In this document: one piece after another, positions 1 through 43,216 of the stretch | Layout of the letters: each line of letters begins with the position of its first letter | How positions within the stretch are numbered: the stretch's first letter is position 1 | DNA from: a virus | Virus record (IMG/VR): IMGVR_UViG_3300044960_000930 | Location: 1 to 43,216 of that record | Strand: one strand, 5' to 3' | Length of the DNA: 43,216 nucleotides | The notes under the pieces: generated by a model | What the model was told of the DNA's origin: nothing | The model's input: only the letters and a program-made list of their open reading frames with translations | Database searches by the model: none | Translations under genes and position numbers: made by a program

Positions 1-393
1 TCACTGAGTTCTTTGAGATATTTTCTGGTGCTTCCAGATTGCCGAAAACGGCTGGAGCAGTTCGGGCAGCGTCGCGGCACAACTCGCCTTTCCGTCCATC
101 AGCTGCTCCACCAGGTCCGGCGCCAGCAGTGTCAGCCGCAGTAGGCTGCCCAGGTATCCCCGTTCGATCCGCTCCGCGGCGGCCATCTCAGTGATCGAGG
201 CGTATCGCCCCTCATCCAGCAGCTTCTGGTACCGAAACGCCCGCGCCAGCGCCTTCACCAGCGCCGGGTCCGCTCGCGTTGGGATGGTTCCGCCGCCAGC
301 CTCCCCTGCCGTTGGTGTGACTACCGTCTTCCGCCCTGGCCGCCTGCGGATCTTCAGTGGCACTCGAACCGTGATGCTCGTCGCGGCAGTCAT
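1..393 (-). CDS. Prophage-associated HTH protein, KorB/ParB-like
   Basis: A 130-residue protein starting at the ATG at 393 and ending at the TGA at 1-3; its start overlaps the recombinase stop by 4 bp, so it is the last gene of the integration operon. The N-terminus is basic (RRRPGRKTV). The middle reads as a helix-turn-helix: the stretch with YASITEMAAAERI followed by GYLGSLLRLTLLAPDLVEQL resembles the ParB/KorB DNA-binding HTH. The C-terminus carries LPELLQPF. From memory, similar small proteins follow serine recombinases and DUF2924 genes in many alphaproteobacterial prophages. A role as accessory or excision factor for the recombinase is inference. The reading frame stays open upstream of 393, but that part is antisense to the recombinase and is not counted. 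Confidence 0.75.
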   Translation of the reverse strand: MTAATSITVRVPLKIRRRPGRKTVVTPTAGEAGGGTIPTRADPALVKALARAFRYQKLLDEGRYASITEMAAAERIERGYLGSLLRLTLLAPDLVEQLMDGKASCAATLPELLQPFSAIWKHQKISQRTQ

Positions 394-1742
394 GCGGCAG
401 CCCTCAGCGCTTCGGGTGCGATCGCCGTGAGGTCGCGGACCAAACCGGCCAGCCCCTCGACGCGCAGGCGGATGTCGGCGCCGGCGGGTCCGACGACCAC
501 CCGCTCCACCAGCGCCCGCGCGATCCGCGCCTGCTCGGCGGGGAACAACTCCTCCCACAGAGGGTCGAGCCGATGCAGTGCGCCCCGAACCTCGCATTCG
601 GTCAGGTCCGGCGCCTCGCGCCGCGCCGCGAGCCAGGTGCCGACCACGATCTCCGGCTGGCGCAGCAGGGCGCGGACCTGGCTGATCACCGCGGCCTCGA
701 TCTGCGCAGCGGACACCCGGCGCACGATACCGTCGTCGCCATCCGCGTCGCCCTTCAGGACGCGCTGAGCCACGTAGTAGCGGTAGTGCTTCCCGCGCTT
801 CACGCAGTGCGTCGGCGACAGCGCCCGGCCGTCCACGCCGTAGATCAGCCCCTTCAGCAGCGCCGGCGCGTGCTGCCGGTTCCGCGCTGCCCTGGTGCGC
901 GGGCTGAGCTGCAGGATGGCATGAGCCCGGTCCCACAGGTCCCGGGGCACGATCGCCTCGTGTTCACCGCGATAGACGTTCCCCTTGTGCGTGACCTCCC
1001 CGATGTACGTCCGCAGGTTCAGGATCTTGTAGACGTCGCCCTTGTCGAGCGGCCGGCCCGACTTCGCCGTGACACCTTCAGCCTGTAGGCGGTGCACCGT
1101 CTCGACGCCGGAGCCGGTCTCCACAAAGAGCTTGAACACGCGCCGCACCCGCATCGCCTCACCTTCGTTCACGACGAGCTTACGGCTGGCGACGTCGTAC
1201 CCGAGCGGCACCTTGCCCCCCATCCACATGCCGCGCGCCTTCGATGCGGCGACCTTGTCCCGGATGCGCTCACCGATCACCTCGCGCTCGAACTGCGCAA
1301 AGCTCAGCAGGATGTTCAGCGTCAGCCGCCCCATGCTGGTCGTCGTGTTGAAGGACTGCGTGACCGAGACAAAGGTCACACGGTGCGCCTCGAACGTCTC
1401 CACCAGCTTGGCGAAGTCCATCAGCGAGCGGGACAATCGGTCGATCTTGTAAACGACGATCACGTCGACCAGCCCGGCTTCGATGTCGGCCAGCAGTCGC
1501 TTCAACGCAGGACGCTCCAGTGTGCCGCCGGAGTAGCCGCCATCGTCATACCGATCGCGGACCAGCACCCAGCCCTCGGCGCGCTGGCTGGCCACGTAGG
1601 CCTCGCAGGCTTCGCGCTGCGCGTCGAGCGTGTTGAACTCCTTGTCCAAGCCCTCGTCGGTGGACTTCCGCGTGTAGACTGCGCAGCGCAGCTTCTTCGT
1701 GGTGGCCGGCATTGCCATGCCGGCGGCGGCACGCGCCCTCAT
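390..1742 (-). CDS. Large serine recombinase (phage integrase)
   Basis: A 450-residue site-specific recombinase, likely the integrase/excisionase of this element. The N-terminal resolvase domain carries the catalytic serine in YTRKSTDEG (Ser27) and the conserved YKIDRLSRS arginine motif, followed by the long helix with FAQFEREVIGERIRDKV. A recombinase domain follows (GYDVASRKLVVNEGEA onward, about residues 200-290). Large serine recombinases usually have a Cys4 zinc ribbon; here the equivalent position reads GLIYGVDGRALSPTHC without Cys pairs. The start at 1742 overlaps the DUF2924 stop by 4 bp; M9 and M11 are alternatives. It is co-transcribed leftwards with its neighbours. attL would be expected to the left of this gene, but no core is visible. 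Confidence 0.95.
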   Translation of the reverse strand: MRARAAAGMAMPATTKKLRCAVYTRKSTDEGLDKEFNTLDAQREACEAYVASQRAEGWVLVRDRYDDGGYSGGTLERPALKRLLADIEAGLVDVIVVYKIDRLSRSLMDFAKLVETFEAHRVTFVSVTQSFNTTTSMGRLTLNILLSFAQFEREVIGERIRDKVAASKARGMWMGGKVPLGYDVASRKLVVNEGEAMRVRRVFKLFVETGSGVETVHRLQAEGVTAKSGRPLDKGDVYKILNLRTYIGEVTHKGNVYRGEHEAIVPRDLWDRAHAILQLSPRTRAARNRQHAPALLKGLIYGVDGRALSPTHCVKRGKHYRYYVAQRVLKGDADGDDGIVRRVSAAQIEAAVISQVRALLRQPEIVVGTWLAARREAPDLTECEVRGALHRLDPLWEELFPAEQARIARALVERVVVGPAGADIRLRVEGLAGLVRDLTAIAPEALRAAA

Positions 1743-2257
1743 GCGGAGCCTCCCGGCTGGCGCAGCCCGAAGAACACCCAGCCGTTCCAGCGCGTGCCAG
1801 TGATGTGCCGCGCGATGGCGGAGAGCGACCGGTACGGACGGCCCTCGTACTCGAAGTCGTCGGCGCGCACCGTGACCACGTGCTGCACGCCGTCGTACTC
1901 GCGGATGAGCCGCGTCCCCGCCAGCGGCCGGCTGTCGGCACGGATCCGGCGCAGCACCACGTTGCCGCCATCGAGCTGCTCACCCAGCGCCTCGAGCCGT
2001 GCCCGCGTCTCCGGCTTCAGCCCGCCATAGGCCAGTTCCTGGATGCGGTAGGCCAGCCGACTGACCAGGTAGGGCCGGTTGAACGGTGGTGGCTCCTTGC
2101 CAAACAAGGCTCGCCACTGCTCCTTCAGTTCGGGCGCGGTCGCGGCCCGCAGCGCGGCCAGGCGCGGCAGGACCTGCGCGGGCGGGATCTTCGGGACGGT
2201 GGGTGCCGCCGGCGCTGCCTCCTGCCGCCGACGCTGGGTTGTGGATGCTCGGGTCAT
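1739..2257 (-). CDS. DUF2924 family protein
   Basis: A 172-residue protein that I recognise as DUF2924. It has a basic, Pro-rich N-terminus, a helical middle (LAALRAATAPELKEQWRALFG, then FNRPYLVSRLAYRIQELAYGGL) and a C-terminal beta domain with GTRLIREYDGVQHVV, FEYEGRPYRSLSAIARHITG and WNGWVFFGL, which resembles a small DNA-binding domain. The family is typically found directly upstream of large serine recombinases in Alphaproteobacteria, as here, and I infer a recombination accessory role. Both ends overlap the neighbouring genes by 4 bp (ATGA), indicating translational coupling. Confidence 0.88.
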   Translation of the reverse strand: MTRASTTQRRRQEAAPAAPTVPKIPPAQVLPRLAALRAATAPELKEQWRALFGKEPPPFNRPYLVSRLAYRIQELAYGGLKPETRARLEALGEQLDGGNVVLRRIRADSRPLAGTRLIREYDGVQHVVTVRADDFEYEGRPYRSLSAIARHITGTRWNGWVFFGLRQPGGSA

Positions 2258-2466
2258 GCGACTCCCTCTCTCTTGGGGTTCGCATGACGGCGCTGCCGGG
2301 CGGTGGAGTGTAGGCGACCGTCTCCCGCCCCCCGAGCTATCTCGGCATCCCGCGCATCATCCTCGGCAGCGCGGCTGCGCAGCCGCACCAGGCCGCGGGC
2401 GAGAAGGTCGCAGACCTCGCGGAGGTGCGGTGGGAGGTGGTGGTTGATCGGGGTCGGCAGGGGCAT
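2254..2466 (-). CDS. Small hypothetical protein, first gene of integration operon
   Basis: A 70-residue ORF overlapping the DUF2924 start by 4 bp. It has a recognisable amphipathic helix near its N-terminus (LPPHLREVCDLLARGLVRLR) followed by an Arg/Asp-rich polar tail. Small ORFs of this type commonly head the DUF2924/recombinase operon. No domain with a known function is recognised. Its conserved position and coupling support it as a real gene; the function is unknown. Confidence 0.6.
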   Translation of the reverse strand: MPLPTPINHHLPPHLREVCDLLARGLVRLRSRAAEDDARDAEIARGAGDGRLHSTARQRRHANPKREGVA

Positions 2467-2511
2467 CGCGATCCAACACGCATGGTCCTGCCTGTTATGT
2501 ACGGATTTGGG

Positions 2512-2535
2512 GTGGTGCCGTTCTCACGGCACCAC
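2512..2535 (-). terminator. Hairpin downstream of lysogeny operon (possible terminator)
   Basis: A perfect 9-bp inverted repeat, GTGGTGCCG (2512-2520) and CGGCACCAC (2527-2535), with a 6-nt loop. It lies 15 bp past the stop of the 2550-3221 gene and before the integration operon. On the minus strand it is not followed by a U-tract, so intrinsic termination would be weak. It may instead be an attenuator or an operator for the integration operon. Confidence 0.4.
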
Positions 2536-2549
2536 GCGCAGCACCACGA

Positions 2550-3221
2550 TCACGCCGCCTTCCGCTTTGCCTCCGACCCGAAGATGGCCCAGACATCGCG
2601 CAGCCGACGCTTCATCGTGCTCTCGTCGGGCACCCTACCGCCCTTCTCGGCGAACCAGCCCTGCACATGCCGGATCAGTGCGCCGAAGGAGTCCGGCACG
2701 CCCTCGAAGTAGATCAGCCGACAGGCTTCGAGGCGAGCCGCATCCCAATCATAAACGGGCTGCGAACCGCGCCCTCCACCCTTCGTGCCCAGCGCGACGT
2801 CATCCAGTGCTTCCTCGATGGCCGCGTAGCGCGCAAACTCCTCGTGGCGTACGCCGACCTCGTCACGAATGACGGTGTAGCCGCGATCCTCTTCGCTCGT
2901 GCTGACCAGGCGCCGATAGCAACCCGGCTCGGCAGCCAGCCAGAAGATCGTCTGCGATCCATGCCGCAGAACGTACCACGCATCGTCCGGCTTCAGGTCG
3001 ACGAGTCCCTGCACACGTGAACGGTCATCGGGGACGGGCGCATGATCGCCATCGAGCGCGACCTCGTAGTGACCGTCCTCCACCAGCAGGCCAGCCACGG
3101 CAGTGCAGAGCTGGATCTTCCGCTCGGAGACCAGGACTGACATGTCGAGCAGCGACAGCCCGAGCCGCTCGCACACTTCATCGATCTGATAGAAGACCTT
3201 CTTCTTCGGCGGGTTTGCCAT
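2550..3221 (-). CDS. Hypothetical prophage protein in lysogeny operon
   Basis: A 223-residue protein; the ATG at 3221 is chosen because upstream codons of the same frame are antisense to the XRE gene. The N-terminus reads VFYQIDEVCERLGLSLLDMSVLVSERK, which resembles a winged-helix or MerR-like recognition region. The middle is mixed alpha/beta with W and Y residues. The C-terminus (YDWDAARLEACRLIYFEGVPDS, then PDESTMKRRLRDVWAIFG) looks like a second small HTH-type motif seen in other alphaproteobacterial prophage proteins. It lies 11 bp after the XRE gene and is probably co-transcribed. The family has no known role; a regulatory DNA-binding function is inferred from position and motif shape only. 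Confidence 0.75.
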   Translation of the reverse strand: MANPPKKKVFYQIDEVCERLGLSLLDMSVLVSERKIQLCTAVAGLLVEDGHYEVALDGDHAPVPDDRSRVQGLVDLKPDDAWYVLRHGSQTIFWLAAEPGCYRRLVSTSEEDRGYTVIRDEVGVRHEEFARYAAIEEALDDVALGTKGGGRGSQPVYDWDAARLEACRLIYFEGVPDSFGALIRHVQGWFAEKGGRVPDESTMKRRLRDVWAIFGSEAKRKAA

Positions 3222-3232
3222 CGCCTCCTCCC

Positions 3233-3517
3233 TCAGCCAGCACGCGTGCTGCGCAGGCGCCGATAGGCCAGCACAACGCGCCCCATGTCCTTGCGCATGT
3301 CGGGAGGCAGGCGCTCCGCCTCGACAAACAGCGCGTCGAGAGGAATGCCAAGGATCGCCGCGGCGCGCTGGACCACCTCGTCGCTCGGCGGCTTGTCCAG
3401 ATTGCGTTCGATCCGCGACCAGTAGCCGGGGGAGATCCCCATCCGCTCGGCCAGGTCGTTGAGCCCGATCGCGAGCTCCGTGCGCCGGGCGCGCACCACA
3501 TCGCCAAACGACATCAC
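3233..3517 (-). CDS. XRE-family transcriptional regulator (candidate CI-like repressor)
   Basis: A 94-residue protein with a classic XRE helix-turn-helix near residues 6-62: VVRARRTELAIGLNDLAERM, then GISPGYWSRIERN and PPSDEVVQRAAAILG. It lacks a C-terminal LexA-like protease domain, so it would not be cleaved by RecA-stimulated autoproteolysis. Its start overlaps the stop of the upstream ImmA-type metallopeptidase by 4 bp. In the ICEBs1 ImmR/ImmA system a metallopeptidase inactivates its XRE repressor, and by analogy this pair is the best candidate for the lysogeny switch. Its operator is probably the GCACCCC cluster at 4334-4480 (inference). Confidence 0.88.
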   Translation of the reverse strand: MMSFGDVVRARRTELAIGLNDLAERMGISPGYWSRIERNLDKPPSDEVVQRAAAILGIPLDALFVEAERLPPDMRKDMGRVVLAYRRLRSTRAG

Positions 3518-4242
3518 ACGCCTCCTTCCACCAGGCCGTAGCGCGACAGGCGCACGGCGATGAACCGCTCGGACACACCGAAATCGCCGCCCAGCGCCGC
3601 CAGCACGCCGGCCAGGACGTCGGGCGAATTGCCGGCCGCGACGATCGGGCTGGCCGGTCGGCCCTGGTGCGGCCCGCGGCAGAGCCGCAGCCCCTCACTG
3701 CGCGCATAGGCCAGCAGCCGGGTATGCAGCGGCACTGGCGGCGCCAGCAGGGCGCCCATGAACTCGTTGGCACGGGCTTCAGCGCCGCGACCCTGGCGTT
3801 CCAGCGCCCGCGGTGAACTCGCCACCGCGTGATAGCGCTGGTCTCCCCTGGCCAGCGCCGCCGGCACGTCAAACAGCAGGTGACCGAGTTCATGCGCCGC
3901 CGTGCTCAGGGCGAGGTCCGGACGCCCGGCGGTCATCGGTCCATTGACCGCGATGTAGGCCCAGCCCGGCTCGTGCGCATCGATGTCGCAGAGACCGAGC
4001 ACGGACTGGCCCAACTCATCGCGCAGCGCGCGGCCCAGCTCCCAGGACACGGACAGGCGCTGCCCGTTCACCTCGACCGTGCGACAGGCGTCGATCAGGG
4101 CCGGGAGGGTGAGTGCGAGGCTGTCCGGTTCGCGCGGGATCTGGCGCCGGACCTGGGCGGCAACGGCACGAATGGCTGGCGCAGCCGCGTCCTGGCGCGG
4201 GCTCAGTGCCGCGGCTGCGGAATAGGCGATCGCGATCGGCAT
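3514..4242 (-). CDS. ImmA/IrrE-family metallopeptidase
   Basis: A 242-residue protein from the ATG at 4242. A TTG at 4278 would add 12 residues but is less likely; an AGGGA lies about 10 nt before the ATG. The zinc protease signature HELGH is at residues 117-121, followed by RANEFMGALLAPP, the ANxFAxxLLMP-like element of ImmA/IrrE peptidases that supplies the third ligand region. The C-terminal part (GDFGVSERFIAVRLSRYGLV) matches the helical end of the family. It is the first gene of the leftward operon, coupled to the XRE repressor gene. The expected role is cleavage of that repressor to trigger induction, inferred from ImmA/ImmR. Confidence 0.9.
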   Translation of the reverse strand: MPIAIAYSAAAALSPRQDAAAPAIRAVAAQVRRQIPREPDSLALTLPALIDACRTVEVNGQRLSVSWELGRALRDELGQSVLGLCDIDAHEPGWAYIAVNGPMTAGRPDLALSTAAHELGHLLFDVPAALARGDQRYHAVASSPRALERQGRGAEARANEFMGALLAPPVPLHTRLLAYARSEGLRLCRGPHQGRPASPIVAAGNSPDVLAGVLAALGGDFGVSERFIAVRLSRYGLVEGGV

Positions 4243-4333
4243 AGGAACACGGTCCCTGGCTTGGAGATGATCGGGCAACGGTCAGTTCACTCTATGTTCT
4301 CCTTCGTGGGGGAGTCCAGCGCTCTCGCCCGGA

Positions 4334-4480
4334 GGGGGTGCGGTGGTCGCGGCACCCCCGCACCCCTTGGTGCGTAAGTGATTGATGGGGATACCTAACG
4401 CGCTGATTCGTTAGGGGGTGCGGTGATCGCCAAGGGTGTTCACCGCACCCCTTTGCACCCCTCTGCACTAGCCGCACCCC
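4334..4480. promoter_or_regulatory. Divergent control region with seven GCACCCC boxes
   Basis: The region between the leftward lysogeny operon and the rightward early genes. The heptamer GCACCCC occurs at 4352, 4360, 4445, 4455 and 4474, and its complement GGGGTGC at 4335 and 4415. The 17-mer GGGGGTGCGGTGRTCGC occurs at 4334-4350 and 4414-4430, exactly 80 bp apart. GGGGTGCGGTG (4415-4425) faces CACCGCACCCC (4441-4451) as an 11-bp inverted repeat. A separate dyad, CCTAACG/CGTTAGG, lies at 4394-4400 and 4409-4415. The site is where lambda-type operators OL/OR would sit. Binding by the XRE protein is inference. Confidence 0.65.
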
Positions 4481-4536
4481 CGCCGGCGACGCTGATCTCG
4501 GCTCATCGCCATCGATCAAGCCGGAGGGGCTGCGGG

Positions 4537-5121
4537 ATGAGAGAGAAACAGAAGTCGCAGGCGCATCTTCCTGAAAAATGGGATGAAAGTCAGGTTCACG
4601 CGGCCTTGGCGGCGGCCCGCTGCCACGCCGCGCGCTTCGCCCGGCAGCGCCGCCTGTCCCGGGCGGATCGGGAGGATCTGGCGCAGGACATCCTCGTCGC
4701 CATCCTCGAGGCGAGCCCGCGCTTTGATGCCGCGCGCGCATCCTGGCCGACCTTCGTCGCATTGCTCGCGCGTCGCGCCGTCATCGATCGGGCGCGGCGG
4801 CCGTCGCCACCGACGTGCCTATCCCTCGATAGCGAGTTTGCCGCCGACATCCGTGGCGCCCTCGTGGCGCCGTGCGCAGACCCCGACATTGCCGTCGCGT
4901 TCGGTCGCCTCGACGAGGATTTGCCGCGGGCGCCGCGCGCGCTGCTGCGACAGATCATCGCGCACCGTGACGTCGCGGCAGCGCGCGACGCCGGCCCTGT
5001 CTCCCCCGCCACCTTCTATCGCGAGCTGCACGACCTGCGCTGCTGGCTTCGCGCACTCGGTGTCCGTCCTGCTGTGACGCCATGCATGCCCGCGACGACG
5101 TCGACGCCTCCGCGGCCGTGA
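4537..5121 (+). CDS. Sigma-70-like (ECF-type) protein
   Basis: A 194-residue protein from the ATG at 4537, preceded by GGAGGGG 7 nt upstream; a longer in-frame extension to 4423 runs through the repeats and is rejected. Residues about 20-90 resemble sigma region 2: RLSRADREDLAQDILVAILE, then FDAARASWPTFVALLARRAVIDRARR, where the second block matches the DNA-melting/-10 recognition helix. The C-terminal part (RALLRQIIAHRD, then SPATFYRELHDLRCWLRALG) reads as a short region-4-like HTH. It is the first rightward gene, so it could redirect RNA polymerase to phage promoters. It could equally be a sigma-derived transcription regulator; catalytic function is not testable here. Confidence 0.75.
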   Translation: MREKQKSQAHLPEKWDESQVHAALAAARCHAARFARQRRLSRADREDLAQDILVAILEASPRFDAARASWPTFVALLARRAVIDRARRPSPPTCLSLDSEFAADIRGALVAPCADPDIAVAFGRLDEDLPRAPRALLRQIIAHRDVAAARDAGPVSPATFYRELHDLRCWLRALGVRPAVTPCMPATTSTPPRP

Positions 5122-5186
5122 GAAGGATTTTGCGCTGATCCGTAAATAACAAAGACAGCACCACGCGTCGAAGGGAGCCCCACACG

Positions 5187-5570
5187 ATGCGCCTCACATC
5201 CCCCGAATTGCTGTCGACCGAGATCCTGCTGGACATCGAGGATCTGCTCGACGTCGTGCTGACCGAGAACGGTCTGTGCGACCGCTTCGCCGACGCGGCG
5301 CCCGGCGATGCCATCGTCTATCACCTCGGCCTGCTCGCCCGCGATCGCGACAAGGTCGCCTCCGAGCTGCCGCCCGAGCGCCGCGAGGATCTCGAAGCCG
5401 TCGCGCGGCGCGTCTGGGCGATGGCGGAGGCCGGTCTCGGCCACCTCGTGCAGCGCCGCGTCGCCGAGGGGCGTTGCGCTTACCTGCTGATCGTCCGGCC
5501 GCGGCCGCTCAGCGCCCGCAGCGCGGCGGGCTACGCGCTGGCCGAGCTGTTCGGGCGGGAGGCGGCGTGA
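5187..5570 (+). CDS. Hypothetical early phage protein
   Basis: A 127-residue acidic, helical protein; AGGGAG lies 9 nt before the ATG. No known domain. Visible features are an N-terminal acidic helix (ILLDIEDLLDVVL) and a central helical part (REDLEAVARRVWAMAEAGLGHLVQRRV). It overlaps the next gene by 1 bp (TGATG), and the following genes to 13601 continue with overlaps or short gaps, so this is probably the first gene of the replication/recombination operon. Function unknown. Confidence 0.75.
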   Translation: MRLTSPELLSTEILLDIEDLLDVVLTENGLCDRFADAAPGDAIVYHLGLLARDRDKVASELPPERREDLEAVARRVWAMAEAGLGHLVQRRVAEGRCAYLLIVRPRPLSARSAAGYALAELFGREAA

Positions 5571-6112
5571 TGAACGCCGCCCGCCGCAACCACCCGACCC
5601 TCGACGACATGCGCCTGCTGCCCATCGGCCAGGTGATCGATCTGCCGGCCGAGCACCTCGCCCTGCTGCAGGAGGAGGCGCGCTCTCGCCTCGACATCGC
5701 CAAGCGGGCACTGGACTGGATCGAGGGCGCCATCGCCATGCGCTACGAGCAGCGCGCCATCGGCGCCCGCGCGGCGGCCGGCAAGGACACCGGCACCGTC
5801 CGCTTCCAGGACGGCAACGTCGAGGTCACGGCCGATCTCCCGAAGAAGGTCGAATGGGACCAGCGCCAGCTCGCCGCGCTCGCTGAGCAGATCCGCGCCG
5901 GCGGCGAGGATCCCGGCGAGTATGTCGAGGTCAGCTTCAAGGTGGCCGAGCGCGCCTATGCCGCCTGGCCGGAGCGCATCCGCAGCGCGTTCGAGCCGGC
6001 GCGCACGGTGCGCACCGGCAAGCCGACCTACCGGCTCACGATCCTCTCGGAGACGGAGCGGCGCGACAGCCCGCATGCCGGCGAAGCGGCGGCCTTCGGA
6101 GCGATCCGCTGA
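5570..6112 (+). CDS. Hypothetical early phage protein next to Sak4-like ATPase
   Basis: A 180-residue protein; the ATG at 5570 overlaps the previous stop and the end overlaps the next start (TGATG). The N-terminal half is helical (LALLQEEARSRLDIAKRALDWIEGAIAMRY), followed by a short beta part (TGTVRFQDGNVEVTADLPKKVEWD) and a C-terminal segment with AYAAWPERIRSAFEPARTVR. I do not recognise a named family. Its tight coupling to the recombination ATPase suggests a partner role in the same module (inference). Confidence 0.75.
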   Translation: MNAARRNHPTLDDMRLLPIGQVIDLPAEHLALLQEEARSRLDIAKRALDWIEGAIAMRYEQRAIGARAAAGKDTGTVRFQDGNVEVTADLPKKVEWDQRQLAALAEQIRAGGEDPGEYVEVSFKVAERAYAAWPERIRSAFEPARTVRTGKPTYRLTILSETERRDSPHAGEAAAFGAIR

Positions 6113-6948
6113 TGACGCTCCGCATCATCACGGCCGATGAGCGTCTCTCCGCCGCCGCGAACAAGACCACCATGGCCCTGTTCGGCTCCAGCGGTGTCGG
6201 CAAGACAACGCTGGTCAAGACGCTGCTGCATGAGACCACGCTCTGCGTGGATCTCGAGGCCGGCATGAAGTCCGTCCAGGACTGGCGCGGTGACAGCATT
6301 CCGATCCGCTGCTTCGACGACGCGATCGATCTCGCTTGCCTGATCGGCGGCGTGAACCCGGCCGCAGATCCGAACGGGTTCTTCTCGGAGGGGCACTACC
6401 AGCACCTCGCCACGGCGCATCCCGACCTGGTCCGGCTGCTCGCCGGCAAGAGTATCGTCTTCCTCGACAGCATCACCGACCTGACCCGGCAGGCGATGGC
6501 TTGGGCGAAGATCCGGCCGGAGGCCTTCTCCGACCGCACGGGCAAGCCTGACACGCGCGGCGCCTACGGCTTGATGGCGCGCGAGGTGATCGGGCTGCTG
6601 AAGCACCTGCAGCACGCGCCAGGCAAGAGCGTGATCATGGTCGGCATCCTGGAGCGCGTGACCGACGACCTCGGGCGCGTCTCCTGGCAGCCGCAGATGG
6701 AGGGCGGCAAGGCCGGCCGCGAGCTCCCCGGCATCGTGGATCAGGTGGTCTCCATGGCGCTGTTCTCGCGCGATGCGCAGGGCGCGCTGGTGCACGACCC
6801 GGAGCGGGGCACCGAACGCCGTCTCGTCTGCCGCACGGCCAACAGCTTCGGCCTGCCGGCGAAGGACCGCTCCGGCCGGCTGGACGAGACCGAGCCGCCC
6901 GACCTCGCCGCCCTTCTCCGCAAGATCAACCTCACGCCCAGGAGCTGA
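6112..6948 (+). CDS. Sak4-like RecA-fold ATPase (AAA_24, phage recombination)
   Basis: A 278-residue nucleotide-binding protein. Walker A is GSSGVGKT at residues 25-32 and Walker B is SIVFLDSIT, followed by a RecA-like core (SVIMVGILERV) and a sensor-like stretch. The size and layout match the phage AAA_24/Sak4 family of RecA-like single-strand annealing proteins, which are often encoded beside an ssDNA-binding protein. The next gene looks like such a partner and a Cas4-like nuclease lies two genes further on, so the likely job is annealing or strand exchange in phage recombination. The assignment is from motifs and context; an unrelated AAA ATPase of phage replication remains possible. Confidence 0.85.
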   Translation: MTLRIITADERLSAAANKTTMALFGSSGVGKTTLVKTLLHETTLCVDLEAGMKSVQDWRGDSIPIRCFDDAIDLACLIGGVNPAADPNGFFSEGHYQHLATAHPDLVRLLAGKSIVFLDSITDLTRQAMAWAKIRPEAFSDRTGKPDTRGAYGLMAREVIGLLKHLQHAPGKSVIMVGILERVTDDLGRVSWQPQMEGGKAGRELPGIVDQVVSMALFSRDAQGALVHDPERGTERRLVCRTANSFGLPAKDRSGRLDETEPPDLAALLRKINLTPRS

Positions 6949-6951
6949 CGC

Positions 6952-7707
6952 ATGACCTTCGACATGAACGACGCCGAGCTGCCGCGCGGCACCGACCTCA
7001 TCCCGGACGGCAGCTTCGTGAAGGTGCGCATGGAGATCCGCAAGGGCGGCATCGATGGCGCCAGCCCCTTCGACCGGGAGTTGCTCAAGGCGGCGAAGAC
7101 GCCCGGCAGCGACGTTCGCATGCTCGACTGCGAGTTCACCGTCGTGGCGGGCTCCCACAGCAAGCGGAAATTCTGGCAGAGCTTCACCGTCGCCGGCGGC
7201 AAGGTCGACGAGCAGGGTGTGTCCATCGGCTGGAAGATCTCGAAGGGGATGTTCCGCGCGATGATCGACAGCGCGCTCGGTCTCGACCCGCACGATATGA
7301 GCGAGGCGGCAAAGGCTAAGCGGATCCTGCGTGGCCTCGCTGACCTCAACGGCATCACCTTCGCCGCGAAGCTCCGCGTCGAGCCGGCCAACGACCCCCG
7401 CTACGGCGACAACAACCGGATCGACCGGGTGGTGCTGCCGGGCGAGGCGGAATACGCGCGCATCATGGCGGGCGAGGCGCTTCCACCGCAGCCGAGCCAG
7501 CGCGCGGCGCGCGCACCGGCGGTCGCCAACACGCCGGCGACCTGGGGTGGCGGCATGGCGCCGGCCTCTCCCGGGCCCACGGCCCGGGTCTGGGAGCGCC
7601 CCTCGGCGACGCTGCCCGCCCAGCCCATGGCCTCGCCGCCAGCGCAGCCCCCCGCCCCGCCCGCCCAGGCTCCGCTGGCCGGTGGCCCGACTTGGCTGAA
7701 CGGCTAA
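6952..7707 (+). CDS. Probable phage ssDNA-binding protein paired with Sak4
   Basis: A 251-residue protein starting 3 bp after the ATPase. The N-terminal 170 residues are beta-rich with aromatic and basic residues (RKFWQSFTVAGGK, GWKISKGMFRAMIDSAL), which is compatible with an OB-fold. The C-terminal 80 residues are a low-complexity Ala/Pro linker ending in a short hydrophobic tip (GGPTWLNG). An ordered DNA-binding part plus a flexible Pro-rich tail is typical of SSB-like proteins, although the usual acidic tip is missing. Sak4 genes commonly neighbour ssb genes. I infer an SSB-like or DUF669-like role; no diagnostic motif proves it. Confidence 0.55.
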   Translation: MTFDMNDAELPRGTDLIPDGSFVKVRMEIRKGGIDGASPFDRELLKAAKTPGSDVRMLDCEFTVVAGSHSKRKFWQSFTVAGGKVDEQGVSIGWKISKGMFRAMIDSALGLDPHDMSEAAKAKRILRGLADLNGITFAAKLRVEPANDPRYGDNNRIDRVVLPGEAEYARIMAGEALPPQPSQRAARAPAVANTPATWGGGMAPASPGPTARVWERPSATLPAQPMASPPAQPPAPPAQAPLAGGPTWLNG

Positions 7708-7714
7708 TGGCGAG

Positions 7715-8170
7715 ATGGCACGACGCCGCTGGAGCCAGTCCCGGCCGCGGGCAGCGCCCGCCGCAGCGCCGGCGCCGCTGCCACGCTGCACGCCCGAGGA
7801 CCAGGTCCGGCGGCTGGTCTGCGGGCTGTGCGGCCGCGAGGCGAAGGGCTTCGGCTATGTGCACGGTCTGCGCTTTGGCGAGTTCCCGCACCACCGCTTC
7901 TGTAGCATGGCGTGCTGCGAGGCGGGCGGCGCGCTGGCGCGGAGGTCCAACGGCGTGATCGACAAGACGCCGATGGAGGCGTGCGCGATCAGGGACGCGC
8001 GCCGGCCCCTCGCCGAGGTGCTGCAGGAGCTCGGGCTGCTCGCACCCTTCCACGACCGCAGCGCGGCTGAGATCGACCGCATCATCGAGGCCTGCGTGGA
8101 CGGCTTCCAGGCCTCGATGCAGCGCCAGGCCGCCGAGCGCGATCCGCTCGACGATCCCATCCCCTTCTGA
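7715..8170 (+). CDS. Small zinc-finger-like protein (DUF6511-like)
   Basis: A 151-residue protein with a basic, Ala/Pro-rich N-terminus and then a putative treble-clef-like zinc site: CGLCGREAKGFGYVHG and, about 20 residues later, FCSMACCEAG. This CxxCGRxAxGFG...FCSxxC pattern is reminiscent of DUF6511, known from alphaproteobacterial phages and GTA relatives. The C-terminal half is helical and acidic (SAAEIDRIIEACVDGFQASM). It lies between the SSB-like and Cas4-like genes, so a DNA-processing partner role is possible. The ATG at 7715 starts 7 bp after the previous stop. Confidence 0.7.
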   Translation: MARRRWSQSRPRAAPAAAPAPLPRCTPEDQVRRLVCGLCGREAKGFGYVHGLRFGEFPHHRFCSMACCEAGGALARRSNGVIDKTPMEACAIRDARRPLAEVLQELGLLAPFHDRSAAEIDRIIEACVDGFQASMQRQAAERDPLDDPIPF

Positions 8171-8171
8171 G

Positions 8172-8954
8172 GTGACGGTGCTGCTCGACCTGAACCACGG
8201 CTCCGGCGCCGTCTACGGGCGCCCCGAGCATGACCGCGAAGGCGCCGTCGCCGTCACGGCGCGCGTGAATGCCGCGATCGACGCTGCCCTGCTCGTGCGG
8301 CATCGTCGGCAGGTGCCGCGTGACTATCTCGGCGGCAGCCGCGTCGGTGAACCCTGCGCCCGCAAGCTGGTCTACGAGATCACCCACGCGCCGAAGGACC
8401 GCGACTTCGACGCCGGCATCCTCCGGATCTTCGACGCCGGCCACCAGTTCGAGGCGCTGTCCATCCGGTGGCTCCGCCTTGCAGGCTTCGACCTGCGGGA
8501 CCGTGGTCCGGACGGCGGCCAGATTGGCTTCGTCGCGGCGGGCGGAAAGCTGCGCGGCCACGCCGACGGGGTCATCGCTGCTGGTCCCGACATCGGCATC
8601 GGCTGGCCCGCCCTGTGGGAGCACAAGGCGCTCGGTCAGAAGTCCTGGACCGACCTGGTGAAGCGCGGGCTGCGCCTCTCGAACCCGATCTACTTCGCGC
8701 AGGTGCAGCTCTACATGGCCTACCTCGATCTTGAGATAGCGCTGCTGACGGCGCTGAACCGCGACACGCTGGCGCTGCACCACGAGGCGGTGCCCTTCGA
8801 CGCGGCTGAGGCACAGCGGCTCTCCGACCATGCCGTCGACATTCTGCGTGCCGCTGAGGCGGGCGAGCTGCCGCCGCGCATCGCCCAGGCCGCGGACTTC
8901 TACCTCTGCCGCCTCTGTCCCTACGCCACCCGCTGCTGGGAGACCACGGTATGA
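8172..8954 (+). CDS. Cas4/RecB-like PD-(D/E)XK nuclease with Fe-S cysteines
   Basis: A 260-residue protein from a GTG start. It carries the RecB-family nuclease motifs GHADGVI (about residue 131, metal-binding Asp) and EHKAL (about residue 150, Glu-x-Lys), followed by a QVQLYMAYL helix of the RecB type. One cysteine in GEPCARKL (about residue 61) and three at the C-terminus (CRLCPYATRC) form the 1+3 arrangement of a Cas4/AddB 4Fe-4S cluster. In a phage this is best read as a recombination exonuclease making single strands for the Sak4-like protein. There are no cas1/cas2 genes or repeats nearby, so it is not a CRISPR component. Confidence 0.88.
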   Translation: MTVLLDLNHGSGAVYGRPEHDREGAVAVTARVNAAIDAALLVRHRRQVPRDYLGGSRVGEPCARKLVYEITHAPKDRDFDAGILRIFDAGHQFEALSIRWLRLAGFDLRDRGPDGGQIGFVAAGGKLRGHADGVIAAGPDIGIGWPALWEHKALGQKSWTDLVKRGLRLSNPIYFAQVQLYMAYLDLEIALLTALNRDTLALHHEAVPFDAAEAQRLSDHAVDILRAAEAGELPPRIAQAADFYLCRLCPYATRCWETTV

Positions 8955-9727
8955 CCGTTCAGAAGGGACGACGGGAGATCCCGCTCGCCTATGGCCTGAA
9001 GCAGCACATTGTGCGGCACGTGAGCCGCCTGTGGTGCGCGCCGACCCTCCCGCGAATGCTGGCTGCGCCCGTCTACCTCTTCCCCGACAGCGTGAGCTTC
9101 GACAGCGACGATCTCGGCCGTCTCTCCCAGGCGCTGCTGAGCAGCCGGTTCAGTCTTCCTCACACCGCTGTCTTCTTCGAGGTGGTGCAGAGCACCGCGC
9201 CGGGCGACCGAGTGGTCGCCTATGCTGAGGAGGACGACGGCCAGGTGGATGCGTGCCTTTTCCAATACCTGGCGGAGCGTGGCACCTGGACCGACGCCAT
9301 GGCGTTCGCACGTTTTCGCCATGGTGGCGAAGACGACTTCCTCGCCCATCCCGACCTGACAAGCGACTCCGAGGCAACCCTCTACGCCGAAGTCCTCGCT
9401 GGGGTTGTCGGGCGGGCGCTGGCCCTGCTCTCCATGCGCTGCGCCTTCCGGCCTTATGCGGTGCCATCGCTCCGCCGCCGAGGGTCCAGCAGGCATGTGG
9501 CGAGCGGATGGACCTATCGCATCGCTGAGATCGATCCATTCCAGATCAAGATGGCGGCAACCCGGCTCGGAGGCTCGCACGCCTCGCCGCGCTGGCACCT
9601 CCGCCGGGGTCACTGGCGCCAGCTCGCCGACGGCCGACGCGTGTTCGTCCGGGAATGCCAGGTCGGCGATCCGTCCCGCGGCGGCGTGATCAAGGACTAC
9701 CACGTGCACGTCGGAGAAGCGGCATGA
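8951..9727 (+). CDS. Hypothetical phage protein
   Basis: A 258-residue protein overlapping both neighbours by 4 bp. No known domain is recognised. The N-terminal part is mixed alpha/beta with YLFPDSVSFDS; the middle has a long helix (EATLYAEVLAGVVGRALALLSM). The C-terminus is conserved-looking and basic (PRWHLRRGHWRQLADGRRVFVRECQVG), a His/Arg/Cys-rich pattern that I recall in other phage hypothetical proteins. Codon use matches the surrounding operon. Function unknown. Confidence 0.75.
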   Translation: MTVQKGRREIPLAYGLKQHIVRHVSRLWCAPTLPRMLAAPVYLFPDSVSFDSDDLGRLSQALLSSRFSLPHTAVFFEVVQSTAPGDRVVAYAEEDDGQVDACLFQYLAERGTWTDAMAFARFRHGGEDDFLAHPDLTSDSEATLYAEVLAGVVGRALALLSMRCAFRPYAVPSLRRRGSSRHVASGWTYRIAEIDPFQIKMAATRLGGSHASPRWHLRRGHWRQLADGRRVFVRECQVGDPSRGGVIKDYHVHVGEAA

Positions 9728-11049
9728 GCGACATCACGCCCTCCGACACGCAACATCGGGCGATCGCCGCGATCAAGCACTGGTTCGAGAACGAGACTGT
9801 CCACAAGCAGGTCTTCCGCCTCTTCGGCTATGCCGGCACTGGCAAGTCCACCGTGCTGCGCTTCGCGCTGGAGGAGCTCGACCTCGAGCACCACCGCAGC
9901 GGCGGGGACGGTGAGCCCTGCGCGCCCGGCGTCGTCACCGCCACCTTCACCGGCAAGGCCGCGCTGGTACTGCGCCGCAAGGGCACGCCCGCGCGCACCA
10001 TCCACAGCCTCATCTACTCCGTCATCGAGGCGACGGAGGAGGAGGTCGAGGCTGCCGAGAAGAAAGTCGACGAGGCGGTGGCGCGGGCGCGGGGCCTGAC
10101 CGGCTTCGAGCGCACCACGGCCGAGGCGACGATCGAGGTGATGCGTCAGGGTGTCGCCGACATGAAGCGCCCTCGCTTCGCGCTGAACCCCAAGAGCGAC
10201 GCCGCGAACGCGAAGCTGATCGTGCTCGACGAGGTCTCCATGGTCGGCGAGGAGATGGCGCGCGATCTCCTGAGCTTCGGCAAGCCGATCCTGGTGCTCG
10301 GCGATCCCGGCCAGCTGCCGCCGATCCAGGGCGAAGGCGCGTTCACCAAGGACACGCCCGACATCATGCTGACGGAGATCCACCGCCAGGCGGCGGAGAG
10401 CGCCATCATCCGCCTCGCCACCAAGGCCCGGCAGGGCGAGCCGATCGGCTTCGGGCGCTACGACGATCACGTCTGGAAGATGCGGAAGCTCGACGTCACG
10501 CCGGAGCAGGCGCTGCGCGGCGGCCAGGTGATCTGTGGCATGAACGCGACCCGGCTGCAGCTGAACAACGCGATGCGGCGCGCCGCGGGCTTCGGTGCCG
10601 GCGGTTGGCTGCCCACCGGCCCAGGCGAGAAGATCATCTGCCTCAAGAACCAGAACGATCTTGGCCTCATCAACGGCATGTTCCTCACCCTCTCCGACAT
10701 CGTCGACGAGGGCAGCCACTACCTCTCGGCGGTGGTGACGGACGAGGACGGCAACCGCATCGGCGTTCCGCAGGCGGACGGCAGCCGCGGGCGGCTCCGC
10801 ATCTACAAGGGCCACTTCGAGGACCACGTTGCCTTCGACAAGCAGCGCCACGACCGTGACTGGAAGCTCAAGAAGGGGCTGACCGAGGCGACCTTCGGCT
10901 GGGCCATCACCGGGCACAAATCGCAGGGCTCGCAATGGGAGAACGTGGTCGTCTGGGATGACGGGCTCGGGCGGACCGAGCTCGACCGGCGCCGCTGGCT
11001 CTACACCGTGATCACGCGGGCCGAGCAGGGGCTGGTGATCCTGGGATGA
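9724..11049 (+). CDS. SF1B DNA helicase (Dda/RecD2-like)
   Basis: A 441-residue helicase; the ATG at 9724 overlaps the upstream stop by 4 bp. Motif I is FGYAGTGKST (residues about 34-43), motif Ia is TFTGKAA, motif II is LDEVSMVGEE, motif III is LGDPGQLPPI, and the C-terminal motifs include GWAITGHKSQGSQW and VITRAEQGLVI, all typical of Dda/RecD2-like superfamily 1B helicases of 5'-3' polarity. The insertion between motifs Ia and II (EEEVEAAEKKVDEAVARA) is a predicted coiled coil. It probably unwinds DNA during phage replication or recombination with the primase-helicase encoded next. Confidence 0.93.
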   Translation: MSDITPSDTQHRAIAAIKHWFENETVHKQVFRLFGYAGTGKSTVLRFALEELDLEHHRSGGDGEPCAPGVVTATFTGKAALVLRRKGTPARTIHSLIYSVIEATEEEVEAAEKKVDEAVARARGLTGFERTTAEATIEVMRQGVADMKRPRFALNPKSDAANAKLIVLDEVSMVGEEMARDLLSFGKPILVLGDPGQLPPIQGEGAFTKDTPDIMLTEIHRQAAESAIIRLATKARQGEPIGFGRYDDHVWKMRKLDVTPEQALRGGQVICGMNATRLQLNNAMRRAAGFGAGGWLPTGPGEKIICLKNQNDLGLINGMFLTLSDIVDEGSHYLSAVVTDEDGNRIGVPQADGSRGRLRIYKGHFEDHVAFDKQRHDRDWKLKKGLTEATFGWAITGHKSQGSQWENVVVWDDGLGRTELDRRRWLYTVITRAEQGLVILG

Positions 11050-13601
11050 CCGCGGCCCCGATCGACCTGAACGATGCCGGCCTGGCGCCGGTCCGGCACG
11101 ATCTGGCGGAGGTGCGGCGGCGGCTCGCGGACACCGCGAAGGAGTGGCTGCCGCCGCTGTTCCCGCAGGCGCGGCGCGCTGCTGACGGCCGGACGCTGCG
11201 CTGCGCGGATCTCTCGGGCCGCGCGCCCCGCGGCGAGGGCTCCTGCGTGATCCACCTGGAGGGGCGCTTCGCGGGGTGGGGATTCGACCATGCCACCGGC
11301 GAGAGCGCGGGACCGATCGATATGGTCTACCACGCGACCGGTGCGCCGGAGCCGCGGCTGTTCGACGAGGCGGCGAGGCTGGCGCGCATGGACAGCCCGG
11401 CGCCGCCCGCACGCGCTGCGGAGCCGCGGCCGGACCACAGCCACGAGGTCGCGCGCATCCTGGCCGGCTGCGTCCCGCTCGCGGGCTCGCCCGCCGAGGC
11501 CTACCTCCGCGGCCGCTGCCTCACGCCACCCGACAGCCCCGACCTCCTCTTCCACCCCGACCTCGCCAACTTCGAGAGCCGGCGCGGCTGGCCCGGGATG
11601 GTCGCCATCGTCCGCGACGGCTCGGGCGAGCCCACGGGCGGCATCCACCGGACTTATCTGCTGGATGACGGCTCGGGAAAGGCGCCGCCCGGGAAGAAGA
11701 TGCTCGGGCCTGTCGCCGGCGGCGCGGTGCGGCTAGCGCCCGCACGCGAGGACGGGCGGATCGGCGTGGCGGAGGGGATCGAGACCGCGCTCGCCGCCAT
11801 GGCCCTGTTCGACGTCCCCGCTATGGCGGCGCTCTCGGCCGACGGGCTGCGGCGCTGGCAGTGGCCGGATGGCACCACCCACGTCACCATTTTCGCCGAT
11901 GCCGGACACGCCGGCATGCAGGCCGCGGCGACGCTGGCGGACCGGCTGAACGTCGCGGACATCCCCTCGCGCATCGTCGCTCCGCTGCATGGCGACGACT
12001 TCAACGACGACCTGCGGCGCGGGGTAGCTGCCGCCGACTACGAGCAGGCGGCTGGCGCGGAGCCGAAAGCGCACGCCACCGCGGCAGCGCCCGCGACGGC
12101 GGAAGAGCTGCTCACCGCCGCCTCCGGTCTGACCCGGCCGCCTGACTCCGAGCCGCTCGCCGACCTGCTAGGCCGGCTGGCCCTGGCGCGGCTTGACCCG
12201 CTCCCGGAGCGGCAGGTCCTCGCCGCGGTGAAGACCGCCAGCGGCATCGCCGTCTCGATCCTGGAGAAGCAGCTGGTCGAGCTGCGCAGGCGGGTGAACG
12301 CCACCGGCGATGTCCGCCGCGCGCCTGCCCGGCCGCCCTGGGCCTCGCTGCTGCGGATCGACGCCGGCGGTGCGCCGGAGCGGAACGAGGCCAACGTCAT
12401 CACGGCGCTGTCGCTCGACGCCGCATTCACGGGCGCGCTCATGTTCGACGAATTCAGCCAGGAGATCATCGTCGCCCGGGCGCTGCCCTGGGATCCGGCA
12501 GGCACGGTGCACCCCCGGCCCTGGGGTGAGGCCGACGATGTGCGCTGCGCCGAGTGGCTGCAGCGGCACGAGATCAACATCCCGCCCGTGGTGGTCGGCC
12601 GCAGTGTCGTCGCCGTATCGCGCAACATCCGCGTTCACCCGGTGCGCGACTACCTAGAGGCGCTGGCCTGGGACGGCACGGCGCGCCTCGACACCTGGGC
12701 CGTCGCCTATCTCGGTGCCGAGGACACGCCGCTCCACCGGAGCATAGCCGCACTCTGGATGGTCTCCGCTGTCGCGCGGATCATGCAGCCCGGCTGCAAG
12801 GCCGACCACATGCTGATCCTGGAAGGGCCGCAGGGCATCCGGAAGTCGACCGCCCTGAAGGTACTGGCCTCCGAGCCCTGGTTCACCGACGAGCTCGCCG
12901 AGCTCGGCTCGAAGGACGCGGCGCAGCAGATGCGCGGCATCTGGATCATCGAGATGGCCGAGCTCGACGCCATCGGCCACGCTGACGTCTCGCGCATCAA
13001 GGCCTTCCTGAGCCGCACCACGGACCGCTACCGGCCGCCCTACGAGCGTTACGTCGTCACCGTCCCGCGGCAATGCGTCTTCGCCGGCACGGTAAACCCG
13101 GACACCTACCTGCGCGACGAGACCGGCAACCGGCGCTTCTGGCCGCTGCGCTGCGGCGACATCGACCTGGACGGGCTGCGGCGCGATCGTGACCAGCTCT
13201 GGGCCGAGGCCGTCACGCGCTATCGCGCCGGGGCGCCCTGGTGGATCGAGGACCGGGCGCTGGTGGCCGAGGCCAGCGCGGCGCAGGAGGCGCGCTACCA
13301 GGGCGATGCCTGGGACGCGCGGATCGAGCGCTGGCTCGTCTCCGAGCGCAGGCCGGTGAATGTCGGCGTCGGGCACTTCGAGGACTGGCAGGAGCGCTTT
13401 GTGCCACGGCCGAAGCCGCTGACCGACGTCTCCATCGGCGAGGTGCTGGAGCAGGCGCTCGGTATCGAGGCCGCGAAGTGGACGCGCGCCGACCAGATGC
13501 GCGTCGGCGCGTTCTTCCGCGCCAGGAAATGGGTGAAATACCGCGCGAAGAACCCGCCGCGGGAGTGGCGCCACGTCGCGCCGGGAACGCCGGTGCCATG
13601 A
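11046..13601 (+). CDS. Toprim/VirE-type primase-helicase
   Basis: An 851-residue replication protein. Residues 1-130 form a primase-like N-terminal region without an obvious Cys zinc site. A Toprim-like domain follows (VAEGIETALAAM near residue 240, then FADAGHAG near 283). From about residue 480 it is a virulence-associated E (VirE) P-loop domain: LEGPQGIRKST near 592 (Walker A), IWIIEMAELDAI (Walker B-like), FAGTVNPDTYLRDETGNRRFW (arginine-finger region). The usual Toprim DxD appears as D-A-G, so one acidic residue is missing. It overlaps the helicase stop by 4 bp and is followed directly by the iteron-like repeats, supporting a role as replication initiator/primase. Confidence 0.9.
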   Translation: MTAAPIDLNDAGLAPVRHDLAEVRRRLADTAKEWLPPLFPQARRAADGRTLRCADLSGRAPRGEGSCVIHLEGRFAGWGFDHATGESAGPIDMVYHATGAPEPRLFDEAARLARMDSPAPPARAAEPRPDHSHEVARILAGCVPLAGSPAEAYLRGRCLTPPDSPDLLFHPDLANFESRRGWPGMVAIVRDGSGEPTGGIHRTYLLDDGSGKAPPGKKMLGPVAGGAVRLAPAREDGRIGVAEGIETALAAMALFDVPAMAALSADGLRRWQWPDGTTHVTIFADAGHAGMQAAATLADRLNVADIPSRIVAPLHGDDFNDDLRRGVAAADYEQAAGAEPKAHATAAAPATAEELLTAASGLTRPPDSEPLADLLGRLALARLDPLPERQVLAAVKTASGIAVSILEKQLVELRRRVNATGDVRRAPARPPWASLLRIDAGGAPERNEANVITALSLDAAFTGALMFDEFSQEIIVARALPWDPAGTVHPRPWGEADDVRCAEWLQRHEINIPPVVVGRSVVAVSRNIRVHPVRDYLEALAWDGTARLDTWAVAYLGAEDTPLHRSIAALWMVSAVARIMQPGCKADHMLILEGPQGIRKSTALKVLASEPWFTDELAELGSKDAAQQMRGIWIIEMAELDAIGHADVSRIKAFLSRTTDRYRPPYERYVVTVPRQCVFAGTVNPDTYLRDETGNRRFWPLRCGDIDLDGLRRDRDQLWAEAVTRYRAGAPWWIEDRALVAEASAAQEARYQGDAWDARIERWLVSERRPVNVGVGHFEDWQERFVPRPKPLTDVSIGEVLEQALGIEAAKWTRADQMRVGAFFRARKWVKYRAKNPPREWRHVAPGTPVP

Positions 13602-13616
13602 TGCGGCGGCGCTCTT

Positions 13617-13902
13617 GTCCTACCTCGTCCTACCTTGTCCTACCTCGGCCATCGAGGTTGGACAGCCGGAGATCCAGCTTTTCCGCGGCTTTCCGCTCGA
13701 TCGTCCAGCCTTGTCCTACCTGTCCTACCTTTTCCCTTAGAGCCATACGCGAAGCATGTAGGTCGGTCAGACATACATTTTCCTATACGGGTTTAGGGAC
13801 GAGGTCGGCAGGTAGGACAGGTAGGACAGATCGGGACAAACTACTGATTCTGCTGCAAAATTCCTGTCCTACCTCTCCGCGCAAGGTCGGACGAGGTAGG
13901 AC
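13617..13902. repeat. GTCCTACCT iteron array, candidate replication origin
   Basis: Nine perfect copies of the 9-mer GTCCTACCT in a 448-bp gene-free stretch (13602-14049). Forward copies start at 13617, 13627, 13637, 13713, 13722 and 13866; reverse copies (AGGTAGGAC) at 13810, 13819 and 13894. The first three have an exact 10-bp period and the two close pairs a 9-bp period. Degenerate copies are at 13655 (AGGTTGGAC), 13703 (GTCCAGCCT), 13802 (AGGTCGGCA) and 13884 (AGGTCGGAC). Two AT-richer stretches (about 13730-13800 and 13830-13865) lie between the clusters. Iterons around an AT-rich unwinding region beside the primase-helicase gene suggest an origin. The rest of the gap, to 14049, shows only the RBS of the next gene. 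Confidence 0.8.
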
Positions 13903-14049
13903 CGCGCATCGTCCCGAGCACCGCAGCCCGATCGCCCGCGGGCCGCCCAGAGCGTCGATCAGCCCCTCGAAGCCGGGCAGCGACGGCGAGCTCCGCCAAG
14001 AACCGCGCCGTCGCCGCCCTCACCACAGCCATCCCCTGTCGGAGATCCC

Positions 14050-14598
14050 ATGGCTCCCGTGACTCTCCCCATGCCTGCCGCCGGCGCAAGCGGCCCGCCC
14101 ATCGCGGCTCCGCTGCCCGTGGCCCTCGGCCGCCCCGCCGTCCTCGCCCTCGACCTCGGCACCACGACTGGATGGGCGCTCCGCAGCCAAGACGGTGGCA
14201 TCACCTCCGGCACCGTCACCTTCCGCCCGAGCCGCTTCGAGGGTGGCGGCATGCGCTACCTGCGCTTCCGCAGCTGGCTCGGCGAGCTGGCAGCGCTTGC
14301 CGGCGGCCTCACGCGCATCGCCTTCGAGGAGGTGCGCTCCCACGCCGGCACCGATGCCGCGCATCTCTACGGCGGCTTCCTCGCCCACCTGTCCGCCTGG
14401 TGCGAGGAGCGGGGCATTGCCTACGAGGGCGCTCCGGTCGGCACCATCAAGCGCTTCGCAACCGGCCGCGGGAATGCCGACAAGGCGGCGATGATCGCGG
14501 CAGTGCGCGCCCGCGGCTTCGCGCCGGCGGACGACAACGAGGCGGACGCCATCGCCCTCCTCCTGTGGGCGACCGACCCGCACGGTGGTCGGGCATGA
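14050..14598 (+). CDS. RuvC-like Holliday junction resolvase
   Basis: A 182-residue protein with an RNase H-fold resolvase layout: VLALDLGTTTGWAL (first catalytic Asp, near residue 34), IAFEEVRSHAG (Glu near 92) and a C-terminal acidic motif, ADDNEADAIALLLWA (Asp pair near 161-167). The spacing matches phage RuvC-type nucleases. It is preceded by GGAG 6 nt before the ATG. The first 25 residues are Ala/Pro-rich. The likely job is to resolve branched replication and recombination intermediates before packaging. The C-terminus overlaps the next small gene by 4 bp. Confidence 0.88.
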   Translation: MAPVTLPMPAAGASGPPIAAPLPVALGRPAVLALDLGTTTGWALRSQDGGITSGTVTFRPSRFEGGGMRYLRFRSWLGELAALAGGLTRIAFEEVRSHAGTDAAHLYGGFLAHLSAWCEERGIAYEGAPVGTIKRFATGRGNADKAAMIAAVRARGFAPADDNEADAIALLLWATDPHGGRA

Positions 14599-14822
14599 GT
14601 CTGCCCGGTGCGCCGCAGCCGCCCCGGTCGTGTCTGGACCTGGCACGCAGCCCGTCAACCGCGATGGACCTCGACGCCATGCGCGCCGCTGCCTGGCACC
14701 GGCACGGCGTCGCCGCCCTGGCTGTGGAGGACATCGCCGATCCCTGGCTCCGCCAGGCCGTCATCAACGAAGCCAGCCGGCGCTGGGGGCGCCGTCATGG
14801 AGGGGACAAGCATGGCCGGTAA
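14595..14822 (+). CDS. Small hypothetical protein
   Basis: A 75-residue ORF starting at the ATG at 14595, overlapping the resolvase stop by 4 bp and the next start by 11 bp. The C-terminal two thirds (MDLDAMRAAAWHRHGVAALAVEDI, DPWLRQAVINEASRRWG) are helical and read as a small phage protein found near resolvases. No domain known. Coupling on both sides is the main support. Confidence 0.6.
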   Translation: MSLPGAPQPPRSCLDLARSPSTAMDLDAMRAAAWHRHGVAALAVEDIADPWLRQAVINEASRRWGRRHGGDKHGR

Positions 14823-15366
14823 GCGGAAGCAGAGGCGGAGCGCAACGGGGGCCGAGGATCTGTCGAAGCCCTCGAAATGGCGGCTGCAGCACGGCGCATT
14901 CTCCGAGCCGATCCGCGACACCGATCCGGAGACCGGCAGCCCAGTGCAGCACCGGCGGGCGGTTGACACGGTTGGCCTGATGCTGATCAACGGCACGATC
15001 ACAGCCGAGATGCATGACGCGGCCGTTGTGTTCCGGACGAAGTTCCGGGCCGCCGCCTTGGACGATCTGCAGGCCATGGCGTGGGACCGCTTGCCCGGCG
15101 GGGCGGGCGACAGCATGACGGAGCGGCAGGCCGCGGCACGCCGCCATGTCGCCGAGGCGATGGAGGCGCTTGGCGGCTTCGACAGCGCGGCTGGCTCGGC
15201 AGTGTGGCATGTAGTGGGCCTCGAATGCTCCGTCCGGGAATGGGCTCAGCGCCAAGGGTGGGGCGGCCGACGGGTCGGGGCTCCCCAGGCGCAGGGCATG
15301 CTGGTCGCGGCGCTGGGCGTACTCGCTGCTCACTATGGCCTGACGCCAGGCCGACGAGCGGCATGA
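14812..15366 (+). CDS. DUF6456-like protein
   Basis: A 184-residue protein with GGAGGGG upstream of the ATG at 14812. The N-terminus is basic (KRKQRRSATG). The central part (GLMLINGTITAEMHDAAVVF) and especially the C-terminus (VVGLECSVREWAQ, then MLVAALGVLAAHYGL) match the pattern of the DUF6456 domain, a helical domain shared with some alphaproteobacterial regulators. It is the last gene of the early operon, at the place where lambda-type phages carry late regulators (antiterminator Q), so a late-gene control role is possible but unproven. Confidence 0.65.
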   Translation: MAGKRKQRRSATGAEDLSKPSKWRLQHGAFSEPIRDTDPETGSPVQHRRAVDTVGLMLINGTITAEMHDAAVVFRTKFRAAALDDLQAMAWDRLPGGAGDSMTERQAAARRHVAEAMEALGGFDSAAGSAVWHVVGLECSVREWAQRQGWGGRRVGAPQAQGMLVAALGVLAAHYGLTPGRRAA

Positions 15367-15454
15367 ACGAGTTCAGGCGAAATCAGACCCCTCATGCAAT
15401 GAATACAGGCAGGGGTTGAATGCTGTAGAATTGCGATTAGCGAATCGGGCAGCC

Positions 15455-15490
15455 CGCCTCGCTCCGGAGGCGCTGCGAGAGCAGCGCCTC
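15455..15490 (+). promoter_or_regulatory. Two mutually exclusive hairpins before the BstA-like gene
   Basis: GAGGCGCTGC (15467-15476) and GCAGCGCCTC (15481-15490) form a perfect 10-bp inverted repeat with a GAGA loop. The left arm can also pair with CGCCTC at 15455-15460 through a 6-nt loop (GAGGCG at 15467-15472), so two structures compete. They lie 33 bp before the ATG at 15524. An upstream inverted repeat ACCCCT/AGGGGT (15387-15392, 15411-15416) and a possible -10 box TAGAAT (15426-15431) are also present. They may act as attenuator, operator or a BstA-type immunity element; none is shown. Confidence 0.5.
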
Positions 15491-15523
15491 AAGTGCTTGT
15501 CTGAAATGGGAAAGCTGACTGAC

Positions 15524-16441
15524 ATGGCCCTTCCGAGCAGCACCCCTCAGCAGCTGAGCCTCGGCGTTCTGAAGGAGATCGAGGTCGACGGGGTCGCCAT
15601 GGGCGTCTTGACCGACGGCACTCCCTATCTGACGGGGCGCGGGTTGGCTCGGATGTGCGGCATCGACAACTCGGCCATCACCCGGATCCAGTCGGGCTGG
15701 AACCTGCCCGAACTCCGACCGCGCGAGGCGAAGATCAAGGAAAATCTGCGACAGCAGGGCATCGTTCTCGACCAACCCTACATAAAGATCGAAATTGGCG
15801 GAACAACTACCTACGCCTATCCAGATACGGTGTGCATGGCGGTTCTTGAATATTATGCGTTTGAAGGTGCCGCGCCGGAAGCGCGCGATCATGCGCTCAA
15901 GAACTACCGCCTTCTTGCCCGAAGGAGCTTTAGGGATTTTATCTACACCCAAGTTGGGTATAGTCCCACAGTCGAGATTCCCGCCGTCTGGCAGCAATTC
16001 CACGACCGCGTTTCACTCATGTTCGACAGCGTCCCGGCTGGATACTTCAGCGTGTTCAAGGAGATTGCCGACATCATCGTGACTCTCATTCGAAGCGGGG
16101 CGCGCATTGGTAAGGAGTTCATTCCGGATATCAGTGTTGGACAGCATTGGGGAACGTACTGGAGAGATAACGGCTGTGAGGAGCGGCTGGGGGCGCGGCG
16201 ACGGTATAACCACAACTACCCCGATTATTTCCCACAATCGGCTTCGAATCCTCAGCCTGCCTACTGCTACCCCGACGCAGCGCTAGGCGAGTTCCGAAAG
16301 TGGGTGCGCGAAGTCTACTTGCCCGAGAAGCTTCCGGCTTACCTCGGCTCGAAGACCAAGCAGGGCGCTCTGCCGCCGTCAGTTGCTGAGATGGCGCAGC
16401 GTGCTGTCGCTGACCGGGGAAAGGGCGGTGCGCTTAGTTAA
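15524..16441 (+). CDS. bstA-like: BstA-like prophage abortive-infection protein
   Basis: A 305-residue protein from the ATG at 15524 (GGGAAAG 9 nt upstream); a TTG at 15416 or the ATG at 15506 would extend it through the hairpins. The N-terminal half (LKEIEVDGVAMGVLTDGTPY, LTGRGLARMCGIDNSAITRI) resembles a KilA-N/Ant-type DNA-binding domain. The C-terminal half carries PDISVGQHWGTYW (about residue 200), HNYPDYFPQS (about 229) and YPDAALGEFRKWVREVYLPEKLPAYL, a pattern I associate with BstA of Salmonella phage BTP1. BstA aborts infection by other phages, and its own phage is protected by the aba DNA element. The gene is AT-richer than its neighbours and stands alone between operons, as expected for a moron. 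A phage antirepressor is the alternative. Confidence 0.68.
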   Translation: MALPSSTPQQLSLGVLKEIEVDGVAMGVLTDGTPYLTGRGLARMCGIDNSAITRIQSGWNLPELRPREAKIKENLRQQGIVLDQPYIKIEIGGTTTYAYPDTVCMAVLEYYAFEGAAPEARDHALKNYRLLARRSFRDFIYTQVGYSPTVEIPAVWQQFHDRVSLMFDSVPAGYFSVFKEIADIIVTLIRSGARIGKEFIPDISVGQHWGTYWRDNGCEERLGARRRYNHNYPDYFPQSASNPQPAYCYPDAALGEFRKWVREVYLPEKLPAYLGSKTKQGALPPSVAEMAQRAVADRGKGGALS

Positions 16442-16775
16442 AGGCGCCGGTGGCTGTGCTCAGTAAGGGCGAGCTGTAGCCTGGCATCCACAACGGAAGT
16501 GCGACTCCGCTGTTACAATTCACCCCATAGCGTCGCGGAATCTGCATCCGGTAAGGTCTCGATAGTCGCTGAAGGCGCGACCGGGCCGCGGCTCACCAGT
16601 CACAGCGTCGCTCGATCGAGACAGTGGCTCGCGAGCCGCAGGGTCCTTCCTGCGCCTGCTGTATGCGGGGGGCGGAAGCGCGCAAGGTTCCTAGCGTCAG
16701 CCCCGTTTTCCAGGTTGCCAGCGTCGCCAGGTTGCCAGCCGCGGCGCCCTCCGTTCCACCATCACGCAGGTCCCG
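16442..16775. other. Intergenic stretch with AGGTTGCCAGC repeats
   Basis: A 334-bp gap between the BstA-like gene and the methyltransferase pair. Its right end holds two tandem copies of CCAGGTTGCCAGC (16710-16722 and 16727-16739, period 17 bp) and a degenerate copy, AAGGTTCCTAGCG, near 16684-16696. The same core recurs inside the first methyltransferase gene, inverted at 17211-17221 and direct at 17234-17243. An operator for the ParB-methyltransferase genes is one reading. No convincing ORF, tRNA or intrinsic terminator is visible in the rest. Confidence 0.5.
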
Positions 16776-18254
16776 ATGCCCCAGGCCCCATGGTCTGCGA
16801 GCGCCGTCGAGGCGCGCGCGGTCGCCGCGCTGCTGCCCTATGCTGGCAACGCGCGCACGCATTCGCCCGAGCAGGTGGCGCAGATCGCGGCCAGCATCCT
16901 GGAGTTCGGCTTCGTCGCGCCGGTGCTGGTCGACGAGCGCGGCGAGATCATCGCCGGCCATGGTCGGCTGCTGGCCGCGAAGTCCCTCGGCCTCGACACT
17001 GTGCCGACGATCGTCCGCGGCGGCCTGACCGAGGCCCAGAAGGCAGCGTATCGCCTCGCCGACAATCGCATCGCGCTGAACGCCGGCTGGGACGAAGCGC
17101 TGCTCGCGGCCGAGGTCACGAAGCTGCAGGAGATGGGCGGCGTCGACCTGGCGCTGACCGGCTTCGACGGCGCCGAGATCGAGCGGCTCCTGGCCGGACT
17201 GGAAACCGAGGCTGGCAACCTCCCAGCGCCGGCGGTTGCCAGCGTTGCCGAGCCGGCCCCTGGCAATCAGCCGGACGCGGATGGCGCCGAGCCGGTTGCG
17301 GATCCCGCGGATGCCGAACCGGAGCCGCCACGCCAGGCCGTCGCGCGGGTCGGCGACATCTGGCTGCTGGGCGAGCATCGCCTGGCCTGCGGCGACAGCA
17401 CGAACCGCAGCACCGTCGCGCGCGTGATGGCCACCGATCGCGCGTCGTTGCTCTTCACCAGCCCGCCCTACGGGAACCAGCGGGACTACACCACCGGCGG
17501 CGTCTCGGATTGGGACGCGCTGATGCAGGGCGTGTTCCAGCATCTCGACGGCGCGCTGCGCCGCGACGCGCAGGTGCTGGTGAATCTCGGGCTGATCCAC
17601 CGCGAGGGCGAGTGGCAGCCCTACTGGCAGGGCTGGCTCGACTGGATGCGCGCGCAGGGCTGGCGTCGCTTCGGGCTCTACGCCTGGGACCAGGGCCCCG
17701 GCCTGCCTGGGGACTGGAACGGCCGCCTCGCACCGGCCTTCGAGTTGGTGTTCCACTTCAATCGCGAGGCGCGGCCCCCCAACAAGATCGTGCCCTGCAA
17801 ATGGGCCGGCACGCCGAACAAGGGCAGCGGCTTGCGCGCCGCCGACGGGGAGGTGAAGGCCTACACCCACATCGGCCTGCCGGTGCAGGAGATGCGCATC
17901 CCCGACAGCGTGCTGCGCATCACGCGGCATAAGGGGCGGGGGATCGAGACCGAGCACCCGGCGGTGTTCCCCGTCGCGCTGCCAGAGTTCCTGATGCGCA
18001 CCTACACGGACGAGGGCGACGTCGTGTTCGAGCCGTTCGGCGGCTCCGGCACGACGATCCTGGCGGGCCAGCGGACGGGCCGGCGCGTCCGCGCCATCGA
18101 GCTTGCTCCTGCCTATGTCGACCTGGCGATCGCGCGCTGGCGCATGCTGCATCCCGACGTGCCGGTGATCCTGGACGATGGCGGGCACGGCATCGGCCCA
18201 GATTACGACGCCGTGGCCGCGACCCGCGGGGAGGCGACAGCCGATGCTGCCTGA
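16776..18254 (+). CDS. ParB-like/DNA methyltransferase fusion, SPPY type
   Basis: A 492-residue protein. Residues about 10-100 form a ParB/sulfiredoxin-fold domain (LLPYAGNARTHSPEQVAQIAASI, then IIAGHGRLLAAKSLG and YRLADNRIAL). After an acidic/Pro linker comes a beta-class methyltransferase: motif IV TSPPYGNQ (near residue 228) before motif I FEPFGGSGTTILAGQ (near 418). The SPPY form is usual for N4-cytosine enzymes, so an m4C product is suggested but not certain. No restriction endonuclease gene is adjacent. It overlaps the second fusion by 11 bp, so the two are co-expressed, probably to mark or protect phage DNA. Confidence 0.92.
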   Translation: MPQAPWSASAVEARAVAALLPYAGNARTHSPEQVAQIAASILEFGFVAPVLVDERGEIIAGHGRLLAAKSLGLDTVPTIVRGGLTEAQKAAYRLADNRIALNAGWDEALLAAEVTKLQEMGGVDLALTGFDGAEIERLLAGLETEAGNLPAPAVASVAEPAPGNQPDADGAEPVADPADAEPEPPRQAVARVGDIWLLGEHRLACGDSTNRSTVARVMATDRASLLFTSPPYGNQRDYTTGGVSDWDALMQGVFQHLDGALRRDAQVLVNLGLIHREGEWQPYWQGWLDWMRAQGWRRFGLYAWDQGPGLPGDWNGRLAPAFELVFHFNREARPPNKIVPCKWAGTPNKGSGLRAADGEVKAYTHIGLPVQEMRIPDSVLRITRHKGRGIETEHPAVFPVALPEFLMRTYTDEGDVVFEPFGGSGTTILAGQRTGRRVRAIELAPAYVDLAIARWRMLHPDVPVILDDGGHGIGPDYDAVAATRGEATADAA

Positions 18255-19509
18255 CCTCCGCGTGGAGATGATGCCGGTGGCCTCGCTGGCGCCCTATGCC
18301 GCCAACGCCCGCCTGCACCCCACCGAGCAGGTGGCGCAGCTCGCCGCCTCGATCGGGGAGTTCGGCTTCAACGTGCCGGTGCTGGTGGATGACGCCGGCG
18401 TGCTCATCGCGGGCCATGGCCGCGTGCTGGCGGCGAAGGCGCTCGGCCTCGAGGAAGTCCCCGCCATCCGGCTCGGCCATCTGACGGAGGCGCAGGCGCG
18501 GGCGTTCCGGCTGGCGGACAACCAGCTGGCGCTGAACTCCACCTGGGACGAGGGACTGCTCGCTGCCGAGCTGCGCGCCCTGCGCACCGACGAGTTCGAC
18601 CTCGGGCTGATCGGCTTCGACGGTGCGACGCTGGATCGGCTGCTGGGTGATGCCACGCAGGACGCACCCGCGCCGGGCGGGGCTCCTGACGCGCCGGCGC
18701 CGGAGCCGCCGGAGGCGCCCGTCACCCGGCCCGGAGATCTCTGGCTGCTCGGGCCGCATCGCCTGCTATGCGGCGACGCCACCAGCGCCAGCGATGTGGC
18801 CCGGCTGCTCGACGGCGCGAAGCCGCACCTGATGATCACGGACCCGCCTTACGGGGTGAACTACGATCCGGAGTGGCGGAACGAGGCTGGTGTCTCGGCC
18901 ACGATGCGCACCGGCAAGGTGACGAATGACGACCGCGCCGACTGGCGCGAGGCCTGGGCGCTGTTCCCCGGCGACGTCGCCTATGTCTGGCACGCGGGCG
19001 TGCACGCGCGCACCGTGATCGAGAGCCTCGAGGCGGCCGGCTTCGTGGTGCGCAGCCAGATCGTCTGGGCGAAGTCGCGCTTCGTGCTGGGGCGCGGCGA
19101 CTACCATTGGCAGCACGAGCCCTGCCTCTATGCGGTGCGCAAGGGCGCGACCGGCCACTGGCAGGGCGCGCGCGACCAGGCGACGCTCTGGCCGATCAGC
19201 ACGGGCGGCGACGAGGACGCGGCGACCGTGCACGGCACCCAGAAGCCGGTCGAGTGCATGCGCCGGCCGATCGTCAACAACAGCGCGCCCGGGGACGGGG
19301 TCTACGAGCCATTCTCTGGCAGCGGCAGCACCATCATCGCGGCGGAGACCACCGGACGCGTCTGCTTCGCGATGGAGATCGACCCGCGCTATGTCGATGT
19401 GGCGGTGCGCCGCTGGCAGGCCTTCACGGGCCGTGCCGCCGTGCTGGCGGGGGAGGAGCGGGTCTTCGACGACATCGCCGCCGCCCGCAGCACGCAGGCG
19501 GCGGCGTGA
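18244..19509 (+). CDS. ParB-like/DNA methyltransferase fusion, DPPY type
   Basis: A 421-residue paralogue of the preceding gene, starting at the ATG at 18244 inside its end. The ParB-like domain (SLAPYAANARLHPTEQVAQLAASI, then LIAGHGRVLAAKALG and FRLADNQLAL) is followed by a short Ala/Pro linker and a beta-class methyltransferase with motif IV TDPPYGVNY and motif I YEPFSGSGSTIIAAE. DPPY points to an N6-adenine target. The ParB domains are close to each other, but the catalytic halves differ more, consistent with two different base specificities. It ends 14 bp before a convergent gene. Confidence 0.92.
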   Translation: MLPDLRVEMMPVASLAPYAANARLHPTEQVAQLAASIGEFGFNVPVLVDDAGVLIAGHGRVLAAKALGLEEVPAIRLGHLTEAQARAFRLADNQLALNSTWDEGLLAAELRALRTDEFDLGLIGFDGATLDRLLGDATQDAPAPGGAPDAPAPEPPEAPVTRPGDLWLLGPHRLLCGDATSASDVARLLDGAKPHLMITDPPYGVNYDPEWRNEAGVSATMRTGKVTNDDRADWREAWALFPGDVAYVWHAGVHARTVIESLEAAGFVVRSQIVWAKSRFVLGRGDYHWQHEPCLYAVRKGATGHWQGARDQATLWPISTGGDEDAATVHGTQKPVECMRRPIVNNSAPGDGVYEPFSGSGSTIIAAETTGRVCFAMEIDPRYVDVAVRRWQAFTGRAAVLAGEERVFDDIAAARSTQAAA

Positions 19510-19523
19510 TTCCTTCGGCGCGA

Positions 19524-20378
19524 TCAGGCCGGCAGGTGGTAGATCGTGAAGGAGCCCTTCGCGCCTTCCTTGTTCGGGCCGACCTGGCGCACCCGCTCCA
19601 GCACCTGCACCTCGATCCCCTGGCGCTTCTTCAGGCCCGCGAAGAACCCGCGGACCGTGTGCTGCTGCCAGCCGGTCGCCTCGCAGATCTGCGCGATGGT
19701 CGCGCCCTCCTCGCGGCGGAGCATCGCCAGGACCGTCTCCTGCTTCGTCCCCTCGCGCGGCTTGCGCGGCGCGCCGGCCTCGCGGTTGGCACGGGGCGGC
19801 TTGCCGGCGAGCGCGGCACGGAGGGCCGCCATCGGGCTGTCGAGGGCGGTGATGATGTCCGTCTCACGGTTCGCCTCGTCGTCCCAGGCGGCCAACACCG
19901 CCGCGGCGGCGTCGCGCAGGTTGGCCCGCGGGGCGGGCGTGGGCGCGGCCTGGGTCGCCTCGGGTTCCTCTGCGGGGGAATCCCCCTCCGCGGCGTCCTC
20001 CCCGCCCGTGGGCGCCGTGTCGGCCACCGGCGCGGCAGCCTCCGCGGCAGCGCGGCGCTCGGCGTTGCGGCGGGCGATGGCCTCGGGGCTCTGCTCGTCC
20101 TCCTCGCGCGCGTCGCCCGCGTTCGGGTCGATGCCGATGGCGCGCAGCCCCGCGTCGGTGATGCGCGCCACGATCCAGGTCCCGTCCTCATCCTGTCGCC
20201 AGCCGAGCCCGACATGCTCCCGCGGGGCGTTGATCTCGGTGAGCAGGTTGTTCTTGATCAGGCTGCGGAACACCGCGTTGCGGGCGGCGGCCGGCAGGGT
20301 CTTCGGCGCGCGGGCGAGGCCCATCTCGTGCTGCGCCGCGGCGCTCAGGATCACGCGCTGGGTATCGGAAAGCGTCAT
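19524..20378 (-). CDS. DUF3489 domain protein
   Basis: A 284-residue protein in the opposite orientation to the operons around it. The N-terminal 70 residues (LSDTQRVILSAAAQHEMGLA, ARNAVFRSLIKNNLLTEI, ITDAGLRAIGI) resemble a winged-helix domain; a long Ala/Glu/Pro linker follows (about 80-170). The C-terminus (GTKQETVLAMLRREEGATIAQ, ICEATGWQQHTVRGFFAGLKK) is a clear DUF3489 helix-turn-helix. The family is frequent in alphaproteobacterial phages, beside methyltransferase and terminase genes. Its DNA target is unknown; a regulator of late genes is a reasonable guess. Confidence 0.88.
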   Translation of the reverse strand: MTLSDTQRVILSAAAQHEMGLARAPKTLPAAARNAVFRSLIKNNLLTEINAPREHVGLGWRQDEDGTWIVARITDAGLRAIGIDPNAGDAREEDEQSPEAIARRNAERRAAAEAAAPVADTAPTGGEDAAEGDSPAEEPEATQAAPTPAPRANLRDAAAAVLAAWDDEANRETDIITALDSPMAALRAALAGKPPRANREAGAPRKPREGTKQETVLAMLRREEGATIAQICEATGWQQHTVRGFFAGLKKRQGIEVQVLERVRQVGPNKEGAKGSFTIYHLPA

Positions 20379-20429
20379 CGTCGTGGTCTCCGGTTCCGGG
20401 AGCCGACCCTCGGCCCCCTACTGCCGGGA

Positions 20430-20457
20430 GCCCCGCCGGGCGGAACCCGGTCGGGGC
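20430..20457 (-). terminator. GC-rich hairpin between two minus-strand genes
   Basis: GCCCCG (20430-20435) plus CCGGG (20436-20440) pair with CCCGG (20446-20450) and CGGGGC (20452-20457), an 11-bp stem with a single bulged T and a 5-nt loop. It lies after the stop of the 20477-20701 gene on the minus strand and before the DUF3489 gene. There is no U-tract, so it may be a weak terminator or a transcript-stability element. Confidence 0.4.
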
Positions 20458-20476
20458 GGTGCGGGAGCGCGGCGCG

Positions 20477-20701
20477 TCAGGCGCGGTATTCGCCGCGCCG
20501 GAAATGTTGGTCGGCGACCTCCTTCAGCTTCGCGGTGGCGTCGGTGAGCCAGGCGGTCTCGCACCAGAGCACCGCCTCGGGATCCGCGCCGAAGTGGTCA
20601 TCGCTGGCCTGCTGCAGTTCGGCGAGCAGGGCGTCGAACTCCGCCTTCTTCGCGAGGAAGGCCTCGAGGCTCCGCTGCTGGTTGGCTTCGCGCTTGGTCA
20701 T
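20477..20701 (-). CDS. Small hypothetical phage protein
   Basis: A 74-residue acidic protein. The ATG at 20701 is chosen because GGAG lies 6 nt upstream; a longer form from 20737 is possible. It is helical (TKREANQQRSLEAFLAKKAEFDALLAELQQ) with conserved-looking Cys and Trp residues (VLWCETAWL). Similar small ORFs occur next to DUF3489 genes in alphaproteobacterial prophages. It diverges from the terminase small subunit gene across a 112-bp gap in which no clear promoter is visible. Function unknown. Confidence 0.65.
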   Translation of the reverse strand: MTKREANQQRSLEAFLAKKAEFDALLAELQQASDDHFGADPEAVLWCETAWLTDATAKLKEVADQHFRRGEYRA

Positions 20702-20813
20702 GGTCGGCTCCGTCATCTGCATCGCGTGACGGACCATTCGCGCTGTGCCGCGCGCGAGCCAAGCGCCGTCGCCGCGATGGCGATTGCTATCTTCGAGGGA
20801 TCTCGATCACATC

Positions 20814-21392
20814 ATGATCGCCGCTGCGCAGCCGGGCCGCGTGGCCTCGCAGCGCGAGGTGGCGCGCCGCCTCGGCATTTCCCACACGGCGCTGCAGAAG
20901 GCGCAGCGCGCCGGCCGCATCGCGCCCGAGGCCGATGGCGCTTGGGATGTCGAGAAGGTTCGGGCACGGCTCGCTGACAGCAGCGACCCCGTCCGCAAGA
21001 CGGCGACGCTGGCGCCAACCGCACCGGCAGCATCGCGGCTAGCGACGCCACCGCCTGTCGCCGCGATGGCGCCGGCGGCCGATCCGCTGCCGCGCGCCGC
21101 CCAGAATACCTTCCACGATGCGCGCACGGCGAACGAGGTGCTCAAGGCGCAGGAGCGCCGGCTGCGGCTCGACGAGCGCAAGGGCAAGCTGGTGGACAAG
21201 GCGCGTGCCCTACTGCTGGTGCACCGCCTCGCCAAGGAGGAGCGGGACGCCATCCTCGCCTGGCCGGCCCGCGTCGCCGCAGAGATGGCAGCCGAGCTCG
21301 GGGTCGATGCGCACCGGCTGCAGACGATGATGGACGCGCGGCTGCGCCAGCACCTCGCTGAGCGGCACGACGTCCGCGTGAGCGTCGGCTGA
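20814..21392 (+). CDS. Terminase small subunit-like protein (Nu1-type)
   Basis: A 192-residue protein from the ATG at 20814; a GTG at 20745 would extend it. The N-terminal HTH reads GRVASQREVARRLGISHTALQKAQRAGRI, as in Nu1-type DNA-recognition subunits. An Ala/Pro linker follows, then a helical C-terminus (RLRLDERKGKLVDKARALLL, AAELGVDAHRLQTMMDARLRQ) like that of Nu1-related proteins, used for assembly with the large subunit. It overlaps the large terminase gene by 1 bp (TGATG). It should recognise the packaging site (cos or pac), which I cannot locate. Confidence 0.8.
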   Translation: MIAAAQPGRVASQREVARRLGISHTALQKAQRAGRIAPEADGAWDVEKVRARLADSSDPVRKTATLAPTAPAASRLATPPPVAAMAPAADPLPRAAQNTFHDARTANEVLKAQERRLRLDERKGKLVDKARALLLVHRLAKEERDAILAWPARVAAEMAAELGVDAHRLQTMMDARLRQHLAERHDVRVSVG

Positions 21393-23359
21393 TGGTCGGG
21401 GAGCATCTGCTGGACGAACTCGGCCGCTTCGAGGGCGACGCCGAAATACTGCAGGCCTGGCGCGACGGCATGGCGCCGGAGCCGGCGCTGCTCGTGTCGG
21501 AATGGGCCGACCGGCATCGCCTGCTCGGCAGCCGCGGCTCTGCCGAACCGGGGCCGTGGCGCACCGCGCGCACGCCCTACCTGCGCGAGATCATGGACGC
21601 GCTGTCGCCGGCGCATCCCGCTCGGCGTGTCGTGTTCATGAAGGGCGCGCAGGTCGGCGGCACCGAGTGCGGCAACAACTGGATCGGCTACGTGATCCAC
21701 CACGCACCGGGGCCGATGCTCGCGGTGCAGCCGACCACCGAACTGGCCAAGCGCTTCTCCGACCAGCGCATCGACCCGCTGGTGGAGGAAACGCCGGCGA
21801 TCCGGGAACGGGTCGCGCCGGCCCGCTCCCGCGACAGCGGCAATCGCCAGCTCAGCAAGGAGTTCCCGGGCGGCCAGCTGGTGATGACCGGCGCGAACAG
21901 TGCCGTGGGCCTGCGCTCGATGTCGGCGCGGTTCCTGTTCCTCGACGAGATTGACGCCTACCCCGGCGACGTCGAGGGCGAGGGCGACCCGATCGCGCTG
22001 GCCGAGGCGCGGGCGCGGACCTTCGGCTGGCGGCGCAAGATGCTGCTGGTCAGCACGCCGACCATCGCCGGCTTGTCGCGGATCGAGCGCGAATACCTGG
22101 CGACCGACCAGCGGCGCTACTTCGTGCCATGTCCGCATTGCGGCCACCGCCAGCACCTGCGCTTCGAGCGGCTGGTCTGGGACGAGGGCGCGCCGGAGAC
22201 GGCACGCTATCTCTGCGAGGACTGCGACGGGGCGATCGGGGAGCAGCACAAGGCGGCGATGCTGGCCGCGGGCGAGTGGCGGGCCACGGCTACACCGACG
22301 GACCCGCACGCGGTCGGCTTCCACATCTCGGCTCTCTACTCGCCGCCGGGCTGGATGCCCTGGTCGGAAATCGCCCGTCTCTGGCTCGCCGCCCAGGGCG
22401 ACGACCGGGCAATCAAGACCTTTCGGAACACCGTGCTGGGCGAGACCTGGCAGGAGGCGGGCGAGGCGCCGGACTGGCAGCGGCTCTATGACCGCCGCGA
22501 GCACTGGCCGGCGGGCACCGTGCCCATGGGCGGGCTGCTGCTGACGGCCGGCGTGGACGTGCAGCGCGACCGCCTCGAGGCGAGCCTCTGGGCCTGGGGG
22601 CAGGACCGCCAGTCCTGGCTGGTCGAGCACCGCGTGCTGGCGGGGAACCCGTTCGAGGCGGCGGTGTGGGAGGAGTTGCGGCGGCTGCTCGGCGAGACCT
22701 GGCGGCACGCCAGCGGGCACCGTCTGCCGATCGCCATGGCGGCCATCGACAGTGGCGACGGCATGACCACGGCGGAGGTCTACGCCTTCGTGCGGCGCGC
22801 CGGAGCCGGCCGCGCCATCGCCGTGAAGGGCCAGGACGGGCTCCGGGCAGCAGTCGGCCAGCCGGCAGCGACGGAGGTGCGGCGCAATGGCCGGAAGCTA
22901 GGCGGGCTTAAGGTCTGGCCGGTAGGCTCGTCCTTCCTGAAGGCCGAGACCTACGGCTGGCTGAAGCTCGACCGGCCGACGGAGGAGAGCGGCGATCCCT
23001 TCCCGCCGGGCTACGTGCACCTGCCGGTGCATGCGGCGGGCGAGGAATTCTGCCGGCAGCTGACCGCGGAGCAGCTCGTGGCCCGCGCCGGCCGCAACGG
23101 CTTCCGGCGGCTGGAGTGGGTCAAGACCCGCGAGAGGAACGAGGCGCTCGACTGCCGGGTCTATGCCCGTGCAGCCGCGGCGGCGCTCGGCATGGATGGC
23201 TGGGGCGACGGACGCTGGGCCCGGATGGTCGATGCGCTGTCGCTGCCGGCGGCCGAACTTCCCTCCGGCGGGAATGTCGCTCCGGCGTCGCCACCGGCAG
23301 CGCCCGACACCCATCGCCCGCGCGGATGGCTTGCGCCGCGCAGCGGCTGGTTGCGCTGA
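21392..23359 (+). CDS. terL: Terminase large subunit (GpA family)
   Basis: A 655-residue DNA-packaging ATPase/nuclease of the lambda gpA type. The ATPase domain has the Walker A-like VVFMKGAQVGGTE near residue 85, and Walker B FLFLDEIDAYPGDVEGEGDP near 182. A zinc-finger-like pair, CPHCGHRQH and CEDCDG, lies between domains (about 248-280). The nuclease domain begins with LTAGVDVQRDRLEASLWAWG near 388. The length is normal for gpA. It moves DNA into the prohead and makes the end cut; gpA members usually use cos or headful-like sites with a Nu1-type partner, as found upstream. Confidence 0.96.
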   Translation: MVGEHLLDELGRFEGDAEILQAWRDGMAPEPALLVSEWADRHRLLGSRGSAEPGPWRTARTPYLREIMDALSPAHPARRVVFMKGAQVGGTECGNNWIGYVIHHAPGPMLAVQPTTELAKRFSDQRIDPLVEETPAIRERVAPARSRDSGNRQLSKEFPGGQLVMTGANSAVGLRSMSARFLFLDEIDAYPGDVEGEGDPIALAEARARTFGWRRKMLLVSTPTIAGLSRIEREYLATDQRRYFVPCPHCGHRQHLRFERLVWDEGAPETARYLCEDCDGAIGEQHKAAMLAAGEWRATATPTDPHAVGFHISALYSPPGWMPWSEIARLWLAAQGDDRAIKTFRNTVLGETWQEAGEAPDWQRLYDRREHWPAGTVPMGGLLLTAGVDVQRDRLEASLWAWGQDRQSWLVEHRVLAGNPFEAAVWEELRRLLGETWRHASGHRLPIAMAAIDSGDGMTTAEVYAFVRRAGAGRAIAVKGQDGLRAAVGQPAATEVRRNGRKLGGLKVWPVGSSFLKAETYGWLKLDRPTEESGDPFPPGYVHLPVHAAGEEFCRQLTAEQLVARAGRNGFRRLEWVKTRERNEALDCRVYARAAAAALGMDGWGDGRWARMVDALSLPAAELPSGGNVAPASPPAAPDTHRPRGWLAPRSGWLR

Positions 23360-23373
23360 TCCTGGAGACCCTG

Positions 23374-23727
23374 ATGACCGCGATCGTGCCCGTGCGCACC
23401 AGTATCGCCGCCGGCCAGGCGCTGAGCGGCCCTGTCGCCAGCGTCGGCTACGGCGTCTGCCTGCTGCTGCTGCCCGCCGCCTGGACCGACGCCCCGCTCA
23501 CCCTGCAAGGCTCGCTCGACGAGGGTGAGCCCGCGGCCTGGGCGGATCTCTACGATCACCTCGGCAACGAGGTGGTGCTGGCCGCCACCGCCGGCCGGGC
23601 ACTCACCCTGCCGCCCACCCTGCTGCTCGGCTGGCGCTGGCTGCGGATGCGCTCCGGCCTCGCCGCTGCGCCGGTGAACCAGGTGGCGGAGCGCCTTCTC
23701 ACCCTCGGCATCCGGCCCCTCGCATGA
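23374..23727 (+). CDS. Hypothetical structural protein, beta-rich
   Basis: A 117-residue protein; GGAG lies 7 nt before the ATG at 23374. It looks all-beta: IAAGQALSGPVASVGYGVCLLL, AAWTDAPLTLQGSLDEGE, then LYDHLGNEVVLAATAGRALTL and WLRMRSGLAAAPVNQ. This arrangement (hydrophobic strand, LTFQGS-like turn, LRSG..PVNQ end) recurs in small phage virion proteins near terminase and portal genes. It may be a decoration or appendage protein. It overlaps the next gene by 4 bp. Confidence 0.65.
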   Translation: MTAIVPVRTSIAAGQALSGPVASVGYGVCLLLLPAAWTDAPLTLQGSLDEGEPAAWADLYDHLGNEVVLAATAGRALTLPPTLLLGWRWLRMRSGLAAAPVNQVAERLLTLGIRPLA

Positions 23728-24332
23728 CCGCGCTCTTCCAGCACTACCTGCCGCCGGCGCCGGCGATGCTGCCTTACGTCTCGGGGCGCTTCTACGCCTC
23801 GCAGCATGCGCGCGCCGTCGGCGGCGCGGTCGCGATGACGGCGAACCGGCTGTACTGCGTCCCCTACGTGCTGGCGCGTCCCGGGCTGTTCTCGGCCATG
23901 GCTGTCAGTGTGACGACGGGCGCGGCCGGACTCCTGCGTATGGCGCTCGCCGCGGACAATGGCGCCGGCCGGCCGGGGGCGGTGATCGAGGAGCCGTTGG
24001 CGGACGCCGACACGACCGCGGCCGGTAGTGCGATCTGTCCCTTCGCGCAGCCGCGCTGGATCCCGGCTGGGGTCTGGTGGCTGCTGCTATGCTTTTCCGG
24101 CGCGCCCTCGGTGCGCGGTACCAGCACGCAGGCCTTCAGCGGCGGCAACACGCTGCTGCTCGGCTCGGCCGTGGCCGATGGCGGCGCCGGTGGCGGCACC
24201 ACCGGCAGCGAGAACGGGTTCTTTGCGGCGCTGACCCACCAGGCCGGCGTGCCGATCATGCCGAACCCGCCGAACGGGCTGTCGTATCTGGTGAACGCAG
24301 CGACGCCGCTGCCGACGCTGCGGGCGGCCTGA
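23724..24332 (+). CDS. Hypothetical virion/appendage protein
   Basis: A 202-residue, Gly/Ala-rich, beta-predicted protein. FYASQHARAVGGAVAMTANRLYCVPYVLARPG and AGLLRMALAADNGAGRPGAV resemble the jelly-roll-type C-terminal domains seen in phage fibre or appendage proteins (the pattern of a start strand, an iY-like strand and a Pro-Gly turn). The middle has a Gly/Thr-rich loop (GGAGGGTTGSENGFF). It lies between terminase and portal genes, where small head or fibre proteins are sometimes found. No catalytic motif. It overlaps the next gene by 1 bp. Confidence 0.65.
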   Translation: MTALFQHYLPPAPAMLPYVSGRFYASQHARAVGGAVAMTANRLYCVPYVLARPGLFSAMAVSVTTGAAGLLRMALAADNGAGRPGAVIEEPLADADTTAAGSAICPFAQPRWIPAGVWWLLLCFSGAPSVRGTSTQAFSGGNTLLLGSAVADGGAGGGTTGSENGFFAALTHQAGVPIMPNPPNGLSYLVNAATPLPTLRAA

Positions 24333-24568
24333 TGGACCCCGCTGTTCTCGCCTGGGCGCTGGCGCAGCCGGCCGGCAGCCGGGCTGCGGTGCTGGCCGCG
24401 GCCTATACCGGCGGCACCACGCGCGTGACCTTCGACGGCCGCACCGTGGAATACCGCAGCCTCGATGAGCTCGGCCGCGCACTGGCCGCGCTCCATGGCG
24501 CCGAGAACAGCGCAACGCGCCGGCCTTCAGTGACGCTGGCGAGCTTCAGCCGCGGCGGCAATGCGTGA
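24332..24568 (+). CDS. gpW-like head-tail joining protein
   Basis: A 78-residue protein from the ATG at 24332 (TGATG overlap). The core YTGGTTRVTFDGRTVEYRSL followed by DELGRALAALHG matches the gpW pattern of two helices around a two-stranded hairpin with an FDGRxVEY element. Lambda gpW (68 residues) sits at the head-tail connector and is required for tail joining. Here the gene precedes the portal gene, as in lambda (terminase, W, portal). Confidence 0.82.
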   Translation: MDPAVLAWALAQPAGSRAAVLAAAYTGGTTRVTFDGRTVEYRSLDELGRALAALHGAENSATRRPSVTLASFSRGGNA

Positions 24569-24584
24569 GCGCGGACAGAGTCGC

Positions 24585-24989
24585 TCAATCCATCGGCGCG
24601 ATCAGCCGCACCGTAGGGAAGTAGGTACGATACCGGCGGACATCGCGGGTTAGCAGCGGCAGCTGCGCCACCGCGGCATGCGCCCCGATGAAGAAATCCG
24701 GGAGCACGCCCGTGCGGGTGCCGCCGCCGGCGCGGTAACGCTGGAACACCTTGCCGGCGAGGAACAGCGCCTCGCGCGAGATGGGGGCGGTCTCTACCTG
24801 AGCGATGGCGAGGACCTCGTTGACCTCCTCCATGCGCAGGAAACCCACCGAGAGTTCGGCATACACCACGTCATTGATCAGCACCGGCCCGCGCACCGCC
24901 GCGGCCTCAAGCTGGCGCTGCGACCATTCCGCCCAGTCCGCATTGTCGGTGACCAGGTCAAGCAGGACATTGGTGTCGACGAGGGTCAC
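24585..24989 (-). CDS. vapC: PIN-domain toxin (VapC family)
   Basis: A 134-residue PIN-domain ribonuclease from a GTG start with GAGGAG upstream. The acidic metal-binding residues are visible as LVDTNVLLDL (Asp5), NDVVYAELSVGF (Glu) and GVLPDFFIGAHAA (Asp); the C-terminus has LPLLTRDVRRYRTYFPTVRL, typical of VapC. It follows the AbrB-type antitoxin gene by 1 bp. The pair is inserted on the reverse strand between the gpW-like and portal genes. It probably acts as an addiction or phage-defence module; VapC toxins usually cut tRNA or rRNA. Confidence 0.93.
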   Translation of the reverse strand: MTLVDTNVLLDLVTDNADWAEWSQRQLEAAAVRGPVLINDVVYAELSVGFLRMEEVNEVLAIAQVETAPISREALFLAGKVFQRYRAGGGTRTGVLPDFFIGAHAAVAQLPLLTRDVRRYRTYFPTVRLIAPMD

Positions 24990-24990
24990 C

Positions 24991-25239
24991 TCACTCCTCG
25001 CCGCGCGTCAGCGCCATGATTTCCTCTGTGGTCATCCCGGCGCTGGCGCGGCCGCGCAGCTTGGCGAAGCGGCTCGGAGGGCGGCGGGTGGTCGGGCCGC
25101 GGCGGCCGACCTTGCTGAGGACCACACGCCCGTCCTCGGCCACCTCGAAGGCGACCGCGCTGCCCGGCTTGATGCCGAGCAGGTCACGGACCTCCTTGGG
25201 GATGGTGACCTGCCCCTTGGTGGTGACGGTCGTGGCCAT
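24991..25239 (-). CDS. vapB: AbrB/MazE/SpoVT-fold antitoxin (VapB family)
   Basis: An 82-residue antitoxin. The N-terminus is a swapped-hairpin AbrB domain (TTVTTKGQVTIPKEVRDLLGI, then GSAVAFEVAEDGRVVLSKV); the C-terminal tail, with FAKLRGRASAGMTTEEIMAL, would wrap the toxin. AGGAGG lies just before the ATG on the minus strand. It should bind DNA at its own promoter; the palindrome at 25269-25287, 30 bp upstream, is the likely operator. It forms a two-gene operon with the PIN toxin. Confidence 0.93.
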   Translation of the reverse strand: MATTVTTKGQVTIPKEVRDLLGIKPGSAVAFEVAEDGRVVLSKVGRRGPTTRRPPSRFAKLRGRASAGMTTEEIMALTRGEE

Positions 25240-25268
25240 CAGGACCTCCTGTAATACCGATACGCGAT

Positions 25269-25287
25269 CTGGTCTTACCTAGACCAG
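25269..25287 (-). promoter_or_regulatory. Palindromic candidate operator of the toxin-antitoxin pair
   Basis: CTGGTCT (25269-25275) and AGACCAG (25281-25287) form a perfect 7-bp inverted repeat with a 5-bp spacer, in the 79-bp gap between the antitoxin start and the portal start. AbrB-type antitoxins typically repress their own promoters by binding such dyads. A TATTAC -10-like box on the minus strand lies between it and the antitoxin RBS. Confidence 0.5.
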
Positions 25288-25318
25288 CGAGCGGGCGGTT
25301 TCCAGCGGAGATCACCGG

Positions 25319-26806
25319 ATGATGCACCGCCTGCGCGCAGCCTGGCAGGTGCTGCGTGGCTACGCCGCGGCGCAGGACCACCGCGCCTCGGCCTGGGCGC
25401 CCTCCGGCGGCAGCGCCAATGCCGAGGTCGGCCTGGCCGCGGCGACGGTCGCCCGCCGCGCGCGCGACGCGGTGCGCAACGACCCCTACGCCAGCCGCAT
25501 TGTCGACCTGTGGACCGGCAACGCGGTGGGTGCCGGCATCACCACGCGCTGGCCCGACGACGCGCACGGCCGCGCCTGGCAGCGCTGGGCGGAGAGCACG
25601 GCCTGCGACGGGGAAGGGCGGCTCGACCTCTATGGGTTGCAGGCGCTGGTGATGCGCGCCGTCGTGGAGAGCGGCGAGTGCTTCGTCCGCTTCCTGCTGG
25701 CGCCGCCGTCGCCGGCCAATCCCGTCGGCCTGCGCCTGCAGGTGCTGGAGAGTGATCACCTCGACACCGCGCGGAACGGCAAGGTCGAGGGCGCGCCGAC
25801 CATCCACGGTATCGCCCTCGGCGAGGCGGGTGAGCCGATCGGCTACTGGCTCCACCGCGTCCATCCCGGCGCCGCCTGGATCCTGCCGGGGGTGACCTGG
25901 CAGAGCAGCCAACGCATCCCCGCCGGCGACGTGCTGCACATCTACCGCAAGCGCCGTCCCGGCCAACTCCGCGACGTCTCCTGGCTCGCGCCGGTGCTGC
26001 TCCGCCTGCGCGACCTCGGCGACTACGAGGCCGCGCTGCTGATGAAGGCCAAGATCGAGGCCTGCCTCGCGGCGGTGGTCACCGAGGAAGGCGACGAGGC
26101 GCTGACCGGCGCCGCCGCCGGCCTGCTCCGCGACGCCCAGGGCCGGGCGGTCGAGAGCTTCGAGCCGGGGATGATCCTCTATCGCCGCGGCATGGGCTCG
26201 GTGGAGGTGGTGAACCCGAGCGGCGGAGGATCGCATGCCGCCTTCGCCCGCCGTGCGCTCGAGGCCGCCGCGGTCGGCGCGGGGCTGACCTACGACCAGG
26301 TCTCCGGCGACCTCACCCAGGCCAACTACTCGTCCCTCCGCGCCGGCAAGATCGAGTTCCGCCGCCTCTGCGAGCAGGTGCAGTACGGCATGCTGATCCC
26401 GATGCTCGTGCGCCCCATCGCCGAGCGGTTCCACGCCCAGGGCGCGCTGCTCGGGCTGTGGGGCACCGAGGTGCCGGACGGCGTCAGCCATGTCCCGCCC
26501 GCGCACGAGATGATCGACCCGCTGAAGGACACCACCGCCCTCATCGCCCAGGTCCGCGCCGGCTTCGTGCCGCAGCCCGAGGCGGTGGGCGCCTTCGGCT
26601 ACGACTTCCGCCAAGCGGTCGAGCTGATCCGCGAGGCCAACGCCCTCCTCGACGAGGCCGGCCTCGCGCTCGACACCGACCCGCGCCGGGTGGCGCAGAG
26701 CGGCGCCGCCCAGGACGCCGCGCAGATGGCCGCAGTGGAGATCGCCGCCACCGGCGCGGCCGCGCCACCGCGCGTGCCGACTGAACCTGCGTCGGGCCAG
26801 GGCTGA
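25319..26806 (+). CDS. Portal protein (lambda gpB family)
   Basis: A 495-residue portal. Recognisable elements are VARRARDAVRNDPYASRIVDL, TGNAVGAGITTRW, VVESGECFVRFLL, LRLQVLESDHLD, GVTWQSSQRIPAGDVLHIYR and the long core YDQVSGDLTQANYSSLRAGKIEF. All are typical of lambda-type portals (PF05136). The length is close to lambda gpB (533). It has two ATGs in a row (25319 and 25322). It forms the dodecameric DNA channel at the capsid vertex. An Ala-rich tail ends the protein. The next gene follows after 49 bp. Confidence 0.95.
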   Translation: MMHRLRAAWQVLRGYAAAQDHRASAWAPSGGSANAEVGLAAATVARRARDAVRNDPYASRIVDLWTGNAVGAGITTRWPDDAHGRAWQRWAESTACDGEGRLDLYGLQALVMRAVVESGECFVRFLLAPPSPANPVGLRLQVLESDHLDTARNGKVEGAPTIHGIALGEAGEPIGYWLHRVHPGAAWILPGVTWQSSQRIPAGDVLHIYRKRRPGQLRDVSWLAPVLLRLRDLGDYEAALLMKAKIEACLAAVVTEEGDEALTGAAAGLLRDAQGRAVESFEPGMILYRRGMGSVEVVNPSGGGSHAAFARRALEAAAVGAGLTYDQVSGDLTQANYSSLRAGKIEFRRLCEQVQYGMLIPMLVRPIAERFHAQGALLGLWGTEVPDGVSHVPPAHEMIDPLKDTTALIAQVRAGFVPQPEAVGAFGYDFRQAVELIREANALLDEAGLALDTDPRRVAQSGAAQDAAQMAAVEIAATGAAAPPRVPTEPASGQG

Positions 26807-26855
26807 GCGCGCCCTATCCACAGATCATCCCGGCCTTTTCCCCAGGGATATCCAC

Positions 26856-28970
26856 ATGATCGACACCACTGAGCCGGGCGGCAGCGATGCCGCACCGGAG
26901 CCGGCAGCTGCGCCCACCGCGGCGGACGTTCCGCTCGTGGCGCAGCGCGCCATCACCGCGCCTGCCACCGTCGATCGTGCCGCGCGCACCGTCGAGGTGG
27001 TGTGGTCCACCGGCGCTCGCGCGCGGAACTTCGTCCCGGCCCTCGGCCTGATCACCGAGGAGCTGGAGATGTCGCCCAACGCGGTGCGCATGGACGCGCT
27101 GCGCTCGGGGCGCGCGCCGGTGCTGAATACGCATCGGCGCGGCGACGCCCGCGACGTGCTCGGCCGCGTCGTGGCCGCCCGTCTCGAGCGCGGCCGCGGC
27201 TATGCCACGCTGCAATTCAGCACCGCCGCCGATGTGGAGCCGGTCTGGCAGCGCATCGCCGATGGCACGCTGCGGGCGGTGAGCGTCGGCTACCGCGTGC
27301 ACCGCTACGAGCCGCGGCCGGACACCGCGACCGGCGAGACCGTCCACCGCGCGGTGGATTGGGAGCCCTTCGAGATCTCTGTCGTGCCGGTTCCGGTGGA
27401 CCGCGACGCCGCGGTCCGCGCGCAGGGGGAGCAGGGCCTCCCTGCGCCAGCGATCGAACCCGCCCTGCCTGACGAGGAACCACCCATGCCCGAGACGACG
27501 CCGGCCGAGCCGGCTGCTGCCCCGTCGGCGCCGCCTGCCGCGTCGCCGTCCGCCACTCCTCAGGAGACCACCGTGACCACCAGCCCCGCGCAGACCACGC
27601 CGCCCGAGCCGACCCGCACCGCGCCCGCACCGGCCGTGCCGGCGATCGATCTCGAGGCCATCCGCGCCGAGGCCGAGCGCGCCGCTGCCGAGCGCATCGC
27701 CAGCTACGAGCCGGTGCTCGCCGCCGCCCGCGGCCTGCTCGCCGCGGACACCCTCGACGCGCTGCGCCATGCCGCCATCCGCGAGCGCGTCAGCCCCGAG
27801 GTGCTGCGCAGCCGCCTGTGGGACGCCTTCACCCAGACGCAGACGAGCCGCCCGACGCTCCCGGCCCGCCCTGAGACCGGCCCCAGCCACGACGACCCTG
27901 CGCAGATCCTCGACGCCATGGCCGAGGCGCTCGCCGCGCGCTCCATGCCCGGCTACCAGCCGCAGGGCTCCGGGCGCCACGCCGAGTTCATGGGCTGGCG
28001 TCCCTCCGACATGATCGGCGAGCTGCTCCGCGCCCGCGGCGTGCGGAGCGTGCCCCGCAACCCGACGCTGCTCGCCGAGCGCGCCTTCCACACCACCTCC
28101 GACTTCCCGCTGCTGCTCGCGGCCGCGGCCAACAAGATGCTGCTCGCCGCCTATCAGCCGGCGCAGCCGACCTACCGCCAGGTCTTCCTCCGCCGCGACT
28201 TCCGCGACTTCAAGCCGCACCGGCATCTCCGCATCGGCGACTTCCCGACCCTGCTCCCCCTCGCCGAGAACGGGGAGATCCAGGTCGGCACCATGTCCGA
28301 GAGCCAGGAGGTCGTGCTGCTGCAGACCTTCGCCCGGCGCCTCCGCGTCACCCGGCCGATGCTGGTCAACGACGATCTCGGCGCCTTCACCGACTTCGCC
28401 GCCGCCATCGGCCGCCGCGTCGCCGAGTTCGAGAACGCCACCGCCTACAACCTGCTCAACTCAGCCAACGGCGACGGCCCGACGCTCGCCACCGGCAGCG
28501 CGCCCGTGTTCGCCACCGGCGCCGCGCGGGCCAACAAGGCCGGGACCGGCACGCCGCTCGACACCGCGACCATCGGCGCGGGGCGCGCCGCCATCATGAG
28601 GCAGCGAACGCTGGACGGCCTGCCGATCTCGATGGGCCAGACCATGCGGCTGCTGGTGGGGCCGAACCTCGAGCTCGCCGCCCGCCAGGCGACCGTGGTC
28701 GTGCAGGCGAGCGAGACGGCCAAGGCCAACGTCTTTGCCGGTTTCGTGCAGCCGGTGGTCGAGCCGCTGATCCCGGGCAACCGCTGGTACCTGTTCTCCG
28801 ACCCGGCCGCGGCGCCGGTCTACGTCTACGGCTACCTCAACGGCGCCGAGGGGCCGCAGGTCACCACCGGCCCCGTGCAGGGCGCGGACGGCGTCGAGGT
28901 CAGCGTGATCTTCGACTTCGGCGTCGGCGCCATCGACTGGCGCGGGGCGTGGTTCAACCCGGGGACCTGA
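26856..28970 (+). CDS. Prohead protease / major capsid protein fusion
   Basis: A 704-residue fusion. Residues about 25-195 are an HK97-type prohead serine protease: VLNTHRRGD supplies His93 and LRAVSVGYRVHRYEP supplies Ser143, with EPFEISVVPVPVDRDAAV closing the domain. Residues about 200-360 are an Ala/Pro/Thr-rich linker and a coiled-coil scaffold-like part (AIRAEAERAAAERIASY). From about residue 365 the protein is a capsid protein of the Mu gpT/HK97-fold type (YRQVFLRRDFRDFKPHRHLRIGDFPTLLPL, MVNDDLGAFTDF, MRLLVGPNLELAA). The protease would release the capsid part from linker and scaffold during maturation. Such fusions are known in other phages. Confidence 0.93.
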   Translation: MIDTTEPGGSDAAPEPAAAPTAADVPLVAQRAITAPATVDRAARTVEVVWSTGARARNFVPALGLITEELEMSPNAVRMDALRSGRAPVLNTHRRGDARDVLGRVVAARLERGRGYATLQFSTAADVEPVWQRIADGTLRAVSVGYRVHRYEPRPDTATGETVHRAVDWEPFEISVVPVPVDRDAAVRAQGEQGLPAPAIEPALPDEEPPMPETTPAEPAAAPSAPPAASPSATPQETTVTTSPAQTTPPEPTRTAPAPAVPAIDLEAIRAEAERAAAERIASYEPVLAAARGLLAADTLDALRHAAIRERVSPEVLRSRLWDAFTQTQTSRPTLPARPETGPSHDDPAQILDAMAEALAARSMPGYQPQGSGRHAEFMGWRPSDMIGELLRARGVRSVPRNPTLLAERAFHTTSDFPLLLAAAANKMLLAAYQPAQPTYRQVFLRRDFRDFKPHRHLRIGDFPTLLPLAENGEIQVGTMSESQEVVLLQTFARRLRVTRPMLVNDDLGAFTDFAAAIGRRVAEFENATAYNLLNSANGDGPTLATGSAPVFATGAARANKAGTGTPLDTATIGAGRAAIMRQRTLDGLPISMGQTMRLLVGPNLELAARQATVVVQASETAKANVFAGFVQPVVEPLIPGNRWYLFSDPAAAPVYVYGYLNGAEGPQVTTGPVQGADGVEVSVIFDFGVGAIDWRGAWFNPGT

Positions 28971-28986
28971 TCCCGCCGCGCCCGCG

Positions 28987-29229
28987 TCAGGAGGAGCCGC
29001 AGCACGACTCGCTGCGGCCCTCCGCACGGGCGATCTGGATCGGCGGACAGGGCACGTCGCCATAGGAGCAGAAGACGCAGCAATCGCCCGGCTTCGGGCG
29101 GAGCACGGCGCCACACCCCCTGCAGTCGTAGAACCACTGGCAGGCGTCGGTCGGCATCGTCTCCTGCTGCGCATGCCCGCAATGCGGGCAGGTGATCGTC
29201 GAGATCAGGATCGCCGCCATCCGTGTCAT
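28987..29229 (-). CDS. GDCCVxC domain protein (metal-linked)
   Basis: An 80-residue Cys-rich protein from the ATG at 29229, overlapping the MerT-like stop by 4 bp. It has CPHCGHAQ, CRGCGAVLRPK, and the hallmark PGDCCVFCSYGDVPCPPIQ, ending in ESCCGSS: thirteen cysteines in total. I recognise it as the GDCCVxC domain family, some members of which are selenoproteins and which are commonly encoded next to mer-type mercury genes. Here all family positions use Cys, with no in-frame TGA. It may bind mercury or another soft metal. It is encoded on the strand opposite to the capsid genes. Confidence 0.88.
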   Translation of the reverse strand: MTRMAAILISTITCPHCGHAQQETMPTDACQWFYDCRGCGAVLRPKPGDCCVFCSYGDVPCPPIQIARAEGRSESCCGSS

Positions 29230-29582
29230 CCCGCGGCCAACGTGAGCCCGGCCAGCCCACCGCCGAGCATGACAAGGCCAATCAGCGGCAGCCGAAACCC
29301 GGCTCGGCTGCAGAGACCCTCGGTGCAGCCCGGCGAGCCGCGTGGCCCCGTCACCAGAAGTGCGAGCACCAGGGCCGCCGCGCCGCCCCACAACAGCTCG
29401 CGCTGCCACGGGCCGGCGACCACGGCGATGTCGAGCATCCAGGTTCCACCGGCAATGCCAAGCGTTGCGAGGACCACAGGCAGCGCACAGCACGCGGCTG
29501 CTGCAAGCGTCGCGCTCAGCCCTCCGACAGCCAAAACGCCAGCGCCGATCGCACGACCAGCTGTTGAAGTCGACTTCTCCAC
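29226..29582 (-). CDS. MerT-like mercuric/metal transport membrane protein
   Basis: A 118-residue membrane protein; the GTG at 29582 is chosen because GGGAG lies 5 nt upstream, while a TTG at 29633 would add 17 polar residues. It has three hydrophobic segments: GVLAVGGLSATLAAAACCALPVVLATLG with the vicinal Cys pair of MerT helix 1, then ELLWGGAAALVLALLV, then PLIGLVMLGGGLAGLTL. A loop Cys pair (GCTEGLCSRAG) corresponds to the cytosolic pair of MerT. It is probably an inner-membrane importer of Hg(II) or a related metal. No merR, merP or merA is present in the window. Confidence 0.8.
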   Translation of the reverse strand: MEKSTSTAGRAIGAGVLAVGGLSATLAAAACCALPVVLATLGIAGGTWMLDIAVVAGPWQRELLWGGAAALVLALLVTGPRGSPGCTEGLCSRAGFRLPLIGLVMLGGGLAGLTLAAG

Positions 29583-29708
29583 GGCTGTCTCCCGACTTGG
29601 GTCCCTCGGTGTCGTTCGGCTCTCAACGGCCAAAGGTTACGCCCGCTCGGCCCGACTGGGCACCGGCGAGCAATCCCCCCTTTTCATAGCATCGAAGGAG
29701 CATCTCCA

Positions 29709-30059
29709 ATGCGCAACTGCATCCGCCCCGACGCCCGCTCCATCCCGATGGTGGTGCCCTATGCGGGGGGCATCCTCTCCGGCCAGGGCATGCTGGTCGG
29801 CGCCTTCTTCGGGGTGGCGGCGTCCGACGCCGCCCAGAACACCAGCGTCGAGTGCGAGACCCGCGGCGAGTTCGAGCTGACCAAGGAGCCCGCGCTCGCC
29901 ATCAGCCAAGGCGCGCGGGTGTTCTGGGACAACACCAACCGCCGCATCACCACCACGGCCACCGGCAACTTCCAGGTCGGCCTCTGCACGGTCGCCGCAC
30001 TGGCGGCCGATGCCACGGTCCGCGTGATGCTGGCCCGCGTCCCGGCCTCCGGCGCATGA
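29709..30059 (+). CDS. DUF2190 family capsid-associated protein
   Basis: A 116-residue protein that I recognise as DUF2190 (PVPYAGGI-like start, GMLVGAFFGVAASDAAQN, VECETRGEFELTKEPALAISQG, ARVFWDNTNRRITTTATGNFQVG). AAGGAG lies 9 nt upstream. In other phages this beta-rich family is a capsid decoration or cement protein encoded right after the major capsid gene; here the metal cassette separates the two. It overlaps the next gene by 4 bp. Confidence 0.88.
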   Translation: MRNCIRPDARSIPMVVPYAGGILSGQGMLVGAFFGVAASDAAQNTSVECETRGEFELTKEPALAISQGARVFWDNTNRRITTTATGNFQVGLCTVAALAADATVRVMLARVPASGA

Positions 30060-30712
30060 GCGGCGATCCGAAGGCCAGCCGGGGCTACCGCAACCGCAAC
30101 CCCGGCAACATCGAGCACGTCGCCACGAACAAGTGGCTCGGCCTCGAGACGCCGCCCTCGGACGGGCGGTTCTGTCGGTTCCGCTCACACCAGCACGGCA
30201 TCCGCGCCCTCGCGCTGCTGCTGCAGAGCTACCAGGACCGGCACGGCCTGCGCACGGTCCGTGGCATCGTCGCGCGCTGGGCGCCAAGCAGCGAGAACGA
30301 CACCCGCGCCTACCAGGCGGCGGTCGCCGCGCGGCTCGGGGTCGGGCTCGACGACCCGATCGATCTGCACGACGCGGCAACGATGCGCGGGCTGGTCGAG
30401 GCGATCATCCGCCATGAGCTCGGCGGCATGCCCTACGCGCCGGAGACGATCGCCGAGGGGCTGAGGATGGCGGGGCTGGTGCAGCCCGGCCTCGCCCACA
30501 GCGGCACGGTCCGCGCCGCCGCGGGCTCGGTTGTCGCGGGCGTCACGGCCGCGGCGGTGGTCGATGCCGTCACCACCCTGGCGCCGCATGTCGAGGGCCT
30601 CGCGGCGGTTCTGCGGGCGCTCGGCCCCTGGGGCGTCGCCGCCGCGGTGATTGGCGTCGCGGCCTGGACCATCCACCAGCGGCTGCAGCGGCAGCGGGAG
30701 GTCACCCGATGA
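30056..30712 (+). CDS. Lysozyme-like protein with C-terminal membrane segments
   Basis: A 218-residue protein from the ATG at 30056. The N-terminal half reads YRNRNPGNIEHVATNKWLG, FCRFRSHQHGIRALALLLQS, TVRGIVARWAPSSENDT and RAYQAAVAARLGVGLDDPID, the pattern of lysozyme-like 'structural protein P5'-type domains acting on peptidoglycan. The C-terminus has two hydrophobic stretches (SVVAGVTAAAVVDAVTTLA and PWGVAAAVIGVAAWTI). It could be an endolysin that is membrane-tethered, or a virion-associated transglycosylase. A small coiled-coil membrane protein follows with a 4-bp overlap, so this is the best candidate lysis cassette. Confidence 0.8.
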   Translation: MSGDPKASRGYRNRNPGNIEHVATNKWLGLETPPSDGRFCRFRSHQHGIRALALLLQSYQDRHGLRTVRGIVARWAPSSENDTRAYQAAVAARLGVGLDDPIDLHDAATMRGLVEAIIRHELGGMPYAPETIAEGLRMAGLVQPGLAHSGTVRAAAGSVVAGVTAAAVVDAVTTLAPHVEGLAAVLRALGPWGVAAAVIGVAAWTIHQRLQRQREVTR

Positions 30713-30984
30713 CGGACCACGACCGCGAACTCGGCACCATCGTCACCCGCCTGACCGAGATCGAGCGGCGCCTGGCGGAGGGCGACAAGGACATGCGCGA
30801 GCTCACCCGCACCGTCACGGAGCTGGTCAAGGCGATGGCCGGGCTGACGGCGCGGCTATCGCTGGCGGCCGGCGGCGTGCCGGGCGCATCGCCTGCCATC
30901 CCGGCGACGGGTGCGGCGGCGGCCGGCGGCATCGTCGGCGCGGCGGTCGGTGCGAAGCTCGCCTCCTGGCTCGGGCTCGGCTGA
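30709..30984 (+). CDS. Small coiled-coil membrane protein (candidate holin partner)
   Basis: A 91-residue protein. Residues 1-45 form a strong amphipathic coiled coil (LGTIVTRLTEIERRLAEGD, MRELTRTVTELVKAMAGLTA); residues 55-90 are a Gly/Ala-rich hydrophobic stretch (AAAAGGIVGAAVGAKLASWLGLG). A coiled coil followed by one membrane segment is the layout of XhlA-like haemolysin/holin partners and of some phage lysis proteins. It is coupled to the lysozyme-like gene by a 4-bp overlap. The lysis role is inferred. Confidence 0.65.
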   Translation: MTDHDRELGTIVTRLTEIERRLAEGDKDMRELTRTVTELVKAMAGLTARLSLAAGGVPGASPAIPATGAAAAGGIVGAAVGAKLASWLGLG

Positions 30985-30990
30985 CCCGCC

Positions 30991-31299
30991 ATGGGCGTGT
31001 TCGACGATGCGCTGGCGGTGCTCGCCGCCGACCCGAACCTCGGGGTGGAGGCGACCTACCGGGCGGCGGGCACCGGCGCACCTGTGTCGCTGCGCATCCT
31101 GCGCTCCAGCCCCGACCGGGTGGTGGATGCCTTCGATACGGCGGTGCTGCGCGCGACCGACGTGCTCACGGTCGGCATCGCCCTGCTGCCGGCCATCGAG
31201 CCCGGCGACACCTTCACCATCGGTGCCGATGTGCTGAGCGTGGACAGCGCCGAACGAGACGCCCCCGGGGTCGCCTGGCGCGTGCTCTGCCGGCGGTAG
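30991..31299 (+). CDS. Head-tail joining protein (gpFII-like)
   Basis: A 102-residue protein resembling lambda gpFII: a short N-terminal helix (MGVFDDALAVLAADPN) followed by a beta-barrel (TYRAAGTGAPVSLRILRSS, VLRATDVLTVGIALLPAIEPGDTFTIGADVLSVDS, WRVLCRR). The GDTFTIG turn matches the GDTLTIG of gpFII. It should sit between connector and tail tube. The gene order, connector, DUF6441, gpU-like and tail tube, matches a siphovirus neck. Confidence 0.8.
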   Translation: MGVFDDALAVLAADPNLGVEATYRAAGTGAPVSLRILRSSPDRVVDAFDTAVLRATDVLTVGIALLPAIEPGDTFTIGADVLSVDSAERDAPGVAWRVLCRR

Positions 31300-31302
31300 G
31301 CC

Positions 31303-32025
31303 GTGCGGCTCACCGCCATCGTCGGCGATCTCCGCAAGGCGCTCGCCGAGGAGGTCCGCGCCGGCGAGCGCGCCGCTTCCCGCGCCGTGCGCGCCGAGAC
31401 CGACGCGCTCAAGGGGGAACTCCGCCAGCAGGTCACCGGCTCGCTCGGCGGCAAGGCGCGGGGGATCGCCAATGCCTGGCGCTCACAGGTCTTCCCGCGC
31501 ACCGGCGTGTCGATGCGCGCCGCCGGTCTCGTCTGGAGCAAGACCCCGCTCGTCATCGACGCCTTCGAGCGCGGCGCGCTGGTCCGGCCGAAGGGCGGCG
31601 GGCGCTTCCTGGCGATCGCCACCGGCTTCAACGCCGCCCGCGGCTGGCGCGGGCGCGGCGACAAGGGGCTGCGTGTCACGCCGGCGCAGATGGTCGCCTC
31701 CGGCCAGGGCTTCCTGCGGCCCTTCCGCTCGGGCCGCGGCTTCGTGTGGTGCCTGCCGCTGCGCCAGGGCGCGGGAACGGGCAGGCGTCGGCGCACGCGC
31801 CTGATCGCCGGCGGCGTGGCGGAGGTCGGCACCGCCAACCGCAGGGGCCGCGAGGCTTGGGCGCGTGGCCTGCTCGAACAGGGGATGGTGCCGATGTTCC
31901 TGCTGCTGCCGCAGGTGAAGCTGGCCAAGCGCCTCGACGTGCGCGGCGCCTCCCTGCGTGCCCTGCGGCGCCTGCCGCGGCGCTTCGTGGCGGCCTGGGA
32001 AGCCGCAACGGCGAGGACCGGATGA
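31303..32025 (+). CDS. DUF6441 family phage protein (neck/minor tail)
   Basis: A 240-residue, very basic protein from a GTG start 3 bp after the previous stop. It reads as DUF6441: TDALKGELRQQVTGSLGGKA, ARGIANAWRSQVFPR, AAGLVWSKTPLVIDAFERG, PKGGGRFLAIATGF, PMFLLLPQVKLAKRLDV. This is close in position and size to gpZ-like tail completion proteins. The role in tail completion is inferred from gene order. It overlaps the next gene by 4 bp. Confidence 0.82.
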   Translation: MRLTAIVGDLRKALAEEVRAGERAASRAVRAETDALKGELRQQVTGSLGGKARGIANAWRSQVFPRTGVSMRAAGLVWSKTPLVIDAFERGALVRPKGGGRFLAIATGFNAARGWRGRGDKGLRVTPAQMVASGQGFLRPFRSGRGFVWCLPLRQGAGTGRRRRTRLIAGGVAEVGTANRRGREAWARGLLEQGMVPMFLLLPQVKLAKRLDVRGASLRALRRLPRRFVAAWEAATARTG

Positions 32026-32450
32026 GTGTCCGCGAGACCGCCCTGGCCGCCCTGTCGGCCCGCCTGGGCGCCGCCCTGGCCGCGCGGAATCCCGCCCCGA
32101 AGGTGCTGCGCAACGACACCGTGCCGCAGCGCCTGCCTGCCGGCGGGCTGGTGGTGGTGCGCGACGGCGAGACGGTGGAGGAGACCCCGATCCTCTCGCC
32201 GCTCGCCTGGGCGGTCGAGCACCGCGCCGAGGTCGAGGTCGTCGCCGCCACCAGCACACTGGTCGACGCGCTGCTGGTCGACATCGCCGGGGCGATCGCC
32301 GGCGATCGCACCCTCGGCGGGGCGGTCGAGTGGGCGCAGCCCGGCGCGCCCTCCTTCGACGATGCCGAGACCGAGGGCGCCGCCGCGGCCCGCGCCGCCT
32401 CCGTCCCCGTCACGCTGTTCTTCACCGTCGCCGGCTCGCCGCTGGCCTGA
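32022..32450 (+). CDS. Tail terminator-like protein (gpU position)
   Basis: A 142-residue protein from the ATG at 32022. The N-terminus is a helix (RETALAALSARLGAALAARN); then beta-alpha elements (GGLVVVRDGETVEETPILSP, EHRAEVEVVAATSTLVDALLVDIAGAI, VPVTLFFTVAGSPLA) match the tail-terminator fold family, sometimes mis-annotated as acyl-CoA transferase. It directly precedes the tail tube gene, as lambda U precedes V. It would cap the tail tube before head joining. Confidence 0.75.
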   Translation: MSVRETALAALSARLGAALAARNPAPKVLRNDTVPQRLPAGGLVVVRDGETVEETPILSPLAWAVEHRAEVEVVAATSTLVDALLVDIAGAIAGDRTLGGAVEWAQPGAPSFDDAETEGAAAARAASVPVTLFFTVAGSPLA

Positions 32451-32471
32451 TCCCGATCCCGGAGACGCCCC

Positions 32472-33428
32472 ATGCCCCGTGCCATCGGCGCGAACTCGCG
32501 CCTGCTCATGATCCCCGAGGTCACCTATGGCACCGCGCCGGGCGGCAACTGGCGGCGCGTGCCCTTCCTCTCCTGCAATCTCGGCGCGGAGCAGCCGCTG
32601 CTGGACGCCGACGTCATCGGCCTCGGCGGCAATCGCGATCCCGCCGCACCGTTCTTCGACACGGTCACGGTGGAGGGCGACGTCGTCGTGCCGGTCGACC
32701 TGATCAACATCGGCCACTGGCTGCGCCTGCTGCTCGGCGCGCCCACCACGACCGGCACCAACCCGAACTTCACCCATACCTTCGGCTCGGGCGCGGCCAC
32801 GCTGCCCTCACAGGCAATCGAGATCGGCTATCCCGACGTGCCGAGCTACGACGTCTGTGCCGGCGTCCGCGCCGACGCGCTGGAGATCGACTTTTCGCCG
32901 ACCGGGCCGGCGACCGCGACGATCAAGCTGATCGCCCAGGGCTCGACGCGCTCCGGTTCCTCCTCGGGCGGCACGCCCGTCTCGGCGGCCTACACCGCGT
33001 TCAACAAGGCGCAGGGCTCGATCAGCCGCGCCGGCTCGGCGCTGGCACAGGTCACGGGCGCGCGGCTCGCCTACTCGAACAGCGTCGAGGCGGTGCGCAC
33101 CATTCGCGCCGACCGCAAGATCGAGGGCGCGGATCCCGGCATCGCCCGCGCTACCGGCCAGATCACCGCGCGGTTCGCGGATATCACGCTGCTGACGCAG
33201 GCGCAGAACGGCACCGCGGCGGAGTTCGCCTTCGCGTTCACCATCGATGCCAACCGCAGCCTCACCTTCACGCTGCACGAGGTCTATCTGGCGCTCGCCA
33301 AGACCCCGATCGAGGGGCCGGGCGGCGTCGAGGCGAGCTTCGAGTTCCGGGCAGCCTTCAACGCGACAGCGACCCGCATGATGACGGCGGTGCTGAAGAA
33401 TCAGCAGGCGGGGACGGAGTATGCGTGA
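32472..33428 (+). CDS. Tail tube protein
   Basis: A 318-residue protein. MPRAIGANSRLLMIPEVTYGTAP at the start, then VIGLGGNRDPAAPFFDTVTVEGDVVVPVDLINIGHWLRLLLGAPT, and ALEIDFSPTGPATATIKLIAQGS and KIEGADPGIARATGQITARFADITLL are typical of the phage tail tube family that begins with a PExTYGT element. It is all-beta and longer than lambda gpV (246), without an Ig-like C-terminal domain that I can identify. It polymerises around the tape measure protein. A reverse-strand ParDE-type pair follows. Confidence 0.88.
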   Translation: MPRAIGANSRLLMIPEVTYGTAPGGNWRRVPFLSCNLGAEQPLLDADVIGLGGNRDPAAPFFDTVTVEGDVVVPVDLINIGHWLRLLLGAPTTTGTNPNFTHTFGSGAATLPSQAIEIGYPDVPSYDVCAGVRADALEIDFSPTGPATATIKLIAQGSTRSGSSSGGTPVSAAYTAFNKAQGSISRAGSALAQVTGARLAYSNSVEAVRTIRADRKIEGADPGIARATGQITARFADITLLTQAQNGTAAEFAFAFTIDANRSLTFTLHEVYLALAKTPIEGPGGVEASFEFRAAFNATATRMMTAVLKNQQAGTEYA

Positions 33429-33436
33429 GTCTTTGC

Positions 33437-33760
33437 TCAGCCGCGTCGGCCGAGGACCTCCGGCAGATCCATGGCACCATGCACGATGCGCAGGATCACG
33501 GGCCGCTCCTGCGGGCGCGCCTCATACACAATGACGTAGCGGAACCGCGGCAGGGCGACGAAGCGCACCGGCAGCGGAGCGAGGTCCTCGCGCACCGCGC
33601 CGCTCTCCGGGTGGCGGCCGATGCGTTCTGCCGCGCCGAGCACCGCGTCCCGCAGGGCGCGCGCGGCGGCGGGTTGTTCCTGCGCGATCCAGCGGACCGC
33701 CTCGGTGAGCTCCCGTTGCGCCCGCGGCGTGAGCCGCGCGCGAGGCGCCGATCTCTCCAA
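33437..33760 (-). CDS. parE: ParE/RelE-superfamily toxin
   Basis: A 107-residue toxin; the start is a TTG 2 nt after the antitoxin stop, which implies coupled, low-level translation. LTPRAQRELTEAVRWIAQEQP, ARALRDAVLGAAERIGRHPESG, REDLAPLPVRFVALPRFRYVIVYEA and VILRIVHGAMDLPEVL match the ParE fold, including the FRYVIVYE strand and the RIVHG end. ParE toxins poison DNA gyrase; RelE relatives cleave mRNA. The residues visible favour ParE. It sits between the tail tube and tail chaperone genes. Confidence 0.92.
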   Translation of the reverse strand: MERSAPRARLTPRAQRELTEAVRWIAQEQPAAARALRDAVLGAAERIGRHPESGAVREDLAPLPVRFVALPRFRYVIVYEARPQERPVILRIVHGAMDLPEVLGRRG

Positions 33761-33762
33761 GG

Positions 33763-34035
33763 TCAGTGGCCGCTGCGCGCGGCGAGCTTCGCCTCCGCCT
33801 CGGCGATGATGGCATCGAGCTCCGCCGCGACCTCGTCGATCTCGACGTAGCCCTTCTCCTCACCCTCCCGGCGCGCATCGTCGAGCGAGCGCAGGAAGGC
33901 TTCGCGCTGCTCCTCGCGCGTCTTGAGCAGCTTGAGCGCCGCGTCGATCACCTCCTGCGGCCCGTTGTAGCGGCCGGTCGCCATCGCCGACTGGGCAATG
34001 GCCTCCTGCTCCTCGGTCAGCCGAACGACCGTCAT
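33763..34035 (-). CDS. parD: ParD-like antitoxin
   Basis: A 90-residue antitoxin from the ATG at 34035. The N-terminus VVRLTEEQEAIAQSAMATGRYNGPQEVIDAALKLL is a ribbon-helix-helix of the ParD type (with the GRYxxxxEVIxxAL core), followed by a charged helical tail (REEQREAFLRSLDDARREGEE). GAGGAG lies before the start. It would neutralise the ParE-like toxin and repress the operon. A 16-bp palindrome lies 24 bp upstream (34060-34075). Confidence 0.92.
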   Translation of the reverse strand: MTVVRLTEEQEAIAQSAMATGRYNGPQEVIDAALKLLKTREEQREAFLRSLDDARREGEEKGYVEIDEVAAELDAIIAEAEAKLAARSGH

Positions 34036-34059
34036 CGCAATCTCCTCAGCCCAAGCTGT

Positions 34060-34075
34060 CCCAGCGAACGCTGGG
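34060..34075. promoter_or_regulatory. Palindrome upstream of parD (operator or REP-like element)
   Basis: CCCAGCG (34060-34066), AA, CGCTGGG (34069-34075): a perfect 7-bp inverted repeat with a 2-bp centre. It could be the ParD operator. The surrounding sequence, including a following GCGGACCCATG, also resembles the REP-type palindromes spread through some alphaproteobacterial genomes, which would mark a chromosomal origin of the ParDE cassette. Confidence 0.45.
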
Positions 34076-34111
34076 GCGCGGACCCATGTTTCCCTCGGAG
34101 GCCACCTTAGC

Positions 34112-34489
34112 ATGCTCGCCCTGGACCTTCCCACCGAGCCGTACTGGCTCGACCTGCCGCGCGGCGTGCGCGTCGAGATCCGGCCCGTGACAACCGCCGT
34201 CATGGCCGCCGCCCAGGCAGCCGCCGCGCGCCGCCTCGCCGCGATCCGCATCGCCGATCCGGACCTCGACCCCGACATGTCCCGCGGTTTGTCCTTCGCC
34301 TTCCTGGTCAAGGCGCTGGCCCGCCACGCCGTCACCGCCTGGGACGGCATCGGCGATGCGGCTGGCAAGCCGCTGCCGCTCACGCCCGAGGCGGTCGAGC
34401 GCCTGATGGACCTCGACGACATCGCCGCCGCGTTCTGGGATCTCGCCACCGCCCCCGTCGCGGCGGTGGCCGCCGAGGGAAACGGCTGA
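34112..34489 (+). CDS. Tail assembly chaperone (gpG-like)
   Basis: A 125-residue protein with CGGAGG upstream of the ATG at 34112. YWLDLPRGVRVEIRPVTTAVM, FAFLVKALARHAVTAWDGIG and LTPEAVERLMDLDDIAAAFWDLAT match the pattern of siphoviral tail chaperones (small, acidic, helical, with an AWDGIG-like turn). Its position between tail tube and tape measure is that of lambda G. Its last codons contain the frameshift site, so it also serves as the N-terminal part of a longer product (see 34112-34803). Confidence 0.85.
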   Translation: MLALDLPTEPYWLDLPRGVRVEIRPVTTAVMAAAQAAAARRLAAIRIADPDLDPDMSRGLSFAFLVKALARHAVTAWDGIGDAAGKPLPLTPEAVERLMDLDDIAAAFWDLATAPVAAVAAEGNG

Positions 34490-34803
34490 GGGCTCGCGCC
34501 GCCTGGCACTTCGGCCGCGGGCCCGAATACTGCCGCGGCTGCGCTGCCCTCGGCCGTGATTGCGCTGACGCCTGCCCCTACGCCGCGCACGCCCCCACGA
34601 GCGTCGAGGGCCACGGCTGCTGGGCCGCCGGCACCGCCTGCGCCGAGGTCACCATGGCCGGCCTGACGCTCGACACCGCTGGCGCGCTCGCCGCGGCGCG
34701 CGAACTGGGCGCTGGCGGCTGGGCCGCCGCCGAACTGCTGCTCGCCATCCGCATCGGCATGGCCGAGGGCAGCGCCGCCCGCCGCGACGGGGAGACGACC
34801 TGA
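34112..34803 (+). CDS. Tail assembly chaperone GT frameshift product
   Basis: A predicted 230-residue fusion made by -1 ribosomal frameshifting: 124 residues read in the gpG frame to 34483, then 106 residues in the -1 frame from 34483 to the TGA at 34801. The second part is fully open for 106 codons and has no start codon of its own before an internal ATG at 34654. It begins RLRARAAWHFGRGPEYC, is Cys-rich (CRGCAALGRDCADACPY, GHGCWAAGTAC) and ends in two helices (LDTAGALAAARELGAGG, AAELLLAIRIGM). The tape measure start follows after 1 bp. In lambda, G and GT bind tape measure and tube proteins for assembly; the same role is inferred. Confidence 0.85.
34477..34524 (+). promoter_or_regulatory. 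-1 programmed ribosomal frameshift signal
   Basis: The slippery heptamer GGGAAAC at 34477-34483 is in the correct X-XXY-YYZ phase with the gpG frame (G GGA AAC), two codons before the TGA stop. Lambda uses GGGAAAG at the same place. Six nucleotides downstream GGGCTCGCG (34490-34498) can pair with CGCGGGCCC (34516-34524) as a 9-bp stem with one G-U pair and a 17-nt loop, the spacing expected of a stimulatory stem-loop. Confidence 0.85.
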
Positions 34804-34804
34804 C

Positions 34805-36973
34805 ATGGCCGACGCCACCCGCCGCGTCTCGGTCCGCCTCTCGCTGGACGACGCCGCCCGGGTCAAGGCCGGGCTGCGCGAGGTCGGGGAGACCGGCCAG
34901 CGCTCCCTCGACCAGATCAAGGGCGGCGCCGAGCGTGCGTCCCGCTCGCTCGAACTGCTGGACGTCGCCACGCGCGGCATCCAGATCGCCGGCGTGGCGG
35001 TCGCCGCGCGCGCCCTCGTCCAGGCCGGCGATGCGCTGACCCAGGGCCTGTCGCGCCTGCAGAACGCCACCGGCTCGGTCGAGCGCGCCGGGCAGGTCTA
35101 CGAGGCGCTCTACCGCAACGCCCTCTCCACCGGCGTCGCAGTGTCGGAGAGCGTCGACGCCTTCCAGCGCTTCTCGATCGCCGCGCGCGAGATCGGTGCT
35201 ACCTCCGACCAGGTGGTGCGCCTCGTCGGCGGGCTGCAGCGCGTCGCCATCGTCTCCGGCGCCTCCACCCAGGAAATCTCGTCGGCCACGCTGCAGCTCG
35301 CCCAGGCGCTCGCCTCCGGCGTGCTGCAGGGCGACGAGCTGCGCTCCATCCTCGAGGCCATGCCACTGCTGGCCGAGGGGCTGGCGCGCGAGCTCGGCGT
35401 CTCGATCGGCGAACTGCGCAAGCTCGGCAGCGAGGGCCGCCTCACCGCCGAGCGGGTGTTCCCGGCGCTGCTGCGCGCCACGGAACGTCTCGGCGCCGAG
35501 CTCGACCGCGCCCCGCTCTCGCTCGGCCGCGCCTTCGGGCAGCTGACGGCCGCCACGGAGAATTTCCTCGGCCAGCTCGACCGTGCCATCGGCCTGTCCA
35601 ACGCGCTGGCCCGCGCGCTCTCCGCGGCCGCCCGCGCGGTGGACAGCGTCCGCCAGGGCGCCGGGCTGCGCAGCGAGGAGGAACGCCTCGCTGGCCTGCG
35701 CCGCCAGGCCGAGGCGCTGTCGGCGCAGATCGGCCGGCTGGAGAGCCAGCAGGACGGCCGCGCCAGCCTTACTGCCCCGGTCCGCCGCGGCAGCATCCGG
35801 CCTGGCCTGGTCGGCACCGCCGAGCAGCAGGCCGGGGTGGATCGCGCAGCCCGGCTGGAGGAGTTGCGCCGGCAGTACACGGAGCTGCAGGCCGAGATCA
35901 CCCGCGGCGAGCAGGCCGCCGGTGAGCGCCAGCGCAGCGAGCAGGAGAGCGCCGCCGCTGCCGCGGCCGAGGCTCGTCGTCGCCGCGCCACGCAGGACGT
36001 CCAGGACCTCACCCGCGACCTCGACGACCGCTTCCGGATCAACCGGGAGTACGAGGAACGGGTCCGCCGGCTCCGGGAGGCGGAGGCGGCCGGCGGCGTC
36101 ACCGCCGCCGAGCGCACCCGCCTCGAAACGCTGGCGCTGCAGGAGCGCGACGAGGCGCTGCGCCGGCTCGAGCCACGCGTCGCGGCGGTGCGCCGCGCTG
36201 GCAACGAGGGCGCCCGCGAGGCGCGCGAGGCCGAGCGTGAGATCAACGAGATCCTGCGCGAGCGCGAGCGCCTGATCCAGGACAACGAGACCGCCTACGA
36301 GCGCTACCAGCGCCGGCTGGAGCGGCTCTCCGACCTGGTGGTCCGGTCGGAGCGCATTGGCCGCCCCGTTCCCGACGCCACCGTGCAGCGCGAGGCCGAG
36401 CGGGCGCTGGAGGAGCTGGAGCGGGCCGAGCGGCGGGTCGCGGAGGGTGCCGAGCGGACCTCCGAGACGGTGCGCGAGCTCGGGCCCAGCTTCAGCAGCG
36501 CCTTCGAGGACGCGGTGGTCAAGGGCGAGAAGCTCTCGAAGGTGCTGCAGGGCCTGCTGCAGGACATCGCCCGCATCATCGCCCGCCGGACCATCACCGA
36601 GCCGCTCGGCAACGCCGTCTCGGCCGGGCTCACCAGCCTCGGCGCCGGCAGCTGGTTCGACGGCATCGGCTCCTGGCTCGGCGGGCTGTTCCGCGCCGAG
36701 GGCGGGCCGGTCGCGGCCGGCCAGCCCTACATCGTCGGCGAGCGCGGGCCCGAATGGTTCGTGCCGGACCGCGGCGGGACGGTGCTGCCGAATGGCATGG
36801 CGCCGGGCGGGCCGATCATCCAGCAGACCATCAACATCGACGCGCGCGGCGCCGATGCCGGCGTCGAGGCGCGGCTGAGGCTGCTCGCCGGGCAAATCGC
36901 GCGCCAGGCCTCGGCCATGACGCTGGATGCCATCCGCCGCGGCGGCAGCGCCTACGAGACGGTGCGGGGGTAG
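34805..36973 (+). CDS. Tail tape measure protein (lambda gpH-like)
   Basis: A 722-residue protein. The N-terminal tape measure domain (about 60-280) has VEALYRNALSTGV-like VYEALYRNALSTG, SAATLQLAQALASGVLQGDELRSILE and MPLLAEGLARELGVSIGELR, as in the TIGR02675 family. The centre is long Arg/Glu coiled coil (about 290-560). The C-terminus reads FSSAFEDAVVKGEKLSKVLQGLLQDIARIIARR, then AEGGPVAAGQPYIVGERGPEWFVPDRGGTVLPNG, the lambda gpH-type end. It is fairly short, so by the usual proportionality it predicts a short tail. No peptidase insert is visible. Confidence 0.94.
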   Translation: MADATRRVSVRLSLDDAARVKAGLREVGETGQRSLDQIKGGAERASRSLELLDVATRGIQIAGVAVAARALVQAGDALTQGLSRLQNATGSVERAGQVYEALYRNALSTGVAVSESVDAFQRFSIAAREIGATSDQVVRLVGGLQRVAIVSGASTQEISSATLQLAQALASGVLQGDELRSILEAMPLLAEGLARELGVSIGELRKLGSEGRLTAERVFPALLRATERLGAELDRAPLSLGRAFGQLTAATENFLGQLDRAIGLSNALARALSAAARAVDSVRQGAGLRSEEERLAGLRRQAEALSAQIGRLESQQDGRASLTAPVRRGSIRPGLVGTAEQQAGVDRAARLEELRRQYTELQAEITRGEQAAGERQRSEQESAAAAAAEARRRRATQDVQDLTRDLDDRFRINREYEERVRRLREAEAAGGVTAAERTRLETLALQERDEALRRLEPRVAAVRRAGNEGAREAREAEREINEILRERERLIQDNETAYERYQRRLERLSDLVVRSERIGRPVPDATVQREAERALEELERAERRVAEGAERTSETVRELGPSFSSAFEDAVVKGEKLSKVLQGLLQDIARIIARRTITEPLGNAVSAGLTSLGAGSWFDGIGSWLGGLFRAEGGPVAAGQPYIVGERGPEWFVPDRGGTVLPNGMAPGGPIIQQTINIDARGADAGVEARLRLLAGQIARQASAMTLDAIRRGGSAYETVRG

Positions 36974-36978
36974 CCGCC

Positions 36979-37665
36979 ATGGTGGAGTACGACTGGCCCG
37001 AGGCACTGCGCCCGACGCGGCTGACCTTCTACCTGCAGCACAACACCACGCGCTTCGTCTCGCCGGTCACGCGCGCCACGCAGGTGCTCCGCCGCGAGGG
37101 TGCGCGCTGGGTGGCGCAAGCGACCTTCGACCCGCTCGACCGCGTGCGCGCGGGCCTGCTCGAAGGGCTGCTCGCCGCGCTCGCCGGCTCGGTGAACACC
37201 GTCCGCATCTGGGACTGGCGGCGCGAGTTCCGCACCGGCGATCCGCGCAGCCAGGGCGACGTGCCGAGCGGGTCATTCTCCTACTCGGACGCCACCATCT
37301 TCACGGACGGCACCGGCTTCGTGGTCGGCTCGGGCAGCCCGGCGCTCGCCGCCGGCGCGCCGCGCGGGGCGCTCGCCATCCAGACCGGGGGCTGGTGGCC
37401 GAATGGTGTCGCGGTCGGTGCGGGCGACCTCATCGGCCTGGCCGGGCGGCTCTACATCGCCACCGAGACGGTCACCGCCTCTGGCGCGGGCACCGCCACC
37501 ATCCCGATCGCGCCGCCGCTGCGCGAGCCGCTGCTGATCAACCAGCCGCTGGTGCTGACCAGGCCCACCGTCGCCATGCGCCTGGTCTCCGACGACGAGG
37601 CCGCCAACCCGACCCGACCGGGGCGCTTCACCGCGATCACCATCCGCCTCGAGGAGGCCCTGTAG
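36979..37665 (+). CDS. Distal tail / minor tail protein
   Basis: A 228-residue protein from the ATG at 36979. It is beta-rich: RLTFYLQHNTTRFVSPVTRATQVLRREGARWVAQATFDPL, RAGLLEGLLAALAGSVNTVRIWDWRRE, then VAVGAGDLIGLAGRLYIATETVTASG and PTVAMRLVSDDEAANP. The order tape measure, this gene, DUF2163-like, peptidase-like, tail hub corresponds to GTA g11-g15, so it occupies the DUF2460/gp12 place. I recognise no named family with certainty. It overlaps the next start by 1 bp. Confidence 0.75.
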   Translation: MVEYDWPEALRPTRLTFYLQHNTTRFVSPVTRATQVLRREGARWVAQATFDPLDRVRAGLLEGLLAALAGSVNTVRIWDWRREFRTGDPRSQGDVPSGSFSYSDATIFTDGTGFVVGSGSPALAAGAPRGALAIQTGGWWPNGVAVGAGDLIGLAGRLYIATETVTASGAGTATIPIAPPLREPLLINQPLVLTRPTVAMRLVSDDEAANPTRPGRFTAITIRLEEAL

Positions 37666-38240
37666 TGTCCGACACCCACGGCACGCCGCGGCTGTCGCCG
37701 CATGCGGCTTCCTCCGCCACTTCGCCGGTCGCCGCCCCGGTGGTGCTGGTCGAGCTCGACTTTGCCTCCGGCCCCTTCCGCGCCTGGACCGGACTCGGCC
37801 AGCTGAACTGGGCGGGGAAGGTCTTCGAGGGCGTCGGCTCGATCGGCGCGGTCGGCGAGGTCGAGGAGACGGTCGAGCTGCGCGCCGTGCGGCTGACCCT
37901 GGCGCTCTCCCCGGTGCCGCAGGAGGTGGTGGATATCGCGCTGGCCGAGCGGAGCTTCCGGTTGCGCCCGGCCCGGCTGTGGGGCGCGCTGCTCGACGTC
38001 GAGGGCGCCTTCGTCGCGGATCCGTTCCCGCTCTGGGCGGGGCTGATGGACACGATGGAGGTGACCGACGGCGCCGAGCCGCGGGTCGCGCTCACCTGCG
38101 AGAGCCGGCTCGTCGACCTCGAGCGCGCCGAGCTGCGCCGCTACACCGACGCCGACCAGCAGGCCGAGTATCCGGGCGACCGCTTCTTCGAGTACGTCCC
38201 CGCCCTGCAGGAGGCGGAAATCCGGCTCCCCGCGCAGTGA
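37665..38240 (+). CDS. Minor tail protein (DUF2163-like position)
   Basis: A 191-residue protein with a GTG start inside the previous stop (TAGTG). VVLVELDFASGPFRAWTGLGQLNWAGKVFEG, VGSIGAVGEVEETVELRAVRLTLALS, FPLWAGLMDTMEVTDG and VALTCESRLVDLERAELRRYTDADQ match the general layout of DUF2163/tail-hub N-terminal proteins such as GTA gp13. The conclusion rests on order and pattern. It probably forms part of the baseplate-like tail tip. It overlaps the next gene by 4 bp. Confidence 0.75.
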   Translation: MSDTHGTPRLSPHAASSATSPVAAPVVLVELDFASGPFRAWTGLGQLNWAGKVFEGVGSIGAVGEVEETVELRAVRLTLALSPVPQEVVDIALAERSFRLRPARLWGALLDVEGAFVADPFPLWAGLMDTMEVTDGAEPRVALTCESRLVDLERAELRRYTDADQQAEYPGDRFFEYVPALQEAEIRLPAQ

Positions 38241-38590
38241 CGCGGCGGCCGGACTGGGCGGTGCGGCTGGCAGCGCTGCTGTCGGCGGTCGAGGCGCGCC
38301 CCTTCGATACCCATCGCTGGAACTGCGGGCGCTTCGCGCTGGCCGCGGTCGAGGCGGTGACGGGCGCCCGGCCGCGCCTTCGTATCCTGCCCGACCTCAT
38401 GGCCACGGCCGACAGCGCCGGCTTCCCGCGCGTGCCGCCGCTGCTGGCCCGCATGGGCGACATCGTCCTCGCGCCCGATCCCGACCGCCTCGGCGTGGTG
38501 CTGGACGCTGGCCGTGTCGCCTTCGTCGGCCCGCGCGGCCTGGTCCGCGCGCCGATCACCCTCTGCACCACCGCCTGGAGGATCGGCTGA
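38237..38590 (+). CDS. DUF6950-like tail-tip protein
   Basis: A 117-residue protein from a GTG start. It reads RPDWAVRLAALLSAVEARPFDTHRWNCGRFALAAVEAVTGARP, then MATADSAGFPRVPPLLARMGDIVLAP, LGVVLDAGRVAFVGPRGLV and a final TAWRIG. This is the DUF6950 pattern and takes the place of the NlpC/P60 peptidase of lambda K and GTA gp14. The NCGRF Cys is at the position of the NlpC catalytic Cys. A peptidase activity is possible but the catalytic His is not clear. Confidence 0.75.
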   Translation: MTRRPDWAVRLAALLSAVEARPFDTHRWNCGRFALAAVEAVTGARPRLRILPDLMATADSAGFPRVPPLLARMGDIVLAPDPDRLGVVLDAGRVAFVGPRGLVRAPITLCTTAWRIG

Positions 38591-38669
38591 CGGAGCCCTC
38601 GCGGCAGCGCGGCCCGGCCAACCCAACCACCCAAGCGCCGCTGCCGCCGCGATGCCGTGAGGTGTCTTG

Positions 38670-40670
38670 ATGCCCGCCGCCGTTCCCCTCATCGCCGTCG
38701 TCGCGGGCGGCGTCGCCTCGGCTGCGGTCGGCGGCGGCATCATCGGCGCGATCGTCGGCGCCGGCGCCGCCTTCGTCGTGTCGACCATCGGCGCCTCGGT
38801 CTTCCCGGCGAAGCGGCCGACCGCGCCGACGTCCTCGGCCGCGCTCCGCCCCGGCGACGATCCCACCGCCCCCGGCGCCGGCCGCACGCAGTCCTTCCGC
38901 CAGCCGATCACCGAGCACCAGATCGTCTTCGGCCGCTGCAAGGTCGGCGGCCCGATCGTCTTCATCCACTCCGCCACCGACGATGCCGGCCGCGCCGATG
39001 GTTGGTTCTACGCCGTCGTCGTGCTCGCCGCCCACCGCGTCCGCGCCATCGGCGAGGTCTGGCTCGGCGACACGCTGGCGACCGACGCGAAATTCGCCGG
39101 CCTGGTGCGCATCGACCGCCACCTCGGTGATCCCGCCCAGGCCGCGAACGCCCACCTGATCGCCGAGACCGGCGGCAAGTGGACCGCGGAACACCGCGGC
39201 CGCGGCCGCGCCTATGTCGCCGTGCGGCTCAAGATCACCGCCGAGGCCTTCCCCTCCGGTCCGCCGAACATCGCCGCCCTGGTCGAGGGCGCCGACACCA
39301 TCCTCGATCCGCGCACCGGGGCGACCGGCTGGTCCGACAACCCGGCCCTCTGCCTCGCCTGGTACCTGACCGCGCCCTTCGGCTGGAAGGCGTCCTGGGA
39401 CGACATCGACATCCCCGCCCTGATCGCCGCGGCCAACATCTGCGACGAGCTGATCGGCACCCGGGCCGGCGTCACCGAGCGGCGCTACACGGTGAACGGC
39501 CGCGTCTCGCTCGGCGAGGGCAAGATCGCCATCACCCGCAAGCTCGTCGCCGCCATGGCCGGCGCTCTCGTCGTCTCGGGCGGGCGGTTCTTCATCCATG
39601 CCGGCGGGCCGGCGCTGCCGGCCGCCACGCTCACCTCCGACGACCTGCGTGGGGACGTGACCATCCAGGGCAGCCGGCCGCGGCGGGATCTCTTCAACGG
39701 GGTGCGCGCCCTCTACGTCGACCCGGCGAAGAACTGGCAGCCGACCGACGCGCCGCCGCTGCTCGCCTCGAACTACGTGGCCGAGGACGGCGGCGAGCAG
39801 ATCTATCGTGACCTCGAGTACCCGCTCACCACCTCGGTCGCGACCGTGCAGCGGCTGATGAAGGCCGAGCTCGAGCGCATCCGCCGCCAGCGCGAGGTCG
39901 CCTTCCCGGCCAACCTCTCGGCGCTGCGGCTGCGGCCCTGGGACGGGGTGACGGTCGCCCTCGACCGGGTCGGGCCCTTCCCGGCCCGCGTGACGGGCTG
40001 GCGGCTGTCGCCGGACGGCGGCGTCGACCTCACCCTCGCCGAGGAGGACCCGGCGGTGTGGGACTGGAACCCGGCGGTGGATGAGCGCGCCGCCGGCGAT
40101 TCTCCTTCTGTTGTGCTGCCGAACCCGGGCGTCATCGCGGCGCCGGCCTCGATCGCGGTGGAGACGCTGACCGGCGCCACCTTCGCTGCCCTCAGCGTCA
40201 CTTGGTCCGCGGTCGGCAGCGCCTACCTGGCCGGCTACGAGCTCGAGTTCCGCCCCGCCTCCGTCGCGGTCTGGCAGGGCTACGGCGGCGCCCTGGGCGC
40301 GACCGCCGCCTCGATCCCCACCGCCGAGCCGACCGCCTTCCGGGCGCGCGCGGTGGCCCGCAGCGGGGCGGTGTCGGGCTGGCGGGAGGCGGCGATCCCC
40401 GGCGCCGTCACCACGCCCGCCGCGCTCGGCATCACCGGCGGCGTGCGCCTCTCGGGAGGCTTCCCGGCCGACGCCGTGCGGCTGCAGGTCTTCGAGGCCA
40501 GCAGCGCCAGCCTGTCCGCCGCCGTGAAGCTCGCCACCGAGCCCACCGCGCTGCCCTGGGACCGCACCGGCCTCACCGCCGGCCAGACCCGTTGGTACTG
40601 GCTTCGTGCCGTCTCCGCCGAGGGCAACGTCTCGGCCCTCGCCGGGCCCGTCACCGCGACCGCCCTGTAG
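38670..40670 (+). CDS. Tail hub / host-specificity protein (gpJ/megatron-like)
   Basis: A 666-residue protein from the ATG at 38670. It begins with a Gly/Ala-rich hydrophobic stretch (IAVVAGGVASAAVGGGIIGAIVGAGAAFVVSTI) that resembles the lambda gpI/J tail-tip hydrophobic segment. The central part (ITEHQIVFGRCKVGGPIVF, GWFYAVVVLAAHRVRAIGEVWLGD, NPALCLAWYLTAPFGW, IPALIAAANICDELIG) matches the phage tail protein family related to gpJ. The C-terminus contains fibronectin-like beta repeats (FAALSVTWSAVGSAYLAGYELEFR, RWYWLRAVSAEGNVSALAGP). It forms the tail tip that carries the tailspike. Confidence 0.9.
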   Translation: MPAAVPLIAVVAGGVASAAVGGGIIGAIVGAGAAFVVSTIGASVFPAKRPTAPTSSAALRPGDDPTAPGAGRTQSFRQPITEHQIVFGRCKVGGPIVFIHSATDDAGRADGWFYAVVVLAAHRVRAIGEVWLGDTLATDAKFAGLVRIDRHLGDPAQAANAHLIAETGGKWTAEHRGRGRAYVAVRLKITAEAFPSGPPNIAALVEGADTILDPRTGATGWSDNPALCLAWYLTAPFGWKASWDDIDIPALIAAANICDELIGTRAGVTERRYTVNGRVSLGEGKIAITRKLVAAMAGALVVSGGRFFIHAGGPALPAATLTSDDLRGDVTIQGSRPRRDLFNGVRALYVDPAKNWQPTDAPPLLASNYVAEDGGEQIYRDLEYPLTTSVATVQRLMKAELERIRRQREVAFPANLSALRLRPWDGVTVALDRVGPFPARVTGWRLSPDGGVDLTLAEEDPAVWDWNPAVDERAAGDSPSVVLPNPGVIAAPASIAVETLTGATFAALSVTWSAVGSAYLAGYELEFRPASVAVWQGYGGALGATAASIPTAEPTAFRARAVARSGAVSGWREAAIPGAVTTPAALGITGGVRLSGGFPADAVRLQVFEASSASLSAAVKLATEPTALPWDRTGLTAGQTRWYWLRAVSAEGNVSALAGPVTATAL

Positions 40671-40678
40671 GAGGGGAC

Positions 40679-42511
40679 ATGGCCGCCCGCATCGACGACC
40701 TGATGGTCCTCGGCCAGAACATCTCCAAGACCGACCTGGCGAAGTACCTCCGCGACCGCGAGGCGGTGCTGCCGCGCGACTTCGGCGGCTTGGGCGACGG
40801 CGCGGCGAACGACCGCGCCGCCATCCAGGCCTGCTTCGACCGCGCCTCGGCGGACGGCAAGTTCGCCGTCATCCCGCCTGGCACCTGGAACGTCGATGCT
40901 GGGGTGACCCTCGGCGGCGGCGCCCGCGGCCTGATCATGCAGGGCGTGATCCAGTACACCGGCGCCGCCAATGCGCCGGCGACGGTGCTGACGCTCGGCG
41001 ACGGCGGCACCACCCGCAATGGCGAGAAGCTCTACCTCAACCTCCAGGTCACAAGGCAGATCCAGTCCAACTGGGCGAGCGAGGCCGACATCGGCATCCT
41101 CGCGCGCAACCTCGACTCCTCGCTGCTCGACCTGCGCCTGGTCTCGGGCTTCACGATCGGGCTGCGCACCCTCGGCGACGGCCGCGGCTTCGAGGACACC
41201 ACGCTCATCCTCGGGCGCATCCTGAACAACCGCTACGGGCTCGACGCGCACTGCGCCACGGCGACGGCCTGGAACACCTCGATCCGCTACTATGGCGGCC
41301 ACTTCGCCTGCGCGACCGGGATCAACCCGACCCTCGACCGCTTCGGGGTGCGCTTCTCGCGCCAGGCCGGGGCCTACAACAACCACAACCGGCACATCTT
41401 CGATGGACCGAACTTTGAGCTGCGCCAGCTCGACCCGAACCTCGCCATCCCGTTCCTGAACGAGACGGGCGGCACCGCGATCATCGCGCGGGGGATGCGC
41501 ATGGAGGCCTGCTCGCCGATGGCGGCACGGCACACCGGGGCGGCGACCGACTGCGAGTACGAGGTGGCCTGGGCGCAGACCTACGCCATCGGCATCGACT
41601 ACACCGCGACCGCAACCCGCGCCGGCAACGCGGTCTTCAACCGCCACCGCGCGCCGGCGTCGCGGCTGACCCGGCTGCTGGCGAACATCCCGAATCTGCG
41701 CGCCGCCGCCTTCCGCCACAGCAACACCGAGATCGGCGTGGAGGGGGCGTGCATCATCGCCACCTCCACCACCACCGAGACCAGCATGGCGGCGCTGTCC
41801 TGGAACGGGCTCGACGGCATCGCCGCGACGGGCCGGGGGCTGCTGCTGAACGCCAACCGCGGCGTGGCTTTCGTGGTGCAGACCACCCACGCGAAGGAGT
41901 TCGCCCTGGCACACTGGCTGGTCGGCGGCGCCGATGGCGGGCGGCTCTGCGTGCGCTGCTTCGACGGCGCGGGCACGGTGCGCGAGAACCAGCCGCAGGA
42001 CGTGCTGGCCTCCGGCACCACCATGCAGTGGGACACCGCGTCGAAGAGCTGGCAGGCGGGTGCGGTGATGCAGGACAGCTCGCTGAACCGCCGCCAGACG
42101 GTGCGGCTCGGTGCAGGCGTGGCCTTCGCGCAGATCGGGATCATCGGCTTCGACGGGCAGATCGAACTCGAGGCGCTCCGGCTGTTCGGCCTGCCGGAGG
42201 ACGCGCCGGCGATCCTCTACGGTTGCCCCTCGCTACCTGCCGGGACGCGGACGCTGGCGCTGGAGACCAGCTGGGACCTGCCGAGCCTCGGGCCGGGCGC
42301 GACGGCCAACGTCGACGTCACGGTGACTGGCGCGCGCAGGGGCGACTTCGCGGACGCCTCGCTCGACACCAGCAGCATCGCCTTCGTGCTGGACTGCCAT
42401 GTGTGGTCGAACAACAGCGTCCGCGTGACCGCACGCAACGTCAGCGCATCGACGGTGGACCTCGCCGCGGCGCCGCTGGCGGTGCAGGTGTCGAAGCGGC
42501 GGCTGCCGTGA
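40679..42511 (+). CDS. Tailspike / receptor-binding protein (pectate-lyase-like beta-helix)
   Basis: A 610-residue protein with GAGGGG 3 nt before the ATG at 40679. Residues about 30-80 (AVLPRDFGGLGDGAANDRAAIQACFDRASADGKFAVIPPGTWNV) are the typical start of a pectate-lyase-3 right-handed beta-helix, continued by repeated turns with Asn ladders (LILGRILNNRYGLDAHC). The last 130 residues (from GVAFAQIGIIGFDGQIELEAL) form a separate C-terminal domain. It probably binds, and may cleave, host surface glycan. A degraded second copy of the C-terminal domain follows at 42812. Confidence 0.88.
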   Translation: MAARIDDLMVLGQNISKTDLAKYLRDREAVLPRDFGGLGDGAANDRAAIQACFDRASADGKFAVIPPGTWNVDAGVTLGGGARGLIMQGVIQYTGAANAPATVLTLGDGGTTRNGEKLYLNLQVTRQIQSNWASEADIGILARNLDSSLLDLRLVSGFTIGLRTLGDGRGFEDTTLILGRILNNRYGLDAHCATATAWNTSIRYYGGHFACATGINPTLDRFGVRFSRQAGAYNNHNRHIFDGPNFELRQLDPNLAIPFLNETGGTAIIARGMRMEACSPMAARHTGAATDCEYEVAWAQTYAIGIDYTATATRAGNAVFNRHRAPASRLTRLLANIPNLRAAAFRHSNTEIGVEGACIIATSTTTETSMAALSWNGLDGIAATGRGLLLNANRGVAFVVQTTHAKEFALAHWLVGGADGGRLCVRCFDGAGTVRENQPQDVLASGTTMQWDTASKSWQAGAVMQDSSLNRRQTVRLGAGVAFAQIGIIGFDGQIELEALRLFGLPEDAPAILYGCPSLPAGTRTLALETSWDLPSLGPGATANVDVTVTGARRGDFADASLDTSSIAFVLDCHVWSNNSVRVTARNVSASTVDLAAAPLAVQVSKRRLP

Positions 42512-42724
42512 GCAGTTCCGGAAAACGCAGCATATCATCAGCAACGGCGTATCCGAGGGCACCAAGCCCTGATCGCGCGCGAGCGTCCGCGCGAAGAACA
42601 GCATGAGCTTTCGACCGTCGTCGTCGACGTGCCCCCAGATCCGGAGCAGTTCCTCACGCTGTGCAGGGCCGGGCTTACGGCCAGGAACGCGCTTGAACTG
42701 TGGCGCGGTCGCATCGTCGGACAT
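42512..42724 (-). pseudogene. 3'-truncated reverse-strand gene between spike and its remnant
   Basis: An ATG at 42724, preceded by AAGGGAT, opens a reading frame for about 64-70 clean residues: MSDDATAPQFKRVPGRKPG, then REELLRIWGHVDDDGRKLMLFFARTLARDQGLVPSDTPLL. That is normal-looking protein sequence (basic tail, helical segment). At about 42535-42511 it runs into the antisense of the tailspike 3' end and continues there to 42233 as shadow sequence, so its native C-terminus appears lost. I recall similar small proteins of unknown function in Acetobacteraceae. It could also be a complete short gene with a read-on tail. Confidence 0.55.
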
Positions 42725-42811
42725 CGAGGCGGATCCCTTCTGGCCTCGTGATGGGAGAGTGCCAGCGCGGCAAATTCGGAGCCAGGACACATCAGTGAGT
42801 GCGTTCGAAGA

Positions 42812-43208
42812 GTGGCCTTCGTGCAGATCTGGATCATCGTCTTCGATGGGCAGATCGCGCTTGAGGCGCGGCGCCTCCACGGGCTGCCGGAGGTCGCGCC
42901 CGCCATCCTCAACGGCACGCCGACGCTGCCGAGCTCCGGGCAGCGGAGCTTCGTCGCGGAGGTGGAGATCGATCTGCCGAACCTCGCCCCCGGGGTCGAG
43001 CGCCTGTTCGATGTGACGGTGCCCGGCGCGCGGCCGGGGGATCCGTGCACTGTCGCGCTCGCCACCTCCAGCCGCTTCGTGCAGTCGGCGGGTCATGTCT
43101 GGACCAACAGAACCGTGCGCGCGGTGGCGCGGAACGTGTCGGGGTTCAGCGTGGATCTACCCATGCAGCGCGCTGGCGGTCGAGAGCAGGAATCGCACCA
43201 TGCCTTGA
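42812..43208 (+). pseudogene. Degraded second copy of the tailspike C-terminal domain
   Basis: The sequence from 42812 is homologous, at DNA and protein level, to the tailspike from 42119 (residue 481 onward): VAFVQIWIIVFDGQIALEA against VAFAQIGIIGFDGQIELEA, then GLPEVAPAIL against GLPEDAPAIL and VRAVARNVSGFSVDL against VRVTARNVSASTVDL. The match begins abruptly, with no RBS and only a GTG. Near 43160-43170 there is a 1-nt insertion: reading on in the next frame gives ALAVESRNRTMP and a TGA at 43206, matching the spike end PLAVQVSKRRLP. The frame as it stands instead runs to 43216. It is a frameshifted remnant in direct orientation. Confidence 0.85.
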
Positions 43209-43216
43209 GGCATTGA

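Follow-up and report, generated by a model that had tools for sequence, protein, structure and literature searches.

The window is a 43,216-bp virus record from IMG/VR, and its genes for a terminase, portal, major head protein, tape measure and tail fibre, together with a serine integrase gene, mark it as the genome of a temperate tailed phage. The gap (13602-14049) from the stop codon of a primase-helicase gene (11046-13601) to the start codon (ATG) of a ruvC-like gene (14050-14598) was occupied by an array of short repeats, which confirmed the original prediction of a gene-free position directly after the primase-helicase. An exact-match scan recovered the nine perfect copies of GTCCTACCT described earlier, all within 286 bp (13617-13902) and far above chance. 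With one mismatch allowed, GTCCTACCT had 20 matches in the window, compared with 2.97 (S.D. 1.74, largest 7) in 100 dinucleotide-preserving shuffles of the window; 11 of the 20 fell within the 286-bp stretch, which was the sole cluster in the full window. The count of four near-perfect copies in the original prediction was about right, as two copies carried one mismatch (13655 and 13884, both reverse) and three carried two (13703 forward; 13756 and 13760 reverse, overlapping each other). The predicted spacing of 9 or 10 bp was correct within clusters. Of the predicted forward and reverse clusters with an AT-richer middle, the middle was retained as a core of 49% A+T, and the orientation was better described as mixed outer sites around inner inward-facing pairs, the inner forward pair (13713, 13722) opposing the inner reverse pair (13810, 13819) across 79 bp. 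Scans for terminators and for promoters of the sigma-70 type (13500-14150) gave no match in the gap, Rfam returned only sub-threshold, chance-level matches that were mostly microRNA-like, and a literature search for the motif gave 145 hits, of which those listed were all unrelated.

Table 1. Features of the repeat array and of the genes on either side of it, in window coordinates.
Feature	Position	Strand	Basis
Primase-helicase, 851 aa, proposed origin initiator	11046..13601	+	Pfam PF23639, PF13362, PF05272; PDB 7pds
Winged-helix codons, residues about 793-846	13422..13583	+	AlphaFold2 model, mean pLDDT 83.8
Codon of residue 814 (Arg in the window), first residue of recognition helix	13485..13487	+	covaries with iteron right half
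Codon of residue 821 (Gly in the window), same recognition-helix face	13506..13508	+	covaries with iteron right half
Codon of residue 833 (Arg in the window), wing base	13542..13544	+	covaries perfectly with left half (GTCC/GTCA)
Exact GTCCTACCT, forward	13617, 13627, 13637, 13713, 13722, 13866	+	
Exact GTCCTACCT, reverse	13810, 13819, 13894	-	
Left outer iterons, three GTCCTACCT	13617..13645	+	10-bp spacing
Left outer reverse iteron, GTCCAACCT	13655..13663	-	1 mismatch
Inner forward iteron pair, with a 2-mismatch copy at 13703	13713..13730	+	9-bp spacing
AT-richer core, proposed melting region	13731..13809		49% AT vs window 28%; conserved ACATACATTTTCCTATACGGGTTTAGG
Inner reverse iteron pair	13810..13827	-	9-bp spacing
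Right outer forward iteron	13866..13874	+	
Right outer reverse iterons, GTCCGACCT + GTCCTACCT	13884..13902	-	10-bp spacing
RuvC-like gene, downstream of the array in nearly all relatives	14050..14598	+	phrog_159 E 5.9e-27, synteny

The primase-helicase consisted of a DUF7146 domain (residues 131-230), a Toprim domain (239-326), a VapE-like P-loop helicase (537-749) and a C-terminal winged helix (about 795-846). It matched PF23639, PF13362 and PF05272 (E 4.8e-85), and its closest solved relative was SaPI1 PriRep1 (PDB 7pds; E 2.1e-60; Foldseek E 5e-24), PF05272, 7pds_A and Foldseek all indicating a VapE helicase domain with homology to SaPI PriRep1. No known phage gave a match spanning 80% of the protein, and no Rep_3-type initiator was matched among the early proteins scanned. 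The AlphaFold2 model of residues 740-851 predicted a recognition helix at 814-826, a strand at 830-833 and a wing at 834-840. Aligned alone, the winged-helix domain hit 7pds_B 345-470 with Z 5.5, among unrelated winged helices, so that the fold itself was found and the domain-specific match to 7pds was weak.

A set of 80 viral primase-helicase relatives was collected and extended by further scans; relatives within bacterial genomes lay in Roseomonas-type Acetobacterales, Rhodobacterales, Magnetospirillum and other Alphaproteobacteria. The array was mostly just upstream of the ruvC-like gene, even with 1-4.3 kb of other genes after the helicase, and the 18 of the first relatives in which it lay at this distance from the helicase gene were counted against the reading of an origin next to its initiator. 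In 144 of 157 arrays the forward sites stood to the left of the largest gap and the reverse sites to its right; this gap (median 84 bp) exceeded its surroundings in A+T content in 152 of 157 arrays. The layout of a SaPI/PICI origin, two iteron sets flanking an AT-rich region 3' of rep, was found, some relatives having intervening genes. GC skew shifted across the array in the expected direction, weakly, at 64 of 100 loci that were not independent of one another.

The iteron word within this layout switched in concert among GTCCTACCT, GTCCAACCT, GTCCCACCT, GTCCCAACCT, GTCACCACCT and GTCACCAACCT. The pattern +++-++--+-- carried GTCCTACCT in the window, L005 and L022, and GTCCAACCT at the same places in L006, L018, L021 and L038. 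The GTCCTACCT copies of L005 were at offsets 19, 29, 39, 57-, 115, 124, 212-, 221-, 268, 286- and 296-, and L006 and L018 had GTCCAACCT at all of these except the last. Exact class words matched the class of their own array in 1312 of 1500 cases, and unsupervised word counts converged on a small set (GTCCTACCT, GTCCAACCT, GTCCCAC(C/T)T, GTCCCAACCT, GTCACCACCT, GTCACCAACCT, GTCCCCAC(C/T)T, GTGCACCACCT and GTTCCCACCT). The check proposed in the original prediction, to look for the 9-mer next to homologous primase-helicases, thus found arrays in which the 9-mer itself was not conserved, being one of about ten interchangeable words. At 28 distinct loci no array was classified; for some of these the contig ended or the word was outside the word list. 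Three hybrid arrays (L013 at 7640-7890, L015 and L016) combined a left part of GTCCCACCT type with a right part of GTCCTACCT type, and may be intermediates in the switching of words.

Between the array and ruvC, at 13975-14050, was a highly conserved hairpin with a 14-bp arm, two-sided changes at 5 pairs and an RNA fold z-score of -2.2. The loop, GCUCCG, could base-pair with CGGAG, the ribosome-binding site of ruvC, and the hairpin looks like a translational-control RNA. Its core word had exact matches in about 80-90 stretches of IMG/VR; ruvC lay downstream in 74 of the 78 that were newly fetched. In other Acetobacterales phages (L393, L406, L410, L433 and L441) the same ruvC and leader came after unrelated helicases (AAA_25 or D5_N/DUF5906) with arrays of their own, one example being AAGTTCCGCA with up to 12 core-word copies. 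Since other helicases before the same ruvC carried their own arrays, the helicase gene and its array behaved as one exchangeable cassette.

Covariation between residues and bases was determined for 164 distinct primase-array pairs, 163 of them in an alignment of 851 columns. Residue 833 (Gln versus Arg/Lys) predicted GTCA versus GTCC in 163 of 163 distinct pairs. Gln833 was found with GTCA-type words in 44 of 44 (the GTGCACC word of L048 being counted) and Arg/Lys833 with GTCC or GTTC in all others. Column 833 ranked first of 851 for the left half with a normalised mutual information of 1.0 (next 0.74), and 11 of 11 phylogenetically independent pairs, drawn on a tree built without the C-terminus, agreed (p 0.001). 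The right half was predicted by residues 821 and 814 in 149 and 148 of 152 pairs respectively; these columns ranked first and second (0.89 and 0.82; next 0.54), and 20-22 of 23 independent pairs agreed, none being opposite. Lys814 with Gly821 occurred with CAC at 63 loci, L114 having CTAC, and Arg814 with Ser/Thr/Ala821 occurred with CAAC at 84 loci, with the mixed 3:3 array of L070 as the single exception. The other single-residue exceptions were disagreements between 814 and 821 (L062, L065, L137, L140 and L341). When the rules taken from L005-L084 were applied to later loci, the 833 rule held at 85 of 85 and the right-half rules at 80 of 82 and 81 of 82; for held-out loci with less than 90% core identity to any training locus, the values were 33/33, 30/32 and 31/32. 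Words differed between some natural pairs with helicase cores that were 95-97% identical, for example L049 (Gln833) and L054 (Arg833), or L063 and L100. The window protein (Arg814, Gly821, Arg833) grouped with short GTC-CTACCT and GTC-CAACCT words. Word position 5 (T, A or C) was only partly explained by residues 814, 821 and 833, as the initiators of T9 and A9 words shared Arg814, Gly821 and Arg833 and differed at 836/838/843, in or beside the wing; L114 carried the T9 word without these changes, so they are not the whole answer. By parsimony the iteron class changed at least 44 times on the tree, a parsimony figure rather than a count of events, since recombination within the gene may blur the tree.

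We considered whether the helicase C-terminus had simply hitch-hiked with the adjacent array, and rejected this, because the columns nearest the array (839-851) were low while 833, 821 and 814 peaked, and because arrays 1-4.3 kb from the helicase gene still obeyed the rule. For the right half, no column of the neighbouring proteins scored on the same loci rose above 0.53, or above 0.36 once the small DUF6456 set was left out; the DUF6456 protein reached 1.0 for the left half, on only 7 GTCA loci. These control proteins and the low columns 839-851 argue against linkage as an explanation of the covariation. RuvC, whose best right-half association of any column was 0.24, was rejected as the binder, as were the ParB-methyltransferase, helicase, Cas4-like and other early proteins, which had no column near 821/814. 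As no other column or neighbouring protein matched the covariation overall, the primase-helicase was taken as by far the most probable binder, and its naming as a possible binder in the original prediction is now strongly supported by covariation at recognition-helix and wing positions of its C-terminal winged helix. Residues 814, 821 and 833, on the predicted recognition helix and wing base, are among those expected to touch DNA. Contacts of Gln with A, and of Arg or Lys with a G:C pair, are common in protein-DNA recognition, and the covariation agrees with them.

Helicase-array pairs were also found in phages only distantly related to this lineage. In Pseudomonas phage vB_Pae_U5, whose helicase was about 40% identical and outside the training set, the equivalents of Lys814, Gly821 and Arg833 accompanied GTCCCACCT in an inverted array, as the code predicts, whereas the GTCACCCC array of Marinobacter phage PS3 broke the 833 rule. 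Arrays 3' of VapE helicase genes were present in Staphylococcus R1988 (TGATGCAACA), Clostridioides phiCDKH02 (GTCAACA) and Streptococcus satellite Javan293 (TGCTACA). Loci L379, L381, L382 and L383 cover repeat arrays of this kind from phages of Staphylococcus, Clostridioides and Corynebacterium and from a satellite of Streptococcus, the Corynebacterium array having three copies only. Bacteroides phage BS162P3 had no array after its VapE helicase, and Caulobacter BL94 at most a weak one. The same layout beside VapE helicases in Firmicutes, Pseudomonas and Marinobacter phages suggests that PICI-type origins extend beyond satellites. When IMG/VR was searched with the doubled word and nothing else, four contigs were returned, two of them from the family of the window. 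Another, L384 (8043-8340), thus detected by motif alone, had inverted GTCCTACCT/GTCCCACCT sets immediately 3' of a gene for a DUF5906 helicase. L385 (2510-2570) had five tandem CGTCCTACCT copies, with no inverted set, and these lay upstream of a ParB-like gene.

Taken together, it is highly likely that 13617-13902 is the replication origin of a temperate phage and that the upstream primase-helicase is its initiator, with a C-terminal winged helix reading the iterons. The repeated 9-mer is very probably the docking site for the start of phage DNA copying. From the array, its conserved geometry, the homology to the SaPI initiator and the residue-base covariation, we infer binding, ring loading, melting, priming and in vivo origin use. 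In the proposed mechanism, the winged helix would bind each 9-bp iteron, residues 814 and 821 reading its right half and residue 833 at the wing base its left half. On both flanks of the AT-richer core, the two inward-facing bound sets would build helicase rings; the core would melt so that the helicases load, and the Toprim domain would then prime. An iteron origin beside a VirE-type primase-helicase, as originally predicted, is thereby supported as the best explanation by sequence comparison.

The array might instead be an operator through which the primase-helicase or another early protein controls transcription of ruvC and the genes downstream, with replication starting elsewhere. Origin iterons often serve as operators too, and the array lay upstream of ruvC in nearly all relatives. 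However, no promoter-like match of the sigma-70 type was present in 13500-14150, the array had no second copy in the genome, other helicase families before the same ruvC brought their own arrays, and inverted sets around an AT-richer core suit an origin better; we regard an operator as improbable. It is marginally less probable still that the primase-helicase binds the array for incompatibility, copy control or later recombination-dependent replication rather than initiation. The covariation supports binding and is silent on what binding does, but the organisation equals that of the functionally tested PICI rep-ori replicons (PMC6092414).

Nearby genes raised two further alternatives, each of which we consider very improbable. 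A parS-like partition site could serve the ParB-domain methyltransferases at 16776-19509, since ParB-like N-termini are encoded by two genes 3-5 kb downstream; however, the best methyltransferase column scored 0.34 for the right half, where residue 821 scored 1.00, in a comparison limited to the 66 of 163 loci at which a methyltransferase was detected. The two genes (16776-18254 and 18178-19509) are adjacent and slightly overlapping, and both match the ParB-N/DNA methyltransferase family phrog_498. The BstA defence protein suppresses phage DNA replication, and aba, the element that gives self-immunity, is a stretch of DNA containing direct repeats (PMC8585504). A BstA homologue (15416-16441; PADLOC E 1.7e-120) is 1.5 kb from the array, which could accordingly be read as aba. 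The described aba repeats are CCCGCC and overlap the bstA start (PMC8585504), and among roughly 80 first relatives, most of which have arrays, BstA was in the same place only in L005 (100% identical) and inverted in L076 (41%). This reading was rejected, as the array does not co-occur with bstA. The homologue lies in a low-GC stretch (about 59% versus about 71%), is absent from nearly all relatives, and was probably inserted recently, at 1.5 kb from the candidate origin.

Within the origin reading, opinion was evenly balanced on a modular two-half recognition code with freely combining halves, in which concerted array rewriting fits selection for origins that rivals cannot use or block. Under this code the left half would be GTCC (Arg/Lys833) or GTCAC (Gln833), the right half would be CACCT (Lys814 and Gly821) or CAACCT (Arg814 and Ser/Thr/Ala821), and their free combination would give iterons of 9, 10 and 11 bp. 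If it is true, the rivals whose use or blocking of origins is avoided would be competing phages, prophages or satellites. An origin, an initiator and specificity residues are thus proposed from sequence alone for a large uncharacterised alphaproteobacterial phage lineage, and the rule predicts the origin word of held-out phages. Near-identical natural helicase pairs with different words make initiator-origin recognition directly testable, and raise the general question of why origins switch identity so often, and whether this is an escape from interference.

Several known systems resemble the proposed origin. The C-terminal domain of SaPI Rep recognises iterons directly downstream of the rep gene (PMC7581432), and PICI origins, tested on plasmids, have two iteron sets flanking an AT-rich region (PMC6092414). 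SaPI/PICI Rep-ori systems (SaPI1 PriRep1, EcCICFT073) have in common with the window a VapE-type initiator helicase, a C-terminal DNA-binding domain and an origin directly 3' of the gene. They belong to satellites, whereas the window is a temperate phage of full size that encodes an integrase, terminase, portal and tail of its own; it also differs in its iterons of 9-11 bp of the GTC...ACCT family, a fused Toprim primase, and a specificity that would vary by three residues. The window origin would therefore work like a PICI origin, in an element that is not a PICI because it has its own structural and serine integrase genes. In phage P4, the C-terminal part of the alpha protein, a primase-helicase, binds origin iterons at ori/crr; the scheme is shared, and by description the helicase family and the iterons are others. 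The SCCmec helicase Cch2 binds direct repeats downstream of its operon, a putative origin, via its isolated C-terminal domain (PMC7581432). Such repeat binding is proposed for the window as well; unlike the window, Cch2 has only three 5-bp iterons and a D5-type helicase, and no family of matched variants is described. Geminivirus Rep iterons covary with an iteron-related domain (Arguello-Astorga and Ruiz-Medrano 2001, as cited in PMC12548392). This was likewise reported as a comparative covariation of initiator residues and iterons, in rolling-circle, single-stranded DNA plant viruses whose protein and fold are unrelated to the window initiator. Specificity in ColE2/ColE3 Rep-ori depends on an indel of one base in the site and on a small region of the protein; unlike the window, the Rep is unrelated, the site single and the types only two. 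Rep_3-type plasmids have iterons of about 17-22 bp, compared with 9-11 bp in the lineage of the window, which falls outside that group. A Rep-ori of the SaPI/PICI kind was already known, and what would be new here is a natural, modular and repeatedly switching initiator-origin code.

What the first reader, a model, noticed from the sequence alone, without database searches (positions are those of the whole stretch)
15387..16441. BstA-like abortive-infection gene with a possible self-immunity element in its leader
The encoded protein combines a KilA-N-like N-terminus with a C-terminus carrying PDISVGQHWG and HNYPDYFPQS motifs that I associate with BstA. In phage BTP1 the aba DNA element at the 5' part of bstA spares the resident phage. 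Here the leader has two competing hairpins sharing one arm (15455-15490) and an upstream inverted repeat (15387-15416), all before the preferred ATG at 15524. Base composition differs from flanking genes. If right, this extends BstA-type defence to a high-GC alphaproteobacterial prophage with an unrelated aba-like sequence.
Basis: partly seen in the sequence, partly recalled or inferred. Interest (0 to 1): 0.8.

Follow-up and report, generated by a model that had tools for sequence, protein, structure and literature searches.

The report
BstA phage-defence gene with predicted self-immunity repeats
A bacterial virus carries a known type of anti-virus gene, and a matched pair of short DNA repeats around its start looks like the tag that spares the virus itself; the same spacing recurs in most related genes, with a different repeat sequence in different genes.

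Summary
Window 15524-16441 (+) encodes a full-length BstA (PADLOC E=1.1e-120; PHROG 'BstA' E=3.3e-97). The aba-like signature is a direct repeat: GAGCAGCGCC (15479-15488) and GAGCAGCACC (15535-15544), 56 bp apart and straddling the ATG, the spacing of the CCCGCC repeats in the only mapped aba (phage BTP1). Across the family, 59 of 103 non-redundant bstA loci, then 21 of 39 further ones, have a repeat of at least 8/9 at 55-57 bp; other spacing triplets give 0-3. Pairing one locus's upstream half with another's downstream half gives about 6 of 142 instead of 80, so the copies change together. Repeat sequence tracks BstA's predicted HTH recognition helix (residues 46-56) better than the rest of the protein; the margin is small without the largest clade. 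The closest relative has three changes shared by both copies, plus a changed helix. Best reading: BstA reads its own repeat pair, which is the cognate aba. Self-immunity of this locus is inferred, not shown. The gene is a new member of a known kind; I found no report of the family-wide repeat rule.

The parts
15524..16441 (+). bstA coding sequence, 305 aa; KilA-N-like N-terminal domain (about residues 15-150) and BstA C-terminal domain (about 151-300)
   Evidence: PADLOC PDLC02356 E=1.1e-120 over profile 5-287/292; phrog_6287 E=3.3e-97; AlphaFold2 mean pLDDT 92.3
15478..15488 (+). predicted aba repeat copy 1 (A-GAGCAGCGCC), upstream of the start codon
15534..15544 (+). predicted aba repeat copy 2 (C-GAGCAGCACC), inside codons 4-7 of bstA, 56 bp from copy 1
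   Evidence: family statistics
15478..15544 (+). minimal predicted aba element (67 bp; BTP1 aba is 63 bp with its repeats at the ends)
   Evidence: geometry as in PMC8585504 and in loci; function inferred
15650..15700 (+). codons of residues 43-59 with the predicted HTH recognition helix (residues 49-58), which covaries with repeat sequence
   Evidence: secondary structure; covariation
15467..15490 (+). 10-bp-stem hairpin GAGGCGCTGC-GAGA-GCAGCGCCTC; overlaps copy 1; not family-wide
15387..15416 (+). upstream inverted repeat ACCCCT/AGGGGT, not significant

Best explanation
The gene is a BstA abortive-infection protein carried by a temperate siphophage. Its predicted KilA-N winged-HTH domain binds a short DNA word of about 10 bp that occurs as a direct repeat 56 bp apart across its own start codon. 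BstA stops replication of foreign phage DNA (shown for other BstA proteins, inferred here). When the resident phage is induced, the repeat pair on its replicating DNA captures or inactivates BstA, so it is spared. Each BstA has its own repeat word because recognition helix and repeats evolve together. Shown here: family membership; the repeat pair; the family-wide spacing and concerted change; the correlation with the recognition helix. Inferred: direct binding, self-immunity of this locus, and the mode of inactivation (two-site looping or titration).
For: Membership. Geometry: published BTP1 aba has terminal CCCGCC repeats 56 bp apart, and one base change in either repeat destroys immunity (PMC8585504). 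Family: at least 8/9 at 55-57 bp in 59 of 103 loci (28 perfect), 0-3 of 103 at each of seven other spacing triplets; in an entirely new set 21 of 39, others 0-1; all 142: 80 at >=8/9 and 114 at >=7/9, permuted halves mean 5.7 (max 17 of 1000 permutations) and 22.3 (max 34). Background: 154 of 7274 shifted windows, 19 of 607 other ORF starts. Where copy 1 cannot be BstA coding: 13 of 37, permuted mean 0.94, max 4. Helix: highest summed mutual information with the variable bases at T53, R54, A51; partial Mantel top window 46-54, r 0.46 against mean 0.03 sd 0.11; for window 48-56 r 0.38, reached by 0 of 2000 permutations; still top when thinned to <60% identity (0.319, next elsewhere 0.207). Held-out case: closest relative L332 has GGGCGCCGCC/GGGCGCCACC at 56 bp against GAGCAGCGCC/GAGCAGCACC here: three changes, all in both copies; helix IDNSAITRIQ to VHHSAIQRIQ; N49-to-H goes with G-to-C at motif column 6, as in the family table (H49: C in 20 of 21).
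Against: No experiment on this locus. The window's repeat alone is only nominally unusual (1.2% of shuffles). 62 of 142 loci fall below 8/9, though the BTP1-type locus itself scores 7/9 (L020). In the clade with helix NAHIGT both copies often lie in an open frame at 57 bp (19 codons), so a protein-level repeat could contribute there. Without that clade the helix is still the top window but by a small margin (0.238 against 0.185 at 171-179), and it is not top in the 12-locus new subset. The downstream-flank control also peaked at 48-56, weakly (0.196), and some residues outside the helix rank high (L125, Q158, D22). bstA here sits between replication and packaging genes, not behind a repressor, and no sigma-70-like promoter was found, so expression in the lysogen is open.
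Confidence: 0.8

Rival explanations
1. The repeat pair is an autoregulatory operator: BstA binds both copies, loops across its own start region and limits its own expression; self-immunity is a separate or secondary effect.
For: The repeats straddle the start codon, where a repressor would act; a KilA-N/BRO-type DNA-binding fold is predicted; fit any BstA-binding site.
Against: In BTP1 both repeats are required for aba immunity, also from a plasmid in trans (PMC8585504). Autoregulation was not reported in the sections read.
Confidence: 0.3
2. The repeats are sites for another regulator (such as the phage repressor) and correlate with BstA only by shared descent.
For: Many bstA genes lie behind a repressor (PMC8585504); phylogeny alone gives some correlation (motif against rest of protein r 0.33).
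Against: Correlation with the BstA recognition helix remains after controlling for the rest of the protein; L332 changes both copies and the helix; the window bstA is not next to a recognised repressor.
Confidence: 0.07
3. The leader hairpins 15455-15490 form an RNA or DNA switch that is the immunity element.
For: The hairpin is real and stable (z -3.04); 8 of 59 loci have z below -2 around copy 1.
Against: Mean z only -0.40; BTP1 aba acts as DNA without need of transcription (PMC8585504).
Confidence: 0.05
4. The gene is a decayed or silent BstA with a chance repeat.
For: The single-locus repeat has about 1-4% chance probability.
Against: Intact ORF covering nearly the whole profile; identical copy on a second viral contig (L002), which is probably the same phage; L332 shows both copies changed in step.
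Confidence: 0.08

Closest known systems
BstA-aba of Salmonella phage BTP1 (Owen et al. 2021, PMC8585504)
   Same: Full-length BstA (44.9% identity); direct repeats 56 bp apart straddling the start codon, one upstream and one in the coding sequence
   Different: Repeat word GAGCAGCRCC instead of CCCGCC; gene not behind a CI repressor but between replication and packaging genes; high-GC phage; no functional test
BstA-Ec and BstA-Kp (same paper), probably of the types L021 (41.8% identity to BTP1; paper 41.7%) and L016/L170 (47.3/47.6%; paper 48.4%) (strain match not confirmed)
   Same: Phage-defence activity and a cognate aba within the locus, shown in the paper; here L021 and L170 have repeats at 57 bp
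   Different: Their aba had not been mapped in the text I read; repeat words differ from the window's
KilA-N / BRO / APSES DNA-binding domains (4ye7 BRO-type, DdrC, Mbp1)
   Same: Fold of residues 15-150 in the model: 4ye7 Z 6.5, 91 aligned, 3.0 A; 1bm8 Mbp1 Z 4.5, 88 aligned, 3.8 A; that these belong to the KilA-N/BRO/APSES group is recalled
   Different: BstA C-terminal domain absent; Z values are middling and show fold only

Membership tests
BstA abortive-infection protein | Full-length match to BstA profiles | tested here: met
   PDLC02356 E=1.1e-120, profile 5-287/292; phrog_6287 E=3.3e-97, 6-280/304
BstA abortive-infection protein | KilA-N-like N-terminal DNA-binding domain | tested here: met
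   Model with HTH helices 38-45 and 49-58; BRO/APSES-type neighbours at Z 4.3-6.5; no Pfam hit at E<=1
BstA abortive-infection protein | BstA C-terminal domain | tested here: met
   By sequence: D202, S204, W209, W213, P233, Q238 invariant over 96 aligned sequences. No solved BstA structure was found to compare with
BstA abortive-infection protein | Prophage association | tested here: met
   Serine integrase, Sak4, primase, terminase, portal, head and tail genes around it
BstA abortive-infection protein | Position downstream of the prophage repressor (common, not universal) | tested here: not met
   Upstream are a DUF6456 ORF and a RuvC-like resolvase; downstream two ParB-methyltransferase genes. 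Not a defining feature in the paper, which reports it in many cases
BstA abortive-infection protein | Inhibits replication of foreign phage | not testable with these tools
   Needs phage challenge
aba self-immunity element | Terminal direct repeats with 56-bp spacing across the bstA start | tested here: met
   GAGCAGCGCC 15479 / GAGCAGCACC 15535; family support
aba self-immunity element | Repeat pair specific to the cognate BstA | tested here: inconclusive
   Covariation of repeats with recognition helix and the L332 case agree; no functional cross-test
aba self-immunity element | Suppresses BstA in trans from high-copy DNA | not testable with these tools
   Needs plasmid rescue assay

The most novel reading that the evidence does not exclude
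Every BstA carries, across its own start codon, a pair of about 10-bp direct repeats 55-57 bp apart that its KilA-N recognition helix reads, and this pair is the aba. Helix and repeats evolve together, so aba specificity can be read from sequence through a simple helix-base code (for example His49 with C, and Asn49 mostly with T or G, at repeat column 6), and cognate immunity could be reprogrammed by swapping one helix.
Probability: 0.65. Interest if true: 0.82.

Novelty: new member of a known kind. Interest (0 to 1): 0.7.

Why it matters
Owen et al. left open how aba DNA silences BstA, and showed that each aba is cognate without saying what sets the specificity (PMC8585504, Discussion read). 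A sequence rule that locates the likely aba in most bstA loci, and names the protein helix that reads it, makes both questions directly testable by binding assays and helix swaps. It also suggests how a prophage can mark its own genome as self with two short repeats. The four paper searches listed no paper on a family-wide aba architecture; only open-access PMC text was searched, no bioRxiv collection.

Tried and rejected
Hairpins as a general immunity element: weak, 8 of 59 loci. Rfam over 14500-17000 at E up to 1: no match. Promoter and terminator scan 15000-16800: none. Extra copies of the repeat elsewhere in the loci: 27 near-matches over 59 loci within 5 kb, scattered; no expectation was computed, so nothing is claimed. 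In the window GAGCAGCRCC occurs twice on + (the pair) and three times on -.

Aba-like pairs without bstA (decoys used by other phages): the window pattern hit 7 viral stretches, 1 with bstA (L339, same contig as L002) and 6 without; the BTP1-type pattern hit 36, of which 24 have bstA by the script, one more (L367) is by eye a bstA start cut off by the locus edge, and 11 have none. Those 6 and 11 look like chance; no decoy case is claimed.

C-terminal domain fold: modelled alone (pLDDT 89.9); Foldseek best E 2.0 and VIA best Z 5.1 (8af9_C), no usable lead. Full model against PDB: no E<=0.001; viral models: 5 at E<=0.001 with low TM.

Upstream neighbours in ten of the 13 loci listed: 2 of 10 gave a regulator-like hit (L103, L104), 8 did not; the ORFs were picked by a crude rule, so this is only a hint.

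Rows dropped: of 174 sources with a BstA hit 173 were anchored (L049 not); 171 had full upstream sequence; 103 kept after collapsing at 75% identity over 100 nt, L001 left out as a copy of the window. In the second set 150 had the region, 39 kept; L277, L331 and L238 had no anchor. L247 (odd frame at the helix) and L332 were left out of the covariation. Motif and covariation tables use only loci passing 8/9, which inflates within-locus agreement; the permutation tests do not have that bias. The 8/9 and 55-57 settings were fixed; spacing 56-57 had been noted from the first 20 loci. The 39-locus set was unseen.

Full report
What the gene is. Window 15524-16441 (+) encodes a 305-aa protein matching BstA from end to end: PADLOC BstA E=1.1e-120, phrog_6287 'BstA abortive infection system' E=3.3e-97; no Pfam or NCBIfam hit up to E 1. 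It is 44.9% identical to BstA of phage BTP1. AlphaFold2 gives a confident model (pLDDT 92.3, pTM 0.66) with an N-terminal winged-HTH domain that lies nearest to BRO/KilA-N/APSES-type DNA-binding domains (4ye7 Z 6.5, Mbp1 1bm8 Z 4.5); the Z values are middling. The C-terminal domain gave no useful structural neighbour.

Where it sits. The window is a virus record with a serine integrase, DUF2924, Sak4, Cas4-like exonuclease, helicase, primase, RuvC-like resolvase, bstA, two ParB-methyltransferase fusions, terminase, portal, head and tail genes. bstA is not behind a recognised repressor, unlike BTP1 and many homologs (PMC8585504, section 9). Its GC (58.6%) and GC3 (69%) are far below those of five other genes measured (GC 72-74%, GC3 87-91%), so it looks recently acquired (inference). 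A second viral contig (L002) is identical over 10,915 bp and is not independent evidence.

Owen et al. mapped aba in BTP1 to 63 bp: 29 bp upstream and 34 bp of coding sequence, with CCCGCC direct repeats at both ends; one base change in either repeat abolishes immunity, and aba acts as DNA (PMC8585504: abstract, sections 9, 13, 15 and 17 read, other passages by search). Start-to-start spacing in the printed sequence is 56.

Reading the leaders of the first 20 related loci I saw that many carry a direct repeat across the ATG with the same 56-57 bp spacing but a different sequence. In the window it is GAGCAGCGCC 15479-15488 / GAGCAGCACC 15535-15544.

Family test. I gathered loci from a collection of bacterial and archaeal genomes and from IMG/VR (the best 80 of 165 and the best 80 of 265 relatives were kept) and from 8 of the phage and plasmid hits, anchored each on the conserved MG codon pair and collapsed similar leaders. 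Of 103 non-redundant loci, 59 have a 9-mer repeat with at least 8 matches at 55-57 bp, copy 1 upstream and copy 2 downstream of the midpoint; seven other triplets from 46-48 to 67-69 give 0-3. Pairing upstream halves with downstream halves of other loci gives 4.1 on average (max 11 in 1000), so the match is not a shared fixed motif: the two copies change together. Shifted windows in the same loci give 154 of 7274, other ORF starts 19 of 607. Two further viral scans yielded 39 unseen non-redundant loci: 21 pass, against 0-1 for six other triplets. Over all 142: 80 pass at 8/9 and 114 at 7/9, permuted means 5.7 and 22.3. In 37 loci where copy 1 cannot be BstA coding, 13 pass (permuted mean 0.94, max 4; control triplets 0-2). 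The BTP1-type locus scores 7/9 (L020), so the 8/9 count is conservative.

Recognition code. Aligning the repeats of the 59 passing loci gives a word with strong G at column 1 and C at column 7 and variable columns 2-6, where copies agree within a locus in 83-97% but across loci far less (column 3: 90% against 26%; the within-locus figure is inflated by the 8/9 selection). Mutual information between the variable bases and protein columns is highest at T53, R54 and A51, with D48, N49, S50 and Q56 also high: the predicted recognition helix and its start. A partial Mantel scan over all 9-residue windows, controlling for the rest of the protein, peaks at residues 46-54 (r 0.46; all windows mean 0.03, sd 0.11); for 48-56 (r 0.38) no permutation of 2000 reaches the value. 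It stays on top with 79 loci (0.514), thinned to 37 loci below 60% identity (0.319 against 0.207 elsewhere) and without the NAHIGT clade (60 loci, 0.238 against 0.185), but not in a 12-locus subset of new loci. The upstream-flank control does not peak there; the downstream-flank control does, weakly (0.196). Residues outside the helix such as L125, Q158 and D22 also score, so shared descent is not fully removed.

The closest relative. A search of the genome behind L049 (Siccirubricoccus phaeus by record title) found bstA split over two contigs (L331, L332), 71% identical over the C-terminal part. Its leader has GGGCGCCGCC and GGGCGCCACC at 56 bp. Against the window three positions changed, each in both copies, while the G/A difference between copies at the eighth base is kept. 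Its helix reads VHHSAIQRIQ where the window has IDNSAITRIQ. N49 to H accompanies G to C at motif column 6, the association seen in the family (H49: C in 20 of 21 loci), in which L332 was not included. L007, which shares the window's GIDNS helix start, also has GAGCAGCACC as copy 2; its best pair is at 57 bp.

Mechanism. Most likely BstA binds its own repeat pair, and this is the cognate aba: on replicating resident-phage DNA it captures or inactivates BstA. Binding and self-immunity are inferred. An autoregulatory role is compatible and may coexist. Expression in the lysogen is unresolved (no promoter match).

Novelty. The gene is a new member of the BstA family. The family-wide repeat rule and the link to the helix are, as far as searches show, not described in the searched papers; of those papers I read only PMC8585504 (sections named above), the rest only as search listings.

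Noticed in passing
window 16776-18254 and 18178-19509: Two tandem ParB-like/DNA-methyltransferase fusion genes directly downstream of bstA, of the kind that could protect phage DNA from restriction.
   Followed up: no
window 390-2257 (-): Serine recombinase (Resolvase plus Recombinase domains) next to a DUF2924 gene, the likely integration module.
   Followed up: no
window 19524-20378 (-): DUF3489 protein on the strand opposite to its neighbours, between the methyltransferases and the terminase.
   Followed up: no
L002 and window 10524-21438: A second IMG/VR contig (3300045136_000895) is identical over 10,915 bp, so the same phage was probably sampled twice.
   Followed up: partly
L031, L032, L053-L055, L058, L086, L088: bstA homologs on contigs labelled as Verrucomicrobium and relatives, Planctomycetota and Leptolyngbya, beyond the proteobacteria named in the passages of the 2021 paper that I read; several are MAGs, so binning errors are possible.
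   Followed up: no
L082, L085, L073, L078, L093, L094 and relatives: A clade with helix NAHIGT has the word AGGAAATCA at 57 bp (19 codons), often with both copies in an open frame, so the DNA element may be read as a repeated K-E-I peptide.
   Followed up: partly
L334 and L336: Two viral contigs without bstA in the stretch held share GAGCAGCACC twice at 56 bp around a palindrome-like core; may be coincidence or another binding site.
   Followed up: no
L329 (G003:C1:1906104-1906967): bstA match with one in-frame TAG in the genome behind L037 (Endozoicomonas elysicola by record title), possibly a decaying copy.
   Followed up: no
E. coli genomes, query L021:1300-2413: 996 of 5426 complete E. coli genomes hold some match to the CL707-type cI-bstA region, but only 33 cover at least 80% of it, in line with a mosaic site.
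   Followed up: no

Follow-up and report, generated by a model that had tools for sequence, protein, structure and literature searches.

A λ G/GT-type tail assembly chaperone gene with a predicted programmed -1 frameshift and a four-cysteine T domain

The prophage-like viral DNA analysed here (IMG/VR record IMGVR_UViG_3300044960_000930, 43,216 nucleotides, hereafter the window) almost certainly carries, to judge from its sequence and that of its relatives, a λ G/GT-type tail assembly chaperone gene with a programmed -1 frameshift. The slip site, a downstream stem-loop, the coding character of the -1 frame and its lack of a start codon can be read in the sequence; from these we infer that slippage occurs here, at what frequency, and what the two products do in tail assembly. 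Frameshifts of this kind are a textbook feature of tail chaperone genes (reviewed in PMC5009743). What is new is a family of T domains with four invariant cysteines; the half that bears them is absent from the models of Pfam and PHROG.

Results

The frame-0 gene starts at an ATG (34112) preceded by a GGAGG-like Shine-Dalgarno sequence (34097-34101), ends at a TGA (34487-34489) and encodes a G-type protein of 125 residues (34112-34489, plus strand). Upstream on the same strand lies a phage tail tube gene (32472-33428; PF18906 Phage_tube_2, E 7e-51), and downstream a tape measure gene (34805-36973; PF20155 TMP_3, E 8e-50). The order tail tube, chaperone, tape measure is that of λ G/GT, as in the original prediction.

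Other genes of the window lie on the minus strand. A toxin-antitoxin pair, ParE (PF05016) with ParD (PF03693), is inserted between the tail tube and chaperone genes (33437-34037), and a PIN-domain toxin with a MazE-type antitoxin lies directly ahead of the portal gene (24585-25239). Within the head gene block, a GDCCVxC-domain protein (NF041374, E 1.3e-32) lies next to a short protein resembling MerT (NF010314, below cut-off at E 1e-5) at 28987-29633, a pair that possibly represents mercury-related cargo.

A match to PHROG 313 (E 3.5e-15), annotated 'Tail assembly chaperone', agrees with the gpG-like identity first proposed for the frame-0 protein, and structural comparison points the same way with less force. 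The best Foldseek match of the protein's AlphaFold2 model (pLDDT 91) is the HK97 tail assembly chaperone 2ob9, a weak match (E 0.25, probability 0.60). A second structural comparison placed 3fgx (Z 5.6), 2ob9 (Z 5.3 over 92 residues) and 3klu YqbN (Z 4.9) at the top; 3fgx and YqbN we take to be phage-derived chaperone-like proteins. Because these Z values fall where chance arrangements occur, we treat the fold as supporting evidence only.

Near the 3' end of the G gene, the heptamer GGGAAAC (34477-34483) is read in frame 0 as GAG|GGA|AAC|GGC|TGA, and thus has the exact G GGA AAC phase that had been predicted; between AAC and the stop there is one codon (GGC), not two as first stated. The -1 frame stays open between 34111 and 34803, and our count of 106 codons after the slip (34483-34800, starting CGG CTG AGG) agrees with the earlier figure. 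Together with its stop, this T-domain extension spans 34483-34803 on the plus strand, and the predicted G-T fusion, join(34112..34483,34483..34803), has 230 residues. The frequency of the heptamer was rejected as evidence in its own right: composition predicts 1.9 copies of GGGAAAC in the window and 2 were found, which is not significant. Since the heptamer is expected about twice by chance, the case for frameshifting must rest on conservation and comparison.

An alignment of homologues, which the original prediction had proposed as a check on the heptamer and the -1 frame, came out in favour of both. We compared 321 distinct T-domain loci, taken from annotated phages, viral contigs and GTDB genomes. 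In 317 of them an XXXYYYZ heptamer stands in phase and abuts the first T codon directly. The heptamer is GGGAAAC in 183 loci, AAAAAAC in 131 and AAAAAAA in three; its type differs between lineages, and its position and phase are constant. The codon that supplies its first base tracks the type, being GAG before all 183 copies of GGGAAAC and mostly GAA (103) or GCA (25) before the 131 copies of AAAAAAC. In a codon-usage sample of 166 Acetobacteraceae-type sequences, GGA accounts for only 1 of 822 other, upstream glycine codons and for 166 of 166 at the slip site, where AAC is likewise present in all 166. Up to the heptamer, third-position entropy follows the G frame, and from there on the T frame, so that codon periodicity switches at this point. 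The ratio of nonsynonymous to synonymous changes is 0.27 in the T frame, compared with 5.9 and 9.7 in the remaining frames; in these counts, as in those of codon usage, related sequences enter separately, and the counts should not be read as formal probabilities. They support purifying selection on the -1 frame.

Four loci break the pattern. In L028, a G to T change in the heptamer creates a frame-0 stop (L028:3360-3380); the copy is probably defective, or else the sequence is in error. L241 has GGGGGAA, itself listed as a slippery motif (PMC10885494), in place of XXXYYYZ at the same position, with the downstream stem retained (L241:1490-1540). The remaining two are rearranged or partial: L292 diverges in sequence just ahead of the T domain, and L264 is a partial locus. 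That the whole arrangement reflects a sequencing error or gene decay, a single ORF broken by an indel as is common in prophages generally and as the broken slip site of L028 might suggest, has a negligible chance of being correct given the identical frame change at the same base in 317 of 321 loci and purifying selection on both sides of it.

The 6-nt spacer after the heptamer (34484-34489, plus strand) holds the frame-0 stop, and is followed by the predicted 9-bp stem, 34490-34498 with 34516-34524, which includes one G.U pair. Three further inner pairs (34499-34501 with 34512-34514) form past a 1-nt bulge, giving a stem-loop of about -21 kcal/mol (34490-34524, plus strand). The outer and inner stem registers differ by one base, and so a single fixed register, which we considered and rejected, fits poorly; we therefore took a synonymous-shuffle test as the main test. 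For 39 representatives below 90% identity, 42-nt windows were folded and each compared with 60 synonymous recodings. The window starting at the seventh base after the heptamer has a mean Z of -2.68, with 87% of the 39 homologues below -1.5, the window that overlaps it and starts six bases before it has a mean Z of -1.99, and every other window lies at about -0.7 to +0.3. The stem in our own sequence has a Z of -1.8, and in four loci (L074, L240, L218 and L255) the stem is hardly or not at all more stable than synonymous recodings. Covariation in the stem, measured on an ungapped alignment, exceeds that of shuffles, although the register varies. Folding energy, shuffles and covariation thus indicate that the stem-loop 6 nt past the heptamer is under selection beyond coding, and make it a putative stimulator of the slip.

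We considered how the T extension might otherwise be expressed. It could be a separate gene with its own start, either a CTG overlapping the stop as CTGA or an internal ATG, translated by termination-reinitiation at the G stop. In the window itself a CTG does overlap the TGA, with GAGGGA 5 nt ahead of it, and the first ATG, GTG or TTG in T lies at codon 58 in many loci. The CTG, however, is lost in 77 GGGAAAC loci, where a TAA stop gives CTA, and no stop overlaps a start in 117 of 131 AAAAAAC loci, in which frame 0 ends well beyond the heptamer. Initiation at codon 58 would discard the invariant cysteine cluster, which lies before it. Further upstream, the T frame of 198 of 317 loci contains no ATG, GTG or TTG from the upstream stop to the T domain, and in 14 loci upstream initiation is excluded because a T-frame stop lies within 12 nt of the domain (e.g. 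CGCTGAGGGAAACGGC in L090). We therefore judge a separate start very improbable. Transcriptional slippage, rather than ribosomal frameshifting, as the source of the -1 product is more improbable still: the AAAAAAC relatives do carry runs of six or more A, but the longest run in GGGAAAC is three, and a selected stem-loop 6 nt downstream in the mRNA fits ribosome stalling.

The T domain of the predicted frameshift product is marked by its cysteines. The original prediction counted eight in the extension; we find six. In an alignment of 34 T sequences that includes Rhodobacter, cyanophage and gut phages, the invariant residues include W8-H9-F10-G11, Y16, C17, C20, C27, C31 and W47. The four invariant cysteines (codons within 34531-34575, plus strand) have CxxC-type spacing, and the pattern is present in 318 of 321 loci; of the three without it, two are truncated. 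Two extra cysteines (46 and 53) are common within the Acetobacteraceae group. Two phages, Nostoc phage Nsp-JY21 and Synechococcus phage Sc-Yong805-1 (L134 and L135), encode identical chaperone proteins that are close to those of the alphaproteobacterial phages here, and their host assignment may deserve a check.

AlphaFold2 predicts the extension with good confidence (pLDDT 92.1, pTM 0.83), as helices around the Cys-rich segment. Neither sequence nor Foldseek searches gave a convincing solved-structure match. Comparison with a viral structure library gave weak matches only, three of them named tape measure chaperones, and Pfam scans gave no match to any named phage T family. Insect pheromone-binding proteins, two weak entries in a second structural comparison, were set aside, as were Fer4 and DUF326 matches to the cysteine cluster, which fall far below cut-off. 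The C-terminal half of T in relatives does match Pfam DUF7697 (PF24752; best E 9.6e-28), at E 0.01 or better in 33 of 53 aligned relatives, and also PHROG 11212. The T of the window has no match to DUF7697 at E 0.1 or better, and its homology to that family therefore runs through the alignment. Both models cover 52-55 positions, lack the cysteine cluster and have no function given. In Nsp-JY21, the annotated second gene begins 40 codons into T. We suggest that DUF7697 and PHROG 11212 are probably T domains that ATG-based gene calling has truncated. A search of a limited literature collection found no paper on DUF7697 or on tail frameshifting in Roseomonas prophages.

Discussion

The heptamer and its phase, selection on the -1 frame, the stem-loop, the distribution of start codons, chaperone homology and gene order all favour the -1 frameshift reading of the original prediction. 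In the mechanism we propose, most ribosomes would end at the TGA at 34489 and release the 125-residue G protein, while a minority would stall at the stem-loop (34490-34524) with GGA in the P site and AAC in the A site. These ribosomes would move back by one base at G GGA AAC, with the tRNAs re-pairing with GGG and AAA, and translation would resume at the CGG at 34483 and run to the TGA at 34803 to yield the 230-residue G-T fusion. By analogy with λ, G would coat the tape measure protein and T would recruit tail tube subunits, with the slip frequency setting the G:GT ratio.

The spacing and invariance of the four T cysteines strengthen the metal-binding suggestion of the original prediction and make them a candidate structural metal site, at which metal binding is plausible and zinc the most likely metal. 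A bolder proposal is that T is a metal-dependent recruiter of the tail tube, using zinc or a redox-sensitive Fe-S centre, and belongs to a class common to alphaproteobacterial prophages and other phages, which Pfam and PHROG represent by its C-terminal half only (DUF7697/PHROG 11212). We offer this tentatively, as a possibility that we lean somewhat against. If it were true, tail assembly would depend on metal or redox state. With the four-Cys domain, a part for metal in building the tail can be put to the test.

These findings offer a function and a mechanism for a tail-gene region that start-codon-based annotation would miss or cut short, and they explain two families of no assigned function as the end of a chaperone domain predicted to be expressed by frameshifting. 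In addition, the large alignment, in which the position is fixed, the heptamer is mainly of two types and a stem-loop is selected beyond coding, is a clean natural data set for studying -1 frameshifting in bacteria at sites with A AAC.

The slip heptamer of λ G/GT is G GGA AAG. The locus described here shares with λ a site between the tail tube and tape measure genes, a -1 slip towards the 3' end of G and an in-phase XXXYYYZ heptamer. It differs in its A-site codon, AAC in place of the λ AAG, in having a conserved stem-loop 6 nt downstream, and in its T, with a four-Cys cluster and outside the named phage T families of Pfam. A point to weigh against the frameshift reading is that AAG slips more readily than AAC as the A-site codon in E. 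coli (A_AAA_AAG compared with A_AAA_AAC; PMC5009743).

The Rhodobacter phages RcKemmy and RcOceanus and their relatives have homologous G and T proteins, GGGAAAC in the same place, the four cysteines and the same stem position. They differ in sequence (about 30% identity in T, 36-39% in G), and their frame-0 product continues about 28-29 codons beyond the heptamer rather than the single codon found here. These homologues are already annotated as a tail assembly chaperone with a joined CDS; the earlier description of the T gene as hidden is thus apt for ATG-based gene calling only.

GGGAAAC has also been predicted as the slip site of the tail chaperone gene gp18/gp19 of Burkholderia phage KL1 (PMC3483164), but the KL1 extension has no cysteines and no evident sequence resemblance to the T described here, and we rejected it as a relative. 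In Caulobacter phage Colossus the same heptamer is predicted in the chaperone gene preceding the tape measure gene, and AAAAAAC in phiCbK-like phages (PMC3556154); the comparison of these phages with the present locus covers the predicted slip site and gene position. For HCTV-1, too, GGGAAAC is given as the site of the g-t shift (PMC5009743). Because the mechanism is textbook, GGGAAAC has these precedents and the Rhodobacter homologues carry joined CDS annotations, we regard the locus as a strongly supported case of a known kind of frameshift.
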